A stretch of 64,000 nt of DNA from Bradyrhizobium arachidis (GTDB taxonomy: Bacteria > Pseudomonadota > Alphaproteobacteria > Rhizobiales > Xanthobacteraceae). The stretch covers positions 2,170,001 through 2,234,000 of the forward strand of contig NZ_CP077970.1 in NCBI RefSeq assembly GCF_024758505.1, written 5' to 3'. A model generated the notes under the pieces. It did no database searches and was not told the origin of the DNA. It saw only the letters and a list, made by a program, of their open reading frames with translations. Positions within the stretch are counted from its first letter, which is position 1. Each line of letters begins with the position of its first letter. Below are positions 1-64,000 of this stretch, in pieces. A program made the translations under genes and the position numbers.

Positions 1-1
1 T

Positions 2-640
2 ATCGCCGATACGACGCATCGTCTGGACAAGGCCCGCGCTGACCAGAAGGTCTTCGCCGAGGAGTTTCGTCGCACCACTTATCAGGAACTGGTGGAGACG
101 CTGCCGAAGCGCAACAGCGCAGCAGAGGAATTGAAGAAGGCCGAGCTTCGTCGACAGTTGATCGTCCTGCAGGCGCCGGCAGATGCCGTGGTGCTGGATA
201 TCGCAAATCGGACAGTCGGCTCGGTGGTTCGCGAAGCGGAAACGCTGTTTGTCCTGGTGCCGCGAGACGTGCCTCTTCAGGCAGAGGTCAACGTCGAGGG
301 GCGGGATATCGGTCAGGTGGCGCTTGGACAAGCGGTCCGGATCAAGTTCGAAGCGTTTCCCTTCCAGAAGTATGGAACTGCAACGGGAGAAGTCCGCGTC
401 ATCAGTCAGGACACGTTCTCGCCGGATACGAAGGCCGAAGGTGCGCGCCGCGCGCCAGCTCCCTATTACCGCGTACTGGTCGATTTGTCCGACACGCACC
501 TTCGGCTGCCGCCTGAGCGCATTCAACTGATTCCGGGTATGGCGGTGACGGCCGAACTGAAAGTCGGCAAGCGCACCGTGATTTCCTATTTCCTGTACCC
601 CTTGCTTCGCGGTCTGGATGAAAGCATCCGGGAGTACTAG
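2..640 (+). CDS. HlyD-family type I secretion membrane-fusion protein, C-terminal part (cut by window edge)
   Basis: The frame is open from the first bases of the window, so the N-terminus lies outside; a GTG at 92 is only an internal codon. The visible 212 residues show the end of the coiled-coil hairpin, the lipoyl/beta-barrel part (residues APADAVVLDI, then LIPGMAVTAELKVGKR) and the C-terminal SYFLYPLLRGLDES, which is characteristic of HlyD adaptors of RTX-type exporters. In the family, this periplasmic adaptor joins an inner-membrane ABC exporter to a TolC-like pore. Its partner genes should lie upstream of the window. It is a different subtype from the PrtE-like adaptor at 30686. Confidence 0.9.
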   Translation: MADTTHRLDKARADQKVFAEEFRRTTYQELVETLPKRNSAAEELKKAELRRQLIVLQAPADAVVLDIANRTVGSVVREAETLFVLVPRDVPLQAEVNVEGRDIGQVALGQAVRIKFEAFPFQKYGTATGEVRVISQDTFSPDTKAEGARRAPAPYYRVLVDLSDTHLRLPPERIQLIPGMAVTAELKVGKRTVISYFLYPLLRGLDESIREY

Positions 641-1087
641 GCAATTCGGCGTGGATGCCGGTTCAATGAAGATCAGCTCCAATGCCGGTGCCGGATTCAA
701 TGACCTCATCCGAGGTATACCCGCGAAGGGACCGACAGCTTCAAAGTCGCGAACAAATATCGCCAGATTTCGCCGTCCCGAATACCCGTGCCGAGCTAAA
801 GGAGCGGAACTGAGATCATGGCCGATTTAATCTCACGTTATCCGTTCTGCGACAGGTCGCCTCCAGAATCGCCATCCATTTTTCGCCCCGAATAGCTTGT
901 CGTTGCAAAGGGTTGTGCATTTTAAAATTATAATTAGATAATTTCTTGAAAATAACTGATTGCTCGGTATTATATCATAATAATTAAATTCCATGTTATT
1001 CAAAATAGAATAATGCCGATCGCAAGAGTTATCGAGTCAACCAAGCAAATTCAACATCTCACGCGATTTTTGATCTCTGGTGCAGTT
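641..1087. promoter_or_regulatory. Intergenic region with AT-rich island
   Basis: No convincing gene lies in this 447-base gap. Bases about 911-1012 are strongly AT-rich, with repeated TAATTA/TTAAAT words, in contrast to the GC-rich flanks. The island lies directly upstream of the first polysaccharide gene and probably contains its promoter. Such TpA-rich islands recur across the window and are candidate binding sites for H-NS-like or MucR-like proteins (inference). Confidence 0.5.
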
Positions 1088-2152
1088 ATGTCGAACGACA
1101 CAATTGGAATTGGGGTTATCGGATACGGCTATTGGGGACCGAACCTGGTCCGCAATTTCGCTGCTCATCCTTCGGTACGTCTAATTGGTGTAAGCGATCT
1201 TGATTCGGAAAAGCTCGCGACCAGCAAGCGTCTTTATCCAGGAGTGATAACGACGTCCTGTTACGACGAACTGTTGAAGAACCCAGCCGTCGATGCCGTG
1301 GCCATCGCGACACCGGTTCATACACATTATGAATTGGCACTATCCGCACTCAAGGCGGGCAAGCACGTTCTGGTCGAGAAACCGCTTGCACAGAATTCAG
1401 ATCTGGCCCGACGCCTGATCGACGAGGCGGCTCGGCGCGGTCTGATACTGAGCGTGGACCACACTTTCGTCTACACGCCAGCCGTGCGGAAAATCCGCGA
1501 GCTCCTGCTTAAGAAAGAGCTTGGTAATCTCTACTACTACGACAGCACGCGCGCGAGCCTTGGCCTGTTCCAGAGTGATGTCAATGTGATCTGGGACTTA
1601 GCGGTGCACGACATTTCGATCATCCACCACATCTTGGATGAGGAGCCCGTTGCGGTTTCGGCGACAGGATCGTGCCATGTGGTCGGCTCGCCGGAAAACA
1701 TGGCCCATATCACATTGTTCTTCGATAGCGCATGCGTGGCCCATATTAGCGTCAATTGGCTCTCGCCAATCAAGGTCCGCCAGACGTTCATCGGAGGCAG
1801 CAAGAAGATGATCGTCTATGACGATCTTGAACCGACGGAAAAGATCAAGGTGTATGACAAGGGTATCACCGTGGACGGCCCCTCCGACAACGCCCATCAA
1901 TTCCGGATCGGGTATCGGGCTGGCGATATGTGGGCGCCACACGTCGCCCCAAAGGAAGCGCTGCAGATCGAGGTCGAGCACTTCGTCGATTGTGTGCGTA
2001 GCGGCGCGCGCCCGATTTCGAGTGGCATGTCCGGACTGCGGGTGATCGAGGTCCTGGAGGCTGCATCCCGCTCCATCACAGAGCACGGCAAACCGGTCCT
2101 ACTGAAACGGCAGCCGTACAGGAGCCCGGAACGTGCGACGGCGACGGTTTGA
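1088..2152 (+). CDS. Gfo/Idh/MocA-family NAD(P)-dependent sugar (nucleotide) dehydrogenase
   Basis: The N-terminal Rossmann fold has the GVIGYGYWGPNLVRN dinucleotide loop (residues about 6-20) and the family EKP motif (E97-K98-P99), whose Lys is catalytic in the family. The C-terminal alpha/beta substrate domain follows; total length is 354 residues, normal for the family. I chose ATG 1088 because homology begins there; an in-frame ATG at 1013 would add 25 residues unlike the family. Together with the acyltransferase and DegT aminotransferase downstream it resembles the WlbA/WlbB/WlbC or WbpB/WbpD/WbpE set, which makes a 3-acylamido uronic acid from UDP-GlcNAcA. The exact substrate is inferred from context. 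Confidence 0.9.
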   Translation: MSNDTIGIGVIGYGYWGPNLVRNFAAHPSVRLIGVSDLDSEKLATSKRLYPGVITTSCYDELLKNPAVDAVAIATPVHTHYELALSALKAGKHVLVEKPLAQNSDLARRLIDEAARRGLILSVDHTFVYTPAVRKIRELLLKKELGNLYYYDSTRASLGLFQSDVNVIWDLAVHDISIIHHILDEEPVAVSATGSCHVVGSPENMAHITLFFDSACVAHISVNWLSPIKVRQTFIGGSKKMIVYDDLEPTEKIKVYDKGITVDGPSDNAHQFRIGYRAGDMWAPHVAPKEALQIEVEHFVDCVRSGARPISSGMSGLRVIEVLEAASRSITEHGKPVLLKRQPYRSPERATATV

Positions 2153-2200
2153 ATCATTGGCGGGCGACATTCTATCCGCGAAGAGCGCGACGGTCTCGCG

Positions 2201-3673
2201 ATGAATTCGGTACAACGTTCCATCATGTTTTCGGCGGCCGACCGCTATGGCAGCGTTGTGCTAGTCCTCTTTGCCACCGCGATCCTCGCTCGTCTGCTTT
2301 CGCCGGCAGAATTCGGTGTCTATGCAGTCGTCAGTGCCATCACGACGATAATTGGCGCCTCCTTTTTTGAGTTCGGGGGCGGAAATTATCTGATTCAGAA
2401 GCGCGAATTGTCCACCGCGGACATTCGCTCCGCTTTCACCATCACGCTCGGGATCTCAGTAGCGATTGCGCTTCTGCTGTTCGCACTTGCGGGCGCGCTC
2501 TCGGAGCTCTTCGCCCAGGACAGTCTCAAAAGGGGCATCGAGGTGTCAGCACTGAATTTTGTTCTAGTACCGTTTCACGGGACAATATCTGCGCTGCTGC
2601 GCCGCGACATGAAGTTCGGCACGCTGGCCGTGTGCAACCTGGCGACCGTAGCGGCGACTGCCCTCGCATCGATCGTGCTTGCGATGGCGGGATTCAGCTA
2701 CATGGCTCCGATCTGGGGCGGTTTGGCAGGGGGCACTGTATTCACCGTGATGCTGCTAGCCTGTCATCGTGACTGGAGCGCCCTGCGTCCCTCGCTGCTC
2801 GAACATCGCGAGGTTGTCAACTTTGGTCTTTATTCCAGCGCGGTCAGCGTGATCAATCTCTTCTACAATCTTGCGCCGCAGCTGTTCCTCGCCAAAATCC
2901 TGGATTTTGGATCTGTCGGTCTGTTCACCCGGGCTACCAATCTGACACAGATGTTCGACAGGCTCGTCGCGCAGGTTCTAAATCCTGTCATTATGCCGGC
3001 GATTGTCGCACAACGCAGGGCAGGGGCGGATCTGAAAGCCGTCTATCTCGACGCCATTCAGCTCCTTTCGGCTGTGCAGTGGCCGTTCTTGATTTTTGTC
3101 GCGATCATGGCTCGGCCGATTGTTCTGGTCTGGCTCGGGCAGACGTGGCTGGAAGTAGTTCCCTTGGTGCGCATTCTCTGCATTGCAAATCTCGCGCTAT
3201 TCGCGGCTTGCCTGACCTACCCCGTGTTCCTCGCGGTTGGAAGCGTGCGCGACGCGCTGGTGTCTTCGCTTATCTCGCTACCACCCTCGCTTCTGGTCAT
3301 TCTGTGCGCGTCGTTTTTCGGCGTAGAGGCTGTCGCGGCCGCGGCCCTCGTGACGCTCCCGTTCCAGACAGCCGTGGTGATATATTTCCTCAGGCGGCAT
3401 CTGGCCTTCAGTACAGGAGAGTTTTTCCGTGCCTCGGTGAAGAGCGGCCTGGTGACGTTCGCTATGGCCCCCGGTGTGCTGGCTTGCGCCGCGTTGATCG
3501 AAGCGGGCATGCTCACGTCCCTGACCGGCCTTATACTGTCGTTCCCCATTGCCGGGCTCGGCTGGTGGTGCGGATTGATAATGACCGGCCATCCGCTGCT
3601 GGATCAGCTTCGCCATGCTGCAGGCGGGCTCCTCCGGAGTGCGCCGTGGCTGCGTCGGTCACGTCCGGCATAA
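2201..3673 (+). CDS. Wzx-like polysaccharide flippase (polysaccharide biosynthesis/MATE-like membrane protein)
   Basis: A 490-residue, highly hydrophobic protein with about 12-14 predicted membrane helices along its whole length. It begins with the amphipathic segment typical of the polysaccharide-transport family (SAADRYGSVVLVLFATAILARLL), and a FGVYAVVSAITTIIGA helix follows. Family members flip undecaprenyl-linked repeat units across the inner membrane. It lies 48 bases after the Gfo/Idh gene and 15 bases before the acyltransferase, so it is probably in the same operon. A Wzy-like polymerase occurs at 17755, completing a Wzx/Wzy-type pathway. Substrate specificity cannot be read from the sequence. 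Confidence 0.9.
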   Translation: MNSVQRSIMFSAADRYGSVVLVLFATAILARLLSPAEFGVYAVVSAITTIIGASFFEFGGGNYLIQKRELSTADIRSAFTITLGISVAIALLLFALAGALSELFAQDSLKRGIEVSALNFVLVPFHGTISALLRRDMKFGTLAVCNLATVAATALASIVLAMAGFSYMAPIWGGLAGGTVFTVMLLACHRDWSALRPSLLEHREVVNFGLYSSAVSVINLFYNLAPQLFLAKILDFGSVGLFTRATNLTQMFDRLVAQVLNPVIMPAIVAQRRAGADLKAVYLDAIQLLSAVQWPFLIFVAIMARPIVLVWLGQTWLEVVPLVRILCIANLALFAACLTYPVFLAVGSVRDALVSSLISLPPSLLVILCASFFGVEAVAAAALVTLPFQTAVVIYFLRRHLAFSTGEFFRASVKSGLVTFAMAPGVLACAALIEAGMLTSLTGLILSFPIAGLGWWCGLIMTGHPLLDQLRHAAGGLLRSAPWLRRSRPA

Positions 3674-3688
3674 TCTCGGAGAGCAACC

Positions 3689-4216
3689 ATGCCTATAACG
3701 AAGGATGTAAAACTCGGCCGTGACGTCAGGATATTTCATCCCGATCTGGTCAACCTGTATGGTTGCGCCGTCGGCGACGAGAGCAGGATTGGAACCTTCG
3801 TCGAGATCCAGGCGGGGGCAAAGATAGGTGCGCGTTGCAAGATATCGTCGCACACCTTCATCTGCGAGGGCGTCACGATCGAGGACGAGGTTTTCGTCGG
3901 TCACGGCGTGATGTTCACGAACGATAAATATCCGAAGGCAACAACCGCGGATGGTCGTCCTCAGCTGGCTTCGGACTGGACACTTCAGCGCACTCACGTC
4001 GGTAGGAGAGCTTCCATCGGCTCGAACGCGACTATTCTATGCGGTGTGACGATCGGAGAGGGGGCCTCCGTAGGCGCGGGAGCGGTGGTGACAAAGGACA
4101 TTCCGCCCGGCGCCATCGTCGCCGGAGTGCCCGCTCGGGTTCTGTCGGCAGCTCAAGACACGGTCCTGAGCGCTCGCGGCTCAGCAGAGGTGCTTCAGAA
4201 AGACTATTACCGTTAA
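3689..4216 (+). CDS. Left-handed beta-helix (hexapeptide-repeat) acyltransferase, WbpD/WlbB-like
   Basis: This 175-residue protein is made almost entirely of [LIV]GxxxxI-type hexapeptide repeats (for example VGDESRIGTFVEIQAG, IGARCKISSHT, VGRRASIGSNATI, IGEGASVGAGAVVT). The conserved FVGHGVMFTND segment carries the likely catalytic His (H72). Length and pattern match acetyl-CoA-dependent N-acyltransferases that modify an amino group on a nucleotide sugar. A neighbouring aminotransferase and dehydrogenase would supply the 3-amino sugar. ATG 3689 follows a GGAG-like ribosome site, and the gap after the flippase stop is short. Confidence 0.9.
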   Translation: MPITKDVKLGRDVRIFHPDLVNLYGCAVGDESRIGTFVEIQAGAKIGARCKISSHTFICEGVTIEDEVFVGHGVMFTNDKYPKATTADGRPQLASDWTLQRTHVGRRASIGSNATILCGVTIGEGASVGAGAVVTKDIPPGAIVAGVPARVLSAAQDTVLSARGSAEVLQKDYYR

Positions 4217-4308
4217 TATATATCCGGTCTAAATTTAATGCTTGATTAAATTTAATATTGATATTTAAATGATCGATATAATATCGGTCAAATCAAGGGC
4301 TTTGAATC
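4217..4308. promoter_or_regulatory. AT-rich intergenic island before the aminotransferase module
   Basis: Ninety-two bases that are almost pure A/T, with repeated TTTAAT/TTAAAT words, between the acyltransferase stop and the TTG start of the aminotransferase. A similar AT-rich stretch (about 7690-7795) precedes the relic copy of the same start at 7820. This is consistent with the island having been duplicated together with the module. A promoter or silencer role is inference. Confidence 0.45.
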
Positions 4309-5487
4309 TTGATACCCTTCCTGGACCTGAAAGCACAATATAGCCAGATCAAGCCGGAAATCGACGCCGCGGTGGCGAGGGTTGTCAGTAGCGGACACTT
4401 TGTGCTCGGACCCGAGGTCACGGCCTTCGAGGAACGCTTTGCGGATTATTGCGGGACCGCCCATTGCCGCGCGGTGAACAGTGGCACTTCGGCGCTTCAC
4501 CTTGCCTTGCTGGCGGCGGGCATCGGACCCGGTGACGAAGTCATCACGGTATCCATGACGTTCGTCGCAACGACCGCGGCCATTCTCTACAGCGGCGCCA
4601 GGCCGGTATTTGTCGACGTTGACCCGGTAACATGGACGATGGATCCCGGCTTGATCGAAGCGGCGATAACACCGCGAACCAAGGCGATTCTGCCAGTTCA
4701 CCTCCACGGACTGATGGCCGACATGGATACGATAATGGCCATCGCGCGTCGTCACGGGCTGGTCGTCATCGAGGATGCCGCGCAGGCGCACGGTGCGGAA
4801 TATCGCGGACGTCGCGCAGGCTCGATCGGCGATCTGGGATGCTTCAGCTTTTACCCCGGCAAGAACCTTGGAGCGTTTGGCGAGGGTGGGGCGGTCGTCA
4901 CCGACCGGCCTGAATTCGCGCGCCGCGTGTCACTGCTGCGGGATTGGGGGCAGGAGGCGAAATACGACCACGTCATCCCCGGATACAACTATCGCATGGA
5001 CGAAATCCAGAGCGCGGTACTGAACGTCAAACTGGACTACATTGAGCGCTGGACGGAAGCGCGTCGGTCGCTGGCTGAGCGATACAATGCACTGCTGTCT
5101 GATCTCCCATTCGCACGTCCCCAGCCGCCCCGGTACGCCCGCCACGTGTATCACGTCTATGCGGTCAGATTGGAGCGGCGCGACGACGCGCTGACGCTGT
5201 TGCGTGATGCCGGAATTGGCGCCGGGATTCACTATCCCGTTCCAGTGCATCTGCAAAGGGCGTATGCAGAACTCGGCTATCGCGCCGGTGATCTCCCCGT
5301 CACTGAGATGCTTGCGAACGATTTCCTCTCTCTTCCCATTTATCCCGAGCTGCCGCCGGAACGGGCGGCCGAGGTTGTCGGAACATTGAGGAGTGCGGCG
5401 TCACTGCAGCCTAGCGCAGCCATCAGCACCCGGATGGAGCATCCACAAAGCGACATGGCATGTTCCCAAAACAGGAGAGCGTCTTGA
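4309..5487 (+). CDS. DegT/DnrJ/EryC1/StrS-family PLP aminotransferase (WbpE/WlbC-like)
   Basis: Starts at a TTG codon giving the canonical family opening IPFLDLKAQYSQIKPEI. Other family marks are NSGTSALHLAL (phosphate-binding region), the VIEDAAQAHGA segment (cofactor-contacting Asp) and FSFYPGKNLGAFGEGG, in which K185 should form the PLP Schiff base. At 392 residues it is full length, with a short extra tail (from about ISTRMEHPQ). In the family it transaminates a keto nucleotide sugar, here probably the product of a Gfo/Idh dehydrogenase. Its stop (5485-5487) overlaps the TTG start of the epimerase gene, indicating translational coupling. A decayed copy of its 5' end lies at 7820-7890. Confidence 0.93.
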   Translation: MIPFLDLKAQYSQIKPEIDAAVARVVSSGHFVLGPEVTAFEERFADYCGTAHCRAVNSGTSALHLALLAAGIGPGDEVITVSMTFVATTAAILYSGARPVFVDVDPVTWTMDPGLIEAAITPRTKAILPVHLHGLMADMDTIMAIARRHGLVVIEDAAQAHGAEYRGRRAGSIGDLGCFSFYPGKNLGAFGEGGAVVTDRPEFARRVSLLRDWGQEAKYDHVIPGYNYRMDEIQSAVLNVKLDYIERWTEARRSLAERYNALLSDLPFARPQPPRYARHVYHVYAVRLERRDDALTLLRDAGIGAGIHYPVPVHLQRAYAELGYRAGDLPVTEMLANDFLSLPIYPELPPERAAEVVGTLRSAASLQPSAAISTRMEHPQSDMACSQNRRAS

Positions 5488-6485
5488 TTGATATCAAGGG
5501 TAAACGCGTTCTGGTCACCGGCGGGGCGGGATTCATCGGCTCCCACATCGTTGATCTGCTCTGCGACGAGGGCTGCATCGAGATTGTTGCCCTCGACAAC
5601 ATGATCAGAGGCCGGCCGGAAAATCTCCGGCGCGCGCTCGGGCGTGGGCCGGTAAGGCTGGTTCACGGCGACATTCGCGATCGCAAGCTGATGGAAGCGT
5701 TGGTCAAGGCTGCCGACATCGTCTTTCACCAGGCCGCGCTCCGCATTACTCATTGTGCGGCCGAACCGCGCCTGGCCAAGGAGGTCATGGTGGATGCCAC
5801 CTACGACCTGCTGGAGCTGTGTATCAAGCACGATATTGAGAAGGTCATCGCGGCGTCTTCGGCATCCGTCTATGGCCTGGCCGAGGAGTTTCCGACGACA
5901 GAGCGGCAGAATGCCTACAACAACCGAACTCTCTACGGAGTCGCCAAGGCGTTTAACGAAGGGCTCCTGCGGGCATTCAACGATGCATGCGGCCTCGACT
6001 ATGTCGCATTCCGGTATTTCAACGTCTATGGCAGCCGGATGGACATCCACGGACGGTACACCGAGGTCTTGATCCGCTGGATGGAGCGGCTGGAAGCCGG
6101 ATTGCCTCCCGTTATCTTTGGTGACGGCCGTCAGACCATGGATTTCGTCCACGTCCGCGACGTTGCGCGTGCCAACATCCTTGCGGCCAGGGCAAAGGTT
6201 ACCGATGAGGTCTTTAACGTTGGGAGCGGCACTGAAACCAGCCTGACCGAGCTCGCTACGGTGCTCGCGTCGGTGATGGGACACCGCGGCCTGACACCGG
6301 AATTCGCGCCGGAGCGCTCGGTCAATCCGGTACCACGACGGCTGGCATCGACGGGCAAGGCAGAGCGTTTGCTGGGCTTCCGCACCACTGTTTCGCTGGA
6401 GCAGGGGCTCGCCGATCTCGTGAAATGGTGGCGATCCGAGCGCGAGCTCGCTGCGGACCATCAGCGGCAGGCGGCGGCTTCGTGA
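5484..6485 (+). CDS. NAD-dependent epimerase/dehydratase (extended SDR)
   Basis: Extended short-chain dehydrogenase of 333 residues. It has the N-terminal VLVTGGAGFIGSHIVD nucleotide-binding loop, the catalytic YxxxK pair (Y151, K155, in LYGVAKAFN), an ASSASVYG Ser region and a C-terminal sugar-nucleotide domain (FNVYGSRMDIHGRYTEV). TTG 5484 is preferred: a GGAG lies 6 bases upstream and it overlaps the upstream stop. An ATG at 5460 would add 8 residues but lacks a ribosome site. Likely role is 4-epimerisation or dehydration of a nucleotide sugar. Its stop overlaps a GTG that opens a truncated aminotransferase copy (6482-6603). A relic of its 3' end occurs at 7891-7938. Confidence 0.92.
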   Translation: MIDIKGKRVLVTGGAGFIGSHIVDLLCDEGCIEIVALDNMIRGRPENLRRALGRGPVRLVHGDIRDRKLMEALVKAADIVFHQAALRITHCAAEPRLAKEVMVDATYDLLELCIKHDIEKVIAASSASVYGLAEEFPTTERQNAYNNRTLYGVAKAFNEGLLRAFNDACGLDYVAFRYFNVYGSRMDIHGRYTEVLIRWMERLEAGLPPVIFGDGRQTMDFVHVRDVARANILAARAKVTDEVFNVGSGTETSLTELATVLASVMGHRGLTPEFAPERSVNPVPRRLASTGKAERLLGFRTTVSLEQGLADLVKWWRSERELAADHQRQAAAS

Positions 6486-6603
6486 TTCCGATCGCCATGT
6501 CGCTCCTTGCAGATCAAGAGACCGAAGCGGCGTGCCCAGCCGTCGTTTCCGGTCGGGTGTCTCAGGAGGCAGAGGCGGAACGCGCGGCCGTGCCATCCGG
6601 CTA
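6482..6603 (+). pseudogene. Truncated, decayed 5' end of a DegT aminotransferase (relic copy of the gene at 7939)
   Basis: The frame opening at GTG 6482, which overlaps the epimerase stop as GTGA, reads VIPIAMSLLADQETEAA, continues with VVSGRVSQ, and stops at TAG 6601-6603. The intact aminotransferase at 7939 begins VIPIALPLLAEEEADAA and continues VLSGWVSQ. The first 15 bases of the two copies are identical. About 40 codons survive; the rest of the gene is gone. This shows that an aminotransferase once followed the epimerase here. Confidence 0.8.
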
Positions 6604-6774
6604 GGTTTCGCGGGGTCCGTAGATGGCAGCCTTAGCACGGGTTCGCCGGTGGAATCGGCGGTCGATATCTGCGCCGCACCCGCGCAAGGTCATCATCCTG
6701 TGAGCTGAAGCACCGCGATGAGACTGATCGAACCCAGAGATACGCAAATCTGATCGAGTCCGACCGGGCCAGCC

Positions 6775-7632
6775 ATGATTTCGATCGTCGTCCCAGCCCA
6801 CAACGAGAGTTCCGTGATTGCACGGACGTTGAGCCAATGGGTCGGTACCCCAGCTTCGGACGAGATCCGCGTAGTCGTCGTTTGTAACGGGTGCACAGAC
6901 GACACTGCGAACGTCGCCCGGCGTTTCGGCCCAACCGTCAATGTTGTGGAATCGGACATCGCAAGGAAGACCCACGCTCTGAACCTTGGTGATCAGATCG
7001 CGGACGTGTTTCCGCGGATCTATGCTGACGCCGATATTGTCATTACGGTTGATGCCATTCTGGCTTTGGCACGACGCCTTGATCGAGGTGACGTTTTGGC
7101 GGTGGCGCCTACGGCCGACATCAATCTGGCGGGCTGTTCCTGGCTCGTCCGCAAATACTTCGGAGTGCGGTCGCGGCTGCCGTCTTCGCGCGAGGGCATC
7201 GGCGGTTCCGGCGTCTACGCCGTATCCGAGGCGGGACGCATGCGGTTCGGCCAATTTCCAGACATCACCGCTGATGACACCTATGTTCGACTTCAGTTCA
7301 GAGCAGAAGAGCGGGAGACACTGTCCTGCGTGAGGTCCACGGTATTCGCCCCGCGCACTCTGCTGCAGCTTATCGCCGTCAGAACTCGCGCCTATAGGGG
7401 AACATTCGAACTCGCCCGGCGCTTTCCCGAGCTGCTCGTCAACAAAGGAGCGGCAAATAACCGGGCGCTCATCGCGCTATTCAAAGAACCTCGCCTATGG
7501 CCAGGGTTGTTGATCTATTGCGGGGTAAACATTGTCGCTCGTTACAATGCAACCAGAGGTTACAGACGTGGAGCGGATCTCTGGCAACGCGACGAGACGT
7601 CTCGTGCAGCGCTATCAGATTCAACCAAATGA
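6775..7632 (+). CDS. Family 2 (GT-A fold) glycosyltransferase
   Basis: Begins with the GT2 signature ISIVVPAHNESSVIARTL, followed by VVVCNGCTDDTANVA. The acidic metal/nucleotide-binding motif is IYADADIVI, and a GGSGVYAV segment resembles the acceptor-side region of the family. Length is 285 residues, and a C-terminal hydrophobic stretch (GLLIYCGVNIVARY) may touch the membrane. The family transfers a sugar from an NDP donor to a lipid-linked acceptor on the cytoplasmic face. The gene lies between the two halves of the duplicated aminotransferase module, so it may have arrived or survived during that rearrangement. Donor and acceptor are unknown. Confidence 0.85.
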   Translation: MISIVVPAHNESSVIARTLSQWVGTPASDEIRVVVVCNGCTDDTANVARRFGPTVNVVESDIARKTHALNLGDQIADVFPRIYADADIVITVDAILALARRLDRGDVLAVAPTADINLAGCSWLVRKYFGVRSRLPSSREGIGGSGVYAVSEAGRMRFGQFPDITADDTYVRLQFRAEERETLSCVRSTVFAPRTLLQLIAVRTRAYRGTFELARRFPELLVNKGAANNRALIALFKEPRLWPGLLIYCGVNIVARYNATRGYRRGADLWQRDETSRAALSDSTK

Positions 7633-7819
7633 GAGACCGTAGCTCCGTTTGAGGGCGTCAAGGGTAGGAAATCGGACGCTACATCGGCACGTAGATAACT
7701 TGATCTTAAATGCCCCGTCAGTTAATTTAACTAAAATACCAAACATAAATGCGATTGATTTGAGATTTATATAAAATAAATCGCGATGTCGGATTGCGGT
7801 GCGAGATAGGAATAAGTCC

Positions 7820-7938
7820 TTGATGCCCTTGTCAAGTTTGAAAGCTCAGGATCGCCGGGTCAAATCCGAGATCAATGCAGCGCTAGGTTTGAGCGCGAAT
7901 TGGTCTCGGCGGCTCGCCAGCAAGGGGGCGATAGCTCC
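7820..7938 (+). pseudogene. Fused relics: 5' end of DegT-1 (4309 type) joined to 3' end of the epimerase
   Basis: Bases 7820-7890 match the start of the aminotransferase at 4309: ATG 7823 reads MPLSSLKAQDRRVKSEINA against MIPFLDLKAQYSQIKPEIDA. Bases 7891-7938 match the last codons of the epimerase: ERELVSAARQQ against ERELAADHQRQ, both ending directly before the GTGATTCCGATCGC of an aminotransferase start. The middle of both genes is missing, so a deletion fused them. The result leaves an intact second aminotransferase starting at GTG 7939. Confidence 0.75.
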
Positions 7939-9084
7939 GTGATTCCGATCGCATTACCGCTGCTTGCCGAGGAGGAGGCCGACGCAGCGCGCGCAGCGGT
8001 ACTCTCCGGCTGGGTCTCGCAGGGCCCACAGGTGGCCGCCTTCGAGCGCGACTTTGCGGCCCTGGTCGGTGCGCCTCATGCCTGTGCCGTTTCCAACTGC
8101 ACAACCGCCCTGCATTTGGCGCTCGCCGCCCTGGAGATCGGACCCGGGGACGAGGTTATCACGGCCAGCCACTCGTTCATCGCCACGGCCAATTGCATCC
8201 GGTATTGCGGCGCGACGCCGGTCTTTGTCGACATCGATCCCGGCACCTACAATATCGATCCCAACCGGGTTGCCGAAGCGATCACTCCGCGCACCCGCGC
8301 GGTGATTGCCGTCCACCAGATGGGCATGCCCTGCGATCTGGCAGCCCTTGCCACGCTGGCCGATCGCAATGGCATCGTCTTGATCGAAGATGCGGCCTGC
8401 GCCGCCGGCAGCCAGATCCGGGTGGACGGCGACTGGGAGCGCATCGGCAAGCCGCGCGGGCAGATCGCCTGCTTCTCCTTTCATCCTCGCAAGGTGATCA
8501 CGACCGGCGAGGGCGGGATGCTCACCACCGCTGATGCCAAGCTCGACCACAAGTTCAGGCTGTTGCGCCAGCACGGCATGAGCGTTCCGGACATCGTGCG
8601 GCACGGTTCACCGCAGGTGATCTTCGAGGACTATCTGGTGGTCGGCTACAACTACCGGATGACCGATATACAGGCCGCGGTCGGACGCAAGCAGCTCGAG
8701 CGGCTGCCTGAACTGGTGTCTCGGCGCCGCGTGATCGCGGCGCGCTATGGAGAACTGCTCGGCAACTTTGAAGGCCTGAGACTGCCGGGCGAGCCCGATT
8801 GGGCGCGGTCCAACTGGCAGAGCTATTGCGTGAGGCTGCCGGACTGCGTCGACCAACGCACCGTCATGCAAAGCCTGCTCGATCAGGGCATCGCGACCCG
8901 ACGCGGCATCATGTGCTCGCACCGGGAAGCGCCGTACGCCAACGACAAGCAGCGCCACGATCTGCGGCAGTCCGAGCTCGCGCAGGACAATTCGATTCTG
9001 CTGCCAATCTACGCGCAGATGAGCAAGGAAGATCAGGAGCGGGTCGCCTGTGCGTTACGGAGAGAGCTCCAAGCTTATGCGTAG
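7939..9084 (+). CDS. DegT/DnrJ/EryC1/StrS-family PLP aminotransferase (perosamine-synthase-like N-terminus)
   Basis: A 381-residue sugar aminotransferase with SGWVSQGPQVAAFE, SNCTTALHLALA and IEDAACAAGS. FSFHPRKVITTGEGG carries the Schiff-base lysine (K185). The SGWVSQGP opening resembles GDP-perosamine-type and related 4-amino-sugar synthases; the exact product is not determinable. GTG 7939 is preferred because the paralogous relic at 6482 starts at the same codon. An in-frame TTG at 7900 would translate epimerase-relic sequence. With a formyltransferase at 40380 in the window, a 4-amino or 4-formamido sugar is plausible (inference). Confidence 0.92.
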   Translation: MIPIALPLLAEEEADAARAAVLSGWVSQGPQVAAFERDFAALVGAPHACAVSNCTTALHLALAALEIGPGDEVITASHSFIATANCIRYCGATPVFVDIDPGTYNIDPNRVAEAITPRTRAVIAVHQMGMPCDLAALATLADRNGIVLIEDAACAAGSQIRVDGDWERIGKPRGQIACFSFHPRKVITTGEGGMLTTADAKLDHKFRLLRQHGMSVPDIVRHGSPQVIFEDYLVVGYNYRMTDIQAAVGRKQLERLPELVSRRRVIAARYGELLGNFEGLRLPGEPDWARSNWQSYCVRLPDCVDQRTVMQSLLDQGIATRRGIMCSHREAPYANDKQRHDLRQSELAQDNSILLPIYAQMSKEDQERVACALRRELQAYA

Positions 9085-9197
9085 CAAAAGGCCGCGTTAC
9101 TCAAAGGTCGCGACGATGTCAGTTTGCGGGATAAAAGAAAGCAATCCAATTTCTAGCGATAGCAAGCTAATGGCTCAGGAATAGGCGGGTTATTTCA

Positions 9198-10355
9198 ATG
9201 CAAAAGCCGCTCGTTAGCTTTGTCGTTCCTTGTTACCGACTGGCCTCTCTCTTGCCGGAGTGTATCGCCAGCATTCTCTCGCAGACCTTTGAGGACTTTG
9301 AAATCCTCATCATGGATGATTGCTCTCCAGATGACACGGGAGAAGTTGCCAAAACATTCACAGATAGCCGAGTTACCTATGTCAGGAACGAGCAAAATCT
9401 GGGAGCGCTCCGGAATTACAACAAGGGGATACGTTTAAGTCGGGGGAAATACGTCTGGCTTCTATCGGCTGATGATCGCTTGCGCCAACCGTACATACTG
9501 CAAAGATATGTCGAAACCTTGGAAAGTCATCCGGAAGTCGGCCTCGCCTTCTGTCCAGGGATTAGCCTGAGAGGTGGGAAAGAAGGTGGAGTGATAGATT
9601 ACTCGACCTATGGCGACACTGATAAGATCGTCAGGGGAGAGGAGATTATCAAGCACTCATTGAAGGTAAAAGGAAATGCAATTCTGGCTGCGTCGGTGCT
9701 TGTTCGACGTGACTGTTATGAGAAATTGAGCCTCTACCCGGTCGACGTAGTGTGGGCTGGAATTCCAGTCGACTTTATATGGGGCGGGGATTGGTACGTG
9801 TGGCTATTGTTCTCCTTAAGTTATGACGTCGCATATTTTGCAGAGCCGATGGTGTGTTATCGAGAGCACGAACTCAGTATGACAAACGCCATTACTCAAG
9901 AAAGGATCGACATCTGCTGGCACTCCGAGCTGGCCGTGATTACGATGATATCGCAGGCGGCTAAAGAAAAAGGCGCCCTAACAGTGTATAGGGCTTGTTT
10001 GGATGCGCTTGCCAACTTCTATGCTAAACACTGTGCGTCCAAACCCTACGCGTGGATGGGACAGACATCCTGGTCCACTATAGATTTCCAGCAAGTGGAA
10101 TCGACGCTCGATCGTAGTCCTTATACCGAGCAGGAGAGAGCGTGGATCCGTTCACGCATCATGGTGGCACTGGCTGATCTCTATTATTCAAGGGGCGACT
10201 CTGTATCAGCGAGATCATATTACTTGAAAGGATTGAAGCTGAAGCCTTTCATGTTGCCGGTACTTTTTAAGTTGATTGTTCTTTCATTCGGCGGTCCAGG
10301 CCGGCTAGTTCGCGAGTTTCTGCGATCCGCTCGAGATCATTTGGTGCGGGGCTGA
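9198..10355 (+). CDS. Family 2 glycosyltransferase
   Basis: GT2 catalytic domain at the N-terminus: VSFVVPCYRLASLLPECI, ILIMDDCSPDDTGEVA, NLGALRNYNKGI, and the LLSADDRL motif serving as DxD. It has 385 residues; about 150 C-terminal residues beyond the GT domain end in a hydrophobic helix (FMLPVLFKLIVLSFGG). Codons are visibly more A/T-rich than in the upstream genes, as in the next gene, suggesting that this two-gene block came from another source. ATG 9198 is the first in-frame start after an intergenic gap of 113 bases. Confidence 0.87.
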   Translation: MQKPLVSFVVPCYRLASLLPECIASILSQTFEDFEILIMDDCSPDDTGEVAKTFTDSRVTYVRNEQNLGALRNYNKGIRLSRGKYVWLLSADDRLRQPYILQRYVETLESHPEVGLAFCPGISLRGGKEGGVIDYSTYGDTDKIVRGEEIIKHSLKVKGNAILAASVLVRRDCYEKLSLYPVDVVWAGIPVDFIWGGDWYVWLLFSLSYDVAYFAEPMVCYREHELSMTNAITQERIDICWHSELAVITMISQAAKEKGALTVYRACLDALANFYAKHCASKPYAWMGQTSWSTIDFQQVESTLDRSPYTEQERAWIRSRIMVALADLYYSRGDSVSARSYYLKGLKLKPFMLPVLFKLIVLSFGGPGRLVREFLRSARDHLVRG

Positions 10356-10407
10356 TCGAAGGATCAGTTTCCGTGTTTAACTGACTCTTTTAAGCGCTGT
10401 ATATTCG

Positions 10408-11685
10408 ATGAAGAAGACCCTAGTGATCAGCGACAGGTTTCCTCTGCCTGAGAAGTCTGGTGCTGACATCAGAACCATGAATCTAGCAAGGTACTTTGCT
10501 AGCCTTGGGCCAATCGATATTGCGTATCTCTCGAACTTGCACTCCGGTTCGGTACACGCGGAAGGAGCGGAGGAAGATTTCGAGAAGGATGACATATTTT
10601 CTGGGAAGTATCGTTTGCAGAAGCTGGAGTACCCTAGCAGTTTGCGAGGTCGGTTCGGAATTTCGGTTCGTGGCTTTCCGTATCCTGTTAGAGAGTATAG
10701 CAAAGCCTCGATGGAGAAATTGTTCTCTCTAATAGAGTCTGGCGGCTACGATTATGTGCTGGTGCGGTACCTCCGTAATACTGGCGGGTTTTTCGGCTTG
10801 TCACAAATCGCGAAAAGGAAGGTCATCATTGATATTGATGACGTACTGACCCATTCGCTCTATGATACGCTGTTTGCACCGACGAATAATGCTTTGAGGA
10901 TGCTCTTCCGCACCATAAATAAGGTGCTTCTGGCTTACTATCAAACTCGTTGTGTGACGGTCTTTGGCGCCTGCTTAGTATGTTCTGAGAAGGACAAGTC
11001 AGATCTGTGGGGTGAACGGGCCTCTGAAAGTACCTTCGTTGTACCAAACACGTTGGGGACGAGAGCTCCAGGCGAACTCCGCATGGAGAGCGGGTTCAAT
11101 AGGCGACACGTCTTGCTGTTTATTGGTGCGCTTCACTATCAGCCTAATGTTAGCGGCTTACTCTGGTTTTTGGAGAGCGTGTATCCGCGCTACAGGAATG
11201 TGTATCCCGATGCCGTTCTTTTGGTTGTTGGACGTTGCCCGTTGCCAGAGGTAATCGAAGTTTGTGATCGAACACAGGGAGTCGAGTTGCACCCCGATGT
11301 CCCTGATGTCATCAAGTACTACAGAGATTGTAGAGCGGTTATTGTACCTCTACTTGAGGGTAGCGGAACGCGGTTGAAGGTTCTGGAGGCAGCGCTGCTG
11401 GATAGACCCATTATTTCTACAAAGAAGGGTGTAGAAGGATTGGATGTAGTCTCTGGCGTTCATTTTTTGGAATTCGATGATGGCCCTAGCTTTTGTGAGG
11501 CCTATCGAACTTTGAGCGACGAAGCGACCTATGACGCGCTGGTGACAAGGGCTGAAAATGTAGTTCTGGAAAAATATTCACACAGCACCCTTTCTACTTC
11601 AATGAGCAAGGTGGTTTCTTATATCGATTTCAAGAGCAGCGAGTTTTCGTCCCTTTTTTCCAGGTCCCATGCTCCCGCAGGGTAA
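10408..11685 (+). CDS. Family 4 (GT-B fold) glycosyltransferase
   Basis: 425-residue GT-B protein. The N-terminal domain has DRFPLPEKSGADIRTMNLARYF. The C-terminal nucleotide-sugar domain includes LLFIGALHYQPNVSGLLWFL, VVGRCPLPEV and LLEGSGTRLKVLEAALLDRPI with GVEGLDV, the equivalent of the family EX7E motif. This arrangement is similar to retaining GT4 enzymes of exopolysaccharide clusters. A/T-rich codon use matches its upstream neighbour and differs from the rest of the locus. It lies 52 bases after the preceding glycosyltransferase and is followed at once by an IS66 remnant, consistent with acquisition through mobile DNA. Confidence 0.87.
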   Translation: MKKTLVISDRFPLPEKSGADIRTMNLARYFASLGPIDIAYLSNLHSGSVHAEGAEEDFEKDDIFSGKYRLQKLEYPSSLRGRFGISVRGFPYPVREYSKASMEKLFSLIESGGYDYVLVRYLRNTGGFFGLSQIAKRKVIIDIDDVLTHSLYDTLFAPTNNALRMLFRTINKVLLAYYQTRCVTVFGACLVCSEKDKSDLWGERASESTFVVPNTLGTRAPGELRMESGFNRRHVLLFIGALHYQPNVSGLLWFLESVYPRYRNVYPDAVLLVVGRCPLPEVIEVCDRTQGVELHPDVPDVIKYYRDCRAVIVPLLEGSGTRLKVLEAALLDRPIISTKKGVEGLDVVSGVHFLEFDDGPSFCEAYRTLSDEATYDALVTRAENVVLEKYSHSTLSTSMSKVVSYIDFKSSEFSSLFSRSHAPAG

Positions 11686-11689
11686 CCTT

Positions 11690-11945
11690 CCCGAGCGCCG
11701 GCAGGATCGAGATCGACTCCAACATCGTCGAGCGGGCCATCAGGCCGCAAACCACCACAACAAAAGCGCGCGCTTCGCGGGCATCCCGGCGGCGGCCGGG
11801 CCTTGGTTACCATCGCCACGCTGCTGCGAACCGCGAAGATAAATGACGTCGACCTGCATGCCTGGCTCAAACAAACTCTCGAGGAGGTCGCGCAGGGTTG
11901 GCCGATCTCTCGGATCGACGCAATGATGCCTGGCACTTCAAAGCC
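11690..11945 (+). mobile_element. IS66-family transposase (TnpC) remnant, 3' end, frameshifted
   Basis: Bases about 11695-11760 read RIEIDSNIVERAIRPQ, the conserved IS66 TnpC segment. After a frame change the sequence continues as ALVTIATLLRTAKINDVDLHAWL, then TLEEVAQGWPISRIDAMMP, matching the TnpC C-terminus. The frame breaks, the absence of TnpA/TnpB and the missing bulk of TnpC make it non-functional. It separates the A/T-rich glycosyltransferase pair from the reverse-strand methyltransferase. Confidence 0.75.
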
Positions 11946-11982
11946 TCAACGGACTCAACTCGGCGCTTACGGCGATCCAGTC

Positions 11983-12897
11983 CTAAGCAGCCTTCAACAG
12001 GAATGCGACCTGATCTCCCTGTTGTTCGATATTCAGCTTTGCCGCTCGGTTGGCAAACCTTCTCAACTCCCGGCGGGTAAACACATCGTTTGGCCCGGAT
12101 GATGCGAGCGGCTTGGAGTTCCGGTACATTTCGCTCCCCCAGAACTGAAACGCGGTAGAATCGTCGATTGACTGCCTAACAGATAAACCGCAGCGCTCCG
12201 CCAATGCATTCATGCCCTTGCGCGAGGGAATCACAATGTGGCGCGGAGCATCCAATTGCACCCAGTTCGGGCCGTACTCTCTCCATGCATGCGAGGACGA
12301 AGTTGGGATGCGAACCAGAATGCGGCCGCCGGGCGCAAGTAGCCTTTTTGCATTGCTAAGACTTTGGTCCGGCTCAGGCACGTGTTCTAACGAGTGATTG
12401 AACATGATGAAATCAAACTCGCCGGACATACTCTGAAGATCCGATTTCTGAATCCTCACGGCACCTGACGTTGGCTTGAGAATGTAAGGGTCTACTCCCG
12501 TAAGGTTCTTGAACCCCGCGGCAGACATTCTATGAAGAAGTTTCCCGGACCCGCAGCCTACGTCCAGCACCCGAGCGCTAGGATCAATTCCAAAATTTCC
12601 GATGACCGCTACGATAGGGTCGTACCTCAAAAGGGATGCCACGGCTCCCAATATGCTTCTGGTGCCGAGTGCGTGGGCGTCCCTGATTGCGGCAACTCGC
12701 GAATTTCGCGAAGGCTTGGCGAATGAGTAATACCCATCGGGGTAAAGGCGGCTCTCATCGGCCACATCCGACAGGCGCTGGATCGTCCCGCAATCAATAC
12801 ATTCTTGGTACTCAAACCGCTCTCTCGTGCCAAACATCATCTCAATAAACACGTGGCGGCGATGTTCGCTGTCTGACGAGCAAGCTTTACAAATCAT
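11983..12897 (-). CDS. Class I SAM-dependent methyltransferase with N-terminal zinc-ribbon-like Cys pairs
   Basis: 304 residues. The N-terminus has two CxxC pairs (CKAC and CIDC) typical of methyltransferases of sugar-modification clusters. VLDVGCGSGKLLHRM (about residue 109) is SAM motif I, and NHSLEHVPEPDQSL followed by LLAPGGRILVRIPT gives motifs II-III. The family methylates nucleotide sugars or glycan termini. It is the only gene transcribed leftward in this part of the cluster. No strong ribosome site precedes the ATG; a small 81-codon reverse-strand frame (13152-12907) ends 9 bases upstream and could be its leader, but has no recognisable homology. Confidence 0.85.
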   Translation of the reverse strand: MICKACSSDSEHRRHVFIEMMFGTRERFEYQECIDCGTIQRLSDVADESRLYPDGYYSFAKPSRNSRVAAIRDAHALGTRSILGAVASLLRYDPIVAVIGNFGIDPSARVLDVGCGSGKLLHRMSAAGFKNLTGVDPYILKPTSGAVRIQKSDLQSMSGEFDFIMFNHSLEHVPEPDQSLSNAKRLLAPGGRILVRIPTSSSHAWREYGPNWVQLDAPRHIVIPSRKGMNALAERCGLSVRQSIDDSTAFQFWGSEMYRNSKPLASSGPNDVFTRRELRRFANRAAKLNIEQQGDQVAFLLKAA

Positions 12898-14024
12898 ATC
12901 GAGTACCTAGCCGGAGCAGGGGATCGAAGCGGGCTCAGCCAGCATCGGAGAAGCGTGAGCGGGTGTGGGCGTTGTTGCTATGATAGTCGCGGCGAAATTA
13001 ATGAGCCCGTCGATACCGTTGCCTGCGGCCTGGTCGCTCTTCCGAGACCCGCTGATCGGGTCACGGGTGCTGTCACTTTGCAGCAAATTCATTTGAAGCA
13101 TAGGGGTGCTCGCTCGCCCATCTGTTGATCTCGCCGGCCCGATGGCCCGCACGTGGTGCTGATGCTCTAGCCGAGACTTGTGCGCTTGGAATAAATGTAT
13201 CGAATAAAACCAACGTCGTCAAAATTAAACAATGCTGATTTAATTCAATTCGTTCGATTGAATTCCAAGGAGAGTGCTGGAGGTCCTTCCTCGCTGCGGG
13301 GCATCCAACCTCGAGAGCCAGGTTCCCGTCAGGCGGATGACGACTTTGCCTCCCAGTTCTATGGGATCATCGCCCCGGCTGTTGAATGGGCCGATTTGGC
13401 GGCGGAGCTGCGGCAGCTGGCGCGGAGCCCCTGCATAGACAGCCCCAATTGCGGTCCGGATGGAGGGCGAACTCGGACGGGGTGGTCTATCGGTCAGCGA
13501 GTCTCTTCACTCAGCCCAAACTAATTCTGCATAAAAGGCGAATTTAACCAAAATCGACGCGGGTCGAATTTAATTAGATAATAATTGAAATTAAAAAGAG
13601 ATCTATTTATGTTTACGGAGGCGAGGAGCTTTCCGACTTGGTTGAGGACATCAATATCAATGAAGGGTCGTCTTGCGGTTGATAGGCGGTATGAAATGCC
13701 GCTTGCGACCACGCCGAGATCTATTGTGGACGCAGACAGAAGCGGCAAGCAGTCGGAATTTCATGTGCTTGCGGACGGCGTGTCCGACGGAATCCGAAAA
13801 AGGACAGTTACTTCGCTAGCCGAAGGGTCGGCTTCTTTCGGATCTGGGATGATGCTGGGGCGACCATTAACTACATTCTTGCCTTGCGCGCGGAGGCATC
13901 GTGCAAAGGTCTGCCGAACCAACCGGGGAGGATCGGGTGCAAGCTTGCATCGACCTTTCCCTAACGGCGCTTTGCTCAAAAAGAGTCGTCGGGCATCCCA
14001 CATCTACCTCGGAGTTTCCGTGCC
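12898..14024. other. Gene-poor stretch with AT-rich islands and a decayed coding relic
   Basis: Two AT-rich islands (about 13190-13260 and 13525-13610) flank a GC-rich stretch with an unrecognised 109-codon frame (13195-13524). From 13605 a frame opens MFTEARSFPTWLRT and runs to 14031. Its part GKQSEFHVLADGVSDGIRK matches an equally decayed segment at 16566-16640. The relic has no recognisable family. I see no functional gene here with confidence. Confidence 0.5.
13563..13815 (+). repeat. Copy A of a duplicated leader-plus-relic segment
   Basis: An AT-rich leader ending in ATCTATTTATGTTTACGG is followed by coding-like sequence whose last part contains GGAATTTCATGTGCTTGCGG. Copy B at 16405-16640 has the same order: an AT-rich leader, TTTATCTATGTTTTCGG, then GGAATTTCGTGTGCTTGCGG. 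Similarity is patchy, with indels between. Each copy lies shortly upstream of a polysaccharide gene (methyltransferase 14025; glycosyltransferase 16653). Confidence 0.6.
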
Positions 14025-14987
14025 ATGTTAACTAAAGAGCGACAGGCCATCAATGTGGTGCCGGTGGCCAAGTGCAATAATTGCGGATCGCTGGAGTACG
14101 GCGTCGTTTTTGAGGCCGGAAGCGCGCAGGTCAATCAAATCGTCCGATGTGGAGGTTGTGGGTTGATGTACGCGTTCCCCATGAACACACGAAATTTGTC
14201 GCAATATCTGAACGACTCGCCATCGACCCTGACGGATCAGAGCAGGCAGGTCAAACATACAGCGGACAAGATGCCGGACTATCGAGCTATGGCACGCCGT
14301 CTGGAGGAGTTTCTACCTCGAAAGGGCGCGCTCTGCGAAATCGGGATCTATTCGGGGGTGCTGTTGGATTACTTGCGTTCGCGCGGGTGGACGGTTTCAG
14401 GGATCGAGCCCGACGGCTGCGCTGTGGGCTACGCCCGACGCGTCTTCGGACTTGATGTCCATCACGGCACGTTGGACAGCGCTTCGCTTAAACCCGAGTC
14501 CATCGACGCGGCGATCATGCTGCATGTGATCGAACATTTGGATGACCCAGCGCGCGCGGTCGTTCAAGTGCATCGCGTTCTCAAGCCCGGCGGCTTTTTT
14601 GTGGTCGAGACGCCGACTTACGATTCCTGGACCTTCAAGATCCTTGGGCGGCGGGAACGCAGCGTCAGCTGCGACGGGCACATCTTCTTTTACACCCAAA
14701 AGACTCTTTCCGCTTTGTTGCAGCAGCACGGGTTCGAAATCGTTAAAACCCAGCGGGTAGGGCGAACGATGTCGCTGAGTCGGCTGTTGTTCAACATTGG
14801 TGTCATGGCGAAAAACAGAAAAACCCAGGATCGGCTTGCGGCCCTCGCGACGTCGCTCGGTCTTGAAAAATACTACGTCTACCTCAATGTTGGGGATATG
14901 GTGCGGATATACGCTCGCAGGGTGAGCTCGGGCAGCGACGAGCATGCCATGCACCAACGCTCGATGGAATTTGAGCGCGGCGCTTGA
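14025..14987 (+). CDS. Class I SAM-dependent methyltransferase with zinc-ribbon N-terminus
   Basis: 320 residues. Cysteines C17, C20, C42 and C45 (CNNC and CGGC) form a putative zinc ribbon, followed by a Rossmann methyltransferase core: ALCEIGIYSGVLLDYLRSRG as motif I, GIEPDGCAVGYA, MLHVIEHLDDPARAV and VLKPGGFFVVETPTY. The layout matches methyltransferases that act on nucleotide sugars or glycans in O-antigen clusters. ATG 14025 has a GGAG about 10 bases upstream. It is paralogous in architecture, not closely in sequence, to the reverse-strand gene at 11983. Confidence 0.87.
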   Translation: MLTKERQAINVVPVAKCNNCGSLEYGVVFEAGSAQVNQIVRCGGCGLMYAFPMNTRNLSQYLNDSPSTLTDQSRQVKHTADKMPDYRAMARRLEEFLPRKGALCEIGIYSGVLLDYLRSRGWTVSGIEPDGCAVGYARRVFGLDVHHGTLDSASLKPESIDAAIMLHVIEHLDDPARAVVQVHRVLKPGGFFVVETPTYDSWTFKILGRRERSVSCDGHIFFYTQKTLSALLQQHGFEIVKTQRVGRTMSLSRLLFNIGVMAKNRKTQDRLAALATSLGLEKYYVYLNVGDMVRIYARRVSSGSDEHAMHQRSMEFERGA

Positions 14988-15111
14988 AGGGCACAGCATC
15001 TGTCATAGGTCACCCGCGGCGCCCATCCGATACGACGTGCGGTGCCGACGGAAAAATCGCGTGGTCCGCGGATGAGATTAAACGATTGGCCGACTTGCTA
15101 AGCGGGGAGCC

Positions 15112-15921
15112 ATGAAGAGGCGGCAATTCCTTTGCATGACAGGTGCCATGACCTTGCCATTTGCGGCTCGAGCCCAGTCGGGGTCAGGTCTCAACTATTC
15201 CGGGACGGTTACTCCGGTGGCGAAGGATGTCGCCGTTGCTCCCGATCCCGTGCCGCGCGATCCGCCAATCGTGGGCACCATCCCGATGAGCTTTAATGAT
15301 CCGATGTTCACCAACATGACGGAAACGACGTCGCAGGTCTGGTGTGGAACGGGTGAGAATGCCAGCCACAAGTCGGTCACGGGGCCGGCGTCGGGAGATG
15401 TCAGCTTCGGCGGTAGCGGCAACAACAACTTTGACTACTGTCGCTGTGATGGCCGGGAGGGATTGCACGTCGGCGGTGCCGGTTACTTCAGCGTGACGCA
15501 TTGCTGGATTCAGGCAACGGGACAGGGTCTCGATCATGCCGATGGCATCCAGGCTTACGCGCCCGGCAAGCGGGGAACGCTCACAGTGCGCAATTCGACC
15601 ATGAAAGTGAACAATACGTCGGCAACAGCTGGTGTGTTCATTGCCGATGACTGGACTGGCACCATTGATATCCAGGACTGCATGATTTGGGGTGGACCTT
15701 ACGGTCTGCGGGTGCATCCGGATGTGAGCGGCGACAACGACGTTTACCTCAAGAACGTGTACTTTGTTGGTCCATTTGCGTATGGACCAATCTATTTCAG
15801 CGACGTTAAGGGCCACGTCAATCACATCAGAAAGTGGGAGAACGTGCGCTACGCGACGATTGAGAATGGCGTGCTGAAGCCGGGCTCGCCGATCAAGCCG
15901 CCGAAGCGCGTCGAGCCGTAA
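15112..15921 (+). CDS. Tat-exported right-handed beta-helix (pectate-lyase-like) protein
   Basis: The N-terminus MKRRQFLCMTGAMTLPFAARAQSG is a Tat signal peptide with the RRQFL twin-arginine motif and an ARA-type cleavage site. The mature region (about 245 residues) is a parallel beta-helix with the run HADGIQAYAPGKRGTL, then ATAGVFIADDWTG, GGPYGLRV and KNVYFVGPFAYGPIYF. The same series is found in residues 1-215 of the secreted protein at 26198, a clear paralogue. Beta-helix folds are used by polysaccharide lyases and depolymerases. Catalytic residues cannot be assigned, so lyase activity on the locus polysaccharide is inference. ATG 15112 follows a GGGGAG ribosome site. Confidence 0.8.
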   Translation: MKRRQFLCMTGAMTLPFAARAQSGSGLNYSGTVTPVAKDVAVAPDPVPRDPPIVGTIPMSFNDPMFTNMTETTSQVWCGTGENASHKSVTGPASGDVSFGGSGNNNFDYCRCDGREGLHVGGAGYFSVTHCWIQATGQGLDHADGIQAYAPGKRGTLTVRNSTMKVNNTSATAGVFIADDWTGTIDIQDCMIWGGPYGLRVHPDVSGDNDVYLKNVYFVGPFAYGPIYFSDVKGHVNHIRKWENVRYATIENGVLKPGSPIKPPKRVEP

Positions 15922-16099
15922 GGACGTACGAGTTTGCGGTGTTGGTCACAAACCGAAGTCCGTGCCTTGCCACATCCCGGTCCGCTCCAACCGCTGAAAG
16001 CGGACCATACGGTGACCCGAGTAGATGCGGCATGCCAGGCGATGCGGGACCGATTTCCAACTCGATGCGGCCTACGAGAACTTCGAAGCCCTTGCGGGA

Positions 16100-16330
16100 C
16101 GTTCTGCACCGCGAGCACTGGCGGACCAGCCGGGAACATATTTTCAACCACGCCTGCTCCATTCGCCAGCGCGCAAGCCCGAAGATCGAGGCTTCACCAT
16201 GGCACCGGCTGCGCAAGAACGCTGGCATGGAGTTGGCCGAGGCCGGCGCCGAGGTGATTGGAAACCATGGCCGTGGTGGGTCACAAGATGCCCAAAATGG
16301 CAAATGGAACGAAAGTGAGGCATCTCTTTT
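16100..16330 (+). mobile_element. Tyrosine recombinase/integrase remnant (C-terminal end, frameshifted)
   Basis: One frame reads HRLRKNAGMELAEAGAEV, matching the HGLRKTAAxxLAEAG catalytic R region of tyrosine integrases. Immediately downstream, in another frame, MAVVGHKMPKMANG matches the MAVLGHxxxxMA histidine motif. A frameshift separates the two, and no complete catalytic domain or tyrosine is left. The surrounding 15922-16400 stretch holds no other gene I can recognise. Confidence 0.65.
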
Positions 16331-16404
16331 GGAACAGTGACTTTATCGGACGCCACGAAAAATAGTTAAATCGGAATTTAAATTAACCGCACATGAAGGG
16401 CGGC

Positions 16405-16640
16405 TGGATTTAAATAAGTATTGCAATTAAAATTGATTTATCTATGTTTTCGGTGGTGAGGATTTAATGTGAGCTTCTCATGCTGCAAGTTGCCGCCGAT
16501 GAGGGGCGCCGATCCTCTCGGGTGTGACCGGCGGTATGCTGGTGCTGAGCTCCGTTGAGATGCAGACAAAAGGGTGAGCAGTTGGAATTTCGTGTGCTTG
16601 CGGTCGCCGTCTCTGACCGCTTCCGAAAAGAGATGCCCGA
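16405..16640 (+). repeat. Copy B of the duplicated leader-plus-relic segment
   Basis: Pairs with copy A at 13563-13815. The AT-rich leader (about 16360-16445) ends in TTTATCTATGTTTTCGG. The later part reads GEQLEFRVLAVAVSDRFRK against GKQSEFHVLADGVSDGIRK in copy A. The frame is interrupted by stop codons near the start (TAA soon after the putative ATG), so it is not a functional gene. It lies just upstream of the glycosyltransferase start at 16653. Confidence 0.6.
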
Positions 16641-16652
16641 AGGTCCGGCGTG

Positions 16653-17657
16653 ATGTCCCAAGCACGTCCGCTCAACGCTGAAGGGACGGCTGAAGGTCCC
16701 TTGGTCACTGTCGTGATGTGCGTGTACAACGCAGGCAGCTATTTTCGGCCTTCGCTCTTGAGCATCATTGATCAGACCTACAGGAATCTGGATATTCTCA
16801 TTATCGATGATGGCAGTACGGACGGCTGTTTCAGCTCAGTTCAAGACTTGCTGGCAGATGAGCGTGTTCGCGTGATCCATCAAGCGAACTCAGGCAAGCC
16901 TGTTGCTGTCAATCGAGCGCTCGATCGGATCCGCGGCGAGTTTTACGCAATTCAAGACGCGGATGACATCAGCTATCCAACGCGAATTCAAAAGCAGGTT
17001 CGTGCGCTGCTCAACAATCCTCATTTGGCTGCCGTATTTTGCGGTAACGAGCTTATAATTGACGGGAGATTCATGGCGCCGGTGTTTGCGCCGAAAAGTG
17101 AGGACGACTGCCAGTCCGTGATTAGAGCCTTTCAAATGCCTGCCCTTGATCCCACGGGAATGTTTCGAATGTCGTTGGTTGGCGATATGCGGTTCGAGCC
17201 GTCATTGAAGGTTGCCGAGACCTGCGACTACATATGGAGAATCGGGGAGGTGCATCCGATGATCGTATTGGGCGAGTGCCTTTACGCGTACCGCATTCTT
17301 CCCAATTCACTTACCCGACGTGCGCCAACGTGGCGCAAGCAGTTTGAGGTTGCGGCCTTCAGGCGAGCGTGTGAGCGGCGCGGTTTGCGATTTGAGGCAG
17401 AATGCGAGGATAGCGGCCACAGGTCTCATAACAGCGTGCTGGATAACAATATCGCCGCCCATTTTATGAGGAGCGTGTTGGATTGGCGTCGGTCAAACCG
17501 TCGCTTGTCGGCTTTGAGGACGGGTTGGCAATGTGCTTGTTTGCATCCCGCCGATCCGCATTATTACAAGGCGCTGGTTTACGCCTTGATTTCACCCAGC
17601 ACAGTGCGCCGCCTACGTCGTACCTTCCTGGCGACTCCTTTGGAGACGGCGAAATGA
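16653..17657 (+). CDS. Family 2 glycosyltransferase
   Basis: 334 residues with the full GT2 pattern: VTVVMCVYNAGSYFRPSL, DILIIDDGSTDGC, HQANSGKPVAVNRAL and AIQDADDISYPTR. A PTGMFRM segment lies in the acceptor-side region. A GTG at 16650 directly precedes ATG 16653, giving the same protein plus one residue. The gene is followed after about 100 bases by the polymerase gene. Donor and acceptor are unknown. Confidence 0.88.
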   Translation: MSQARPLNAEGTAEGPLVTVVMCVYNAGSYFRPSLLSIIDQTYRNLDILIIDDGSTDGCFSSVQDLLADERVRVIHQANSGKPVAVNRALDRIRGEFYAIQDADDISYPTRIQKQVRALLNNPHLAAVFCGNELIIDGRFMAPVFAPKSEDDCQSVIRAFQMPALDPTGMFRMSLVGDMRFEPSLKVAETCDYIWRIGEVHPMIVLGECLYAYRILPNSLTRRAPTWRKQFEVAAFRRACERRGLRFEAECEDSGHRSHNSVLDNNIAAHFMRSVLDWRRSNRRLSALRTGWQCACLHPADPHYYKALVYALISPSTVRRLRRTFLATPLETAK

Positions 17658-17754
17658 AGCGCTTCTTAGGACGGGACGGTCGCTTTATGCGACGCCTCAA
17701 TTTTGAGGGCTGTTTCCCGGTTGCGGAATGTCTCAGGCATGAGAGGTCTTCGCG

Positions 17755-19167
17755 TTGAGCCGCAAAAGTCTACAATTGGATTCGGGTCCTCAACTTGCTT
17801 ATCTGCAGGATGGGCAGCAGAGTCTAGTTGGGCATGCGGCAGGTGGCTCGGAACTATATCTGAAACTATTATTGGTCGCTATTTTTTTGCCCGAAGGCCT
17901 ATCTTTCTTTCTCGGTGACTTTCGGCTCTCGGTTGCTCGAGTTCTGATTTTTCTTTTGTCCATCGCCGCGATATCGCAGCTGTTTCAGCGCGCCAGCACG
18001 GCTACAGTCTGCGTCCCCTCGGATATCTTGGCTCCGCTTGCGGGCGTTTGGATGATGTTGGCTGCCACCGTCACGGATGGTCTTGACGGTCTGAAAGGAG
18101 CTGGAATGGCGGCAATTGAATTCACCGGCGCATACTTGACTTTCCGGTATCTTCTCGGTCCCGTCGATAGTTCCGTGCGTCTCGCACGCTTCACCTGCAA
18201 GCTCATTATTCTGATTGTCGGCATCGCGCTTCTCGACCCCCTGAGTGATAGACTGTTCACCTATGAGTTCATCAAAGGCATTACCGGTTATGTGAAACCC
18301 GGTTATGAAGACGCATTAGCACTGAAGGCCGAGACGTTCTATCGGGACGGGGTTGTCCGCGCGATGGGGCCGCTGGAGCATTCGATATTATTAGGTGCCG
18401 TTTGCGTTTGGTTTGGGACCGTGGCCCTCACTACGTTTAGGCACCAGGTATTCGGCTGGGCTATTGCCGGCGTCGCGCTCATCGGAGTGTGGTTTTCGCA
18501 GGCGCGGAGTCCATTGCTGGCTTATCTGATCGGATTTGCGCTGGCGATTTTCTATAGTGCAAGCCCTCGCTTCACAGCTCGATGGAAGTTGGTCGGATCG
18601 TGTGTGACCGCCGTACTCCTTACTGTTTTCACTTTCTCTAACAGTCCTGTCGCAACACTTGTACGACTTAGCGGAGTAAATCCGGAGGCGGCCTGGGCCC
18701 GTCAAGCGATCTGGGAGACGGCGGGCCCTGTGGTACTCGGTTCGCCAATGTTCGGAATTGGTTTGCGCGGCGACTGGAATTGGCAGGCGCACGGCGCGCT
18801 TGTGAGTTCGAGCGTGGATGCCTTTTGGCTTGCCACCGCAATGTCGTATGGAATTCCCGGAAGCGCGTTGATCCTTTTGACAATTGCAAGCGCATGCTGG
18901 CTTGGCTCGATCGACAAATCGCCTCAGCTTACTCTCGAAGAGAGACGGCTATCAGTGGCGCTCGGAATTGTCTTAACAACAATCGTTTTTTTGGGATTCA
19001 TGGTGCACTTTTGGGGGATCTGTTGGATCCTTATCGCGGTCTTTACCGGGATGCGAGCGAACCTCGCGGAAACCGCGGTATTGCGCGATAGAGCCGCACG
19101 AGCGGCAGCGAGGTATGATTCGATTACCGGAGACGATTACCGCAGGCGCTGGACTGCGCGGTCGTAA
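17755..19167 (+). CDS. Wzy-like polysaccharide polymerase / O-antigen-ligase-family membrane protein
   Basis: 470-residue integral membrane protein with about 10-12 hydrophobic helices. A large soluble loop (roughly residues 300-370, AWARQAIWETAGPVVLGSPMFG to GDWNW) sits in the position of the periplasmic loop of Wzy/WaaL proteins. The VWFSQARSPLLAYLIGFAL segment resembles the conserved Arg-Ser/Thr helix of that family. It starts at a TTG with an AGAGG about 10 bases upstream. Together with the Wzx-like flippase at 2201 it defines a Wzx/Wzy-dependent pathway, but ligase and polymerase cannot be told apart from sequence alone. Confidence 0.82.
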   Translation: MSRKSLQLDSGPQLAYLQDGQQSLVGHAAGGSELYLKLLLVAIFLPEGLSFFLGDFRLSVARVLIFLLSIAAISQLFQRASTATVCVPSDILAPLAGVWMMLAATVTDGLDGLKGAGMAAIEFTGAYLTFRYLLGPVDSSVRLARFTCKLIILIVGIALLDPLSDRLFTYEFIKGITGYVKPGYEDALALKAETFYRDGVVRAMGPLEHSILLGAVCVWFGTVALTTFRHQVFGWAIAGVALIGVWFSQARSPLLAYLIGFALAIFYSASPRFTARWKLVGSCVTAVLLTVFTFSNSPVATLVRLSGVNPEAAWARQAIWETAGPVVLGSPMFGIGLRGDWNWQAHGALVSSSVDAFWLATAMSYGIPGSALILLTIASACWLGSIDKSPQLTLEERRLSVALGIVLTTIVFLGFMVHFWGICWILIAVFTGMRANLAETAVLRDRAARAAARYDSITGDDYRRRWTARS

Positions 19168-19267
19168 CAGGCGTGCCAAGCGGAGAAGCCGGCCTTTCCA
19201 GCAAAGGTGACCTAAGTGATGGGCAGGCATGCCGATCAGGATTTCTCGTGCTGCGCAGGACTAAGCC

Positions 19268-20278
19268 ATGTTGGTTTCCATTATCGTACGAACGTACAAT
19301 CGGGGGTATATCATCGGGGAAGCGATCGATAGTGCCTTGCGACAGACGTACGGTAATTTTGAGATAATCGTCGTTGATGATGGATCCTCAGACGGCACGG
19401 CGGAAGCGGTGGAGAGGATTCGAAGCGACAAAATTCGTTACATTCGGCATGATCAGAACCGCGGGGTCAGTGCGGCGGGCAACACGGGCATAAGGGCTGC
19501 CAAAGGCGATATCATCGCTCATCTGGATTCAGATGACCTGTGGAAGCCGGAGATGCTTGGCAGTCTCATTGATGTTTTACAGCGCCACCACCAGATTGGC
19601 GCGGTATTCTGTGACGTTGAAGTCGATCGCGGCAAATCTGTCTCGTCGATTAGCTCGAGCATGCGTGCATTTCCGAAGTTGCTCGCATCGCACGCGCACT
19701 CGGATTCCGACGTCTTTGTTTTCAGCAACCGTGAGATGTATCTATGCTTGTTGGAAGAAGTGCCTATCAAACCGACTGCAGTGTTGATCCGGCGCGCTGT
19801 TCTGGATGAGTTTAGAGGATACGATGAATCATGGTGTTCGGGCGAGGACTGGGAATTGTACCTCAGAATCTCGAAGCATTATGGATTTGGATACGTCAAT
19901 CGCAAGCTTGCGGTTATGCGAGTTCTCGACGATTCGACACTTTCGAAATTCCAAGAAGAGGATAAATCCTCGTTGCTGCAGCTGGCAGTGAGCGAAAAGA
20001 AAGGGCTTCGGCGAGATCGCGAGGCACTTGAAGCGGCAAATCGTGCAATCGCTCGGCATTGCAAGGATTTGGGAGGGATCTATCTGCATTCAGGAAGACG
20101 AATGAAATCGATCTCGACCTACGCTCGAGGATTTGCGGAGACGGGCCACGTCCCTCTCATTATGCGAGCCGGCGTGGCTCTTATGCCCCTGTCTCTTACT
20201 GCCGGTTTGAAAAAGGTGCTTCTATCCAGCGATCGCTCGCTTGCCGTCTTTAGAAAGGAAAACGTGTCAGGGCGATAA
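19268..20278 (+). CDS. Family 2 glycosyltransferase
   Basis: 336 residues with VSIIVRTYNRGYIIGEAID, EIIVVDDGSSDGTAEAV, NRGVSAAGNTGIRAAKG and IAHLDSDDLWKPEML, the complete GT2 fingerprint. A GYDESWCSGEDWELYLR segment provides the ED acceptor-side acidic residues. The C-terminal 100 residues end in a short hydrophobic helix. It precedes a GT4 gene by under 20 bases, suggesting a shared operon. Confidence 0.9.
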   Translation: MLVSIIVRTYNRGYIIGEAIDSALRQTYGNFEIIVVDDGSSDGTAEAVERIRSDKIRYIRHDQNRGVSAAGNTGIRAAKGDIIAHLDSDDLWKPEMLGSLIDVLQRHHQIGAVFCDVEVDRGKSVSSISSSMRAFPKLLASHAHSDSDVFVFSNREMYLCLLEEVPIKPTAVLIRRAVLDEFRGYDESWCSGEDWELYLRISKHYGFGYVNRKLAVMRVLDDSTLSKFQEEDKSSLLQLAVSEKKGLRRDREALEAANRAIARHCKDLGGIYLHSGRRMKSISTYARGFAETGHVPLIMRAGVALMPLSLTAGLKKVLLSSDRSLAVFRKENVSGR

Positions 20279-20295
20279 TCTGCCGGGTGCGCCGT

Positions 20296-21477
20296 ATGTA
20301 CGAGAATAAAATGACTCAGAGCCACATCTCCGACAGCCAGGCGGCGCGGCGGATCGCATTCGCCACGATGGGCGATGGGCGCGAGGTCAGGTTCTGGTCC
20401 GGCACCCCGTTTCACATGTCTAAATCGCTCTCGGGAGAAGGTCACGAGGTGGTCCATATCGGGCCCCTGAGCGCACCGATCCTGCCTCTATATCAGGCGT
20501 ATTCCAGGCTTTGTCGTAACTTTCGCAGGCGCGGCCCTTCCCCAATCCACGCAGGGCCTGTCGTTGCACAGTATGCGGCGGACTCGGCCCGAAAAATTCG
20601 CGCGGTGTCGCCCGATATTGTCTTCGCGCCCGCTGGATCCACCTTTGCCTGGAGTGTGCCTGACGACGTTCCGCTGGTCTATGCGTCCGACGCGACCTTT
20701 CGGCTCGTTGACAACTACCATCCTAACTATCGAAACTTGTCGAAGGCCGCTCGCGACATCGCTGAACGCCTGGAACGCGATACGATCGCGCGCGCGGATC
20801 TGATCCTTTACCCGTCGGAATGGGCGGCCGAATCCGCCATTAGGGATTACGGGGCCGACCGTAGTCTGGTGCATGTCATTCCTTGGGGCGCCAACCTCGA
20901 AGAAGCGCCGGATCGTCGCTCCGTGCTTGGATGCCGCAAGCCGGGTCCCTGCCGGCTCCTCTTCATCGGCGCCAACTGGGAAGAGAAGGGCGCTGACATC
21001 GCGGTCGGGGCCCTCGCTGAACTGAGGGACGGGGGCATGGAGGCGGAACTCGTGATCTGCGGATGTACTCCGCCTAAGCCAGTCACTCAGGATGGCCTGA
21101 CGATCATCCCTTATCTCGACAAGAATGATCGTGAGCAGCGCAACAGGCTGGATCAACTCTATCGCGACGCGGATTTCTTTCTGTTGCCGACGCGGGCAGA
21201 TTGCTGGGGGATCGTGTTTTGCGAAGCGGCGGCCCATGGCGTACCGAGCATCGCGCCGGCCACTGGCGGCGTGCCCTGCGCTGTCCGCGACGGCGAGACA
21301 GGCATCTTGTTGCCGCCGAATGCGGCGAAGGCGGACTATGCCACCGTCATCTCCAGGACCTTTGCGAACCCGGACCGACTGGCAAGCCTGAGGCAATCGA
21401 GCCGCGACGCCTTCGAGGCCCGGCTGAACTGGCGGGCCTGGAGTCGGCGTGTCTCAGAATTGATACAAGCTCTATGA
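20296..21477 (+). CDS. Family 4 (GT-B fold) glycosyltransferase
   Basis: About 393 residues of GT-B type: an N-terminal acceptor domain, then RLLFIGANWEEKGADIAV, and FFLLPTRADCWGIVFCEAAAHGVPSIA, the EX7E-type donor-site motif, with GGVPCAVRDGETGILLP. Three starts are possible (GTG 20287, ATG 20296, ATG 20311) and none has a clear ribosome site; I list ATG 20296. Its stop overlaps the ATG of the deacetylase gene as ATGA (21474-21477), so the two are translationally coupled. Confidence 0.88.
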   Translation: MYENKMTQSHISDSQAARRIAFATMGDGREVRFWSGTPFHMSKSLSGEGHEVVHIGPLSAPILPLYQAYSRLCRNFRRRGPSPIHAGPVVAQYAADSARKIRAVSPDIVFAPAGSTFAWSVPDDVPLVYASDATFRLVDNYHPNYRNLSKAARDIAERLERDTIARADLILYPSEWAAESAIRDYGADRSLVHVIPWGANLEEAPDRRSVLGCRKPGPCRLLFIGANWEEKGADIAVGALAELRDGGMEAELVICGCTPPKPVTQDGLTIIPYLDKNDREQRNRLDQLYRDADFFLLPTRADCWGIVFCEAAAHGVPSIAPATGGVPCAVRDGETGILLPPNAAKADYATVISRTFANPDRLASLRQSSRDAFEARLNWRAWSRRVSELIQAL

Positions 21478-22199
21478 TTGTCCTGAACTATCACGAACTG
21501 GTGGAAGCATCGCCGTCGAATGCGTGGTGCCTGACGCATGAAATATTCGATGCGCATCTCGCGCTTTGCGGGGACATGCTGGTCTCGCCTCAGACGTTTC
21601 TGAAGCATTGCCCCGATCCGAAGAGCAATCACAGCGGTGCGGTCCTGCTCACGTTCGACGATGGATTTCTTTCAGACTACACGCATGTCTATGCTCGTTA
21701 CGTGAAGACCGGTCGGATTCCGGGGTTCATGTCCTTTATCCCTGTGGATTTTGTGGGCTCGCCGGGACGTATGAGCTGGGACATGATTGAAGAACTTGGC
21801 AGGGCCGGCGTTGTGATTGGCTCCCATGGCATGGCCCATGCCGACCTGACCACCGTCGCGGATGTCGAACTCGATCGCGAGCTTACGATGTCGAAGTCGG
21901 TGCTGGAGGATCGGCTCGGGCAACAAGTAACCCTTTTCGCCTTCCCATACGGGCGCTTTTCCCGACGCGTTTGGGACGCGGCTCTGAAGGCGGGATACAC
22001 GCACCTCTTTACAATCCAGCATGGGTATCATCGCGGGTTCGAATCCTTTCTCTATTCCCGCCTTTGTCTGACGAACAAGATGGACGCGGAGTACATGCGT
22101 CGGCACTTGCTTGATCCGGATGTGATGCGTGGCTTGGCCTGGAGGATCAGCACAAAGCTCGGGCTCTATCGCCAACTGATGCGCTGGCGGTATCGATAA
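21474..22199 (+). CDS. Polysaccharide deacetylase-like protein (NodB-homology, CE4)
   Basis: 241 residues with the CE4 motifs: LLTFDDGFLSDY (catalytic base and metal Asp), IGSHGMAHADL (metal His pair) and FAFPYGRFSRR. The start is ATG 21474, overlapping the preceding stop; the frame is open further upstream but runs through the glycosyltransferase gene. Expected role is removal of N- or O-acetyl groups from a lipid-linked or nascent glycan. There is no signal peptide, so it probably acts in the cytoplasm. Confidence 0.87.
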   Translation: MIVLNYHELVEASPSNAWCLTHEIFDAHLALCGDMLVSPQTFLKHCPDPKSNHSGAVLLTFDDGFLSDYTHVYARYVKTGRIPGFMSFIPVDFVGSPGRMSWDMIEELGRAGVVIGSHGMAHADLTTVADVELDRELTMSKSVLEDRLGQQVTLFAFPYGRFSRRVWDAALKAGYTHLFTIQHGYHRGFESFLYSRLCLTNKMDAEYMRRHLLDPDVMRGLAWRISTKLGLYRQLMRWRYR

Positions 22200-22793
22200 C
22201 GCTTTAGGTTGAAGCTCAACGGAACGCCGGCCGAGTTCGACCCCGGGTCAGGCTCCGCAGCCTCAATTCGCGGTAGTGCATGGAACCTCGTAATGCGGAT
22301 TGGCCGCCCTGCCGCAAGGCCTCGACCGCCGCGGGAATATCGGCGTAGGTGTTGCACAGAAAGTCCTTGGTCTCGTGGCCTCTTCGTGGTGGTCCAAGCA
22401 GCGGACGGCGCTGATCGTCGCGACAATGCAGCAGGATGGGCAGAAGCAGGCCGTGATGCCCTGCAGCCATCGCTCGAGCTCTCAAGTGGCGGCTCGCCAT
22501 CGATGACCAAGCCTTATGACGACGCTCCCTAATGCAGAGGTCTGTGCGTGCTGGTGCGCCGCCTTCCTGTTCCAGGGAGCAGCTCGTGCAGCTGATGGTT
22601 CTTGGTTCGCCCGGACTTACGCCACAGCACGTCGCCCAAGTAGGCCTGGGGACCGAGATCTTGGAAAATGTTAATATCCGGCGTATTATTGATTTAATTT
22701 TATTTATTTGATTTAATTGGAGAGGCGGCCGAGCATTCCTTAACGCGCTGCCTTACGCTTTCCGCCACCAACCTTTGCCCTAGAGGTAATCTA
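22200..22793. other. Intergenic stretch with no recognisable gene; AT-rich island before the GMC gene
   Basis: Bases 22200-22660 are GC-rich, and reading frames on both strands (such as the reverse frame 22500-22216) match no family I know; the stretch may be decayed sequence. Bases about 22668-22722 form an AT-rich island (TTGATTTAATTTTATTTATT type) shortly upstream of the GMC oxidoreductase start and probably hold its promoter. Confidence 0.45.
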
Positions 22794-24461
22794 ATGCGGA
22801 TCGGGCCAGCCCTTGATGCTGCACTACGTGCCACAACGATCGACGAGTCGCGGGCCGCGGGCGCGCAGGATGCGATAGTAGTCGGAGGTGGAGCCGCTGG
22901 CGGACTAGCAGCACTCCTACTCGCAGAGGCTGGCCTGCGCGTGCTTGTGCTTGACGCCGGGTGGCGTCAATCGGCGCAACGCTCTTGGCTGCGCCGCGCG
23001 ACGGCAACCATAACTCGAAGGTTAGCCGACCCCGCCACACTTCGCTTCCTCCCTCCCACGGCCGTTCCCTTGGGACGGATTGCGTTGAAGAGCGTCGGCT
23101 TGCTGCGTCAACCCATTCAATCTCGCTGCAGTATTTGGGGCCGCGTGCCGGAAGCTTTTGTAGATGATCGCGATTGCCCGTATGCGACGCCACCCGACCA
23201 ACCTTTTGTCTGGATACGCGCGCGAACGCTCGGCGGGCGCGTGGGCCTTCCAGGACACGGCCGGCAATACTATCGCCTGAACTCTTCCGACCTTGCGCCG
23301 GGTGACGGATTGAGCGCGCCTTGGCCGCTTGAGCCAGGCGAGTTGGACCCTTGGTATTCGACGGTCGAGCGACGGCTAAAGCTTGCCGGTGCCATGGATG
23401 GCGTACCATGGCAGCCTGACAGTCATCTCTCGCGAGAACTTGAGCCTTCACTGAATCAATTCGCACTGATGGCAGCGATTGGCGCACGATGGCCTCACTC
23501 GCGGCCGATGCTCACCCGCTTTGCGGCGCCGCTGGATGCCTTGGAGGGCGCTGCTCTTACCGGGCGTCTTCGATGCCGTGAGGGCGCAGTTGTAAGGCAG
23601 ATCGACGTTGATCGGTCTGGTCGAGTACGCGGCGTAGTCTGGTTCGATCAACAGAGTGGAACCGACGTACGCGCTTGCGCTCCATTGGTCTTTCTTTGCG
23701 CGTCAGCATTAGAGTCAACCCGAATACTATTGCTTTCGCGTTCATCAAACGCGGTCCAGGGACTCGGGGCAGAATCTGGCGCGCTGGGGCGCTACTTGAT
23801 GGACCATGTTCTAGTGACGGGGTGGGGCGGAGGGGCGCCGCTGAAGCCCGGCCCGGTGCTCGAAGATGGGTGCGCGATCTACCTTCCACGCTTCGATGCA
23901 CGCGACAGGCCCGCGCCCCTGGGCGGGCGAGGATTTGGCGTGCAGTTGTATCAATTTCCGGGAGGGCACGGGCGCTCCCATTTCACGGCGGTTAGTTTCG
24001 GTGAAATGCTCCCTCGTGCCGAAAACAGTGTAGCGCTGCATCCCACACGACGTGACATATGGGGAATCCCTGTATTGCATATCGACTGTCGCTATAGCGA
24101 AGCGGACTTGGCGCTTGCCCGCGATCAGGCGGCTGCCATACGCGAGATCGCCGCAACAGCTGGCGTGACGTTGAGCCGCCTTAATAGCCGGCCGGCCCCG
24201 CCAGGCTCCGCGATACATGAATGCGGGACCGCCCGGATGGGTATCGACCCCGCGACCTCGGTGCTCGATCCAAATAACCAGTGCTGGGACGCGCAAGGAT
24301 TGTACGTCACAGATGGTGCCTGTTTCCCGTCTCAGGGCACGCAAAATCCCACCTTGACCATTCTCGCTCTGACCGCGCGCGCATGCCATCACGCGGTGAG
24401 CGCCGTCGCCCAAACAAAGCGAGAAACCGCATTCGGGCTAGCCGGAGATACGGCGTCATGA
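22794..24461 (+). CDS. GMC-family FAD-dependent oxidoreductase
   Basis: 555 residues. The FAD-binding GxGxxG loop (IVVGGGAAGGLAALLLAEAG, about residue 30) is near the N-terminus. The GMC C-terminal domain has ECGTARMGIDPATSVLD and LYVTDGACFPSQGTQNPTLTI; the conserved active-site His/Asn pair would be H and N in IHECGTARMG and QGTQNP. Family members oxidise alcohols or sugars. It overlaps the aldo-keto reductase gene by 4 bases (ATGA), so the two products are made together, suggesting paired oxidation and reduction of a sugar or polyol. Substrate unknown. Confidence 0.87.
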   Translation: MRIGPALDAALRATTIDESRAAGAQDAIVVGGGAAGGLAALLLAEAGLRVLVLDAGWRQSAQRSWLRRATATITRRLADPATLRFLPPTAVPLGRIALKSVGLLRQPIQSRCSIWGRVPEAFVDDRDCPYATPPDQPFVWIRARTLGGRVGLPGHGRQYYRLNSSDLAPGDGLSAPWPLEPGELDPWYSTVERRLKLAGAMDGVPWQPDSHLSRELEPSLNQFALMAAIGARWPHSRPMLTRFAAPLDALEGAALTGRLRCREGAVVRQIDVDRSGRVRGVVWFDQQSGTDVRACAPLVFLCASALESTRILLLSRSSNAVQGLGAESGALGRYLMDHVLVTGWGGGAPLKPGPVLEDGCAIYLPRFDARDRPAPLGGRGFGVQLYQFPGGHGRSHFTAVSFGEMLPRAENSVALHPTRRDIWGIPVLHIDCRYSEADLALARDQAAAIREIAATAGVTLSRLNSRPAPPGSAIHECGTARMGIDPATSVLDPNNQCWDAQGLYVTDGACFPSQGTQNPTLTILALTARACHHAVSAVAQTKRETAFGLAGDTAS

Positions 24462-25465
24462 CGGTTGCGACGGCCGAGCGGTTCCGAGAAATCCTTCCGC
24501 GAAACATGCTCCCGCTTGGTTTCGGATCCGGTGCATTGTTGAGCAAGCGACGAACCCGCCGTGAGGCTCTCAGGTTGCTCGAAGCAGCTATGGATTGCGG
24601 GGTCACATATTTTGATACTGCGCGAATGTATGGTGCCGGTCGCGCAGAGAGCATTTTGGGAGAGTTGACAGCGCGAAAGCGGGAGCGCCTAGTTCTGGCA
24701 AGCAAGGCGGGCATCCTCCCACAAAGTCGAGCGCTTCATGTACGCGCAATGGGTCGCAGCATTCGGCTTCTGCACAAGGTCGCGCCAAGTTCAAAGAACT
24801 ACCTGCCGGTGCCGTCCACCTCCGTGCCGCGTTTCGGGGCCTTTGGACTCTTGGAATTCCGAAAAAGTGTCGAGACCAGCCTCAAGGAATTGCGTACAGA
24901 CTATCTCGATATTTTACTCTTGCATGAGTGCAGCACCGCCGATCTAGAGGAAACGGACCTACTCCATTTTCTCGATGATCTTAAGCGTGAAGGGAAGATT
25001 CGAGCCGTGGGCATAGCGACGGGGATAGAGGAGACGACGTCCATCCTCAAGAGACATGCAGCGTTGTTCGACGTAGTGCAGATACCGAGCGCCATCTGGA
25101 ATATGAACGTTAGGAAGCTTCCGACAATTGATGGCCTAGTGATTACGCATTCCTCTCTGACCAGTCGATTCAACATATTGCTTGATCGATTGTTGTCGGA
25201 TGAGCGAATGGCAGCTGAATGGCATTCGCTGACGCAGGTAGACCCGCGCGATTCAACAGAATTGGCCCATCTACTTCTGGCTCATGCGCTGAATGCAAAT
25301 CCAAACGGGATCGTTATCTTCTTCTCATCCAATCCGGCGAATGTTGTGGCAAACGTGAAATCTGTTCGCAGTCGAGCTATCGATGAGAAGCAGATCGCGG
25401 GCTTGAATGCATTGTTGGCGAGAAAGCACGTTGCCGAGTTTTTTGAAGCGAGCTTTCAAGGCTGA
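24458..25465 (+). CDS. Aldo/keto reductase family oxidoreductase
   Basis: 335-residue TIM-barrel enzyme with the catalytic tetrad visible: Asp and Tyr in YFDTARMYGAGRAE, Lys in LVLASKAGILP, His in ILLLHECST. LGFGSGAL near the start and VVANVKSV with SNPANV near the end fit the cofactor region. ATG 24458 overlaps the GMC stop; longer frames upstream only read through the GMC gene. NAD(P)H-dependent reduction of a carbonyl is expected, possibly the product of the GMC partner (inference). Confidence 0.87.
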   Translation: MTVATAERFREILPRNMLPLGFGSGALLSKRRTRREALRLLEAAMDCGVTYFDTARMYGAGRAESILGELTARKRERLVLASKAGILPQSRALHVRAMGRSIRLLHKVAPSSKNYLPVPSTSVPRFGAFGLLEFRKSVETSLKELRTDYLDILLLHECSTADLEETDLLHFLDDLKREGKIRAVGIATGIEETTSILKRHAALFDVVQIPSAIWNMNVRKLPTIDGLVITHSSLTSRFNILLDRLLSDERMAAEWHSLTQVDPRDSTELAHLLLAHALNANPNGIVIFFSSNPANVVANVKSVRSRAIDEKQIAGLNALLARKHVAEFFEASFQG

Positions 25466-26197
25466 ACTTCTGACCGGTGCAGACTGACGACAGTGATTTG
25501 TCTTGATGGGGTGGTCGCAGGCAGGACTTGATCGAGCATGGCGTTGCGACCTTACTGGGTCAGCAGGTGTTCGGGATTGTGCCGGGCGAGGGGACATCGA
25601 CCCCCCAGGTTAATCCGCGGGCGCTCGCATCTCTCGACCTCTTCGTCTGCCCGCAACGAGGGCTCCGCCGGCATGGCGATTGTCGGTTTAACATCGTCCA
25701 GCAACCATCGAACCGAGAATCGCCGGACGGTCTTCTTTTGATTGTCCACAGATGAAAGGATGTCGCGTCAAATATTGTTCTGTATCCGGCGGTAGATAAT
25801 CTCGGGAATCGATCTATTTAATTTGTTTTCTGCTGTAGAGCCGTCGATTGGCAGGCTGTTATGTAGTGGCGACGGCGTGCCTTCGATCCCAGCATACCTA
25901 TGTATATCTTCGACCGTTCTCCGCGTGACTCTTTCAATGCGGTGCAGCGAGTGGTTGATCGGACTAGTGAATTATCCCCGCATTTAATTCGTGCGATGCG
26001 ATTCTGACCAGGGCAGCTCAGAAATTACCTTGGGTGGGCCGTCGTGTCGTCGCAAAAAAGCCTCCGCCCACCGAGAAAGACGAACCCAACGGCGCTGCGC
26101 CAGCAGGGTCGCACTTGGGGTATCGCCGCTCGGGGAAAACGAAATTGGGCGCGCGTACCGGGGGCGAACGAGAGCGAAATTAACAGGAGAAAACTAG
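25466..26197. other. Intergenic region with a possible IS1380 remnant and the cargo-gene upstream region
   Basis: Bases about 25525-25600 read LIEHGVATLLGQQVFGIVPG, resembling the N-terminal IEH...LxxQRVFGxALGYED segment of IS1380-type transposases; nothing else of that element is recognisable, so this is tentative. Bases 25750-26190 hold no gene I can identify. A short AT-rich patch lies near 25805-25830. A CAGGAGA ribosome site (about 26184-26190) serves the secreted-protein gene. Confidence 0.45.
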
Positions 26198-28660
26198 ATG
26201 GCATCCATTCCTCTGACATGGAATGATCCGATGTTTAGCGGTGTGACTAATTCGGGGACGGTCTGGCTTGAAAACGGGGCGACGGTTTCGAATAAAAGTA
26301 TCGTTGACGCCAGCGACACTGTGTCGGTCGGAGGAAGTGGCTCGTTCACCGTTAACAACGTCCGCATTGATTCACGGGAAGGCGTGGACATTTTTGGAAG
26401 CGGAAATGTAAGCATCAACAATTCGTACATCGAGACAACGGGACAAACCGGCGATCACGCGGACGGTATTCAGATCTATGCTCCCGGCGGCCACGGCAGT
26501 CTGACCGTCACAAATACGTCAATCGTGTCCCACACCCAGAATGCAACCGCTGGGGTGTTCATTGCGGATGGTTATAGCGGAACGTTCACGTTCAACAATG
26601 TGGTGTTCCAAGGTGGCCTATATGGTCTGCGTGTTGCTGCGGACGCAGGAGCCGGTCACGATGACTACCTCGCCCTCAAAGACGTGTATTTTGTGGGGCC
26701 ATTTGAGTATGGCGCGATTTACTTACAGGAAATCAATGCGAACCTACACATCACGCAATGGGAGAATGTTCGCTACGCGTCGATCGTGAACGGTCAACTT
26801 ATCCCGGGCGATCTCATCCCAGCTCCCCTTCCGGTTGAAGGGTCGACCGCGCCCAGCACGCCGACGACACCGACCGCGCCGGGTGCTCCGACCATCGCGT
26901 CGTTCTCGACCGATAGCGGCACCGTGGGCGACAAGATCACCAACGACAATACCATCGAGCTCAAGGGCACCGCTGCTGCCGGCAGCACGGTCAAGTTCTA
27001 CGACGGTGCGACCCAGATCGGTTCGACGACTGCGGACTCAAGCGGCGGTTGGGACTACATCACCAAGGTCCTGACTGACGCCAAGCATACGCTCACCGCA
27101 ACGGCGACCAACTCGTCGGGTCAGACCAGCGCGGCGTCGTCCGCGTTGGCGATCACCGTCGACACCACGGCGCCGACTGCGCCGACCATTGTCAGCAACA
27201 CGGTGAACAGCGCCCATCAGGTGGTGATGTCGGGCAAAGCCGAAGCGAGCAGCGTCGTAAAGGTGTTCGACGGCACGACTCAGATCGGGACCGCGACGAC
27301 CGACAGCAGTGGCGCATGGGGCTATACTTCAGGTGTCCTTGCGGCCGGTTCGCACAACCTCACCGCGAAGGCAATGGACGCGGCCGGCAACACCGGCGCG
27401 ACGTCGACCGTGGCCACGGCCAGCGTCAGCAGCTCGGCGCCCTCAGCCCCAACCACACCGACGTCGCCAACCACACCGACGTCGCCGACTTCGGGTACGC
27501 AAATCGAGGCGGCTGGTGCGACGACTCTCGTTCAAAGCGGCGGCAAATTTTACCTCAACAGCAGCACAGGAACGGGCCCCACGCTGAAGGACAACGGTGT
27601 GGATTTTGTGAGCGGCTCAGATGGCACCTGGGCACCGATTGGTGCGGAGAAGACGGCGACTGGCTATCAGGTTGCCTGGAAGGAGGCGAGCTCCGGTCTG
27701 TACACGGCCTGGAACACCGACAACAACGGCAACTACGTGTCCCATGTCAGCACCTTGACCGGCTCCACGTCGGGCGGCGCCGTGTCGGGTACGAACTCCG
27801 GCCTTAAATCGCTTGAGACGACCTTCCATCAGGATCTCAACGGTGACGGGCAGATCGGTACTTCCACTGCAACGACACCGACGTCGCCAACGCCAGCGCC
27901 GACTCCCGATAAGCTGATCGAATCGGCTGGTGTGACAACTCTCGTTGAGAGCAGCAGCGGCAAATATTACCTCAACGGCAGCACAGGAACGGGCCCCACG
28001 CTGAAGGACAACGGTGTGGACTTCGTGGACGGGTCAGACGGCACCTGGGCACCGATCGGTGCGGAGAAGACGGCGACGGGGTATCAGGTTGTCTGGAAGG
28101 AGGCGGGCACCGGCCAGTACACGGCCTGGAACACCGACAGTAACGGCAACTACGTGTCCCATGTCAGCTCCCTGACTGGCTCTACGTCGGGCGGCGCCGT
28201 GTCGGGTACGAACTCCGGCCTTAAATCGCTTGAGACGACCTTCCATCAGGATCTCAACGGTGACGGGCAGATCGGTACTTCCAGCACAGCTACGTCGTCC
28301 ATCGTATCCACTAGCACCAGTCAGGTCGTTGCTACTTCGGGCAGTACGTTCACCGCCTCGCCAGGCAACACGACCCTGAAGGGCACTTCAGGCAATGACA
28401 TCTTCGTTGGCAGCAGCCAGGCCGACACTTTCGTGTTTGGCGCGAACTTCGGCCACGACGTCATCAAGGGCTTCGTTGCCCGCGGACCTGCGCATGACAC
28501 GATCGAGTTCAGCAAGAGTGTGTTCGACAGTTTTGCAAGCGTCCTCTCCCACGCGACCCAATCGGGCGCCGACGTCGTGATCGCGACGGGGAGCGACACG
28601 CTTACGCTAAAGGACATGAAGGTCGGTTCGTTGAACAGCGGCGATTTCCACTTCGCATAG
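26198..28660 (+). CDS. Type I secreted protein: beta-helix, Ig-like, two Trp-rich repeats, Ca-binding C-terminus
   Basis: 820 residues with no N-terminal signal. Residues 1-215 form a right-handed beta-helix paralogous to the Tat protein at 15112 (shared HADGIQ.YAPG and ATAGVFIAD). After a Pro/Thr linker come two Ig-like domains (about 236-410; IELKGTAAAGSTVKFYDG and VVMSGKAEASSVVKVFDG). Two near-identical repeats follow (about 435-560 and 572-695) with DGTWAPIGAEKTATGYQV and ETTFHQDLNGDGQIG, resembling the W_rich_C family. The C-terminus has GTSGNDIFVGSSQADTFVFG and ends NSGDFHFA, typical of RTX-type uncleaved secretion signals. The cognate exporter follows immediately. Likely an extracellular glycan-binding or glycan-cleaving protein (inference). 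Confidence 0.87.
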   Translation: MASIPLTWNDPMFSGVTNSGTVWLENGATVSNKSIVDASDTVSVGGSGSFTVNNVRIDSREGVDIFGSGNVSINNSYIETTGQTGDHADGIQIYAPGGHGSLTVTNTSIVSHTQNATAGVFIADGYSGTFTFNNVVFQGGLYGLRVAADAGAGHDDYLALKDVYFVGPFEYGAIYLQEINANLHITQWENVRYASIVNGQLIPGDLIPAPLPVEGSTAPSTPTTPTAPGAPTIASFSTDSGTVGDKITNDNTIELKGTAAAGSTVKFYDGATQIGSTTADSSGGWDYITKVLTDAKHTLTATATNSSGQTSAASSALAITVDTTAPTAPTIVSNTVNSAHQVVMSGKAEASSVVKVFDGTTQIGTATTDSSGAWGYTSGVLAAGSHNLTAKAMDAAGNTGATSTVATASVSSSAPSAPTTPTSPTTPTSPTSGTQIEAAGATTLVQSGGKFYLNSSTGTGPTLKDNGVDFVSGSDGTWAPIGAEKTATGYQVAWKEASSGLYTAWNTDNNGNYVSHVSTLTGSTSGGAVSGTNSGLKSLETTFHQDLNGDGQIGTSTATTPTSPTPAPTPDKLIESAGVTTLVESSSGKYYLNGSTGTGPTLKDNGVDFVDGSDGTWAPIGAEKTATGYQVVWKEAGTGQYTAWNTDSNGNYVSHVSSLTGSTSGGAVSGTNSGLKSLETTFHQDLNGDGQIGTSSTATSSIVSTSTSQVVATSGSTFTASPGNTTLKGTSGNDIFVGSSQADTFVFGANFGHDVIKGFVARGPAHDTIEFSKSVFDSFASVLSHATQSGADVVIATGSDTLTLKDMKVGSLNSGDFHFA
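27505..28280 (+). repeat. Tandem direct repeat encoding two Trp-rich domains
   Basis: Two units of about 365 bases (27505-27870 and 27917-28280), separated by a Pro/Thr-linker of about 45 bases. They share long identical stretches at DNA level, for example around GGGCCCCACGCTGAAGG and the run encoding LKSLETTFHQDLNGDGQIGT. This level of identity implies a recent duplication or ongoing homogenisation. Confidence 0.85.
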
Positions 28661-28754
28661 CGGACGGACAGATCACGCAGAGTAGTGCTCAACAACTGCC
28701 TTGGGGACCTCGTGGGGGTCTCTGTAACAAGGGCAGGCTTTATGGGGCGGTGCC

Positions 28755-30689
28755 ATGACTGACTTCGGACGGCGGGGGGTGATCCCCCCGCCCGCAAATC
28801 TCTATCGAATTCCACTTCAGCATATATCAGGACTATGGGCGGCCGCACGGCAGTGGGCGGAAGACGCCGAACTGCGGACGCCGCAACTGATCAGCTGGGC
28901 AAAAAGCCTGGTCGAAGCCCTCCGGCAACGGATGTTCGCTGGTCGACCCCGGCCCGCGGCGGACTATGCCGAGTCGCAGTCAGAGCTGTCGGCTTTCCTG
29001 CTGTCTTGCCGTCAGATTTTCTGGGCTCTCGCGGCCTTCAGCGGGATGAGCAATCTCCTCATGCTCACCGGCTCGTTTTTCATGCTGCAAGTCTATGATC
29101 GGGTGCTGCCCGGGCGCAGCATACCGACGCTGATCGCCTTGATGGTTCTGGCGACGGTACTTTACCTGTTTCAGGGTGGGCTGGACCTCGTCAGGAACAG
29201 GATCAGCGCCCGGGTCGGCCGGTATCTGGATGAAAGGCTCAGCGTTCGTATATTCGACGCGCTCGTTCGCCTGCCTCTCAAGACCAGGGCCGATGGTGAT
29301 GGCTTGCAGCCGGTGCGGGACCTCGATCAGGTCCGCAGCTTCCTGTCGAGCGGAGGGCCGACGGCGCTCTTTGATCTGCCTTGGATGCCGATCTATCTCG
29401 GCGTCTGCTTCCTCTTTCACTTCTGGATTGGCGTCACTGCGCTGGCCGGCGCGCTGGTGCTGGTCAGCATTACGATGCTCACGGAAACACGCACCCGGGG
29501 GCCTGCAAAGGCGTCCTCGCGGCTGGCCGTTTCGCGAACTGCCCTTGCGCTCGAGGGGCGGCGAAATGCCGAAGTTCTGCAGGCCATGGGCATGCGGCAA
29601 CAGGCGGCTTTACGTTGGCAGGATGTCAACGCGAAGTACCTCGCGGCCCATGAGCGGGCCAGCGATGTCGCAAACGGACTCGGTGGCGCCTCCAGGATTT
29701 TTCGGGCGATCTTGCAATCGATGGTCCTTGCCGTTGGCGCCGTCCTCGTCATCAACCAGGAATCGACCGCCGGCATCATCATTGCCGGATCGATCCTCAC
29801 AGCGCGCGCACTGGCGCCCGTCGAAACGGCCATTGCGAACTGGAAAGGATTCGTCGCCGCGAGACAATCGGGGCAACGGCTCGATCTCTTGCTGAAGCTT
29901 CTGCCTAGCGAGGAGGAGCGGTTGGCATTGCCTGCGCCCGTTGAAACCCTCACCGTCGAACAGCTTTATATCGGCGCCCCAAACGCCGAGAGGCCCACTC
30001 TTAGCGAAGTGTCGTTCCAACTGCGGAGCGGGCAGGCGGTTGGAATCATTGGTCCGAGCGGATCCGGCAAGTCGACCTTGGCACGTGCACTGGTTGGGGT
30101 GTGGCCGTGCATTCGAGGCAGGATCCGGCTCGACAACGCGGCCCTCGATCACTGGTCTTCGGACGCCCTCGGCAAGCACATCGGTTATCTGCCCCAGGAC
30201 GTCGAATTGTTCGACGGCAGCATTGCCATGAACATTGCACGGTTCGACCCGCAGGCAACCGCCGCCACTGTTCTGGAAGCCTCGCGTGCCGCAGGCGCAC
30301 ATGACCTCATCCTCTCCTTTCCGGACGGCTACAGCACGAAGATCGGCGAGGGAGGGTTGGCGCTGTCGGCGGGTCAGCGGCAGCGTATCGGGCTCGCGCG
30401 CGCCTTTTACGGCAAGCCCTTCCTGGTCGTGCTTGATGAGCCCTCTTCCAATCTCGATGCCGAGGGCGAGGAGGCCTTGACCGAGGCGATCCTGAACGTG
30501 CGCCGCCGGGGGGGAATTGTTGCGATTGTCGCGCATCGTCCGAAGGCGCTGGAAGGTGTGGACCATGTCTTGTGCCTCGGGGACGGCAAGGTTCAGTCCT
30601 TCGGCAAGAGAGAGGAGGTTCTCAGGAAAGTGTTGCGAAATCCAGTACCGCTCAAGGTGGTCGCGGATGCTCATGGAGGCGCCCGATGA
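28755..30689 (+). CDS. Type I secretion ABC transporter (PrtD/PrsD-like permease-ATPase)
   Basis: 644 residues. There is an N-terminal extension of about 80 residues, a transmembrane domain with 5-6 helices (ALAAFSGMSNLLMLTGSFFMLQVYDRVLPGRS is the family hallmark), and a nucleotide-binding domain. That domain has Walker A GPSGSGKSTLAR, signature LSAGQRQRIGLARA and Walker B FLVVLDEPSSNLDAEG, with a downstream VAHRP switch His. It starts 94 bases after the cargo gene and overlaps the adaptor gene by ATGA. With the adaptor and an outer-membrane TolC protein encoded elsewhere, it should export the protein at 26198. Confidence 0.93.
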   Translation: MTDFGRRGVIPPPANLYRIPLQHISGLWAAARQWAEDAELRTPQLISWAKSLVEALRQRMFAGRPRPAADYAESQSELSAFLLSCRQIFWALAAFSGMSNLLMLTGSFFMLQVYDRVLPGRSIPTLIALMVLATVLYLFQGGLDLVRNRISARVGRYLDERLSVRIFDALVRLPLKTRADGDGLQPVRDLDQVRSFLSSGGPTALFDLPWMPIYLGVCFLFHFWIGVTALAGALVLVSITMLTETRTRGPAKASSRLAVSRTALALEGRRNAEVLQAMGMRQQAALRWQDVNAKYLAAHERASDVANGLGGASRIFRAILQSMVLAVGAVLVINQESTAGIIIAGSILTARALAPVETAIANWKGFVAARQSGQRLDLLLKLLPSEEERLALPAPVETLTVEQLYIGAPNAERPTLSEVSFQLRSGQAVGIIGPSGSGKSTLARALVGVWPCIRGRIRLDNAALDHWSSDALGKHIGYLPQDVELFDGSIAMNIARFDPQATAATVLEASRAAGAHDLILSFPDGYSTKIGEGGLALSAGQRQRIGLARAFYGKPFLVVLDEPSSNLDAEGEEALTEAILNVRRRGGIVAIVAHRPKALEGVDHVLCLGDGKVQSFGKREEVLRKVLRNPVPLKVVADAHGGAR

Positions 30690-31999
30690 ACGGTCAGGTG
30701 GCGCCGGCGTTGCAATCCATCCAGCGTTACATGATCGTCGGTATGATCCTGTTCGCTTTGGTGACCTTTGGGGTCGGTGGCTGGGCGACAACGACTCAAT
30801 TGTCGGGCGCGGTGATTGCCCAAGGCGTGGTCGTGGTGGATTCGAGCGTCAAGAAGGTCCAGCACGCCACTGGCGGCATCGTGGGAGAGCTGCGCGTACG
30901 GCAAGGGGACCGGGTCAACGCCGGCGACGTCTTGATCCGTCTTGACGAGACGCAGACGCTTGCGAATGCGACCATCGTCACCAATAGCCTCGATGAGCTG
31001 TTCGCGCGGCAGGCTCGTCTCGAGGCCGAGCGTGATGGCGCCGAGCAGCCCATGTTTCCCAAGATGCTGCTCGACCGGGCCAAGGAGAACAACTCCGAGG
31101 CGAGCCGTGCAATCACCGCGGAGCGGAAGCTGTTCGACCTGCGTCGGCAGGCGAGGAGTGGCCAAAAAGCCCAGTTGCAGGAGAAAGGCGCGCAGCTGGA
31201 AAACGAGATCAACGGCCTTACGGGGCAGACCGAGGCCAAGCAGAAGGAAGTCGGTCTGATCCGCCAGGAGCTGGAGGGCGTGCGCAGTCTCTGGCAAAAA
31301 AATCTGGTGCCGATCACGCGGCTCAATTCCCTCGAGCGCGATGCCGCGCGCCTCGAAGGCGAGCGCAGTCAGCTGGCAGGAATGATTGCTCAGTCGAAGG
31401 GCAAGATCGCCGAAATCGGGCTTCAGATCATCCAGATCGACCAGGACCTGCGTACGGAAGTCGGCAAGGATCTGATTGAAACGCGATCGAAACTTTCCGA
31501 GCTGGGCGAGCGCAAAACTGCGGCGGTCGATCAGTTGAATCGGGTCGATATCAGGGCTCCGCAATCCGGCCGCGTCCACGAGCTGAGCGTCCACACCGTT
31601 GGAGGTGTAATCGCTCCCGGCGAGCAGATCATGCTGATCGTGCCCGATGCGGACTCGCTTGCGATTGAGGTCAAGATCGCACCGCGCGATATCGATCAGG
31701 TGTATCTGGGGCAGACCGCGACGATGCGGTTCGCAGCGTTCAACCAGAAGACCACGCCCGAAATCGACGGAGAGGTTAGCCTGGTCTCCGCGGACATCAC
31801 GCAGGATCAGCGCGCCGGCACGAGCTACTACACGGGCCGCGTCATGCTGAAGCCGGAAGAGCTGGCGAAACTCGGGTCGGCCAAGCTGCTGCCCGGCATG
31901 CCGGTCGAGGTATTCATCAAGACGCCGGGCCGCACCGCTCTGTCCTACCTTCTCAAGCCTCTGCAGGATCAGGCGGAACGCGCATTCAAGGAGCGCTGA
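30686..31999 (+). CDS. HlyD-family membrane-fusion protein of the type I exporter (PrtE/PrsE-like)
   Basis: 437 residues from ATG 30686, which overlaps the ABC gene stop and has a GGAG about 8 bases upstream; the open frame extends to 30572 but reads through the ABC gene. One N-terminal membrane helix (YMIVGMILFALVTFGVGGWA) is followed by VKKVQHATGGIVGELRV (lipoyl half), a long coiled coil (about 100-290), the second lipoyl half (IRAPQSGRVHELSVHTVGGVI) and a beta-barrel ending KLLPGMPVEVFI. Two decayed fragments of a second copy lie at 32740-32870 and 36157-36303. Confidence 0.93.
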   Translation: MNGQVAPALQSIQRYMIVGMILFALVTFGVGGWATTTQLSGAVIAQGVVVVDSSVKKVQHATGGIVGELRVRQGDRVNAGDVLIRLDETQTLANATIVTNSLDELFARQARLEAERDGAEQPMFPKMLLDRAKENNSEASRAITAERKLFDLRRQARSGQKAQLQEKGAQLENEINGLTGQTEAKQKEVGLIRQELEGVRSLWQKNLVPITRLNSLERDAARLEGERSQLAGMIAQSKGKIAEIGLQIIQIDQDLRTEVGKDLIETRSKLSELGERKTAAVDQLNRVDIRAPQSGRVHELSVHTVGGVIAPGEQIMLIVPDADSLAIEVKIAPRDIDQVYLGQTATMRFAAFNQKTTPEIDGEVSLVSADITQDQRAGTSYYTGRVMLKPEELAKLGSAKLLPGMPVEVFIKTPGRTALSYLLKPLQDQAERAFKER

Positions 32000-32020
32000 G
32001 CCTTTGCTGGACACGAATGA

Positions 32021-32054
32021 CACAGCCCCGAGTGCACCAGCACTCGGGGCTGTG
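32021..32054 (+). terminator. Perfect 14-bp hairpin after the secretion operon
   Basis: CACAGCCCCGAGTG (32021-32034), a 6-base loop, and its exact complement (32041-32054). It lies 21 bases after the adaptor stop. No U-run follows (TATCAA), so it may act as a weak or Rho-assisted terminator or an mRNA 3'-end stabiliser. A degraded version (CAGCCCCTCGGGTG) occurs at about 36322-36340 behind the hlyD relic. Confidence 0.75.
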
Positions 32055-32097
32055 TATCAACGAGCACTGAGCTCGCGATCAAGGAGCTATTGGACCA

Positions 32098-32694
32098 ATG
32101 ATATCGCAGCCCATCATACTTTCACAAAACCCGGTCATTCGTCTTTATGATGATGTGCTGGAACAACAATTGTTGTCCGACGTTCAAGGCTATTTGCAAA
32201 ACACATCATGGAAATTCGGAGCAGTGTCATTCAAGGCACCCGGCAGCTATCGCTATTGGTACAGGCATTTTGCCGGGGGATACGACGAAGCTGACACGTC
32301 AGATTGTTCGGGTGCCTTGTTGAACGAAGCTCCGGTCATCTGGAAAATGTGGAGCCTCTTGGAGGAATCGATCTTCAAAGATCACACCCTGATGAGGTGC
32401 TACGCAAACGGTTATCCATACGGATGCGAAGGTTCGGCTCATTTGGATTCAGCCGATCCCAGTGATTACACGGCAGTCTTCTATTCTAATCCAACCTGGG
32501 ATCCTAATTGGTCGGGTGAGACCGTCTTTCTCACCCAACAGCCGCCGCCAGACATCATCGCGGCAATTCTGCCACGTCCAAATCGGTTGGTGCTCTTCCA
32601 GGGGAATGTTCCGCACGTGGCAAGAGGAATCTCAAGAGTTTGTCCATTGCTGCGAATAACATTGATGTTCAAGACGAAAAAGAAACTCAAATGA
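32098..32694 (+). CDS. 2-oxoglutarate/Fe(II)-dependent oxygenase-like protein
   Basis: 198 residues. The facial-triad pattern is present: H115-x-D117 (AHLDSADPSDY) and a distal His in NVPHVARGISR (H173), with a 2-oxoglutarate-binding Arg candidate in LLRITLMF (R186). WSGETVFL and PRPNRLVLFQG match the prolyl-hydroxylase-like double-stranded beta-helix. An AAGGAG lies about 11 bases before ATG 32098. Base composition is more A/T-rich than in the secretion genes. It follows the exporter hairpin, so hydroxylation of the cargo or a glycan component is possible but unproven. Confidence 0.78.
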   Translation: MISQPIILSQNPVIRLYDDVLEQQLLSDVQGYLQNTSWKFGAVSFKAPGSYRYWYRHFAGGYDEADTSDCSGALLNEAPVIWKMWSLLEESIFKDHTLMRCYANGYPYGCEGSAHLDSADPSDYTAVFYSNPTWDPNWSGETVFLTQQPPPDIIAAILPRPNRLVLFQGNVPHVARGISRVCPLLRITLMFKTKKKLK

Positions 32695-32737
32695 ACAAGC
32701 ACCCAAAAGCCCTACGACGACGCGTCCAGAGCGTTTA

Positions 32738-32870
32738 ATGTCGATCGCCATAGAGGGCAGACGTCAGCTCGCCATCTGGGCGATCGAACAAAATCGCGCC
32801 TTTCCGAAGGCGCTGCTCAACCGGATCAAGGAGAATAATTGCGAGGCGAGCCTAGCGAGTTTACGACGGC
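32738..32870 (+). pseudogene. hlyD relic, fragment 1 (N-terminal coiled-coil part)
   Basis: The frame reads AFPKALLNRIKENNCEASLAS. The intact adaptor at 30686 has MFPKMLLDRAKENNSEASRAI at about residues 127-147. DNA similarity over about 60 bases is high (AAGGAGAATAATTGCGAGGCGAGCC against AAGGAGAACAACTCCGAGGCGAGCC). No start, membrane helix or downstream part remains here; a matching 3' fragment lies at 36157. Confidence 0.75.
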
Positions 32871-32893
32871 GCGATCAAATCCAACCGACGAAA

Positions 32894-33808
32894 CTACACC
32901 ACACTAGCCTCGTGCATTGATGTAACTGGTGCAACTCCATTCTTCGTACGGCTATCGAACTCTTCAATGTGTTGCTTTATCTCCCTGATGTGCTGCTTGC
33001 TCGAAGCGCCGAAAACGATGGATTGAATCTCTTTCTGTCGACAAACGTACTCGATGGCTTCGCGCGGCGAAATCGCACCGGAAGCCAGAACAGACATGGC
33101 GACGGGTCTGAATCGGCGCGAGGCAATTTCCTCTTCGTAAAGCTTGATGCCTCCGCACATTCGAAAACCAATCTTGTTTATGTTGGCGCAAACGACCGGA
33201 TTCGGTATGCCTATTTCCTCGAGAACATCAAGCAGATGCGGCAAATTCATCGTTATGAAGCCTGGTTCCGCGTTGTAGCGCTCGCGCACGTGGTCGGAAA
33301 AAATGCGAAACGCGTCCTTGACCCCCATCCCAAGCAATAGGTCTGTAACCACGTTCTGGAGAAAGATAACCGGCGTTCTCAACCCGCTGAACATCTTCAT
33401 CTCAGCGTCAATCAAGAGCCGCGCCATGCCCTCCACGTCTCTCGTCGCCACCGACACGCCACCCCGCACCAGCGCAGAAAAAGCGCCTTCTGTGGGCAGA
33501 AAGCGCTTCAATGCATCGATCATTCCGTGCTCTGTCACGGCATTCGCGTACTTATGGGCGTATGGCATGCAGGGATAAAACTCGAGCTTCGAATATCGCT
33601 CCGGGTGCAAACGGACGTGCGCGCAGATCTCACCGATTCGATCATGCGTGGTGCACATGAAGACGTGGATGCCGGCGTCATAGGCGGCGTCCAGCAAGTC
33701 AATGATCTCCCGGAGATCCCCGAAGCGCATGGCTTGTGAGCGCGCTTTTTCTTCGGACATGTGATTGATTCCGAAGAACTGATTGTCGCCAAATAGTATT
33801 CGATCCAT
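32894..33808 (-). CDS. Conserved protein with aldo/keto-reductase-like TIM-barrel features, function unknown
   Basis: 304 residues starting ILFGDNQFFGINHMS. Segments such as LLDAAYDAGIHVFMCTTHD, GFITMNLPHLLDVLEEIGI and AMSVLASGAISPREAIEYV near the C-terminus, with VFGASSKQHIREI, resemble the cofactor end of aldo/keto reductases. The usual Asp-Tyr-Lys-His tetrad is not clear, so enzyme activity is unproven. It is the last gene of a leftward operon after pssD, pssE and a Gfo/Idh dehydrogenase, 33 bases downstream of the latter, so a role in making or modifying the same sugar is likely. Confidence 0.7.
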   Translation of the reverse strand: MDRILFGDNQFFGINHMSEEKARSQAMRFGDLREIIDLLDAAYDAGIHVFMCTTHDRIGEICAHVRLHPERYSKLEFYPCMPYAHKYANAVTEHGMIDALKRFLPTEGAFSALVRGGVSVATRDVEGMARLLIDAEMKMFSGLRTPVIFLQNVVTDLLLGMGVKDAFRIFSDHVRERYNAEPGFITMNLPHLLDVLEEIGIPNPVVCANINKIGFRMCGGIKLYEEEIASRRFRPVAMSVLASGAISPREAIEYVCRQKEIQSIVFGASSKQHIREIKQHIEEFDSRTKNGVAPVTSMHEASVV

Positions 33809-33841
33809 TGGGGCCTCCGCCCTTTCGATAGGAGGGGTAGT

Positions 33842-34951
33842 CTATCTCAGTGCACCTTTGACGGACGACATGAAGCCTCCGGATCGGCCCCGGCTCTGAC
33901 TTGGCATCGTGATCCCGGCATCCACTCGGCGCTTCGCGTCTCCGGCATTCTGCAACATCGCAGACACGACACGATCGGTTTGCGTCGCAGACGCGAAGGA
34001 CGAGATATTCTCCCGGCGACCGTCCGTGATGCATCGAAAAAAGTGGTCGAGCTGCGCAGAGTATTCCTCGCCCCGCAGGTAATACCAAACGTCATTCTGA
34101 AAATCGGTTGTGTAACGAACGTCCCAACCCTCTTTTGCCACGACAGCGCTCCCCGCCGCGGGGCGAATGTATGTCTTCACTTCCTGACGATCGACGATCA
34201 TACGCCCATTCGTGCCCCAAAGCGTCACCTGCGTCGACATCCTGCGCAAGCTGTCGTCGCTCCAATTGGCGGCAATCATGCCCGTCATACCGTCGGAAAA
34301 ATGCATCGTCGCGTAGACTTCGTCGTCCACGTCCCGAGAGAAGACACGGTTGAGCACAGTTCCGCTTACGGCTGCGGGCATACCAACGAGATAATTCACG
34401 ATATCGATTGCGTGGCACGCGTAGTCATAGAGACAGCCCCCGCCCTCGCTACCCTTTGCGCGCCACGTCGCTCCCTTGGGGCGCAATACCACCGGGCCGT
34501 AGGCCTCAACCCTAACATGATGAAGTCGGCCAAGCGCCTGTGCATCGAGTAAACGCTTGGCCTCGTTGAACGACCCGACAAACCGATAATGATACCCCAC
34601 TTGATTGACGACACCTTTCCGGTCAGCCAGCTCGGCCAGCTCGAGTCCGTCGGCCACATCGAGGCAGAATGGCTTTTCGCAGAAAACGTGGAGATTTCTG
34701 AGGAGAGCTTCACGGACTATTTCGCCGTGAAATCGCGAAGGCGTAGCAATGATGACCGCATCGAGCGACTTGTGGTCGAGCAACTCCCGATAATTGGAAT
34801 ATACTTCGATGCCTGTATATTTGTTGAGGATGCTGCATAAATAGCTGGCGGTATCGCAAACGCCGATCAGCTTAACCGCGGGATGCGTGTTGACAATCGC
34901 AAGGTGGGAAAGCCCCATTTTGCCCAGCCCGATCAGCCCAACGTTGACCAT
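33842..34951 (-). CDS. Gfo/Idh/MocA-family oxidoreductase
   Basis: 369 residues from ATG 34951 (VNVGLIGLGKMGLSHL, the Rossmann loop), with a GAGGAG about 8 bases upstream; a TTG at 34966 would add 5 residues across that ribosome site. The FCEKPFCLDVADG segment is the EKP motif, and GGCLYDYACHAIDIVNYLVG carries the conserved substrate-side His/Asp. This is the second Gfo/Idh enzyme of the locus and is not closely similar to the one at 1088. It probably oxidises or reduces a nucleotide sugar; direction and substrate are unknown. Confidence 0.9.
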   Translation of the reverse strand: MVNVGLIGLGKMGLSHLAIVNTHPAVKLIGVCDTASYLCSILNKYTGIEVYSNYRELLDHKSLDAVIIATPSRFHGEIVREALLRNLHVFCEKPFCLDVADGLELAELADRKGVVNQVGYHYRFVGSFNEAKRLLDAQALGRLHHVRVEAYGPVVLRPKGATWRAKGSEGGGCLYDYACHAIDIVNYLVGMPAAVSGTVLNRVFSRDVDDEVYATMHFSDGMTGMIAANWSDDSLRRMSTQVTLWGTNGRMIVDRQEVKTYIRPAAGSAVVAKEGWDVRYTTDFQNDVWYYLRGEEYSAQLDHFFRCITDGRRENISSFASATQTDRVVSAMLQNAGDAKRRVDAGITMPSQSRGRSGGFMSSVKGALR

Positions 34952-34972
34952 GGGAGGTCTCCTCAATACTCT

Positions 34973-35455
34973 TCAAGTGACCAAGAAATGCCGTACGCGT
35001 CTCAGAAACGGCTCCGGTGCAAAGTTCATAAAGTCGGGGCCGGCAATACGGCCGCCTGCCATGGCTTTATCGATCGCAGAATCGAGTTCGGCGTCTCGCA
35101 TGGCAGCGTATACGCCGGGCCTGTCGCGAAGCCACTTGATGGTGTGGAGCTGATGATCAGTCGTGTGCTCCCGATTTGCAGCGAGCCGCGGCAGCATCAC
35201 GATAGGCTTGTGCATTTCGGCAGCGACGAAGTAGCTCCCCATTCCGGCGTGGGCGACCATGAGTGCCGCATCGTGGACGACTTCCTGGAATTTGCTCGGC
35301 GCAAGCATCCGCGTCCAACGCATGTGGTTCGGCCGATAAGTGCCTTCGCCAATTTGAGCTAGAACATCGGTATCGGCATGTGCCCGCGCCCATTTGTCCA
35401 TGGAAATGATCAGGCGATCGAAGGCCATCATCGAGCCAACGGTCACAAAGATCAT
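34973..35455 (-). CDS. pssE: PssE-like catalytic subunit of a two-component glycosyltransferase (Alg13-type)
   Basis: 160 residues, FVTVGSMMAFDRLI at the N-terminus, and AALMVAHAGMGSYFVAAEMHKPIVMLPR, the donor-binding GT28 C-terminal motif. This is the Alg13/PssE half of a split GT-B enzyme. ATG 35455 overlaps the stop of the PssD-like gene (ATGA, 35452-35455); a longer frame to 35569 would read through that gene. In rhizobia PssD/PssE add a glucuronic acid during exopolysaccharide assembly; the sugar added here is inferred by family only. Confidence 0.85.
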   Translation of the reverse strand: MIFVTVGSMMAFDRLIISMDKWARAHADTDVLAQIGEGTYRPNHMRWTRMLAPSKFQEVVHDAALMVAHAGMGSYFVAAEMHKPIVMLPRLAANREHTTDHQLHTIKWLRDRPGVYAAMRDAELDSAIDKAMAGGRIAGPDFMNFAPEPFLRRVRHFLVT

Positions 35456-35904
35456 AGGACAGCTCCCCAGCATTCGGGACCGTCTGTCCGCTGAAGGTGT
35501 GGCCACTGGGTGAGCCACACGTCGCAAAAACGTTTCGCTCGCATTCCTGATAGGGATACTTGTTCGCAATTGGCGATGCTATCAATCCACATCGTTTTGG
35601 ATCGCAACAGGCATTTTGCAAGCGCCAGGGAGATCATGCCGGGAGCCGACCCAGTCGTGACGACCACCCGTGGACGCTCACGCAGCAGGATAAGCGTCAG
35701 CTGAGCGACCAATATCGCCAATCCAATTCTGTCCCAGCGCGTCACGTCCCGCACCGCATAGAATCGGTTACCTGAGACTTGCTCCGCATACGCTGAATGA
35801 ACGCTTACAAATACAACCTCCAGCCCATCGAATGCGGGCAGTAGCCGGCGCATTTGGATCCAATGCCCCCCTCCAGACGCTACGACAAGTACTTTGCTGG
35901 ACAC
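35452..35904 (-). CDS. pssD: PssD-like membrane-anchoring subunit of a two-component glycosyltransferase (Alg14-type)
   Basis: 150 residues from GTG 35904: VLVVASGGGHWIQMRRLLPAF is the Alg14/PssD GGGH signature. A hydrophobic helix (IGLAILVAQLTLILL) follows, then VVTTGSAPGMISLALAKCL and MWIDSIANCEQVSLSG. It is the first gene of the leftward four-gene operon. It recruits the PssE subunit to the membrane to form the complete transferase. Confidence 0.85.
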   Translation of the reverse strand: MSSKVLVVASGGGHWIQMRRLLPAFDGLEVVFVSVHSAYAEQVSGNRFYAVRDVTRWDRIGLAILVAQLTLILLRERPRVVVTTGSAPGMISLALAKCLLRSKTMWIDSIANCEQVSLSGMRAKRFCDVWLTQWPHLQRTDGPECWGAVL

Positions 35905-36156
35905 GATGGCACTCCAACGCTGACTAGAACCGCCAGATCTGCCGACCTATACGCATCGGCTCGCCTCACGCTGCGATCGGAAAACCTGCGGCGAAAATCT
36001 GTGCAATGCGCCTCGAATAAAATTTGCTGTTCTCGCCCAAATAGATTAATTGGTAATCTGCATTAAATGCGCGGAATGTCAATTTAAATATTCAAGACTA
36101 AATATATAAATAAAAGAAGCCTAATTCGATCGGGTGGATGCCGCCGCTGGTCGACG
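35905..36156. promoter_or_regulatory. Upstream region of the leftward pssDE operon with AT-rich island
   Basis: No gene. Bases about 36040-36120 are strongly AT-rich (AGATTAATTGGTAATCTGCA type words and TTTAAATATTCAAG). The region probably drives the leftward operon starting at 35904; no promoter hexamers are unambiguous. Confidence 0.4.
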
Positions 36157-36345
36157 CTGAAGCTGGACGAGGCCGGCAAACGCGGATCGGCCAAGGCTGT
36201 TGCCGGTATGCCGGTTGAGGTCCTCATCAAGACGCGGGTCGGGCTGCGCTGTCCAACTTTCGTCCCTGCAGATCAGTCGGGGCGCGCATTCAAGGAGCGC
36301 TGAGCCTTCGCCACGCGCAATGACAGCCCCTCGGGTGTACGAGCG
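36157..36345 (+). pseudogene. hlyD relic, fragment 2 (C-terminus plus degraded terminator hairpin)
   Basis: Bases 36157-36303 match the 3' end of the intact adaptor (31850-31999): GGATCGGCCAAGGC against GGGTCGGCCAAGCT, ATGCCGGTTGAGGTC against ATGCCGGTCGAGGTA, and an exact CGCATTCAAGGAGCGCTGAG across the stop codon. The frame is broken. Downstream CAGCCCCTCGGGTG recalls the hairpin at 32021. With fragment 1 at 32740 this shows a second adaptor gene once existed. Confidence 0.78.
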
Positions 36346-37152
36346 CCTGGCTCGGCATATCTGCGAGTACCGGGCGGGGGCCTGGCCCTAGGAATGCGCT
36401 TGGTGCGCGAGGGCGCGGATTACCGGGACGATCAAGCCGACGAGAACGATCCAGGAGGCCGGTCGGGCTTCGCCCTTGGTTCAAAGGCTTGATCGTGGGC
36501 TTCTGATCTGACCGAGCCACGGCGAGAGAGTGGATGGTGGCGCGATCCTGGCGACACCGCGGCATGTCGTTGTCCATGTCCTTGCCCATCTCCTCGCCAG
36601 CCGCCGCAAAGCGCGAACCGGTCGCCGCTGACTGCCGGGTGTCGGAACTGCGGAGCGCTCAACGTGTCGTCCGCTCAGCACATCCATTCGCTTGGCGCGC
36701 AAGGTCATTGCTGTGACGAAGGCAAGCAGCGTGGCTTCAGCCCCCAGAATGACGAGCAGTTCTTCCGGCATGTGCAATCTCGATCGTGAGGCAGGAGAGG
36801 CCGTTCGGAATACGTTCGTCGAGTGGTCACATTGAATCAACGATTAAATCGTCGGGGTTGTTAAATTGTTGCCTTAATTCCGAACGTCAAGCCGAGCGGC
36901 GCGCTGGCGATGTGGCCGTAATGGGGCTCTCGGAGTTGTGGTGGGAAACCATTAGATCGCGGCTGGATCGGCAGATTGCGGCTGTATCGGTTGCGCATTG
37001 AAACTGAGTTATTGCCTCGCGTCATAACATTGAAATTTACAATCAAAATTAAATAAGTTTAAATATGGTGAAATATCATTTCCACGGTACTGATCCTGTC
37101 AGCGCCGCCAGTGGATCCGAGCCTCAGTTTGGCGTTTGCGAGGGGTCGGCAG
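36346..37152. other. Stretch without a confident gene
   Basis: A reverse-strand frame from about 36770 begins MPEELLVILGAEATLLAFVTAMTLRAK, which looks like a short membrane-anchored N-terminus. It soon becomes Arg-rich and homology-free, and the coding signal seems to shift frame near 36600, so it may be a broken small gene. Bases about 37010-37065 form an AT-rich island upstream of the protease gene at 37153. Confidence 0.4.
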
Positions 37153-37761
37153 ATGTATCGAACCTCCGGTGTAGTCGTCGCGGCGGCGCTCGCTATCATG
37201 ATCGGAGGAATTCAATGGGCGGGTGCAGGGCGTATGGCCCGGCCGGCGACGCTGCGGGCAGCCCAGCACATCGAGCTGGGAAGCCCGACGCTCCCGCCCT
37301 TTGCCTACACCGTGTTTTGCCTTCGCTATGAGGCGGAATGTCTCCTACGGCGCTCGTTTCGCGGTGGGCCGATCCGGCTGACCGAGGACCGCTGGGCGGC
37401 TCTGCAGGAGGTCAATCGCGCGGTCAACCTGGCCATCGTGCCGGCCCGCAACGAACGCGGCCTTGCCGGAGAAGAGTGGATCATCAACCCCGATCTCGGC
37501 GATTGCAATGACTACGCGGTGAGCAAGCGCCACGAGCTGCTTCGGCGCGGGTGGCCTGCGCGAGTCTTGCTATTGAGCGAAGTCGTTGTCAGTTCCGGAG
37601 AGCATCACCTGGTGCTTCTCGTGCGCACCCGCAGTGGCGATTTCGTTCTCGACAATCTCACGCCCGAGATCAAACCGTGGTCGCGTGTTCTCTATCGCTG
37701 GGTCCGGGTGCAAATGCCAAGTCACAATCTATGGGCCAGGATGGACGGGAAGGGGGCATGA
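37153..37761 (+). CDS. Transglutaminase-like cysteine protease (BTLCP/LapG-like), exported or membrane-anchored
   Basis: 202 residues from ATG 37153, which has GAGGGG about 8 bases upstream; a GTG at 37111 would add 14 residues. A hydrophobic signal/anchor (VVVAAALAIMIGGIQWAGAG) precedes a BTLCP domain with a Cys-His-Asp triad: C118 in GDCNDYAVSKRHEL, H152 in GEHHLVLLV, D167 in DFVLDNLTP. Related LapG proteases clip large type I-secreted adhesins at the cell surface. Rhizobial genomes carry several single-domain paralogues of unknown target. It stands alone between AT-rich islands. Confidence 0.83.
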   Translation: MYRTSGVVVAAALAIMIGGIQWAGAGRMARPATLRAAQHIELGSPTLPPFAYTVFCLRYEAECLLRRSFRGGPIRLTEDRWAALQEVNRAVNLAIVPARNERGLAGEEWIINPDLGDCNDYAVSKRHELLRRGWPARVLLLSEVVVSSGEHHLVLLVRTRSGDFVLDNLTPEIKPWSRVLYRWVRVQMPSHNLWARMDGKGA

Positions 37762-38391
37762 ACTCGACAACCATTCAATGGCAGTTCGTTGGTGAAGATC
37801 GCCTGCGGCGTGTGGCAAGTGCTTTGCCGGAAAATAACGGCTTGCAAATTAAACCAATTTAATAATATGATTGTTTAATTCGAGGCAAGAGTAATATTGT
37901 ACCATGCGGGGACGAGATGCTCTGGTTTCACATTTGAACTCGGGATTTGCAGTGGAAGCGCGTGGTAAAATGGTGCGCGATTTGGCCGGCGCGCGCAGCG
38001 CCCGGCTCGTGGGCGGTGCAATCACGAATGAACCGCGAAAGCTCGTGTTTACAGAAGCGAGCATTTAGCATGCCCGGGCCGGGAGCGACTAACGACTGTC
38101 GATGGCCAACCGCTGACTTGCATTGCCGGGATCGTTGGTCGGAGCGGCGATTCGTTGGGCTGCGCTGGCCGCGTACAGATTTCTTTGTCAACTCTCCGAC
38201 GGTGGTATTTCCCGTCGGTATCGGGCCGGCAGACGTTCACCGCATTGACGAGCCAATTCCGGATGGCTTGGCGACCATCATGAAGGATGGGCCTGATGGA
38301 TCACCTTCGAGCAGAATAGCTGTCGGGGATACGTTCGCCCGAACATTGAGCGGGGAAATGAGTCCTCACGTATCGCACAAGGCAAAACCCT
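37762..38391. other. Intergenic stretch with AT-rich island, no gene recognised
   Basis: Bases about 37840-37900 are AT-rich (AAATTAAACCAATTTAATAA type). The remaining 480 bases have coding-like composition, and frames such as VVFPVGIGPADVHRIDEPIPDG are readable, but I cannot match them to a family and no start with ribosome site is evident. It may be another gene relic. Confidence 0.4.
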
Positions 38392-39465
38392 ATGCGGGAT
38401 GCAATTTATCGAGCCGTTGAGCCCGACATTTCGATCATCATCGTGAGCTACAACACACGCGCCATGACGCTCGAATGTATTCGATCTGTCTTGGCGCAAA
38501 CAACGACAGTACTCCACGAAGTTATCGTTTTCGATAACGCTTCAACGGACGGATCACCAGAAGCCATTCGCGCAAACTTCCCTCAAATCGAGCTCATCGC
38601 CTCGCGAGAAAATCTCGGGTTTGCCGGCGCCAACAACATCGCCGCGATGCGGGCGCGCGGTCGCCGGTTTCTCCTGCTCAACCCGGACACCGTAATCTTG
38701 AATCACGCAATCGATCGTCTGCACGAGTTCGCCGATGCGAATCCGCGCCTTGGGATTTGGGGCGGGCGCACCGTATTGTCTGACGGTCGCTTGAATCCTG
38801 GTTCCTGTTGGGGAGACGCTACCTTATGGAGCATCTTCTGTTTTGCTACCGGTCTGACCAACTTGAAGCGCAGCAGCGCGGTTTTCAACCCTGAAGGATA
38901 CGGTGGTTGGAAGCGTGACAGCATTCGCGCGGTCGATATTGTTACGGGCTGCTTTCTTCTCATAGACCGGGAACTTTGGAAGCAACTTGACGGCTTTGAT
39001 CCCGAGTTTTTCATGTACGGTGAAGAAGCGGATCTGTGCCGCCGGGCGCGCAAGCTTGGTGCATGCCCAACCATCACGCCTGCGGCTACCATCATTCACT
39101 ATGGTCAGTCTTCCGAGCCCGATCAGGCAGAGCAACGCATCAAGGTCCTTGCTGGCCGGATCACGCTGCTGCGGCATCACAATTCTGCTGCGACGATTCT
39201 CGCAGGCAAGATGCTGTATATGATGCTTCCCCTTCTGCGTTTGATTGCGTACGGAACGGCCGGCCTGGTCTCCGGCAGAAGTGATTTCCGCGAAAAGGCA
39301 CGAGACTGGCGCCATGTCTGGCAACATCGTCAGCGCTGGGTGAATGGGTGGAACAGCATCGGCGTGAGGAGCGCACGCGGCAATCTGCGCAATACCGTGT
39401 CAGACGAGATAGCTGCCGTGGAACGTCCGTCAGGGGACGCGTTATCCCGCTCGCGCCAGGGGTAG
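38392..39465 (+). CDS. Family 2 glycosyltransferase (rhamnosyltransferase WbbL-like)
   Basis: 357 residues with ISIIIVSYNTRAMTLECIRS, EVIVFDNASTDGSPEAI, NLGFAGANNIAAM and LLLNPDTVI. VTGCFLLIDRELWKQLDGFDPEFFMYGEEADLCRRA carries the acceptor-side ED motif. This pattern is characteristic of WbbL-type rhamnosyl- or related deoxysugar-transferases. It is followed after 6 bases by a deacetylase and then an overlapping formyltransferase, forming a three-gene operon. Confidence 0.9.
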   Translation: MRDAIYRAVEPDISIIIVSYNTRAMTLECIRSVLAQTTTVLHEVIVFDNASTDGSPEAIRANFPQIELIASRENLGFAGANNIAAMRARGRRFLLLNPDTVILNHAIDRLHEFADANPRLGIWGGRTVLSDGRLNPGSCWGDATLWSIFCFATGLTNLKRSSAVFNPEGYGGWKRDSIRAVDIVTGCFLLIDRELWKQLDGFDPEFFMYGEEADLCRRARKLGACPTITPAATIIHYGQSSEPDQAEQRIKVLAGRITLLRHHNSAATILAGKMLYMMLPLLRLIAYGTAGLVSGRSDFREKARDWRHVWQHRQRWVNGWNSIGVRSARGNLRNTVSDEIAAVERPSGDALSRSRQG

Positions 39466-39471
39466 CCTCTG

Positions 39472-40386
39472 ATGCGGCGCGAGGTTACCATTTTGGTCTA
39501 TCATCATATCGCGGACCACGAAGACCCGTTAACCAGCAAGCTTGGAGTTGTTACAAGGCCAGACGTTTTCGAAAAGCACATCCAGTATTTCGCGCGTCAT
39601 TTTGACATCGTGAGCGGATCGGACCTTGTAAGTGGCACCCTGCCGCGTAGGCCTTTGCTAATCACCTTTGATGACGCATATCGCTCAGTTCTCGATACCG
39701 CAAGCACTATCCTAAAAACGGCAAATGCGCCCTCGCTGTTCTTCGTCAATCCGGCAACGATGCTCGGAAGCAGCTTGCCTGTGGACAACATCCTTTCCTT
39801 GGCAGCGGAAGTGCTCGGTAAACAGCAACTGATGGCTCTTCTGAACATCAACGAAACAGGACTCACATCCGTTCCCGGGCTGATCGCTAACGTGGTTTCA
39901 AAATGGACTCAGGCGCAAATCGCGGAGGCAAAGCAGCAGCTCTGTGCCGCAATGGGCACCAATGAGCTGGAGCTCCGGCGTACATCAAAGCTCTTCCTTG
40001 GTATCACCGATATCAAGAGGTTTGCGAGCTTGGGTATTGAAGTCGGAAACCACTCGATGAGCCACACGTTTTTTCGTTCGCTTTCATCGACCGAATTGGA
40101 GACCGAGATCGAGCAAAGTCGCGAGCTTCTGGAGACGTTTTCGGGACAAAGGGTCCAATGCCTAAGTATTCCCTATGGGAACGCACTTGACGCAACCGAA
40201 GGTGCGCTGCGAGCCGCACGGCGTAGTCACAAGGCGATCTTTCTCGTGCATGCGAAAAGCAATCGCTTTAAACCAGCTACTGACATTTTTTATCGCATTA
40301 GCCTGAGGAATACCGCGCCCGAAGAGATCCCGTTCAAGCTCCGGATTATGCCTGTAATGCGGTGTGTGAGAGACTGGTTATGGTAG
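39472..40386 (+). CDS. Polysaccharide deacetylase-like protein (CE4)
   Basis: 304 residues with ILVYHHIADHEDP, LLITFDDAYRSVLD (catalytic Asp pair), IEVGNHSMSHTFFRSL (metal His pair) and LSIPYGNALDAT. There is an insertion of about 90 residues between the first and second motifs (LGKQQLMALLNINETGL...). No signal peptide, so it is presumably cytoplasmic and acts on a lipid-linked or nucleotide-linked intermediate. Its last 7 bases overlap the next gene. Confidence 0.87.
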   Translation: MRREVTILVYHHIADHEDPLTSKLGVVTRPDVFEKHIQYFARHFDIVSGSDLVSGTLPRRPLLITFDDAYRSVLDTASTILKTANAPSLFFVNPATMLGSSLPVDNILSLAAEVLGKQQLMALLNINETGLTSVPGLIANVVSKWTQAQIAEAKQQLCAAMGTNELELRRTSKLFLGITDIKRFASLGIEVGNHSMSHTFFRSLSSTELETEIEQSRELLETFSGQRVQCLSIPYGNALDATEGALRAARRSHKAIFLVHAKSNRFKPATDIFYRISLRNTAPEEIPFKLRIMPVMRCVRDWLW

Positions 40387-41216
40387 CTGCGCAACCCGAG
40401 CGAAAGCGAATAGTGGTTCTGACGGGGAATGGCCCAGAACATCGCTACGTCGCAAACGTGCTTTGCGCTGGACTCTCCATTGATCGCATCATTGTGGATC
40501 GGGCGCCCCGGAGAACAAGACTCCGGCGCGCTGTACGGAACGGGTTGGCGCATTTCCTAAGCAAGGCAACGCGTGCTGTGTTCCTCAAGATGATTCGAGA
40601 TCATGAGGCCCGGACTCGATCACTTCAAAATCTGTTGGGGCAGAAGGCTCAAGCATTCTACGCATCTGACCGAATCGAATATGTTGAAGGCATAAACAGC
40701 GCCGAAACCTTGGAGGTCCTGCAGCAGAGACGTCCTGATGCAATTCTCATTTACGGTACGTCGCTCGTGAAGAATGCGGTCCTCGACTCTGCAACTGACA
40801 TCTGTGTCAACCTGCATACGGGTATTAGCCCCCAGTATCGCGGAACGGCGTGCAGTTTTTGGCCTGTCGTCAATGACGAGTTGGACATGCTCGGGGCGAC
40901 GATCCATGAATGCACGTCCGGCGTTGACAGCGGGCCGATCTTCGAGACAGTGCATTCACGGTACGAACCAGGGGACGACTTGCATACGATTTTTGGCCGG
41001 GCGGTTATGGTCGGTGCAGAAGCGTATGTACGAGTGGTTCAACGCTATCTGGCGGGCACCTTGAGTGGAGTTCCGCAAGACCTCAATGTTGGCCGCGAGT
41101 ACCATGGAGCCGATTTAACTATTGGTCCGGAATTGGTGGCGCGGCGCCGGCTCGCTCGTCTGAGGACCATCGCCGAAACCTCGATCATTGGTCAAAACGA
41201 CAGAGCAATTCGCTGA
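40380..41216 (+). CDS. Formyltransferase-like protein (methionyl-tRNA formyltransferase/sugar N-formyltransferase fold)
   Basis: 278 residues from ATG 40380, overlapping the deacetylase stop; a GTG at 40362 would add 6. The Formyl_trans_N core is visible: VVLTGNGPEHRYVANVL, DAILIYGTSLVKNAVL, VNLHTGISPQYRGTACSFWPV (catalytic His and substrate loop) and GATIHECTSGVDSGPI (catalytic Asp). Such enzymes N-formylate amino sugars using 10-formyl-tetrahydrofolate. The preceding deacetylase could expose the amine that is then formylated (inference). Confidence 0.85.
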   Translation: MVAAQPERKRIVVLTGNGPEHRYVANVLCAGLSIDRIIVDRAPRRTRLRRAVRNGLAHFLSKATRAVFLKMIRDHEARTRSLQNLLGQKAQAFYASDRIEYVEGINSAETLEVLQQRRPDAILIYGTSLVKNAVLDSATDICVNLHTGISPQYRGTACSFWPVVNDELDMLGATIHECTSGVDSGPIFETVHSRYEPGDDLHTIFGRAVMVGAEAYVRVVQRYLAGTLSGVPQDLNVGREYHGADLTIGPELVARRRLARLRTIAETSIIGQNDRAIR

Positions 41217-41332
41217 CGGACAATTGTGCAAAAATTCGCCTTGTCGGGCGAAGTCGTCATTGAGAGCGGCCCGACTTCGTAAGCCGCCCCAGCAGATCGT
41301 CATCGATGGACGAAAGCCGTGGCCGGCGCCCG

Positions 41333-44300
41333 TTAGGACGACGCCGCGAGCCCCAGCGCCGTAACAGCTGAGGGGTCCACCCAACGCCGGATGGTGCCAT
41401 CAACCAAATCGGCCCCGTAGATCCAGCCGTCGGGCCCTTTCTGCATGTCGACGATGCCTGCTACGTTGTCCACCAACTGGACGCTGGTGACCTGCCGGCT
41501 TGCGTTCAAGGTCGCAGCGAAGATCGTTCCGTTTTGGACATCGTCGAAAAACATTATGTTCTGATTGTAGAAATCTCCTGCGGTGATCACGTGGACATTG
41601 TCGGGAGCCCCGTGGCTTAGAGACAGGATCGGAAATACGGCAGGCGGGTCTGACGTATTGTTCCGGTTGCCATTGTTGTAGAAGGTGATCGCCTGCGGGA
41701 GATTTTGGTAGCTGGCGGTCCTGTCGGGGCCTTCGAGATAGGGCCATCCGAAATTCGAGCCGGCTGGCCCCGTATCGAGCTCTTCCCAGCTGTTCCAGCC
41801 CACATCTCCGAGCACGGGAAGATTGGTAACTGGATCGAAGCTGAAGCGGTACGCGTTGCGAACACCGTAGTAAAACACCTTCGATGCGTTGCTGTTTGGA
41901 TCGCTTGCTTGATAGAACGGATTGCCGGGCACTCCCTCACCGGTAATGGGGTCGATCCGCAACAACTTGCCTGACAGATTGTGGATGTCTTGGACGCGCA
42001 CTCCCCGTGGATCGACGAAGTTGTACGACACGCCATCGCCGACGGTGAGGTAGAGATAGCCGTCCGGGCCGAAATGAACAGCACCTATGCTGTGGGAATC
42101 GCTATCGGTCGCCAGATAGTCACGGATGTTCTGGTTCTGGATGCCGGGTCGGTCCGGATCATTGTCCTGCGATCCAACCTCGATCTGGCTCGCCGGCGCC
42201 GTGATCGTGGTGCCGTTGACTATGCCGGAAGGAACGATGCTGGGATCGCCTGTGCTGTTTACGTCGGGGCGGCTCGTATAGGCCCAGATGCTGTTCTTGC
42301 CGACCAGCACCACCTCGCTCGCCGGATCGGCAATCATTGTGGTTGGGTTGACGGTGACCCTCACCAGACGAGCAGGTCGGTTGCCGGGTTGATCGGGGGC
42401 CGCAAGACCGGTCTGGCCCGCCGTCTCGGGTGGGTCGTAGGTATAGAGCAGGTAGACATAGTGGTTGGTTGCGAAATTCGGGTTCACCGCGATACCCAGC
42501 AGCCCGCGATCATCGACGTCATTTACCTCGCTCGAAAGGTCGATGAGCGGAGTTGATCGAAGTGTTCCGTTGTCCACCACGCGCACCACGCCGTCCTTCT
42601 GGGCAACCAGCATGTAGCGGCCGTCTGGAGTCCAATCGATCGCCGTTGGTCCGCTGGCATACCCCTGGCCCAGTCCCGTCACGAACGTCTCGTCCACCAG
42701 ATTGCCGAGATTGGGGTTGTCATTATCCAGGATTTTCACTGTCGTCGTCGTCTGGGCGCCGAGAGTGGCACCGGTCGGGTTGCTCAAGGTGACCGTGAAG
42801 GTTTCGTCGTTCTCCGGTGTCGTATCGTTGATGATCGGGACTGTGATGGTCTGGGTCACCTGGCCAGCAGCGAAAGTCACCGTGCCCGACGACGCCGTGT
42901 AGTCGGATCCCGCGAGCGCGCTGCCGTTGCTTGTCGTGAATCCGACCGTCGCTGCTTGATTGGTGCTGCCGCTGCGCAGCAGTGTGATCGTCGCGGTCTG
43001 TGTATTCTCCGTAACGCTCACCGCCGCGTCCGCCATTGAGATCGCGGCGGGCGAGTCGTCGTCGATGATGGTTACGAGCACAGTACGCGGGGTTCCGAGG
43101 GAGCCGGAGCCGGGATTCTGAAGCCCGACAGCGAACGTCTCGTTACCCTCGGTGAGCTGATCGTTCACAATTGGGATGGTGAAGCTCTTGGTGCTCTCCC
43201 CGGGGTTGAAGACGACCTGACCGGTGTTCGACCGGCCATTAAACGTGGGCTGGATGAAGTCCTGGCCCGCCGTAGCTGAGCCGCCGGTGCCGATTTCGTT
43301 CGTCGTGTACTCCACGGTCGATTGAGACTGGAGGTCGCCCGAGCGTACAACAGTGATGGTGGCCGTCCCTGCCGTCTCACTGACATAGATTGTGGAAGTG
43401 TTAAGTAGCGAGATGACGTTGCCCGCAGCGAACACGACGTCGCGGAAATAGTTTGCGTTCTGATAGACGTTGGTCGGGAAGGCGCCCTTGGTCAAGTCGA
43501 AGACGCCGGCACCCACCGGGGCGTTCAGGCCACCATTGCTGATGCCCGAGGCGAAGCCTTGCGTGGTGGAGACGTAGTAGCTGTTGATGTTGACGGAGAC
43601 GATGTAGGTCGTGCCGGCCTGGATGGTCAGCGGCGTGGCGAGCGTCTGCTGCTGCCAGCCCGATGCACCTTCGTTGGTGAATGTGACCGTCGCCAGCTCC
43701 TGGCCGGTGGCCGACCAGATGTGGCCGATATGCGTGCCGGTCTCGCTCGGGGCCTTGTAGTACCGGATCGCCTGGATCGCGCCGGAGTTGTCGCTGGTGA
43801 AGCGCATCCCCAACTCATACCCCACTCCGTCGGTGGCGTTGGCTATGGCGGGCGTCTGGGTGGTGAACAGCGTGGTGGTGGCACTCGCAGCCGCAACTAT
43901 CGCCGTGGCCGCGCTGGTCACGTTCTCGCCGGCGCCGAGCAGGTCGGTGTAGGTGGCATTCACGCGGATCCGCTTGCCGACCAGGCTGCTGTCGAGGGTG
44001 AGGCTCGCCGTCGTGGCGGCCAGATTGGTCCAGGTGGTGCCGTCGGGGCTGCTCTGCCAGTGATAGGTGATGCTGGCGGGCACACCGTCAGGATCGGTGA
44101 CGCTGGCCGTCAGCGTCTGGTTCTGGGTCGCAGTGCCGTTGATCGCGATGGCGCCGACGTCATTGACATTGGCCACTGTCGTGGCGGTCGCGGAGCTCAC
44201 CGGGGCCTCGGTGCTGCCCAGGAGGTCGGTGTAGCTGGCGGTGACACGGATGAAGCTGCCGACCTGGGCCTGCCCGAGGATAAGCGTGCTCGCCGTCGCG

Positions 44301-46558
44301 CCAGTGATGTTGCTCCACGTGCTGCCGTTGGCGCTCTGCTGCCACTGATAAGAGACGGTGCCCGGTACTCCGTCCGCATCGCTCACCGTCGCGGTCAAAG
44401 TCTGGTTCTGCGTCGGCGTCCCGCTGACGCTCACCGTGCCCGGGTGATTGGGATTCGACGAGCCCGCAGCGAACACGACGTCGCGGAAATAGTTTGCGTT
44501 CTGATAGACGTTGGTCGGGAAGGCGCCCTTGGTCAAGTCGAAGACGCCGGCACCCACCGGGGCGTTCAGACCACCATTGCTGATGCCCGAGGCGAAGCCT
44601 TGCGTGGTGGAGACGTAGTAGCTGTTGATGTTGACGGAGACGATGTAGGTCGTGCCGGCCTGGATGGTCAGCGGCGTGGCGAGCGTCTGCTGCTGCCAGC
44701 CCGATGCACCTTCGTTGGTGAATGTGACCGTCGCCAGCTCCTGGCCGGTGGCCGACCAGATGTGGCCGATATGCGTGCCGGTCTCGCTCGGGGCCTTGTA
44801 GTACCGGATCGCCTGGATCGTGCCGGAGTTGTTGCTGGTGAAGCGCATTCCCAGCTCATACCCCACTCCGTCGGTGGCGTTGGCTATGGCGGGCGTCTGG
44901 GTGGTGAACAGCGTGGTGGTGGCACTCGCAGCCGCAACTATCGCCGTGGCCGCGCTGGTCACGTTCTCGCCGGCGCCGAGCAGGTCGGTGTAGGTGGCAT
45001 TCACGCGGATCCGCTTGCCGACCAGGCTGCTGTCGAGGGTGAGGCTCGCCGTCGTGGCGGCCAGATTGGTCCAGGTGGTGCCGTCGGGGCTGCTCTGCCA
45101 GTGATAGGTGATGCTGGCGGGCACACCGTCAGGATCGGTGACGCTGGCCGTCAGCGTCTGGTTCTGGGTCGCGGTGCCGTTGATCGCGATGGCGCCGACG
45201 TCATTGACATTGGCCACTGTCGTGGCGGTCGCGGAGCTCACCGGGGCCTCGGTGCTGCCCAGGAGGTCGGTGTAGCTGGCGGTGACACGGATGAAGCTGC
45301 CGACCTGGGCCTGCCCGAGGATAAGCGTGCTCGCCGTCGCGCCAGTGATGTTGCTCCACGTGCTGCCGTTGGCGCTCTGCTGCCACTGATAGGTGACGGT
45401 GCCCGGCACTCCGTCCGCATCGCTCACCGTCGCGGTCAAAGTCTGGTTCTGCGTCGGCGTCCCGCTGACGCTCACCGAACCGGGTTGATTGTTAGGATTT
45501 GACGAGCCCGCAGCGAACACGACGTCGCGGAAATAGTTTGCGTTCTGATAGACGTTGGTTGGGAAAGCGCCCTTGGTCAAGTCGAAGACGCCGGCACCCA
45601 CCGGGGCGTTCAGACCACCATTGCTGATGCCTGATGCGAAGCCTTGCGTGGTGGAGACGTAGTAGCTGTTGATGTTGACGGAGACGATGTAGGTCGTGCC
45701 GGCCTGGATGGTCAGCGGCGTGGCGAGCGTCTGCTGCTGCCAGCCCGATGCGCCTTCGTTGGTGAACGTGACCGTCGCCAGCTCCTGGCCGGTGGCCGAC
45801 CAGATGTGGCCGATATGCGTGCCCGTCTCGCTCGGGGCCTTGTAGTACCGGATCGCCTGGATCGTGCCGGAAGTATCGCTGGTGAAGCGCATCCCCAGCT
45901 CATAACCCACGCCGTCGGTGGCGTTGGCTATGGCGGGCGTCTGGGTGGTGAACAGCGTGGTGGTGGCAGGCGCAGCGGCAGCGGCAACCGTCGCCGTGGC
46001 CGCGCTGGTCACGTTCTCGCTGCCGCCGAGCAGGTCGGTGTAGGTGGCATTCGCCCGGATCCGCTTGCCGACCAGGCTGCTGTCGAGGGTGAGACTCGCC
46101 GTCGTGGCGGCCAGATTGGTCCAGGTGGTGCCGTCGGGGCTGCTCTGCCAGCGACGGGTGATGCTGGCGGGCACGCCGTCGGGATCCGTGACATTGGCCG
46201 TCAGCGTCTGGTTCTGGGTCGCGGTGCCGTTGATCGTGACGGCGCCGACGTCGTTGACGTTGGCCACTGCCGTGGCGGTCGCGGAGCTCACCGGGGCCTC
46301 GGTGCTGCCCAAGAGGTCGGTGTAGCTGGCGGTGACACGGATGAAGCTGCCGACCTGGGCCTGCGCGAGGACTAGCGTCCTCGCGGTCGCGCCAGCGATG
46401 CTGCTCCATGAGTTGCCGTTGGTGCTTCGCTGCCACTGGTAAGTGATGGTGCCCGGCACTCCGTCCGCATCGCTCACCGTCGCGGTCAAAGTCTGGTTCT
46501 GCGTCGGCGCCCCGCTGACGCTCACAATACCCGGGCGGTTATTGGGCTTCACCGGCAC
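41333..46558 (-). CDS. 1741-residue repeat protein: Ig-like and DUF4082 repeats, two Calx-beta domains, glucose/sorbosone dehydrogenase propeller
   Basis: GTG 46558 has GGGGGAG about 10 bases upstream. Three near-identical units of about 347 residues (about 8-1045) each contain two Ig-like modules (TQNQTLTATVSDADGVPGT; TQNQTLTA.VTDPDGVPAS) and one DUF4082 domain (LFTTQTPAIANATDGVGYELG, ending YQNANYFRDVVFA). Two Calx-beta domains follow (about 1050-1285; DFIQPTFNGRSNTGQVVFNPGESTKSF), then a six-bladed GSDH/PQQ-type domain (ISDWTP-like start; RGLLGIAVNPNF; HSIGAVHFGPDGYLYLTVGDG; GPDGWIYGADL). No signal peptide or RTX tail is visible, so the export route is unclear. Probably a cell-surface or secreted protein. 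Confidence 0.85.
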   Translation of the reverse strand: MPVKPNNRPGIVSVSGAPTQNQTLTATVSDADGVPGTITYQWQRSTNGNSWSSIAGATARTLVLAQAQVGSFIRVTASYTDLLGSTEAPVSSATATAVANVNDVGAVTINGTATQNQTLTANVTDPDGVPASITRRWQSSPDGTTWTNLAATTASLTLDSSLVGKRIRANATYTDLLGGSENVTSAATATVAAAAAPATTTLFTTQTPAIANATDGVGYELGMRFTSDTSGTIQAIRYYKAPSETGTHIGHIWSATGQELATVTFTNEGASGWQQQTLATPLTIQAGTTYIVSVNINSYYVSTTQGFASGISNGGLNAPVGAGVFDLTKGAFPTNVYQNANYFRDVVFAAGSSNPNNQPGSVSVSGTPTQNQTLTATVSDADGVPGTVTYQWQQSANGSTWSNITGATASTLILGQAQVGSFIRVTASYTDLLGSTEAPVSSATATTVANVNDVGAIAINGTATQNQTLTASVTDPDGVPASITYHWQSSPDGTTWTNLAATTASLTLDSSLVGKRIRVNATYTDLLGAGENVTSAATAIVAAASATTTLFTTQTPAIANATDGVGYELGMRFTSNNSGTIQAIRYYKAPSETGTHIGHIWSATGQELATVTFTNEGASGWQQQTLATPLTIQAGTTYIVSVNINSYYVSTTQGFASGISNGGLNAPVGAGVFDLTKGAFPTNVYQNANYFRDVVFAAGSSNPNHPGTVSVSGTPTQNQTLTATVSDADGVPGTVSYQWQQSANGSTWSNITGATASTLILGQAQVGSFIRVTASYTDLLGSTEAPVSSATATTVANVNDVGAIAINGTATQNQTLTASVTDPDGVPASITYHWQSSPDGTTWTNLAATTASLTLDSSLVGKRIRVNATYTDLLGAGENVTSAATAIVAAASATTTLFTTQTPAIANATDGVGYELGMRFTSDNSGAIQAIRYYKAPSETGTHIGHIWSATGQELATVTFTNEGASGWQQQTLATPLTIQAGTTYIVSVNINSYYVSTTQGFASGISNGGLNAPVGAGVFDLTKGAFPTNVYQNANYFRDVVFAAGNVISLLNTSTIYVSETAGTATITVVRSGDLQSQSTVEYTTNEIGTGGSATAGQDFIQPTFNGRSNTGQVVFNPGESTKSFTIPIVNDQLTEGNETFAVGLQNPGSGSLGTPRTVLVTIIDDDSPAAISMADAAVSVTENTQTATITLLRSGSTNQAATVGFTTSNGSALAGSDYTASSGTVTFAAGQVTQTITVPIINDTTPENDETFTVTLSNPTGATLGAQTTTTVKILDNDNPNLGNLVDETFVTGLGQGYASGPTAIDWTPDGRYMLVAQKDGVVRVVDNGTLRSTPLIDLSSEVNDVDDRGLLGIAVNPNFATNHYVYLLYTYDPPETAGQTGLAAPDQPGNRPARLVRVTVNPTTMIADPASEVVLVGKNSIWAYTSRPDVNSTGDPSIVPSGIVNGTTITAPASQIEVGSQDNDPDRPGIQNQNIRDYLATDSDSHSIGAVHFGPDGYLYLTVGDGVSYNFVDPRGVRVQDIHNLSGKLLRIDPITGEGVPGNPFYQASDPNSNASKVFYYGVRNAYRFSFDPVTNLPVLGDVGWNSWEELDTGPAGSNFGWPYLEGPDRTASYQNLPQAITFYNNGNRNNTSDPPAVFPILSLSHGAPDNVHVITAGDFYNQNIMFFDDVQNGTIFAATLNASRQVTSVQLVDNVAGIVDMQKGPDGWIYGADLVDGTIRRWVDPSAVTALGLAASS
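43421..46545. repeat. Three tandem 1041-1044-bp direct repeats inside the giant gene
   Basis: Units start at the sequence GCCCGCAGCGAACACGAC at 43421, 44462 and 45506, giving periods of 1041 and 1044 bases. Units 1 and 2 are almost identical over their whole length; unit 3 is slightly more divergent. Each unit encodes two Ig-like modules and one DUF4082 domain. Such arrays expand and contract by recombination and are prone to assembly collapse. Confidence 0.92.
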
Positions 46559-46867
46559 GTTGGTTTTACTCCCCCAGCTAATTAGCGTGGTAAAATACGA
46601 CTTAAAGTTGTGGTGCCAGTTATGCAGGTTGTAATGTCGGCCGCGGCTGCCGTGACGTTCGCATTAATAATATTAAATAACATTAAAACGATTAAATCGA
46701 AAGCGGTTTTTGCCTTTGGAGAAGCGACACTCGTCAATTTCTCTTGAACTTGAAGGAGCGGGCGCGTGTGACGAATCTCGTGCACCAGGGAGAAGAGGCG
46801 CCAAAGATTTGGATAAAGCGGGCTGTGCAGTTTGCCCAGCCTCGAACACGCTCGCGACGTCCAGCTC
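46559..46867. promoter_or_regulatory. Intergenic region upstream of the giant gene with AT-rich island
   Basis: About 300 bases. On the reverse strand the giant gene's frame stays open from the start back to a TAA at 46664-46666 and reads YNLHNWHHNFKSYFTTLI, but contains no ATG, GTG or TTG start. Bases about 46660-46705 are AT-rich. No gene is recognised. Confidence 0.4.
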
Positions 46868-47110
46868 CTATGGCTCCATCCGTTTTGCGATCAGATCGGC
46901 GAACTCACCCAGGTTCCGGGCCGCCTCGACTTCGCCAACGCGGAATCGTACGCGAAACTTCTGCTCGACGGCGATGACGAGCGAGATCTGCATGAGCGAG
47001 TCCCACTCCTCGACATCGGCCGCCGACAGCTCGGGCTTGGCCGCGACCTTCTCAAGGAAGATGCCGTCGAATACCTCCTGCAACTTCGCCAGTACTTCAG
47101 CTTGCTTCAT
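46868..47110 (-). CDS. Acyl carrier protein
   Basis: 80 residues of acidic, helical ACP type. VEEWDSLMQISLVIAVEQKF contains the phosphopantetheine-attachment Ser (S38) in a DSL motif. The start codon ATG overlaps the 3' end of the FkbH-like gene by 14 bases, so the pair is co-translated. It is too short and isolated for fatty-acid synthesis and is more likely dedicated to the FkbH partner, which in known systems loads a glyceryl unit onto an ACP. Confidence 0.9.
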   Translation of the reverse strand: MKQAEVLAKLQEVFDGIFLEKVAAKPELSAADVEEWDSLMQISLVIAVEQKFRVRFRVGEVEAARNLGEFADLIAKRMEP

Positions 47111-48971
47111 AAGCCCTCCGGGTTACGCGGATCTTCGTCGAACGCATCTGATACGTCTCCACCTTGAGCTCGAACTCCTTTCGGGCGGCGGAGTCTTCCG
47201 TACGCATGAAGCCAAACTCCTCGTAGATTCCGGCGACGATCCCGTTCTTTGCCGTCGGAAGATAAATGCCGCGAACGGTTGCGCAGCCGGCGATCTCTGC
47301 CAGCCGGAAGATCTCATTCATGATCTCGTCCTCGACCTGGCGCTTGAGCACGCGGCAGCTCATGAGCCAGGTATCAAGAACGAAGACGCCGCCCTCGATC
47401 TTTGCAATGACCACAGAGATGAGCCCGGAATCACCGAACCGATCCTCGAGCCGCATCGTGAAGCACGAATAGTCCGGCCTTCGTAGCAGCCCCTGGATCT
47501 CGGTTTCGGATCGACGGACCGTCGTCAGGTTGAACTGGTTGCTGCGCGCGATCAGCTGGGCAATGCGGGGTAGATCGAGCGAGTCGAACTCCTTGATGGT
47601 GCCTCGCATCTCAAGCGAGGCGAGGTAGGCTGGCATATCGGTTACGCTTGCCGCCAGCTCCGTACGTCGCCGTTCCTGCCTATACTGTGCCGTCCGCCCG
47701 AGATCCTCCTCGGTGACGTTCCGTGGCTCGAAATGGCGCCCGGCCTGGAGGCGACCGATGAATTCGGCGGGGTCCGGCCCGAGGAGCACGCCTTCGACCT
47801 GCGGCTGAAACTGGCGCACGATCTCGATCTCCGCCGGGTTGTCGTCGGCGAAGACGAAGCTGTCCAGGCCAACACGGAGTTCATCCGCGATCCGCTGCAG
47901 GTTGTCGGACTTCGGGTCCCAATTGGCTTTGAAGGCCGCGATGTGCTCCAGGCGGAGAACCATCTCGGGATGCTTCTCGAATACCTCGACCGCGCGCGCA
48001 TGGTCGTTCTTGCTGCATACCGCAAGCAGGACGCCGCGTTCGGAAAGCGCAAGGAGGTACCTCTGGAAAGCCTTGAAAGCTTCGCCGCGGGGAGACGAGT
48101 CGCCAAGTTCGATTCCCTCGACACCGTCCTCCGCGATCACGCCGCCCCATAGCGTGTGATCGAGATCGATCGCCAGCACCTTCTTGGGACCTTGCTTACG
48201 GGAGGCGATCAGATGGCTTAGCTCTTGCGCGACATCCACCAGGAAATCAGGCGAGCCGAGCTGCTTCGATTCATACCACGCTCGCGCATCCTCCGCGGCC
48301 GTGATCCCCCGGCGCGCCGATAGGAACTCGAGGTCGCAGATTTGCACCTCAGCTGGGGCGCGGAGCCCGAGCTCTAGGTTTACCGCTTTGCGGAAACTCC
48401 AATCGGCGCCGAGCGTGCGGGAACGAAACGAGCCGAGATCGAGGTCGCCGGGCAGCGCAAGATTGGCGAGAATCACCGCCGCACCTGAGCGTGCGATGAA
48501 GGTCTGCGCGAGGTTGAGGAGGTGCTCCGCGGCGCCAACTGCAGCTTCGCGCTGGTGTTCCACGGCATCGAGGAGCGAGCCGGAAAACCGGCAGCGGCCC
48601 GCGTTCGGCAGAATGAAGGCGAGATCCGGCTTGAAGGCGTAGAGTGGGCTCGAGCCGTCGAGGATTTCCGAGACGAAATTATCGTAGTCGCCGAGGAAGC
48701 GTTCGCACTCGACTCCTCGAATGGCCAGGAGATGTTCAACCAGTTCGTGCAACGGATAAAGGTTGTAGCCTCCGATCAAGGCGAGGCGCAGACTTGGCTG
48801 GACACTTTCGGTCGTATGTCGCTTCGCCTTTTTTCGAAGCGTCGACAGAAAGAACAGCTCGGAGAAACTCGTCGCCTGCCGCGAGCGAGCGGCGAGATGT
48901 CCCCAAAGCGCGGCCTCGCCGGACTGCGCCAAGGACTTGAGTTCGGCATCATTGACGTGCCGGTCCGGCAA
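47097..48971 (-). CDS. FkbH-like protein (HAD-IIIC phosphatase domain with GNAT-like C-terminus)
   Basis: 624 residues. Roughly residues 60-250 form an SGNH-like or accessory domain. The HAD domain follows (about 263-400) with KVLAIDLDHTLWGGVI (nucleophile Asp), AVCSKNDHA and FVFADDNPAEIE. A GNAT-like C-terminal domain (about 440-610) has RSNQFNLTT and DTWLMSCRVLKRQVE. FkbH proteins convert 1,3-bisphosphoglycerate into glyceryl-S-ACP. The listed start is TTG 48971, which lacks a close ribosome site. A GGAGGAGG about 6 bases before an in-frame ATT (48992-48990) suggests a possible rare ATT start. Confidence 0.9.
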   Translation of the reverse strand: MPDRHVNDAELKSLAQSGEAALWGHLAARSRQATSFSELFFLSTLRKKAKRHTTESVQPSLRLALIGGYNLYPLHELVEHLLAIRGVECERFLGDYDNFVSEILDGSSPLYAFKPDLAFILPNAGRCRFSGSLLDAVEHQREAAVGAAEHLLNLAQTFIARSGAAVILANLALPGDLDLGSFRSRTLGADWSFRKAVNLELGLRAPAEVQICDLEFLSARRGITAAEDARAWYESKQLGSPDFLVDVAQELSHLIASRKQGPKKVLAIDLDHTLWGGVIAEDGVEGIELGDSSPRGEAFKAFQRYLLALSERGVLLAVCSKNDHARAVEVFEKHPEMVLRLEHIAAFKANWDPKSDNLQRIADELRVGLDSFVFADDNPAEIEIVRQFQPQVEGVLLGPDPAEFIGRLQAGRHFEPRNVTEEDLGRTAQYRQERRRTELAASVTDMPAYLASLEMRGTIKEFDSLDLPRIAQLIARSNQFNLTTVRRSETEIQGLLRRPDYSCFTMRLEDRFGDSGLISVVIAKIEGGVFVLDTWLMSCRVLKRQVEDEIMNEIFRLAEIAGCATVRGIYLPTAKNGIVAGIYEEFGFMRTEDSAARKEFELKVETYQMRSTKIRVTRRAYEAS

Positions 48972-49034
48972 GACGGGTACAGCCGTGGGAATAGCGAGCC
49001 TCCTCCGGGGAAAGCAGCAATCATTTGATTGTCG

Positions 49035-49104
49035 CTCACATTAAATAATGCTAACATTCAGGTCAATTAAATATATTTAAATGTCTTTAAGGTAAAATAA
49101 ATAG
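49035..49104. promoter_or_regulatory. AT-rich island between divergent FkbH and GNAT genes
   Basis: TTAAATAATGCTAACATTCAGG followed by TTAAATATATTTAAATG separates the leftward FkbH/ACP operon from the rightward GNAT gene. It probably carries promoters for both directions. It is of the same TTTAAT/ATTTAA type as the other islands in the window. Confidence 0.45.
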
Positions 49105-49728
49105 ATGACGGACCATGCGGGACTGGAGCCGCCGAGTGCGGGCGCGCTTTCCACCAAGACTGAGAATCTCAAACGGCTTCCTGAAGGAAATAACCTGGTC
49201 CTCCGAGAGGTCCGGCTGGAGGACTCCGCGCAAATCATCGCTTGGCGGAACGACCCCGTTCTCGGCAAGTTCATGACGCGGGAAAAGCTGACCTTGACCC
49301 AGCAGGAAGAGTTTTTCCGAAACTATCAGGCCAGAGCGGACGACTACTATTTCATTGCCGAGTTCAAGCGCTCGAAAAAACCGGCTGGCACCATCGCCCT
49401 TGCGAACCTGGATTTCGCGGCGAAGCGCGGCGAGGTGGCGCGGTTGATCGTCGATCCGGGCGCGCGCCTATTTCTGGTAGAGATATTCGATCTGCTTTTC
49501 GCGTTCGCGTTCGCGCAGCTGGGGCTTTCGGTCGTCGTAGCCAACGTGCAAAGCAAGAACGTGGCCGCGAAGAGCTTTCATATTCGCCTTGGTTTCCAGA
49601 TCGAAAAGATTGCGCCGAAGGCTTGGTGGAACGGCGACGACGTGATTACGTTTCGGATGTCGCGCGAAGATTATCCGCGATTGAAGCAGGCCTGGTCGGC
49701 GCTGCTCCTCGATGCGCGGGAAAGTTGA
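49105..49728 (+). CDS. GNAT-family N-acetyltransferase-like protein
   Basis: 207 residues. After a variable N-terminus the GNAT fold is visible: LVLREVRLEDSAQIIAWRNDPVLGKFM, YYFIAEFKRSKKPAGTIALANLD, VARLIVDPGAR (acetyl-CoA-binding strand) and VVANVQSKNVAAKSFHIRLGFQ. It resembles RimJ/PseH-type acyltransferases that act on amino sugars or protein N-termini. It is divergently transcribed from FkbH/ACP, so use of an ACP-bound acyl donor instead of acetyl-CoA is possible but only inferred. Confidence 0.85.
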   Translation: MTDHAGLEPPSAGALSTKTENLKRLPEGNNLVLREVRLEDSAQIIAWRNDPVLGKFMTREKLTLTQQEEFFRNYQARADDYYFIAEFKRSKKPAGTIALANLDFAAKRGEVARLIVDPGARLFLVEIFDLLFAFAFAQLGLSVVVANVQSKNVAAKSFHIRLGFQIEKIAPKAWWNGDDVITFRMSREDYPRLKQAWSALLLDARES

Positions 49729-49818
49729 CTGTCCGAGCATCTAGCCGAGCAGCGCATCGCGCTTTCAATCCGGCCCGTCGGACGTACCCTCTCCTTGGCA
49801 GGGAAAGAGGAATAGCAG

Positions 49819-50217
49819 ATGGATTTGCGTTTTCATCATTTGGGAATGGCGTGCCGGGAGATCACGGCGGAGTTGCCGGAGCTCGCGATAGCCGGCTACA
49901 GCCCTGAAGGACCTCTATTCGAGGACCCGATCCAGCAGGTTCGGATTCAGTTCGTGTCAGGCGGCGGTCCGCGACTGGAACTCATTGAGCCGGCCGGCGC
50001 GGAATCGCCAGTGGAGGGGATTCTGAAGCGCGGCAGCAAATTTTATCACCTTGCTTACGAAGTGGACCGCTTCGACGACGCGATCGCCCGGTTCAGGGAG
50101 CGGCAGCATGTTCTCGTATCGTCACCCGCTCCCGCAGTCGCGTTCGAGATGCGCCGTATCGTGTTTCTCGCCTCCGCGACGCGCACGCTCATCGAGCTCA
50201 TCGAGGCGAGGATCTAA
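49819..50217 (+). CDS. VOC-family (glyoxalase/methylmalonyl-CoA-epimerase-like) protein
   Basis: 132 residues, beginning FHHLGMACREITAEL, followed by QFVSGGGPRLELIEPAG, FYHLAYEVDRFDDAI and RTLIELIEA. These give the paired beta-alpha-beta-beta-beta units of the vicinal-oxygen-chelate fold, with metal ligands H in FHHLG, E in LELIEP, H in YHLAYE and E in LIELIE. An AGAGG lies about 9 bases upstream. Methylmalonyl-CoA-epimerase-like members act on 2-position epimers of acyl thioesters, which would suit a gene next to an ACP/FkbH pair. Confidence 0.83.
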   Translation: MDLRFHHLGMACREITAELPELAIAGYSPEGPLFEDPIQQVRIQFVSGGGPRLELIEPAGAESPVEGILKRGSKFYHLAYEVDRFDDAIARFRERQHVLVSSPAPAVAFEMRRIVFLASATRTLIELIEARI

Positions 50218-50342
50218 AGCGCGATGGCTTTAGGTTGATTCGTCATCGCGCTTTTCGGTCTTTGTTCGAGCATGATCTCCGCGCAGACGCGTTCCGCGTT
50301 TGTCGCGAGGGAAAACCGCTCCGCACTTTTCCGGATCATGCT
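50216..50342. repeat. Bradyrhizobium-type intergenic hairpin repeat doubling as a terminator
   Basis: Hairpin 1: AGCGCGATG (50218-50226) pairs with CATCGCGCT (50244-50252) and is followed by TTTT, a good Rho-independent terminator for the VOC gene. Hairpin 2: AGCATGATC (50269-50277) pairs with GATCATGCT (50334-50342), ending at the stop of the convergent gene. The AGCGCGATG...GAGCATGATC...CCGGATCATGC layout is a dispersed intergenic element I recognise from Bradyrhizobium-type genomes. Confidence 0.75.
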
Positions 50343-51428
50343 TTAGTGTGAATCGGCGAAAGCTGGATCGGGGGGCCGAGTAACGATCTGCGCGAATCCG
50401 TCAGGCGATACCGTTCTGCTCCGCCGAACCCACTCAGCAGCGCGAAGGCCGCCTGCCTGCAGTCTCACGATCGGTTCGGGGCCAATCTCCGACAGGAGAA
50501 TGCCCATGTGCCCCATTGCCGGAGCCGCTGCTGGCCAAACGCCCAGTCCATTTGCTGACAATACGGTCCGATCCATATCGCCCCAAAACTGCACGATAAT
50601 GACACCCGCGGGCGCGCAAGCAGCGAGATGCGTTGCTTCCGGCGAACCGATGCGGGGCTCAGCCCCTGGTCGCAATGCGACGATGATTGCGTCCCACGCG
50701 TCGCGATACACGGCTTGGACGTCGTCGAAGGTGTCCACGCTCGCTCCAGAGCTCGCGAGACCGGCGCGGAGCGAACCAACAAAGTCGTTGTCGCACAGCA
50801 CAGCAATGCGATTCTTGTAAACGGATAGACCGCAGTCGTGGAGTTGCTTCACGCACAGCGGACCGAGAAACGAGAAGACATCGACTGACGGGTGACGCTC
50901 GTTCACGCCGACAATCGGAATTCCGCGCCGTAAGCATGCTTCCATGTCGAGGTCCTCAGGGCGAAATTCCCAAGCCTCAAACATCAAGGCGATGACGGCC
51001 TCCCTCGGCAACTCATCAATGAGCGCAGCGGTAAGAGGCCGAAGATGGCCGCTGTTGGTCACAATATCCGTTTGATGAAGGATATTCGGGGTGATCTGCT
51101 CCAGGACGTCGATGCGATCGGCCACACCGACCGAATCGGCAAGCTCCAGAGTCTGTTGCCTTGCGTCAGCTGGTGTGCCGTGCCGCGTAGGTCTCGTGAA
51201 GGCATAGACGTGCCTGGCTCCGGCCATGGCTGCGAGGACGGCCGTCACGGCATACGCGCCGGTCGCAGCCTCGGTGAGAACGGTTAGCCCCGAAAGATCT
51301 AAGAGAGTTTCCGTAAGGGCTCGGCTCATCAGGGCTCCCAGACGCGGCAGTGAGAATCCTGGTCGCAAGGCCGTATCGAGGCCAGACCGCAATTGGCTGA
51401 ATGCTGCTCCGGCCTCGGTTCCGGTCAT
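50343..51428 (-). CDS. Rossmann-fold protein, possibly NAD(P)-binding; function unknown
   Basis: 361 residues. LTEAATGAYAVTAVLAAMAGARHVYAFTRPTRHG looks like a nucleotide-binding helix-strand region. Later segments DIVTNSGHLRPLTAALIDELP and EAVIALMFEAWEFRPEDLD recall the cofactor domain of 2-hydroxyacid dehydrogenases, as does YKNRIAVLCDNDFVGSLRAGL, a possible second Rossmann-like unit. No complete GxGxxG is present. It is convergent with the VOC gene and lies in the FkbH/ACP neighbourhood. I do not recognise a specific family. Confidence 0.7.
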   Translation of the reverse strand: MTGTEAGAAFSQLRSGLDTALRPGFSLPRLGALMSRALTETLLDLSGLTVLTEAATGAYAVTAVLAAMAGARHVYAFTRPTRHGTPADARQQTLELADSVGVADRIDVLEQITPNILHQTDIVTNSGHLRPLTAALIDELPREAVIALMFEAWEFRPEDLDMEACLRRGIPIVGVNERHPSVDVFSFLGPLCVKQLHDCGLSVYKNRIAVLCDNDFVGSLRAGLASSGASVDTFDDVQAVYRDAWDAIIVALRPGAEPRIGSPEATHLAACAPAGVIIVQFWGDMDRTVLSANGLGVWPAAAPAMGHMGILLSEIGPEPIVRLQAGGLRAAEWVRRSRTVSPDGFAQIVTRPPDPAFADSH

Positions 51429-51852
51429 AAACTGCCTTTCGCTTTCGCCACTTGGGATAGCGGTGCCTTTGTGCGCTGCATATATGAGCTGTCTTGAGCT
51501 CGTTGTGCGCTGAATAGGCTTTTGAACGAAGATAATTGCCCACGAATAAATCTGATTTAAAATTATAATAGTTCTAATTTAATGTCAAATGGCCAGGCTA
51601 GGACCGCGCGCCCGCCAGGACCCCGGGGAGCGGAGGGGTAGGTCCTAGCCGCTGGTCAGGTCTCTCAATGGGGCTGCGCACCGTAGGGGCTTTGGTGCTC
51701 GTCGTGTGAGCGGGCGACGGGAGTGTGATGTTGCTTAGCCGCCCGCGACGGTTGTGGCGCTACAGGGCAGACTGGTAATTAAATCGTTAGATTAACATAT
51801 TTAACTTGCGGGGTGTCTATGCTGGACCTATTTTCGCCGCCGATGACGCAGG
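51429..51852. other. Intergenic region with two AT-rich islands and a large stem-loop
   Basis: Bases 51545-51590 and 51778-51812 are AT-rich islands. Between them, GGCTAGGACC (51596-51605) and its exact complement GGTCCTAGCC (51641-51650) form a 10-bp stem with a GC-rich 35-base loop. No gene is recognised. The region lies between a leftward gene and a rightward small-protein gene, so it probably holds both promoters. Confidence 0.5.
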
Positions 51853-52080
51853 ATGATGCTGATGACCGACCTCGATTCCGACAGTGAAGACCGTCGCGAG
51901 TTCTTGAAGAGCTGCGGAAAATTTGCCGCCGTCACCCCTCCGGCCGTGACGCTGTTGCTGTCCACCTCCCTGACCTCCTCGGCGATAGCCACCTCGGGCC
52001 TCGGCCGCAACGGCAACAATGGCGGAGGTAACGGTGGCTACGACGGCAGTCCGAACGGCAAACCGGATATTACTCGCTAA
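51853..52080 (+). CDS. Small protein with Tat-like leader and Gly/Asn-rich tail
   Basis: 75 residues (or 72 from ATG 51862). An acidic N-terminus is followed by DRREFLKSCGKFAAVTPPAV then TLLLSTSLTSSAIA, a twin-arginine-like leader with a hydrophobic core and an AIA cleavage-like site. The short mature part is Gly/Asn-rich (GRNGNNGGGNGGYDG). A paralogue with the same leader is at 54771. Function is unknown; the shape suggests an exported peptide or a precursor. Confidence 0.72.
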   Translation: MMLMTDLDSDSEDRREFLKSCGKFAAVTPPAVTLLLSTSLTSSAIATSGLGRNGNNGGGNGGYDGSPNGKPDITR

Positions 52081-52152
52081 AGTTCCGCGGCGACCAATGG
52101 GATAGCGCTGACGGTCGCGGCGCGACCGTCTATGCGAAGGCGGCCGTTGCGC

Positions 52153-52494
52153 TCAGCCGGCGCGACGGCGCTTCGGGCCGGATGGTCGGTCGATCAGGAG
52201 GTCGGCCAGCTTCTTGCCGGCGCGCAGCTGGGCCTTCAGCCACCGGGGTTGCTTACCCCGACCAGACCAGGTTTCCGACGGATTCTTCGGGTTTTGGTAC
52301 TTCGGCAGCACCGGTGGATAGGGGCGGCGCGCGCGTTGTTGAGGTTGAGCGCCCCCGGTTCCCTCGATCCTGCGCAGCCGATCCTCAAGCTTGGCCTTTT
52401 CCGCCGCCATTCGCCGGCTAAGAACAGTCGTTACCTCGTCATAGAGCTCCCACAGCGCGGCCGTGCTCATTGACGCCCAGTCATCTTTCTCCAT
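52153..52494 (-). CDS. H-NS/HvrA-family nucleoid protein
   Basis: 113 residues. The N-terminal oligomerisation helix is MSTAALWELYDEVTTVLSRRMAAEKAKLEDRL; a basic linker with YPPVLPKYQNP follows, then the H-NS DNA-binding core NPSETWSGRGKQPRWLKAQL. The family binds AT-rich DNA and silences acquired genes. In this window the numerous AT-rich islands are natural candidate targets. It is convergent with the small Tat-like gene and adjacent to two small coiled-coil genes. Confidence 0.9.
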   Translation of the reverse strand: MEKDDWASMSTAALWELYDEVTTVLSRRMAAEKAKLEDRLRRIEGTGGAQPQQRARRPYPPVLPKYQNPKNPSETWSGRGKQPRWLKAQLRAGKKLADLLIDRPSGPKRRRAG

Positions 52495-52624
52495 GGAAGC
52501 CGTCCCCAGCTACTTCCCGTCCCCAAACAGCAGGGAAGTAACAGGTCGGACCGGGGTCGGGCAAGCATCATCCGCTCGGCCGGCCTGCCGTCTGCCCCGG
52601 GGCGGGGCGCGCTGGGCGCGACGT

Positions 52625-52810
52625 TTAGCGGATCGGTGCCCGCCTCCGACCGGGCAGGTGCCTCCCGGGCGACCCGCGCCGGCTGGCCCTTCTCCCCTTG
52701 CTGACCAGCCGGTGCTCGGCCTCCAGCACTCGGTTACGCAGGTTTTGCAATTCAGTGAATTGGACGACGAGAGCCTGATGTGCTTGACGCAGAACAATTG
52801 AAGAATACAT
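52625..52810 (-). CDS. Small coiled-coil protein
   Basis: 61 residues: SIVLRQAHQALVVQFTELQNL then RNRVLEAEHRLVSKG form a heptad-rich helix, followed by an Arg-rich tail. The helix is similar to AVVLRERLHALASELAELES with LRGRLAKAEQR in the small protein at 55380. It lies upstream of the H-NS-like gene in the same direction. Function unknown; one possibility is an accessory partner of the H-NS-like protein (inference only). Confidence 0.5.
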   Translation of the reverse strand: MYSSIVLRQAHQALVVQFTELQNLRNRVLEAEHRLVSKGRRASRRGSPGRHLPGRRRAPIR

Positions 52811-53604
52811 CGGACCACCTACTCAAAGCTACTCGGTGAAATCTCGCAACCGTGCTCGCTGCACAAAAACGTCGATAGAACGCGGCTGATCAGGACCTCA
52901 CCATTGATACTGCTGAAGCGAAAATGAAAGGTTTAGGTTCTGATTCGAAGAGCCGCTCGGTTGCGACCAGACTGCCCTAAGGCATGTGAAAATTTTTGCC
53001 GTTCCATGTGAGCCTCCCTGCAAGGCATGCGACCGAAATTAAAGAGAAATTGGCGCTATATTCTTGTTGGCGTGAATAGTCTTGGCTTGTTGAAAAGTCT
53101 TACTTTTTGATCACCTCCCGTGATGCTGGTATCCTCAGGCCGCATTGTTGCGGCTAGGATTTTTCGAATGTTAGATTCGAATTCGGCATGCCCATATATG
53201 CCGTTGGTAATACATGGCGGCCAAACAGAAACGCGGAATGCCGTCCATCGTCGATGCTCCGCAAGTCGCGGCACTGGTTGCAATTCTCATGCGAGCATCC
53301 ATGTGAGGATGTGCCCCTGCTCGGCAGAGAAGCCGGCTTTTCCTTGATGGATGCGCGCTTTTGCGATTTCTTGTGTGGCCGCATTCTTACGGGGATGCTG
53401 TTGTCCTGTAAGCGAGTTACTCTCCAGTTTTCTATCGGACGTTGTGGCCGCTCGAGAGGAGTGGACGTTATGCGACATTTTGCTCGCGAGACGGAAACCA
53501 ATGAAGTGGTTAATGCCCGGCCGCGCGACTCCCGAAAATCTCTTCCATTCGGATTAAGTCGCGGCCTGCGGGGTTCTGACTAAAAAAATGGGGCTGATGG
53601 AGTA
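52811..53604. other. Long intergenic region without a convincing gene
   Basis: Frames such as 53188-53583 (+) have no family resemblance, no clear ribosome site and atypical composition, so I treat the 800 bases as non-coding or decayed. The last 20 bases contain a TAAAAAAATGGGGC stretch and a TGGAG ribosome site for the regulator at 53605. Confidence 0.4.
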
Positions 53605-54294
53605 ATGCGCGGCACCAGAGTACTCATCGCAGACCGACATCCGATCGTGCTGCAAGGCCTCACGACCGTCCTCGCGGCGCAACCTGATTTTGCGATCGTT
53701 GCATCTTGCAGCAACGGCGCAAGCTGCATCGAGGCAATCCGCGTTCTGGGACCGGATATCGCTCTGCTCGACGTGGCGATGCCCGATATCAGCGCCCCGG
53801 AAATCCTCGCCCTTACAAGCTCGGGCGGGGTCGGTACCCACGTCGTATTTTTCACCGCCCTGGCAGAAGACCGTAACTTGATCGAGCTGGCTGCGCAGGG
53901 AACTTGCACCGTCGTCACGAAAGATGCGACCCCGGAGGTCCTGATTGACGTCCTGCGCCGGGTTGCGCTGGGACAACCGCAACCCCCGCTCTCGCCAGAC
54001 GTCCCCGAGCCTCCGATAGTCGAGGAAAAGCCCTTCCCGACCCAGTTGACGGATCGGGAGCGGCAGATCATGCGTCTGGTGTCGGAGGGGCTATCGAATA
54101 AGGAGATTGGACGCCGTCTGAATATCGCCGACGGCACAATCAAGGTGCATCTTCATCACATTTTCCAGAAACTGGATATCAGCAATCGTACCGTGCTCGC
54201 GGCATTGGCGATCTCCCAGAACGAATTGTCGCTTGCGCTGCGTGAAAGCCAGCCTTCTGCTGCATCGCCAAAAGACCCGACCAGCGCGAAATAG
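53605..54294 (+). CDS. NarL/FixJ-type response regulator (receiver plus LuxR HTH)
   Basis: 229 residues. The receiver has D10 (VLIADRHPIVLQGL), the phospho-acceptor D56 (IALLDVAMPD) and K106 (VVTKDATPE). A linker rich in Pro precedes the LuxR-type HTH: LTDRERQIMRLVSEGLSNKEIGRRLNIADGTIKVHLHHIF. All phosphorylation residues are intact. No sensor kinase is nearby, so it is an orphan here. A TGGAG lies about 5 bases before ATG 53605. Confidence 0.92.
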   Translation: MRGTRVLIADRHPIVLQGLTTVLAAQPDFAIVASCSNGASCIEAIRVLGPDIALLDVAMPDISAPEILALTSSGGVGTHVVFFTALAEDRNLIELAAQGTCTVVTKDATPEVLIDVLRRVALGQPQPPLSPDVPEPPIVEEKPFPTQLTDRERQIMRLVSEGLSNKEIGRRLNIADGTIKVHLHHIFQKLDISNRTVLAALAISQNELSLALRESQPSAASPKDPTSAK

Positions 54295-54337
54295 CGCCCG
54301 GCCGGTCCGGGTTCCCTCGACCCGGGATCCTCGCCCG

Positions 54338-54604
54338 TTATCGGGTGGGATCGACCGATCCGGCGAGATGCTCAACCAAATTGTCGCAGGCCTGTTCGGC
54401 TTCCGCAAAGGTCGGGAAGGGCGACCCGCCGATCTTGATTGCCCCTTTGTTTTGGTAGAGCGGCCGCCAGCTCGCTACGAAGCCGGGACGCCCGTGAAAG
54501 CCGGGACCCGTGCGGCTGCCAAAGCTGATCACAAAGGAGAAGCCATCGCGGCTCGCGCTCCATAGTTCCATGCCGTCCAACGATCGATGAAATTGCAGGG
54601 TCAT
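54338..54604 (-). CDS. Small conserved hypothetical protein
   Basis: 88 residues with a well-behaved globular composition: GMELWSASRDGFSFVISFGSRTGPGFHGRPGFVASWRPLY, then PFPTFAEAEQACDNLVEHL. The aromatic and Gly-rich middle and the C-terminal helix suggest a small folded protein. I do not recognise a characterised family. It converges on the regulator at 53605. Confidence 0.6.
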   Translation of the reverse strand: MTLQFHRSLDGMELWSASRDGFSFVISFGSRTGPGFHGRPGFVASWRPLYQNKGAIKIGGSPFPTFAEAEQACDNLVEHLAGSVDPTR

Positions 54605-54689
54605 GGCAATGGTCCCTTCCGCCGGGTCCGGCGATTCAAAGCAAGAATACCGTATTCAAACTCATGTTTAATGGCCGCATTTTGACGCG

Positions 54690-54770
54690 GCTTGGATGCG
54701 CAATATATTTATTTGCTTTTATATTTGAAATCCAGTATTAAATATTAAATTATTTAAATACGAGGACGTC
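54690..54770. promoter_or_regulatory. AT-rich island before the second Tat-like small protein
   Basis: TATTAAATATTAAATTATTTAAAT and flanking A/T-only sequence end in a GAGGA ribosome site before ATG 54771. The same layout (AT island, then Tat-like small protein) occurs at 51778-51853. Confidence 0.45.
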
Positions 54771-55241
54771 ATGGGCCTGCAAAACAGTGAGGAGGACGAC
54801 CGGAGGCAGTTCCTGCAAGCCTGTGGAAGGTTCGCTGTCGTTACCTCGCCGGCGGTGACCCTGCTCCTGTCGACGTCGCTGACGTCAACGGCGATTGCGA
54901 GCTCCGGCGGACGCCATGTGCGAAATGATGACGGGGGAACTTCATTCTTCGACAATGATCGCGCATCTTCCCAGGGATCATCGCAAAGTTCCGGCGGATC
55001 CAGTGGCGGGTCATCTGTGTCTGGTGGCGCATCCAGCGGCCGTCAGAGCGCCGTCGCGCGTTCAGGGGGTGGCTCTGGTGGTTCGTCTGGCGGAGCTTCC
55101 ACGACGATCGCGAGCTCCAGAAAGACCGCGGCATCGGGAGGCGGCGGTGGTTGTCGGGACGAGGAGGACGAGAAGTCACGGGACGACCGCGACTGCAAGC
55201 AAGTCAAGTTGGGAGATTCGTCGACCGGATCGGAGAATTGA
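54771..55241 (+). CDS. Small exported protein with Tat-like leader and Ser/Gly-rich body
   Basis: 156 residues. The leader DRRQFLQACGRFAVVTSPAV, then TLLLSTSLTSTAIASSG, matches the leader of the 75-residue protein at 51853 almost position for position. The mature region is low-complexity Ser/Gly (SSGGSSGGSSVSGGASSG), followed by a charged Cys-containing tail (GGCRDEEDEKSRDDRDCKQVKLG). Two cysteines in that tail could form a disulfide after export. No characterised family is recognised. Confidence 0.75.
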   Translation: MGLQNSEEDDRRQFLQACGRFAVVTSPAVTLLLSTSLTSTAIASSGGRHVRNDDGGTSFFDNDRASSQGSSQSSGGSSGGSSVSGGASSGRQSAVARSGGGSGGSSGGASTTIASSRKTAASGGGGGCRDEEDEKSRDDRDCKQVKLGDSSTGSEN

Positions 55242-55379
55242 GCTGCGATCCGCTGCGGCATCATCGCTGCAACGCATCTTGCGAAGGGTTAGTGCGTCTC
55301 TCCAGAGTGTTTGCCGGGTTTCCCGATCACCCAACGTCGACCGGGCCTCCCGGCCAGTTCAGTTACTGGTGGCGTTGCA

Positions 55380-55547
55380 ATGAGAGCCCGTGGTCGATCG
55401 GATAATGCTGCTGTCGTTCTTCGCGAGCGTCTCCACGCGCTCGCTTCCGAGCTTGCCGAGCTTGAAAGTCTCAGAGGCCGACTAGCGAAGGCCGAGCAGA
55501 GAGCCGTTGACGCCGGACCAACCGGCGCAGCACGCACCAACCAATAG
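55380..55547 (+). CDS. Small coiled-coil protein
   Basis: 55 residues from ATG 55380, with the helix AVVLRERLHALASELAELES then LRGRLAKAEQRAVDAG. It is a counterpart of the reverse-strand protein at 52625 (SIVLRQAHQALVVQFTELQN then LRNRVLEAEHRLVSKG). Each lies near an H-NS-type gene. Function unknown. Confidence 0.5.
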   Translation: MRARGRSDNAAVVLRERLHALASELAELESLRGRLAKAEQRAVDAGPTGAARTNQ

Positions 55548-55717
55548 GCACCTCTTCTGCGGCGGATTCATTGAACCGGGCTCTGGATTTCGTTCCGGAG
55601 GATGGAATCACCAGTTCCGAGTTGAAATATCGCCGGCATCCTGTCGTCGCAACCGTGGATTAGTTGCCACTTGCCACGATGGGGCTACGTAGTAAGCGAC
55701 CATGATTCGGGGGAGTC

Positions 55718-55885
55718 ATGTACCAGCAGCGATTCGAAAAGATGTCGATCGATGACCTATGGGTCCTTCATAGGCAGGTTGAGTCTATTCTCGAGGAAAG
55801 GCTGACCGCCAAGAAGCACCAGCTCGAGAAGCAGCTCGAGCAATTGCGTCAGCGAAACGTCAGTGGCGTCCCGTCTGGACATTAG
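55718..55885 (+). CDS. H-NS-like oligomerisation domain without DNA-binding domain (55 aa)
   Basis: ATG 55718, with GGGGGAG directly upstream, encodes 55 residues: FEKMSIDDLWVLHRQVESIL, then EERLTAKKHQLEKQLEQLRQR, then a TAG stop. This corresponds to the N-terminal helix of H-NS/HvrA proteins (compare MSTAALWELYDEVTTVLSRR in the protein at 52153). The TWSGRG DNA-binding core is absent, and the sequence after the stop does not restore it in another frame. It could be a natural H-NS antagonist or a truncated gene. Confidence 0.65.
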   Translation: MYQQRFEKMSIDDLWVLHRQVESILEERLTAKKHQLEKQLEQLRQRNVSGVPSGH

Positions 55886-56027
55886 TTCGGCCGAAGCAGC
55901 AAGCACGCGTGAGGTTCATCAGGAATGCCGTTGGTCCGCAAACGGCCCATTGGCAACTCCACGTCCATTGATTTGCTTGAGGGCGACTGCTGCGAAGAAG
56001 AGAAGCGACACGCCCGCGCTGTCGCGG

Positions 56028-56324
56028 CTAACGGGTGCCGGGATTGCGCGGCAACTCATACCGTTCAAGCCGTTCTATCGCTGCCTCTTTCGTATGCTGG
56101 GAAAACCAGATCAGAAAGAGGACGAACGCTCCGGAAAGCGCGACAAGGCCGATATGGAGGTGCTTGGTTCTCACTTCCCCAGAACGCCGTGTGGCACCCG
56201 AGGTTCCTCCGTCCGCGCGACTGCCTGTGGCTCTGACTGGATGCTGGAGTGCCGCGGCCTGCGCATCTCCCGTTCTCCGGTCGGCAGCTGCGCCACCTCG
56301 CTGGACAGCCGGCTCCTCGCTCAC
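56028..56324 (-). CDS. Possible small single-pass membrane protein
   Basis: 98 residues from GTG 56324: an Arg/Ala-rich N-terminal half, then one clear membrane helix (HIGLVALSGAFVLFLIWF) and a charged tail (QHTKEAAIERLERYELP). The hydrophobic helix and tail look coding; the N-terminal half is doubtful. No homologue recognised. Confidence 0.4.
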   Translation of the reverse strand: MSEEPAVQRGGAAADRRTGDAQAAALQHPVRATGSRADGGTSGATRRSGEVRTKHLHIGLVALSGAFVLFLIWFSQHTKEAAIERLERYELPRNPGTR

Positions 56325-56452
56325 GTAAGCCCGCTCGTAGCAGCATGATTGCGCACGTCCCGCGTCGCAAGCGCAGGAAGTCCTGTTGCCAACCCAGGGA
56401 TGTACGACTACGCTTTACCTTCTCAAACGGTCTTTCGAGCGGCCGCACATTC

Positions 56453-57250
56453 ATGCCCAAATTCCTTCGCATCGGAGTCCATCAGTCGAACGTTTCCGGA
56501 TACACCTCGAAGGCATGGTGTGTTCGACGGGTTGGCTCGGCGATTTTCCTGAAGTGGGGCGCTGTGGATGTCCATGGCGTCGGAAATGGACGAAAGGTCT
56601 ACTGGACGCTTCCACCACGGGTGAAGACAATTCGTTGTGGCACGGAGCAGCGTGCCATGGACTATGCAAAAGCCGCGATCGCGCGGCGGCGCAACCATCG
56701 CTATGAACCGCTCTCCGGCTCCATTGCGATCCGGCGCCGGCCCGCCGGCCGCGACGCCGAGCTCAAGCAAGCACTCGCCACGATCCTGATCGTCGATATC
56801 GTCCGCTCCACCGAAAAAGCAGCAAAGCTCGGCGATGCGCGTTGGACAAAGGTGATGAGCCATTATTACGCCGCGGTCCGCAAGGAGTTGAAGACTTCGC
56901 GTGGAAAGGAAATCGTGACGACGGGAGACGGAGTGCTGGCGACGTTCAAGGCGCCGGCGGCCGGTATCAGTTGCGCGACCGCGATCCGCGAGGCCGTGCG
57001 CACGCTGGGGCTCGAGATCAGGGTGGGGCTGCATGCGGGCGAGTACAAGGTGAGCGGGGGCGAAATGGTCGGTCTGGCATTTCACATCGGCACGCGCGTC
57101 GCCGCGAAAGCGCGTGCCGGCGAAGTCCTGGTCTCGAGCGCCGTCAAGGATCTGCTGAAGACGCAGTCCGCGATCCGCTTCAGGGATCACGGCGTTCACC
57201 AGCTCAAGGGCGTGCCGGAGCGATGGCGGCTGTATCGGGTCGAGCATTGA
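56453..57250 (+). CDS. Class III adenylate/guanylate cyclase with N-terminal WGR-like domain
   Basis: 265 residues from ATG 56453; the upstream open frame is not protein-like. Residues 1-85 (VRRVGSAIFLKWGAVDVHG, then YAKAAIARRRNHRYEPL) resemble a WGR-type module. The C-terminal cyclase domain has ATILIVDIVRSTEKAAKLGD with metal ligand D115, IVTTGDGVLATF with D159, and IRVGLHAGEYKVSGGEMVG, continuing to IGTRVAAKARAGEVLVSS. Family members make cAMP or cGMP; nucleotide specificity is not assigned. It stands alone. Confidence 0.85.
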   Translation: MPKFLRIGVHQSNVSGYTSKAWCVRRVGSAIFLKWGAVDVHGVGNGRKVYWTLPPRVKTIRCGTEQRAMDYAKAAIARRRNHRYEPLSGSIAIRRRPAGRDAELKQALATILIVDIVRSTEKAAKLGDARWTKVMSHYYAAVRKELKTSRGKEIVTTGDGVLATFKAPAAGISCATAIREAVRTLGLEIRVGLHAGEYKVSGGEMVGLAFHIGTRVAAKARAGEVLVSSAVKDLLKTQSAIRFRDHGVHQLKGVPERWRLYRVEH

Positions 57251-57392
57251 GGGGCTTGCGAGAGTGACAACGTGAAGCGGCAGAACTTCAGAGTCGAAAT
57301 GCTCGTGAGCTTGTTGAAGCGCAAAGCGGACATTCGTTGGAGTGCATCATCAGCGTTGAGCCGCACAGGTGTGGCCGACCGAAACTGACCGG

Positions 57393-57620
57393 CTACACCT
57401 CGCGCGTCCGGCCTCGCGCCGATGCATAGATGCAGCTCAACTGCCGCTGTCCCCCGACAATCATGCCGGCCCCGGGCGCTATGTTGCACGTGAGCGTGCC
57501 GACCCGAGGGCGCCCGGCCTCCTGCGCTGTCGCCGGAACCGAGGCAAGAGCGAGCGCCAGCGCGGCGCATGCGGTCGCGAGATTGCTCAGCTTCATTCCA
57601 TCCGGTGTTACTCTGATCAT
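57393..57620 (-). CDS. DUF992-like exported protein, apparently truncated
   Basis: 75 residues: a signal peptide (LSNLATACAALALALASVPATAQ) and RVGTLTCNIAPGAGMIVGGQRQLSC, which matches the start of DUF992 proteins (GTLTCNVAPG...C). The family is normally about 150-170 residues. Here a TAG follows REV, and the next bases in a shifted frame read VAGQFRSATPVRL, suggesting a frameshift and loss of the C-terminal half. Confidence 0.6.
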   Translation of the reverse strand: MIRVTPDGMKLSNLATACAALALALASVPATAQEAGRPRVGTLTCNIAPGAGMIVGGQRQLSCIYASARGRTREV

Positions 57621-57906
57621 TGGGGTCCTCCATCGACGGATTCTGGTGGTTTCCTTCTATGCGCGACGACGTGGCAATGTTCCCGTCCCTGCGATGTCGG
57701 CTTGTCGAAACTGATCGATGATATGCGCCGGGCGGCACACACCCCTGAAGACTTATTGCAACTTGCAGCGTGCGTGGTCGATGGATTCATCGCGCCAAGC
57801 GGCGATGCCGGTATCATGCTCCGCCGCTCTTGATTCAAATCAATCTGCTCGCCGTTCTCGCTGCCAAGCTCACGTTTGCCTTGGTCGTTGAAGGGGAGTG
57901 CTCGTC

Positions 57907-60354
57907 ATGGGAATCCCTCGCGGCGCATTTGCAATCGCATTCGTGCTGACCTTCAGTTGGGCTCCGGTAGCTGCGCAACAGGTGACAGGCACGCCAGGCT
58001 CTCCTGGTGCCACCACCACAATCAACGGCAAGCAACTTCCGGCGCCCCCGTCGAAATTCGGCGGCATGGTCAAGGAAAAAGCCTCGGAGTCGACTCCGTG
58101 GTGGGCGCCGCGCGTCGTGCCACCGAAAGGCGCGCCCAACGTGCTGCTCATCATGACGGATGACCAGGGCTTTGGCGCACCTAGCACCTTCGGCGGCGTC
58201 ATCCCTACGCCGTCGATGGACCGCATCGCCAAGGCTGGATTGCGATACACGAATTTTCATTCGACATCGTTGTGCTCGCCGACGCGGGCGGCGCTGATCA
58301 CGGGTCGTAATCATCACTCAGTAGGTTATGGCGTCGTGGGTGAGATCGCGACGGGTTACCCCGGTTATGACTCGATCATCCCGATCGAGAAGGGCACCAT
58401 CGGCACGATTCTCAAGGAGAACGGCTATGCGACGTCGTGGTTCGGCAAGGACCACAACACGCCGTCCTATCAATCAAGCCAAGCCGGGCCATTCCATCAA
58501 TGGCCCAATGGAATGGGTTTTGAATATTTCTACGGCTTCGTCGGTGGCGACGCCAGCCAGTGGCAACCGAACCTGTTCCGCAACACGACGGCGATCTATC
58601 CGTTCCTCAACAATCCCGGCTGGAATCTGGAAACTGCAATGGCGGATGAAGCCATCCAGTACATCAAGCAGCTCAAGGAGGTTGCGCCGGGTAAGCCGTG
58701 GCTCGTCTACTACGTGCCGGGTGCGACCCATGCGCCGCATCACCCCACGCCCGAGTGGATCAAGAAGATCAGCGACATGCACCTGTTCGACGAGGGTTGG
58801 AACAAGGTGCGCGAGAAAATCTTCGCCAATCAGAAGCGGCTCGGCATCATGCCGGAGAACGCCAGTCTGACGCCGTGGCCAAAGGGATTGCAGGAGTGGG
58901 ATTCCTTGAACCTGGAAGAGAAGAAGCTCTTCATCAGGCAGGCGGACATCTACGGCGCCTACCTCGCCTACGCGGATCACGAGATCGGACGTGTGATCCA
59001 GGCCGTGGAAGACCTTGGTCAGCTCGACAACACGCTTATCATCTACATCGGCGGCGACAATGGCGCGAGCGCCGAAGGTATGGTCAACGGCACGCCGAAC
59101 GAATTCACGACCTTCAACGGGGTGCCCGTGCCAGTGAAGGATCAGTTACTCTGGTATCCGTTCTGGGGATCGGAGCGCACGTTCCCGCACTTCGCCGCGG
59201 GCTGGGCGTGGACGATGGATACGCCCTTCAAGTGGGTGAAGCAGGTGCCGTCGCATTTCGGCGGAACGGCCCAGGGCGTGGTGATGTCGTGGCCCGGCCA
59301 CATCAATGATCTCGGCGGCATCCGACGGCAGTTCCACCACGTCATCGACATCGTGCCGACGATTCTGGAAGCGGCCGGCATCGCGCAGCCGGACATGGTC
59401 AACGGAATCAAGCAGGACCCGATCGAAGGCGTGAGCATGGCCTATACGTGGGAAAAGGCGGTTGCGAATGCGCCCTCGACCCGCAAGACGCAATACTTCG
59501 AGATGCTCGGCAACCGCGCCATCTATCAGGACGGTTGGGTCGCGGCGACGACGCCGGCGACGCTGCCGTGGGAGTTGAGCACCGCGACGCCCCCGGACGT
59601 TATCACCGGCTACAACTGGGAGCTCTACAACCTGCAGGAAGATCCAACCCAGTTCAATGACCTCGCTGCGAAGATGCCGGACAAGCTCAAGCAGATGCAG
59701 GATCTCTTCTATGCCGAAGCGAAGAAGTACAACGTTCTGCCGCTCGACAACTCGACGCTCGCGCGCTGGAATACGCCGCGTCCAAGCCTCACCGCGGGCC
59801 GCACGGAATTCACCTACTCCGGCGAATTGCTCGGCACGCCGGCCAGCGCCGCACCGAGTATCTTGAACAAGGGCTACGTCATCTCGGCGGAAGTGGAGAT
59901 TCCGCAAGGTGGCGCCGAGGGCATGATCGTCACCCACGGCGGGCGCTTCGGCGGCTACGGCCTGTTCCTGAGCAAGGGCGAATTCGGCGCGGGGCGCGGC
60001 AAGGTCGTGTTCCTGTACAACCTGCTGGACCTGAAGCGCACGACATGGGAGGGCCCCGAGCTCGAAGCCGGGAAACACACCATCGTCTTCGAGTTCAAGC
60101 CCGAAGCGCCCGGCTTGGGCAAGGGCGGCACGGGCATCTTGTCGGTCGATGGCAAGGAGGTCGCGCGCAACACGCTGGAGCATACCACGCCGATCACCTT
60201 CCCCGAGGACGAGACCTTCGACATCGGTCAGGACACCCGCACGGGCCTCGCTCTGCTGGAGTATCGCTATGAGCCGCCGTTCAAGTTCACCGGCAAGCTG
60301 AACAAGCTGACATTCAAGCTCGATCCGGAGCCGGAAACGCAGGCGAAGAACTAG
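57907..60354 (+). CDS. Exported arylsulfatase (type I, formylglycine-dependent)
   Basis: 815 residues from ATG 57907 (AAGGGGAG about 8 bases upstream; GTG 57898 would add 3). A signal peptide (GAFAIAFVLTFSWAPVAAQ) is followed by VLLIMTDDQGFG (metal Asp pair) and CSPTRAALITGR, in which C123 is converted to formylglycine. Other catalytic-region marks are WFGKDHNTP, PGATHAPHHP and IYIGGDNGAS. A C-terminal domain of about 200 residues is typical of large arylsulfatases that hydrolyse sulfate esters in the periplasm. The activating enzyme is the next gene. Confidence 0.93.
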   Translation: MGIPRGAFAIAFVLTFSWAPVAAQQVTGTPGSPGATTTINGKQLPAPPSKFGGMVKEKASESTPWWAPRVVPPKGAPNVLLIMTDDQGFGAPSTFGGVIPTPSMDRIAKAGLRYTNFHSTSLCSPTRAALITGRNHHSVGYGVVGEIATGYPGYDSIIPIEKGTIGTILKENGYATSWFGKDHNTPSYQSSQAGPFHQWPNGMGFEYFYGFVGGDASQWQPNLFRNTTAIYPFLNNPGWNLETAMADEAIQYIKQLKEVAPGKPWLVYYVPGATHAPHHPTPEWIKKISDMHLFDEGWNKVREKIFANQKRLGIMPENASLTPWPKGLQEWDSLNLEEKKLFIRQADIYGAYLAYADHEIGRVIQAVEDLGQLDNTLIIYIGGDNGASAEGMVNGTPNEFTTFNGVPVPVKDQLLWYPFWGSERTFPHFAAGWAWTMDTPFKWVKQVPSHFGGTAQGVVMSWPGHINDLGGIRRQFHHVIDIVPTILEAAGIAQPDMVNGIKQDPIEGVSMAYTWEKAVANAPSTRKTQYFEMLGNRAIYQDGWVAATTPATLPWELSTATPPDVITGYNWELYNLQEDPTQFNDLAAKMPDKLKQMQDLFYAEAKKYNVLPLDNSTLARWNTPRPSLTAGRTEFTYSGELLGTPASAAPSILNKGYVISAEVEIPQGGAEGMIVTHGGRFGGYGLFLSKGEFGAGRGKVVFLYNLLDLKRTTWEGPELEAGKHTIVFEFKPEAPGLGKGGTGILSVDGKEVARNTLEHTTPITFPEDETFDIGQDTRTGLALLEYRYEPPFKFTGKLNKLTFKLDPEPETQAKN

Positions 60355-60427
60355 CCGGGATCGGGGGTTACATGCTGAACGGCTGCCCATCCCGAATGCG
60401 ATCGCGAGAAGATCAGGAGTGCTGACC

Positions 60428-61486
60428 GTGGGACCCGCGCGTCGAATCCTGCTCATCTTGACGGCGGCGAGTGCAGTGCTTGCCGGTTTCGCGAACAGCG
60501 CATTCGCGGGCGACGTCGTGAGAAAAGACGAGCCAAGAGGAGAGGTCGGAAGCTGCGTCAATTACCCCGGGGTTCCCGCCGAAGATGGCGAGACAGCCGG
60601 AATGATATTCATTCCGGCAGGCACTTTCAGGATGGGTTCGGATCATCATCAGCCGGAAGAGCGGTTCACGCACATCGCGCGGGTTGATGCCTTCTGGATT
60701 GATCGTCATGAGGTGACCAACGCGCAGTTCAGGAAATTTGTCGATGCGACCGGTTACCGGACCCTGGCCCAACGTCCGGTCGATCCCAAGGCCCATCCTG
60801 ACTGGCCGCAGGAGATGCTCGCTGCCGGCGCGATCGTGTTTGTGCCCCCGAAGGAGGCGAGAGGCAGAGACGGGCGATGGTGGCAATTTGTCGTCGGCGC
60901 AAACTGGCGTCAGCCCCGGGGCCCCGGCAGTTCTATTGCGGGTCGGGAAAACCACCCCGTCGTTCATATCGCTTATGAAGATGCACTCGCCTATGCGCGG
61001 TGGCTCGGTCGCAGCCTGCCTACGGAAGCGCAGTGGGAGTTCGCGGCGCGAGGAGGACGCGACGGCGAGGACGACTGGAGCAGTGCTTTCGATTCCGAAG
61101 GCAAGCCGATTGCGAATTCCTGGCAAGGCATTTTTCCCGTGCTGAACACCAACGAGGATGGCTATGCCGAAACCGCGCCGGTGGCGTGTTTTCCGCCAAA
61201 TGGATACGGCCTGTACGACATGATCGGCAACGTGTGGGAGTGGACCAGCGATTGGTACAAGGCGGGGCATGCGAGAGAGACGGTCAGCAATCCAACAGGC
61301 CCCGAGTTGATCAGTCTTCGGTTGCCGCCGGATCAAGCGGCGAGCCGCGTCATCAAGGGCGGCTCATATTTGTGTGCCATGAACTATTGCTCGCGCTATC
61401 GGCCCGCCGCCAGACAGCCCCAGGAAAGCGACCTCGCCGCAGCGCATCTGGGCTTTCGCACCGTGCTCACCAAGCCGAGTCCTTGA
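60428..61486 (+). CDS. Exported formylglycine-generating enzyme (SUMF1/FGE family)
   Basis: 352 residues from GTG 60428 (AGGAG 8 bases upstream; GTG 60419 overlaps that site). A signal peptide (ILLILTAASAVLAGFANSAFAG) is followed by the FGE-sulfatase domain: MIFIPAGTFRMGSD, AFWIDRHEVTNAQF, VHIAYEDALAYARWLGRSLPTEAQWEFAARGG, GNVWEWTSDWY and GGSYLCAMNYCSRYRPAARQ. C316 and C321 correspond to the catalytic copper-binding Cys pair of FGE. It probably oxidises C123 of the sulfatase encoded 73 bases upstream. Confidence 0.93.
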   Translation: MGPARRILLILTAASAVLAGFANSAFAGDVVRKDEPRGEVGSCVNYPGVPAEDGETAGMIFIPAGTFRMGSDHHQPEERFTHIARVDAFWIDRHEVTNAQFRKFVDATGYRTLAQRPVDPKAHPDWPQEMLAAGAIVFVPPKEARGRDGRWWQFVVGANWRQPRGPGSSIAGRENHPVVHIAYEDALAYARWLGRSLPTEAQWEFAARGGRDGEDDWSSAFDSEGKPIANSWQGIFPVLNTNEDGYAETAPVACFPPNGYGLYDMIGNVWEWTSDWYKAGHARETVSNPTGPELISLRLPPDQAASRVIKGGSYLCAMNYCSRYRPAARQPQESDLAAAHLGFRTVLTKPSP

Positions 61487-61925
61487 CGACTGCCATCTCG
61501 TCGCGTGACGACAAGGAGGGAGTCACGAACACTGCAAGTCGTGGTTTGAATTTCCGGCTTTGCTTTCTGGCCTCAGCGGCAGAACATTGGTCAGCTTCGT
61601 TGATCTTCCTGCATTCTGGTTCGAGTCCAACAGCTCTCGCTCCGTTTCGTTCGCGCCGTTTCTGGTGCGAAACTGGTGCGGGTGCTCCGAAACTGGCCAA
61701 ATCGGCCATGATTGCTTTCACGATCGGCCCTTTGCGGTAATCCCGGCATGGGTCTGGCCCGATTTAATGGGCCTGGAGCCCGATTTAATCCGCCCATCCA
61801 GGCATGTGCCGGACAACCGCGTGCGCTTAATGAGCGTTTAACGCTTTTGCGCAACAGATAGATCACCAGCGCGGAATTAGTCCTAATTAACTGTGCGAAC
61901 CGAGCTCCCGAGGGAGGGGAATCGG
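61487..61925. other. Intergenic region, no gene recognised
   Basis: Frames on both strands lack family resemblance. The phrase CTGGTTCGAGTCCAACAG near 61615 resembles a tRNA T-arm, but no cloverleaf can be drawn around it. A GAGGGAGGGG ribosome site for the next gene lies at about 61910-61920. Confidence 0.4.
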
Positions 61926-62510
61926 ATGGGACTGCTTTTTGTTGGAGTGCTGGCAGGAGTCCTGATCGGCTTTGGCTGGTTCGCGCCTTCCCGAGGGTAT
62001 TTCCTTGGCTGCGCATCGCCCCCCTGTTTCGACAGGGTTGAAGTCGCCCGACTCCCGCAGCCAACGCCGACGGCATTGGCGCCGGATCCTGCGATCGTCA
62101 AATCGAATTCTGCAACTCCGGGGAGGTCCGGCAAGAAATCATCTCCAAAGAAAAGCGGATCGGCCGATCTCGCCAAAGCGGCGTCCCCGCGGACGAGGAT
62201 CAGCGTCCCGGCATCCGAACGGCCCGCGGAAGTATCAGATCCTGTCCTGGACAAGGCGAAGGTCACCATCGCGACGAAGATGGAGGATCCAGGATCGGCC
62301 GAATTCACCGATATGAAGCGCACAATGCGAAAGAACACGCTTGGACGCCCCGTGGATACGATTTGCGGGCGTGTAAAAGGAAGAAGCGCATCAGGCGGCG
62401 AGACCGGAGAGAGACCGTTTCTTTATCTCGTGAAGGAGGATGAAGCATATGTCGTCGACGGCAAGGCGGGGTCGGCGGCGTCAACGGCGTATCGAAATAT
62501 CTGCAACTAG
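61926..62510 (+). CDS. Hypothetical membrane-anchored protein
   Basis: 194 residues from ATG 61926. An N-terminal hydrophobic anchor (MGLLFVGVLAGVLIGFGWFA), then a Pro/Ser/Lys-rich linker, then a folded C-terminal part (VLDKAKVTIATKMEDPGSAEFTDMKRTMRK, VDTICGRVKGRS, RPFLYLVKEDEAYVVDG). The C-terminal pattern DPGSAEF...CG.V.......F.Y recalls small periplasmic domains common in proteobacteria, but function is unknown. Confidence 0.7.
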   Translation: MGLLFVGVLAGVLIGFGWFAPSRGYFLGCASPPCFDRVEVARLPQPTPTALAPDPAIVKSNSATPGRSGKKSSPKKSGSADLAKAASPRTRISVPASERPAEVSDPVLDKAKVTIATKMEDPGSAEFTDMKRTMRKNTLGRPVDTICGRVKGRSASGGETGERPFLYLVKEDEAYVVDGKAGSAASTAYRNICN

Positions 62511-62716
62511 GGAATGCGTCGACTGCGTCACCGCGCAGTACGCGCCCAAATGATTTGAGCGGAAAGAATTTCCACCCAGGCGCCGGTGATCCCGCAGTGG
62601 ATCCGGCACTAGCGGCGCCGCTCTCGTGATGATGCATTCAGGATGAGTGCAGCAGCAGGGGAGACGCAATACGGAATGGGAATATCTCGGAAGTTTCTTT
62701 TCAGCTCGAGGAAATC

Positions 62717-63499
62717 ATGGACGACATAACCAACGCCTCAAAGCGGCTCGATGCATCGCTTCACTTGCCGGTTCTGGTGATCGTCGAACCGCTCCTGTTG
62801 CCTCGCACGTGTATTCTGACCGTCCTCAGGCGGGAATTGGCGGAAGTCGAGATTCTCGACATGGCAACGGTCGACAGCCTGGACTGCACGTCAACCCGCG
62901 ATGTTCGTCTGGTGGTGCTGAGCATCGCAGACAAGCCGATCGACGATCCCTCGGTTGAGGACAATCTCGCCTTCGTTGCGGAGTGTTGTCCCAATGCCGC
63001 CGTTGCAGTCCTGTCAAATCATGACGACGAGCCGACCGTGCAGGCCGCGATGCAGCGGGGCGTGCGCGGCTTTCTTTCTACCTCGCTACCGATCGAGATC
63101 GCCATAGCTGGCCTGCGCCTTGTCCTCGTCGGCGGCGTCTACAGGCCGTTGCCGGTGGCCGGGATGAACAGGATACCGGATTTCGAGCCGCCGGATGCGC
63201 GCGGGCTTGCGCCCGCATATCTGATGAACGAGGGAGCCAGAGTTGCCATCGACAGGAGCGTGACCGATCTCACGCCTCGTGAGCTACAGGTTCTGGCGGA
63301 GTTGGAGCTCGGCCTGCCCAACAAGCTGATTGCCGCCAAATTGAATCTCTCGGAAAGCACAGTCAAAATGCACATTCAGCATATCATGAGGAAATGTGCC
63401 GCGCACAATCGCACGGAAGCCGTCCTCCGCTGGCGCGGCCGATTGCCCGCGCAGAGTCGCGATCACGAGCCCGGCGTAGCTCCAATGCCGGAGACCTAG
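62717..63499 (+). CDS. LuxR-type regulator with degenerate receiver domain
   Basis: 260 residues. The N-terminal part (VLVIVEPLLLPRTCILTVLRREL, RLVVLSIADKPIDD, GVRGFLSTSLPIEIAIAGL) has the receiver fold but lacks the phospho-acceptor Asp and the acidic pocket. The C-terminus is a normal LuxR HTH: LTPRELQVLAELELGLPNKLIAAKLNLSESTVKMHIQHIM. It is probably controlled by something other than phosphorylation. The location upstream of an adaptor gene (convergent) may be coincidental. Confidence 0.87.
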   Translation: MDDITNASKRLDASLHLPVLVIVEPLLLPRTCILTVLRRELAEVEILDMATVDSLDCTSTRDVRLVVLSIADKPIDDPSVEDNLAFVAECCPNAAVAVLSNHDDEPTVQAAMQRGVRGFLSTSLPIEIAIAGLRLVLVGGVYRPLPVAGMNRIPDFEPPDARGLAPAYLMNEGARVAIDRSVTDLTPRELQVLAELELGLPNKLIAAKLNLSESTVKMHIQHIMRKCAAHNRTEAVLRWRGRLPAQSRDHEPGVAPMPET

Positions 63500-63514
63500 T
63501 CAGCTCGACCAGGT

Positions 63515-64000
63515 TCAATCCTCTCTGAATGCACCGCGGAAGCTGTCGAGCAGGGGCCTGAGCGCGTAGAGAGCTACGGTACCGCGCCCTGTCGTGATGA
63601 ACACTTGAACCGGCATGCCGGGGACGATCTGGATGTCGTTTGCCACGATCTGCGTGTCGTCGATCCGGATCCTGGTCGCGTAGTATGGCTGGTCGGTACG
63701 CTTGTCGAGGAGCCGGTCTGCGGATACGTGCACGACGGTTCCCTTCAGGCGAGGCACGCGACGCTGATTGTAAGGTACGAGGTGAACCTCGGCATTGAGG
63801 CCGGGATGAACCACATCGATGTCCTCGGGCCTCAGGCGCGCGGTCACGATGAGGCGGTCTTGCCGGGGCACCAGGTCCATGAGCGGAGCACCCGCTCCGA
63901 TGACGCCGCCGGCTGTATGAATCCGCAAATCGGTTATCACACCGTCCTCGGGCGCCTTGACCTCCGTTCGCGATAGCTGATCCCTGGCCGCAAGCAACCG
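63515..64000 (-). CDS. HlyD-family type I secretion adaptor, C-terminal part (cut by window edge)
   Basis: The reverse frame is open to the window end. Visible are VKAPEDGVITDLRIHTAGGVIGAGAPLMDLVP (lipoyl half), LIVTARLRPEDIDVVHPGLNAEVHLVPYNQR and VPGMPVQVFITTGRGTVALYALRPLLDSFRGAF. It resembles the PrtE-type adaptor at 30686 more than the HlyD fragment at the left edge. The rest of the gene, and probably its ABC partner, lie beyond 64000. Confidence 0.9.
   Translation of the reverse strand, partial: RLLAARDQLSRTEVKAPEDGVITDLRIHTAGGVIGAGAPLMDLVPRQDRLIVTARLRPEDIDVVHPGLNAEVHLVPYNQRRVPRLKGTVVHVSADRLLDKRTDQPYYATRIRIDDTQIVANDIQIVPGMPVQVFITTGRGTVALYALRPLLDSFRGAFRED

Follow-up and report, generated by a model that had tools for sequence, protein, structure and literature searches.

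Surface-polysaccharide loci change fast, and their reshuffling is usually inferred from gene order alone. The closest described cases leave remnants as well. The galactose-initiated O-antigen clusters of Salmonella are described as carrying gene remnants (PMC3715488), and mitochondrial tandem duplication-random loss (TDRL) is described as a second copy followed by complementary loss, with remnants as evidence (PMC5569537). Two of the genes concerned here, pssD and pssE, have counterparts in PssD and PssE of Rhizobium leguminosarum, reported as a two-part glucuronosyltransferase (PMC1403797).

The locus that we compare with these systems lies in a window of 64,000 nucleotides from Bradyrhizobium arachidis (NZ_CP077970.1, positions 2,170,001-2,234,000, forward strand), whose numbering is used throughout. 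The host is a soil bacterium, and family matches point to a putative surface polysaccharide as the product of the locus. A promoter scan returned 2 sites against 1.7 expected and zero ahead of degT-2, so expression is left without a claim. The features are as follows; copy 1 and copy 2 refer to the reading proposed below.

1013-2152, + strand: gfo, Gfo/Idh/MocA-type dehydrogenase, copy 1 (Pfam PF01408, E 3.2e-25)
2201-3673, + strand: flippase-type polysaccharide exporter, copy 1 (Pfam PF13440, E 4e-59)
3689-4216, + strand: hexapeptide acetyltransferase, copy 1 (Pfam PF00132)
4309-5487, + strand: degT-1, intact, copy 1 (Pfam PF01041, E 3.2e-128)
5460-6485, + strand: epimerase/dehydratase, intact, copy 1 (Pfam PF01370, E 1.5e-53); start at 5460 or at TTG 5484
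6482-6571, + strand: degT-2 relic, piece 1, codons 1 to about 31 (alignments)
6572-6650, + strand: degT-2 relic, piece 2, overlapping, codons about 12-40 (alignments)
6651-6774, + strand: glycosyltransferase leader, common to loci whose cassette stands between epimerase and degT-2
6775-7632, + strand: GT2 glycosyltransferase (GT2a), putative first gene of copy 2 (Pfam PF00535; gene orders of relatives)
7633-7818, + strand: AT-rich stretch where relatives have pssD and pssE (gap size, match search)
7819-7882, + strand: degT-1 relic, about 21 codons, copy 2 (alignments)
7886-7938, + strand: epimerase-end relic, copy 2, abutting degT-2 (match to the epimerase end of locus L038)
7939-9084, + strand: degT-2, intact, copy 2 (Pfam PF01041, E 1.6e-112; tree conflict with the epimerase)

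Relics on both sides of the glycosyltransferase

The initial annotation of this DNA had reported remnants of degT-2 behind the epimerase, and of degT-1 and the epimerase ahead of intact degT-2. The relics are real and their positions are accurate to a few bases; nucleotide alignments score above shuffles, and each relic scores higher against its own DegT type than against the other. A chance origin is excluded by the shuffle controls and the degT-1/degT-2 cross-comparison; the latter is the check that the initial annotation had named as able to refute it, and it came out in favour of the relics. The junction of epimerase end and degT-2 start is retained twice, with complementary relics around it, as had been proposed.

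The first relic begins with GTG 6482, overlapped by the epimerase stop (TGA 6483-6485). Alignment of 6438-6578 with 7891-8035 gives 100 identities, 41 mismatches and 4 gap positions and scores 51, where the best of 300 dinucleotide shuffles reached 18 (shuffles that preserve dinucleotides were also used for the degT-1 relic against degT-1 and the epimerase tail against the epimerase of the window). Against 69 degT-2 genes the relic has a median score of 31.5 and a maximum of 50 (own degT-2, 41), and against 62 degT-1 genes a median of 11.5 and a maximum of 16. The remnant had been placed at 6482-6603; that stretch stands but its end does not, the relic extending beyond TAG 6603 in a second piece that continues to about 6650. 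Codons 1-12 are nearest to the relics of L036 (35/36), L140 and L037 (both 34/36), and piece 2 agrees with the L140 relic at 68/77 positions; the window's own intact degT-2 ranks 43rd of 67 as a match for piece 2. In the window's group the relic looks double, codons 1-31 running directly into codons 12-40 of an apparently older relic. An origin of piece 1 as a local tandem copy of piece 2 is not favoured, because only 22/48 positions agree. A DNA search of the window's own genome with degT-2 gave four matches: degT-2 itself, the relic, degT-1 and one 90-base match (73%) elsewhere.

On the other side, 4308-4371 and 7819-7882 are identical at 42/64 positions; this self-alignment scores 20 where shuffles reach 16 and is modest alone. 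The degT-1 relic was nevertheless correctly recognized, since it reaches a median of 19 and a maximum of 28 against degT-1 genes, and 10.5 and 14 against degT-2 genes. Own degT-1 scores 19 and ranks 31st of 52. The epimerase end claimed at 7891-7938 is at chance level against the window's own epimerase (score 10; shuffle mean 10.4, maximum 17) but finds a counterpart in the L038 epimerase, from another species (7886-7927, 34/42, score 26, shuffle maximum 14). In the comparison across relatives, to which the L038 match belongs and where shuffles were single-base and scored against 12 genes, the degT-1 relic stands out in the window and L037 but is weak in L036 (score 19, shuffle maximum 16, best alignments lying away from the gene start). 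The epimerase tails of L036 and L037 score no better than shuffled sequence (17 and 19 against maxima of 17 and 19.5).

The copy-1 degT-1 leader aligns with the AT-rich stretch ahead of the degT-1 relic at 27/36 positions, which is no evidence, because its score of 12 lies below the shuffle maximum of 14.5. The best leader among other loci (L149, 57/77) scores 20, a value uncontrolled for picking the best. In L050 and L143, 19 degT-1 codons are fused ahead of degT-2, a candidate for another joint.

Gene order in relatives and history of the two halves

Gene orders were counted in 54 same-genus relatives taken from the degT-2 search. The unsplit order, sought at the suggestion of the initial annotation, was found in 36/54, where epimerase and degT-2 are adjacent; L040 carries the full order (U-type), GT2a-pssD-pssE-gfo-flippase-acetyltransferase-degT1-epimerase-degT2. 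The intact duplication, likewise suggested, was not found: of 265 genomes searched, 55 have degT-2, and in every one of these just one match reaches E <= 1e-100, a threshold at which weaker degT-2 relatives are uncounted. The wider set held 80 loci, six of which (L055, L056, L057, L059, L061 and L062) lie on contigs that were already included and were therefore kept out of trees and rankings. Gene order was read in 20 of the 80, the six dropped loci included, the first trees used wider-set loci with a long enough match, and the motif count in the comparison across relatives covers 55 loci.

The glycosyltransferase had been read as now sitting between two copies of a three-gene module, which would make it a later arrival. 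In relatives GT2 accompanies pssD-pssE at the same operon, either upstream of it or between epimerase and degT-2, and the window's gene is therefore probably a member of that group rather than a later insert. Its leader (6651-6774) agrees at 100/121 positions with L140 and at 112/122 with L035. The gap behind the gene measures 309 bases in the window, whereas L035-L037 have 879 to 1193 there, and no pssD or pssE match was found in positions 1-20000 of the window; its branch appears to have lost both genes at this locus. A degT-2 5' relic lies 3' of the epimerase in 15/15 relatives with the cassette, and in the window. Eight of these 15 calls were made by tblastn (one of them weak: L049, E 0.002) and seven by alignment only, including L041 and L042, where the relic is just about 12 codons.

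Trees of epimerase and degT-2 were compared by AU tests on 28 chosen loci, the groups having been defined in the light of an earlier set of trees. The window's epimerase groups with that of the unsplit locus L150 (support 97); forcing the same five rows (window group plus L150) together in the degT-2 tree carries a penalty of 81.7 log units (p-AU 0.0002). Because the degT-2 tree rejects this grouping, the two halves, as judged from their sequences, probably differ in history. The window group with L150, L147, L148 and L152 is also rejected for degT-2 (p 0.0037), and the eight window-type degT-2 genes as one clade are not (p 0.186), even though they form two groups in the tree.

Origin of the scar

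We consider it fairly probable (about 0.6) that the scar derives from two versions of one nine-gene locus, placed head to tail and pruned in complementary places. This reading builds on direct observations: the relics, the sequence in which they stand, the way the genes are arranged in relatives, and the disagreement between the trees. Two versions of a surface-polysaccharide locus, each in the order seen in L040, would have been juxtaposed, reciprocally pruned and re-mixed, by way of a head-to-tail intermediate. Copy 1 would have kept gfo to epimerase and lost degT-2 save its 5' end. Copy 2 would have kept GT2a (with pssD in relatives) and degT-2, its gfo, flippase and acetyltransferase having gone without trace (relics of these three were looked for in copy 2 and none was found), and would have left behind, in order, pieces of pssE, degT-1 and epimerase. 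The permuted result would read degT1-epimerase-(degT2')-GT2a-[pssD-pssE]-(degT1'-epimerase')-degT2. The order of the copy-2 relics agrees with the U-type gene order; it was read across the window's group, all three being clear in no single genome. On this reading the two copies would have been of different lineage from the outset, and not mixed afterwards by allelic exchange.

All relatives of the window's type (7/7) have pssE in two states, intact upstream of gfo and decayed behind pssD. The decayed pssE is nearest to that of loci whose cassette stands between epimerase and degT-2; as its match, the intact pssE of the same genome comes 8th to 16th among 21. Duplication also predicts a GT2a or pssD relic ahead of copy 1; none was found at E <= 1e-2 upstream of pssE (seven relatives) or gfo (window), in stretches of merely 595 to 1470 bases in seven of the eight cases and 5375 in L044. 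Weak matches of other kinds occur there (degT-2, gfo and minus-strand pssE in L044, epimerase in L036; E 0.001 to 0.008), which we take as chance.

A rather unlikely alternative is that a GT2a-pssD-pssE cassette, which may or may not have brought a degT-2 along, entered the 5' end of a resident degT-2 by illegitimate recombination, with no second whole locus. In L054, L138 and L053 the relic is of one degT-2 type (IALPLLADE) and the intact gene of another (IAKPCLD or IAKPFLD), and the latter groups with those of L063 (Rhodopseudomonas palustris 2.1.18) and L075 (a Tardiphaga MAG). These two loci have pssD-pssE between epimerase and degT-2, and no relic was visible when looked for, so the cassette can occupy the site relic-free, which also counts against the two-version reading. 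The leader travels with the cassette, and cassettes are found in several places: upstream, between epimerase and degT-2, and behind degT-2. Insertion nevertheless leaves unexplained the degT-1 and epimerase pieces before intact degT-2 in the window's group and the two states of pssE in the 7/7 relatives.

It is quite improbable that the locus duplicated in tandem in situ in an ancestor, with complementary loss and later exchange of degT1-epimerase between species. Such a history accounts for the same relics and order, and relics of old copies would also be nearest to orthologous relics; the nearness of relics to genes of other species is likewise expected if duplication predates these species, and counts against the two-version reading. 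The relic and intact degT-2 types of L054, L138 and L053 would require extra exchange, however, and the duplicated genome is unseen. The upstream pssE of the window's relatives also tends to group with U-type loci (FastTree 0.85), though AU tests of pssE and pssD origins reject none of the sources (p 0.12 to 0.71).

That a module of three genes duplicated recently in the lineage of the window itself, as initially annotated, is extremely improbable: the complementary relics in one genome stand, but the unit is larger, the relic site recurs in 15 other genomes, the relics are not nearest to the genome's own genes and the epimerase and degT-2 trees conflict, so that the shared relics refute it unless they are convergent.

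Comparison with known systems

Like the Salmonella clusters, as far as the account of them describes (PMC3715488), the locus combines mosaic blocks of differing history with remnants of redundant genes, and its recombinant form has a remnant element at the joint. The remnants described for Salmonella are mainly wzy and a junction repeat element (PMC3715488), whereas here remnants of two aminotransferase genes and the epimerase flag both ends of the permuted order. Neighbouring genes with conflicting trees (support 97; p-AU 0.0002, for a group named after the first trees) suggest a mosaic. Unlike the R. leguminosarum pair, the intact partners lie apart in the window's relatives, where pssE precedes gfo and pssD follows GT2a. 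The L054 proteins score with the Alg14 and GT28 C-terminal domains and with the NCBI PssD and PssE models, in the latter case below the curated thresholds (69.3 bits where 110 are required, and 108.5 where 120 are).

The likeness to mitochondrial TDRL, as outlined in the work cited (PMC5569537), lies in the second copy, the complementary loss and the use of remnants as evidence. The unduplicated order occurs in relatives (36/54, with L040 complete), and complementary remnants in the original order can be read across the group. The differences are that this is a bacterial operon, that the trees of its intact parts conflict, and that the duplicated intermediate is unseen (55/55 single matches). 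The tree conflict and relics not nearest to own genes may mean that the copies did not come from a single genome, but an old in-situ duplication followed by exchange may have produced both. It is possible, if doubtful, that duplication-loss between two diverged versions of the operon permuted its gene order, with the epimerase-end/degT-2-start junction reused as the joint. The intact PssD and PssE of the window's relatives would then stem from separate copies, and their enzyme would be a hybrid. The locus cautions that a neat complementary relic pair in one genome need not mean a recent duplication there. Fragments of four genes persist in relatives at differing stages of decay, so the path between gene orders can be read; the kind of reshuffling is already known, and this locus is a clear example of it.

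Remnants on either side of the glycosyltransferase

Four open frames with the expected domains make up this part of the locus:

4309-5487, degT-1, DegT-family aminotransferase gene
5460 or 5484 to 6485, epimerase gene
6775-7632, GT2 glycosyltransferase gene (GT2a)
7939-9084, degT-2, second DegT-family aminotransferase gene

The initial annotation described two complementary relics flanking the glycosyltransferase, and both are present. Behind the epimerase, whose stop TGA (6483-6485) is overlapped by the GTG at 6482, lies a 5' relic of degT-2 that aligns to the start of that gene with a score of 51, where 300 shuffles gave no more than 18. The overlap motif itself (TCGTGA or TCATGA) is found at the intact degT-2 start in 43 of the 55 loci examined. 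The relic's scores with 69 degT-2 genes have a median of 31.5 and go up to 50, while those with 62 degT-1 genes stay at or below 16; it is more than DegT-like, it is specifically degT-2. It is also double, which had been overlooked: codons 1-31 are followed by a second stretch, from about codon 12 to about codon 40 (6572-6650, piece B).

The relic of degT-1 that precedes the intact degT-2 matches degT-1 only (up to 28 with degT-1 genes, no more than 14 with degT-2 genes), its similarity to the window's own degT-1 being modest (20 versus a shuffle maximum of 16). The epimerase codons also proposed there align at 34/42 with the end of the epimerase gene in a different species (L038; L-numbers denote fetched loci of relatives), with a score of 26 and a shuffle maximum of 14, but are not above chance when aligned to the window's own epimerase.

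Gene order in relatives and a shared scar

Of 265 Bradyrhizobium genomes, 55 carry degT-2 (E <= 1e-100), once in each; one of the 55 is the window's own genome. We fetched all 54 relatives and read their gene order by tblastn. The unsplit order does exist: epimerase and degT-2 are adjacent (gap of at most 109 bases) in 36 of the 54. They lie 1.0 to 2.5 kb apart in 15, with a cassette of GT2a and/or pssD-pssE in between, and 167 bases apart without cassette in L177, while L050 and L143 carry degT-1 and epimerase inverted, elsewhere (downstream). Three loci (L038, L040, L047) have pssD-pssE upstream of the dehydrogenase gene gfo, preceded by a GT2a that is complete in L040 and fragmentary in L038 and L047; this order, GT2a-pssD-pssE-gfo-flippase-acetyltransferase-degT1-epimerase-degT2, we call U-type. 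GT2a alone occupies the same upstream position in L039 and L135, in a Nitrobacter MAG (L058) pssD-pssE is upstream with GT2a downstream, and L136 has pssD-pssE behind degT-2.

Two genes gave split matches, the degT-1 of L042 (5411-6498 of the oriented locus) and the degT-2 of L154 (9680-10811), each in two pieces, a sign that the frame may be broken there. L053 has an extra open frame of about 290 aa between pssE and degT-2 (7620-8772, oriented locus). Directly upstream of the polysaccharide locus, the window's genome and one relative encode a very large protein of about 2430 aa with repetitive sequence, followed by putative ABC transporter and HlyD-type frames, named from sequence reading:

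L155 (the window's own genome, reaching into the window), 1364-12641, these frames
L159 (relative), 6723-17946, these frames

The window shares its scar, a degT-2 5' relic following the epimerase, with all 15 cassette-bearing relatives. It is detected by tblastn in eight (L035, L036, L037, L054, L140, L141, L142 and, at E 0.002 only, L049) and by alignment or reading only in seven (L044, L046, L051, L053, L138, and L041 and L042, where it spans about 12 codons). Stops and frame breaks differ among the eight relics read in translation. No relic was seen in R. palustris 2.1.18 (L063) or a Tardiphaga MAG (L075), two loci that carry pssD-pssE between epimerase and degT-2 as well.

The glycosyltransferase-degT-2 gap measures 309 bases in the window, 879 to 1193 in L035-L037 and 1135 to 1146 in L044, L046, L049 and L051; in these seven nearest relatives it holds an Alg14/PssD-type gene, then a decayed PssE-type gene, and all seven carry a stop-free pssE upstream of gfo. 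Both genes are matched full length or nearly in L054, L141, L142, L138 and L053. For R. leguminosarum, the part of PMC1403797 consulted proposes that PssD and PssE act jointly as one glucuronosyltransferase. The window has neither gene at the locus and no pssE match upstream of gfo. Elsewhere it has a single further good match to the pair (34973-35904, minus strand), consisting of overlapping PssE/PssD-like open frames (39 and 47% identical to the L054 pair). The adjoining open frame, 33842-34966, encodes a putative Gfo/Idh/MocA dehydrogenase, named from sequence reading.

Origin of the two halves

Pooled across the window's group, the pieces before the intact degT-2 are pssE, degT-1 and epimerase, in U-type order. 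All seven relatives show the pssE piece clearly. The degT-1 piece stands out in the window and in L037 and is weak in L036; the epimerase piece is found in the window, L035, L044, L046, L049 and L051 but does not exceed chance in L036 or L037. Most simply, two versions of the nine-gene locus would have come to lie head to tail, a presumed stage, and then lost complementary parts, one copy keeping degT-1 and epimerase, the other GT2a and degT-2. Searches for gfo, flippase and acetyltransferase relics in the second copy, and for GT2a and pssD relics ahead of the first, found none.

The two halves differ in their trees. The epimerases of the window, L035, L036 and L037 group with that of the unsplit L150 (support 97), and forcing the degT-2 tree to keep these five together costs 81.7 log units (p-AU 0.0002, an optimistic value because the group was named after the first tree set had been inspected; the difference is still large). 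Piece B is nearest to the L140 relic (68/77), the window's intact degT-2 ranking 43rd of 67; over relic codons 1-12 the top matches are other relics (L036, 35 of 36; L140 and L037, 34 each), with the intact gene in 18th place of 67, and over the whole first piece it comes 12th. Against the degT-1 relic, the window's degT-1 ranks 31st of 52. For the decayed pssE of all seven relatives, the best matches are loci with a cassette between epimerase and degT-2, and the own intact pssE ranks 8th to 16th of 21. The epimerase piece of L044, L046, L049 and L051 places the own epimerase 7th, 30th, 6th and 24th of 67, nearly equal to the best match in two of the four.

These rankings are compatible with an old duplication in situ, before these species parted, since orthologous relics would likewise be nearest one another; such an event is a less probable alternative. 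The main rival, insertion of a cassette into the start of degT-2, fits L054, L138 and L053, whose relics differ in type from the intact degT-2, but leaves the degT-1 and epimerase pieces unaccounted for. As for the degT-1-epimerase-degT-2 duplication with reciprocal deletion put forward initially, complementary loss stands, but tree conflict and relics that are not nearest to the own genes together speak against a recent event in the window's lineage.

A related joint is found in L143 (~8934) and L050 (~9319), with degT-2 on the plus strand, where about 19 degT-1 codons abut degT-2 codon 2 in frame, a DegT-1/DegT-2 chimeric start. Breakage and rejoining near these starts has thus happened at this locus more than once.

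Comparison with known systems

A literature search found no paper on this locus, a negative that carries little weight. The observation is real and also instructive, and the kind of reshuffling is already known. As a mosaic polysaccharide locus with gene remnants it resembles Salmonella O-antigen clusters, mosaics that also bear remnants according to the part of PMC3715488 consulted. In its complementary loss with remnants it resembles the tandem duplication-random loss of mitochondrial gene orders, as the consulted portion of PMC5569537 describes it, although here the duplicated stage is inferred.
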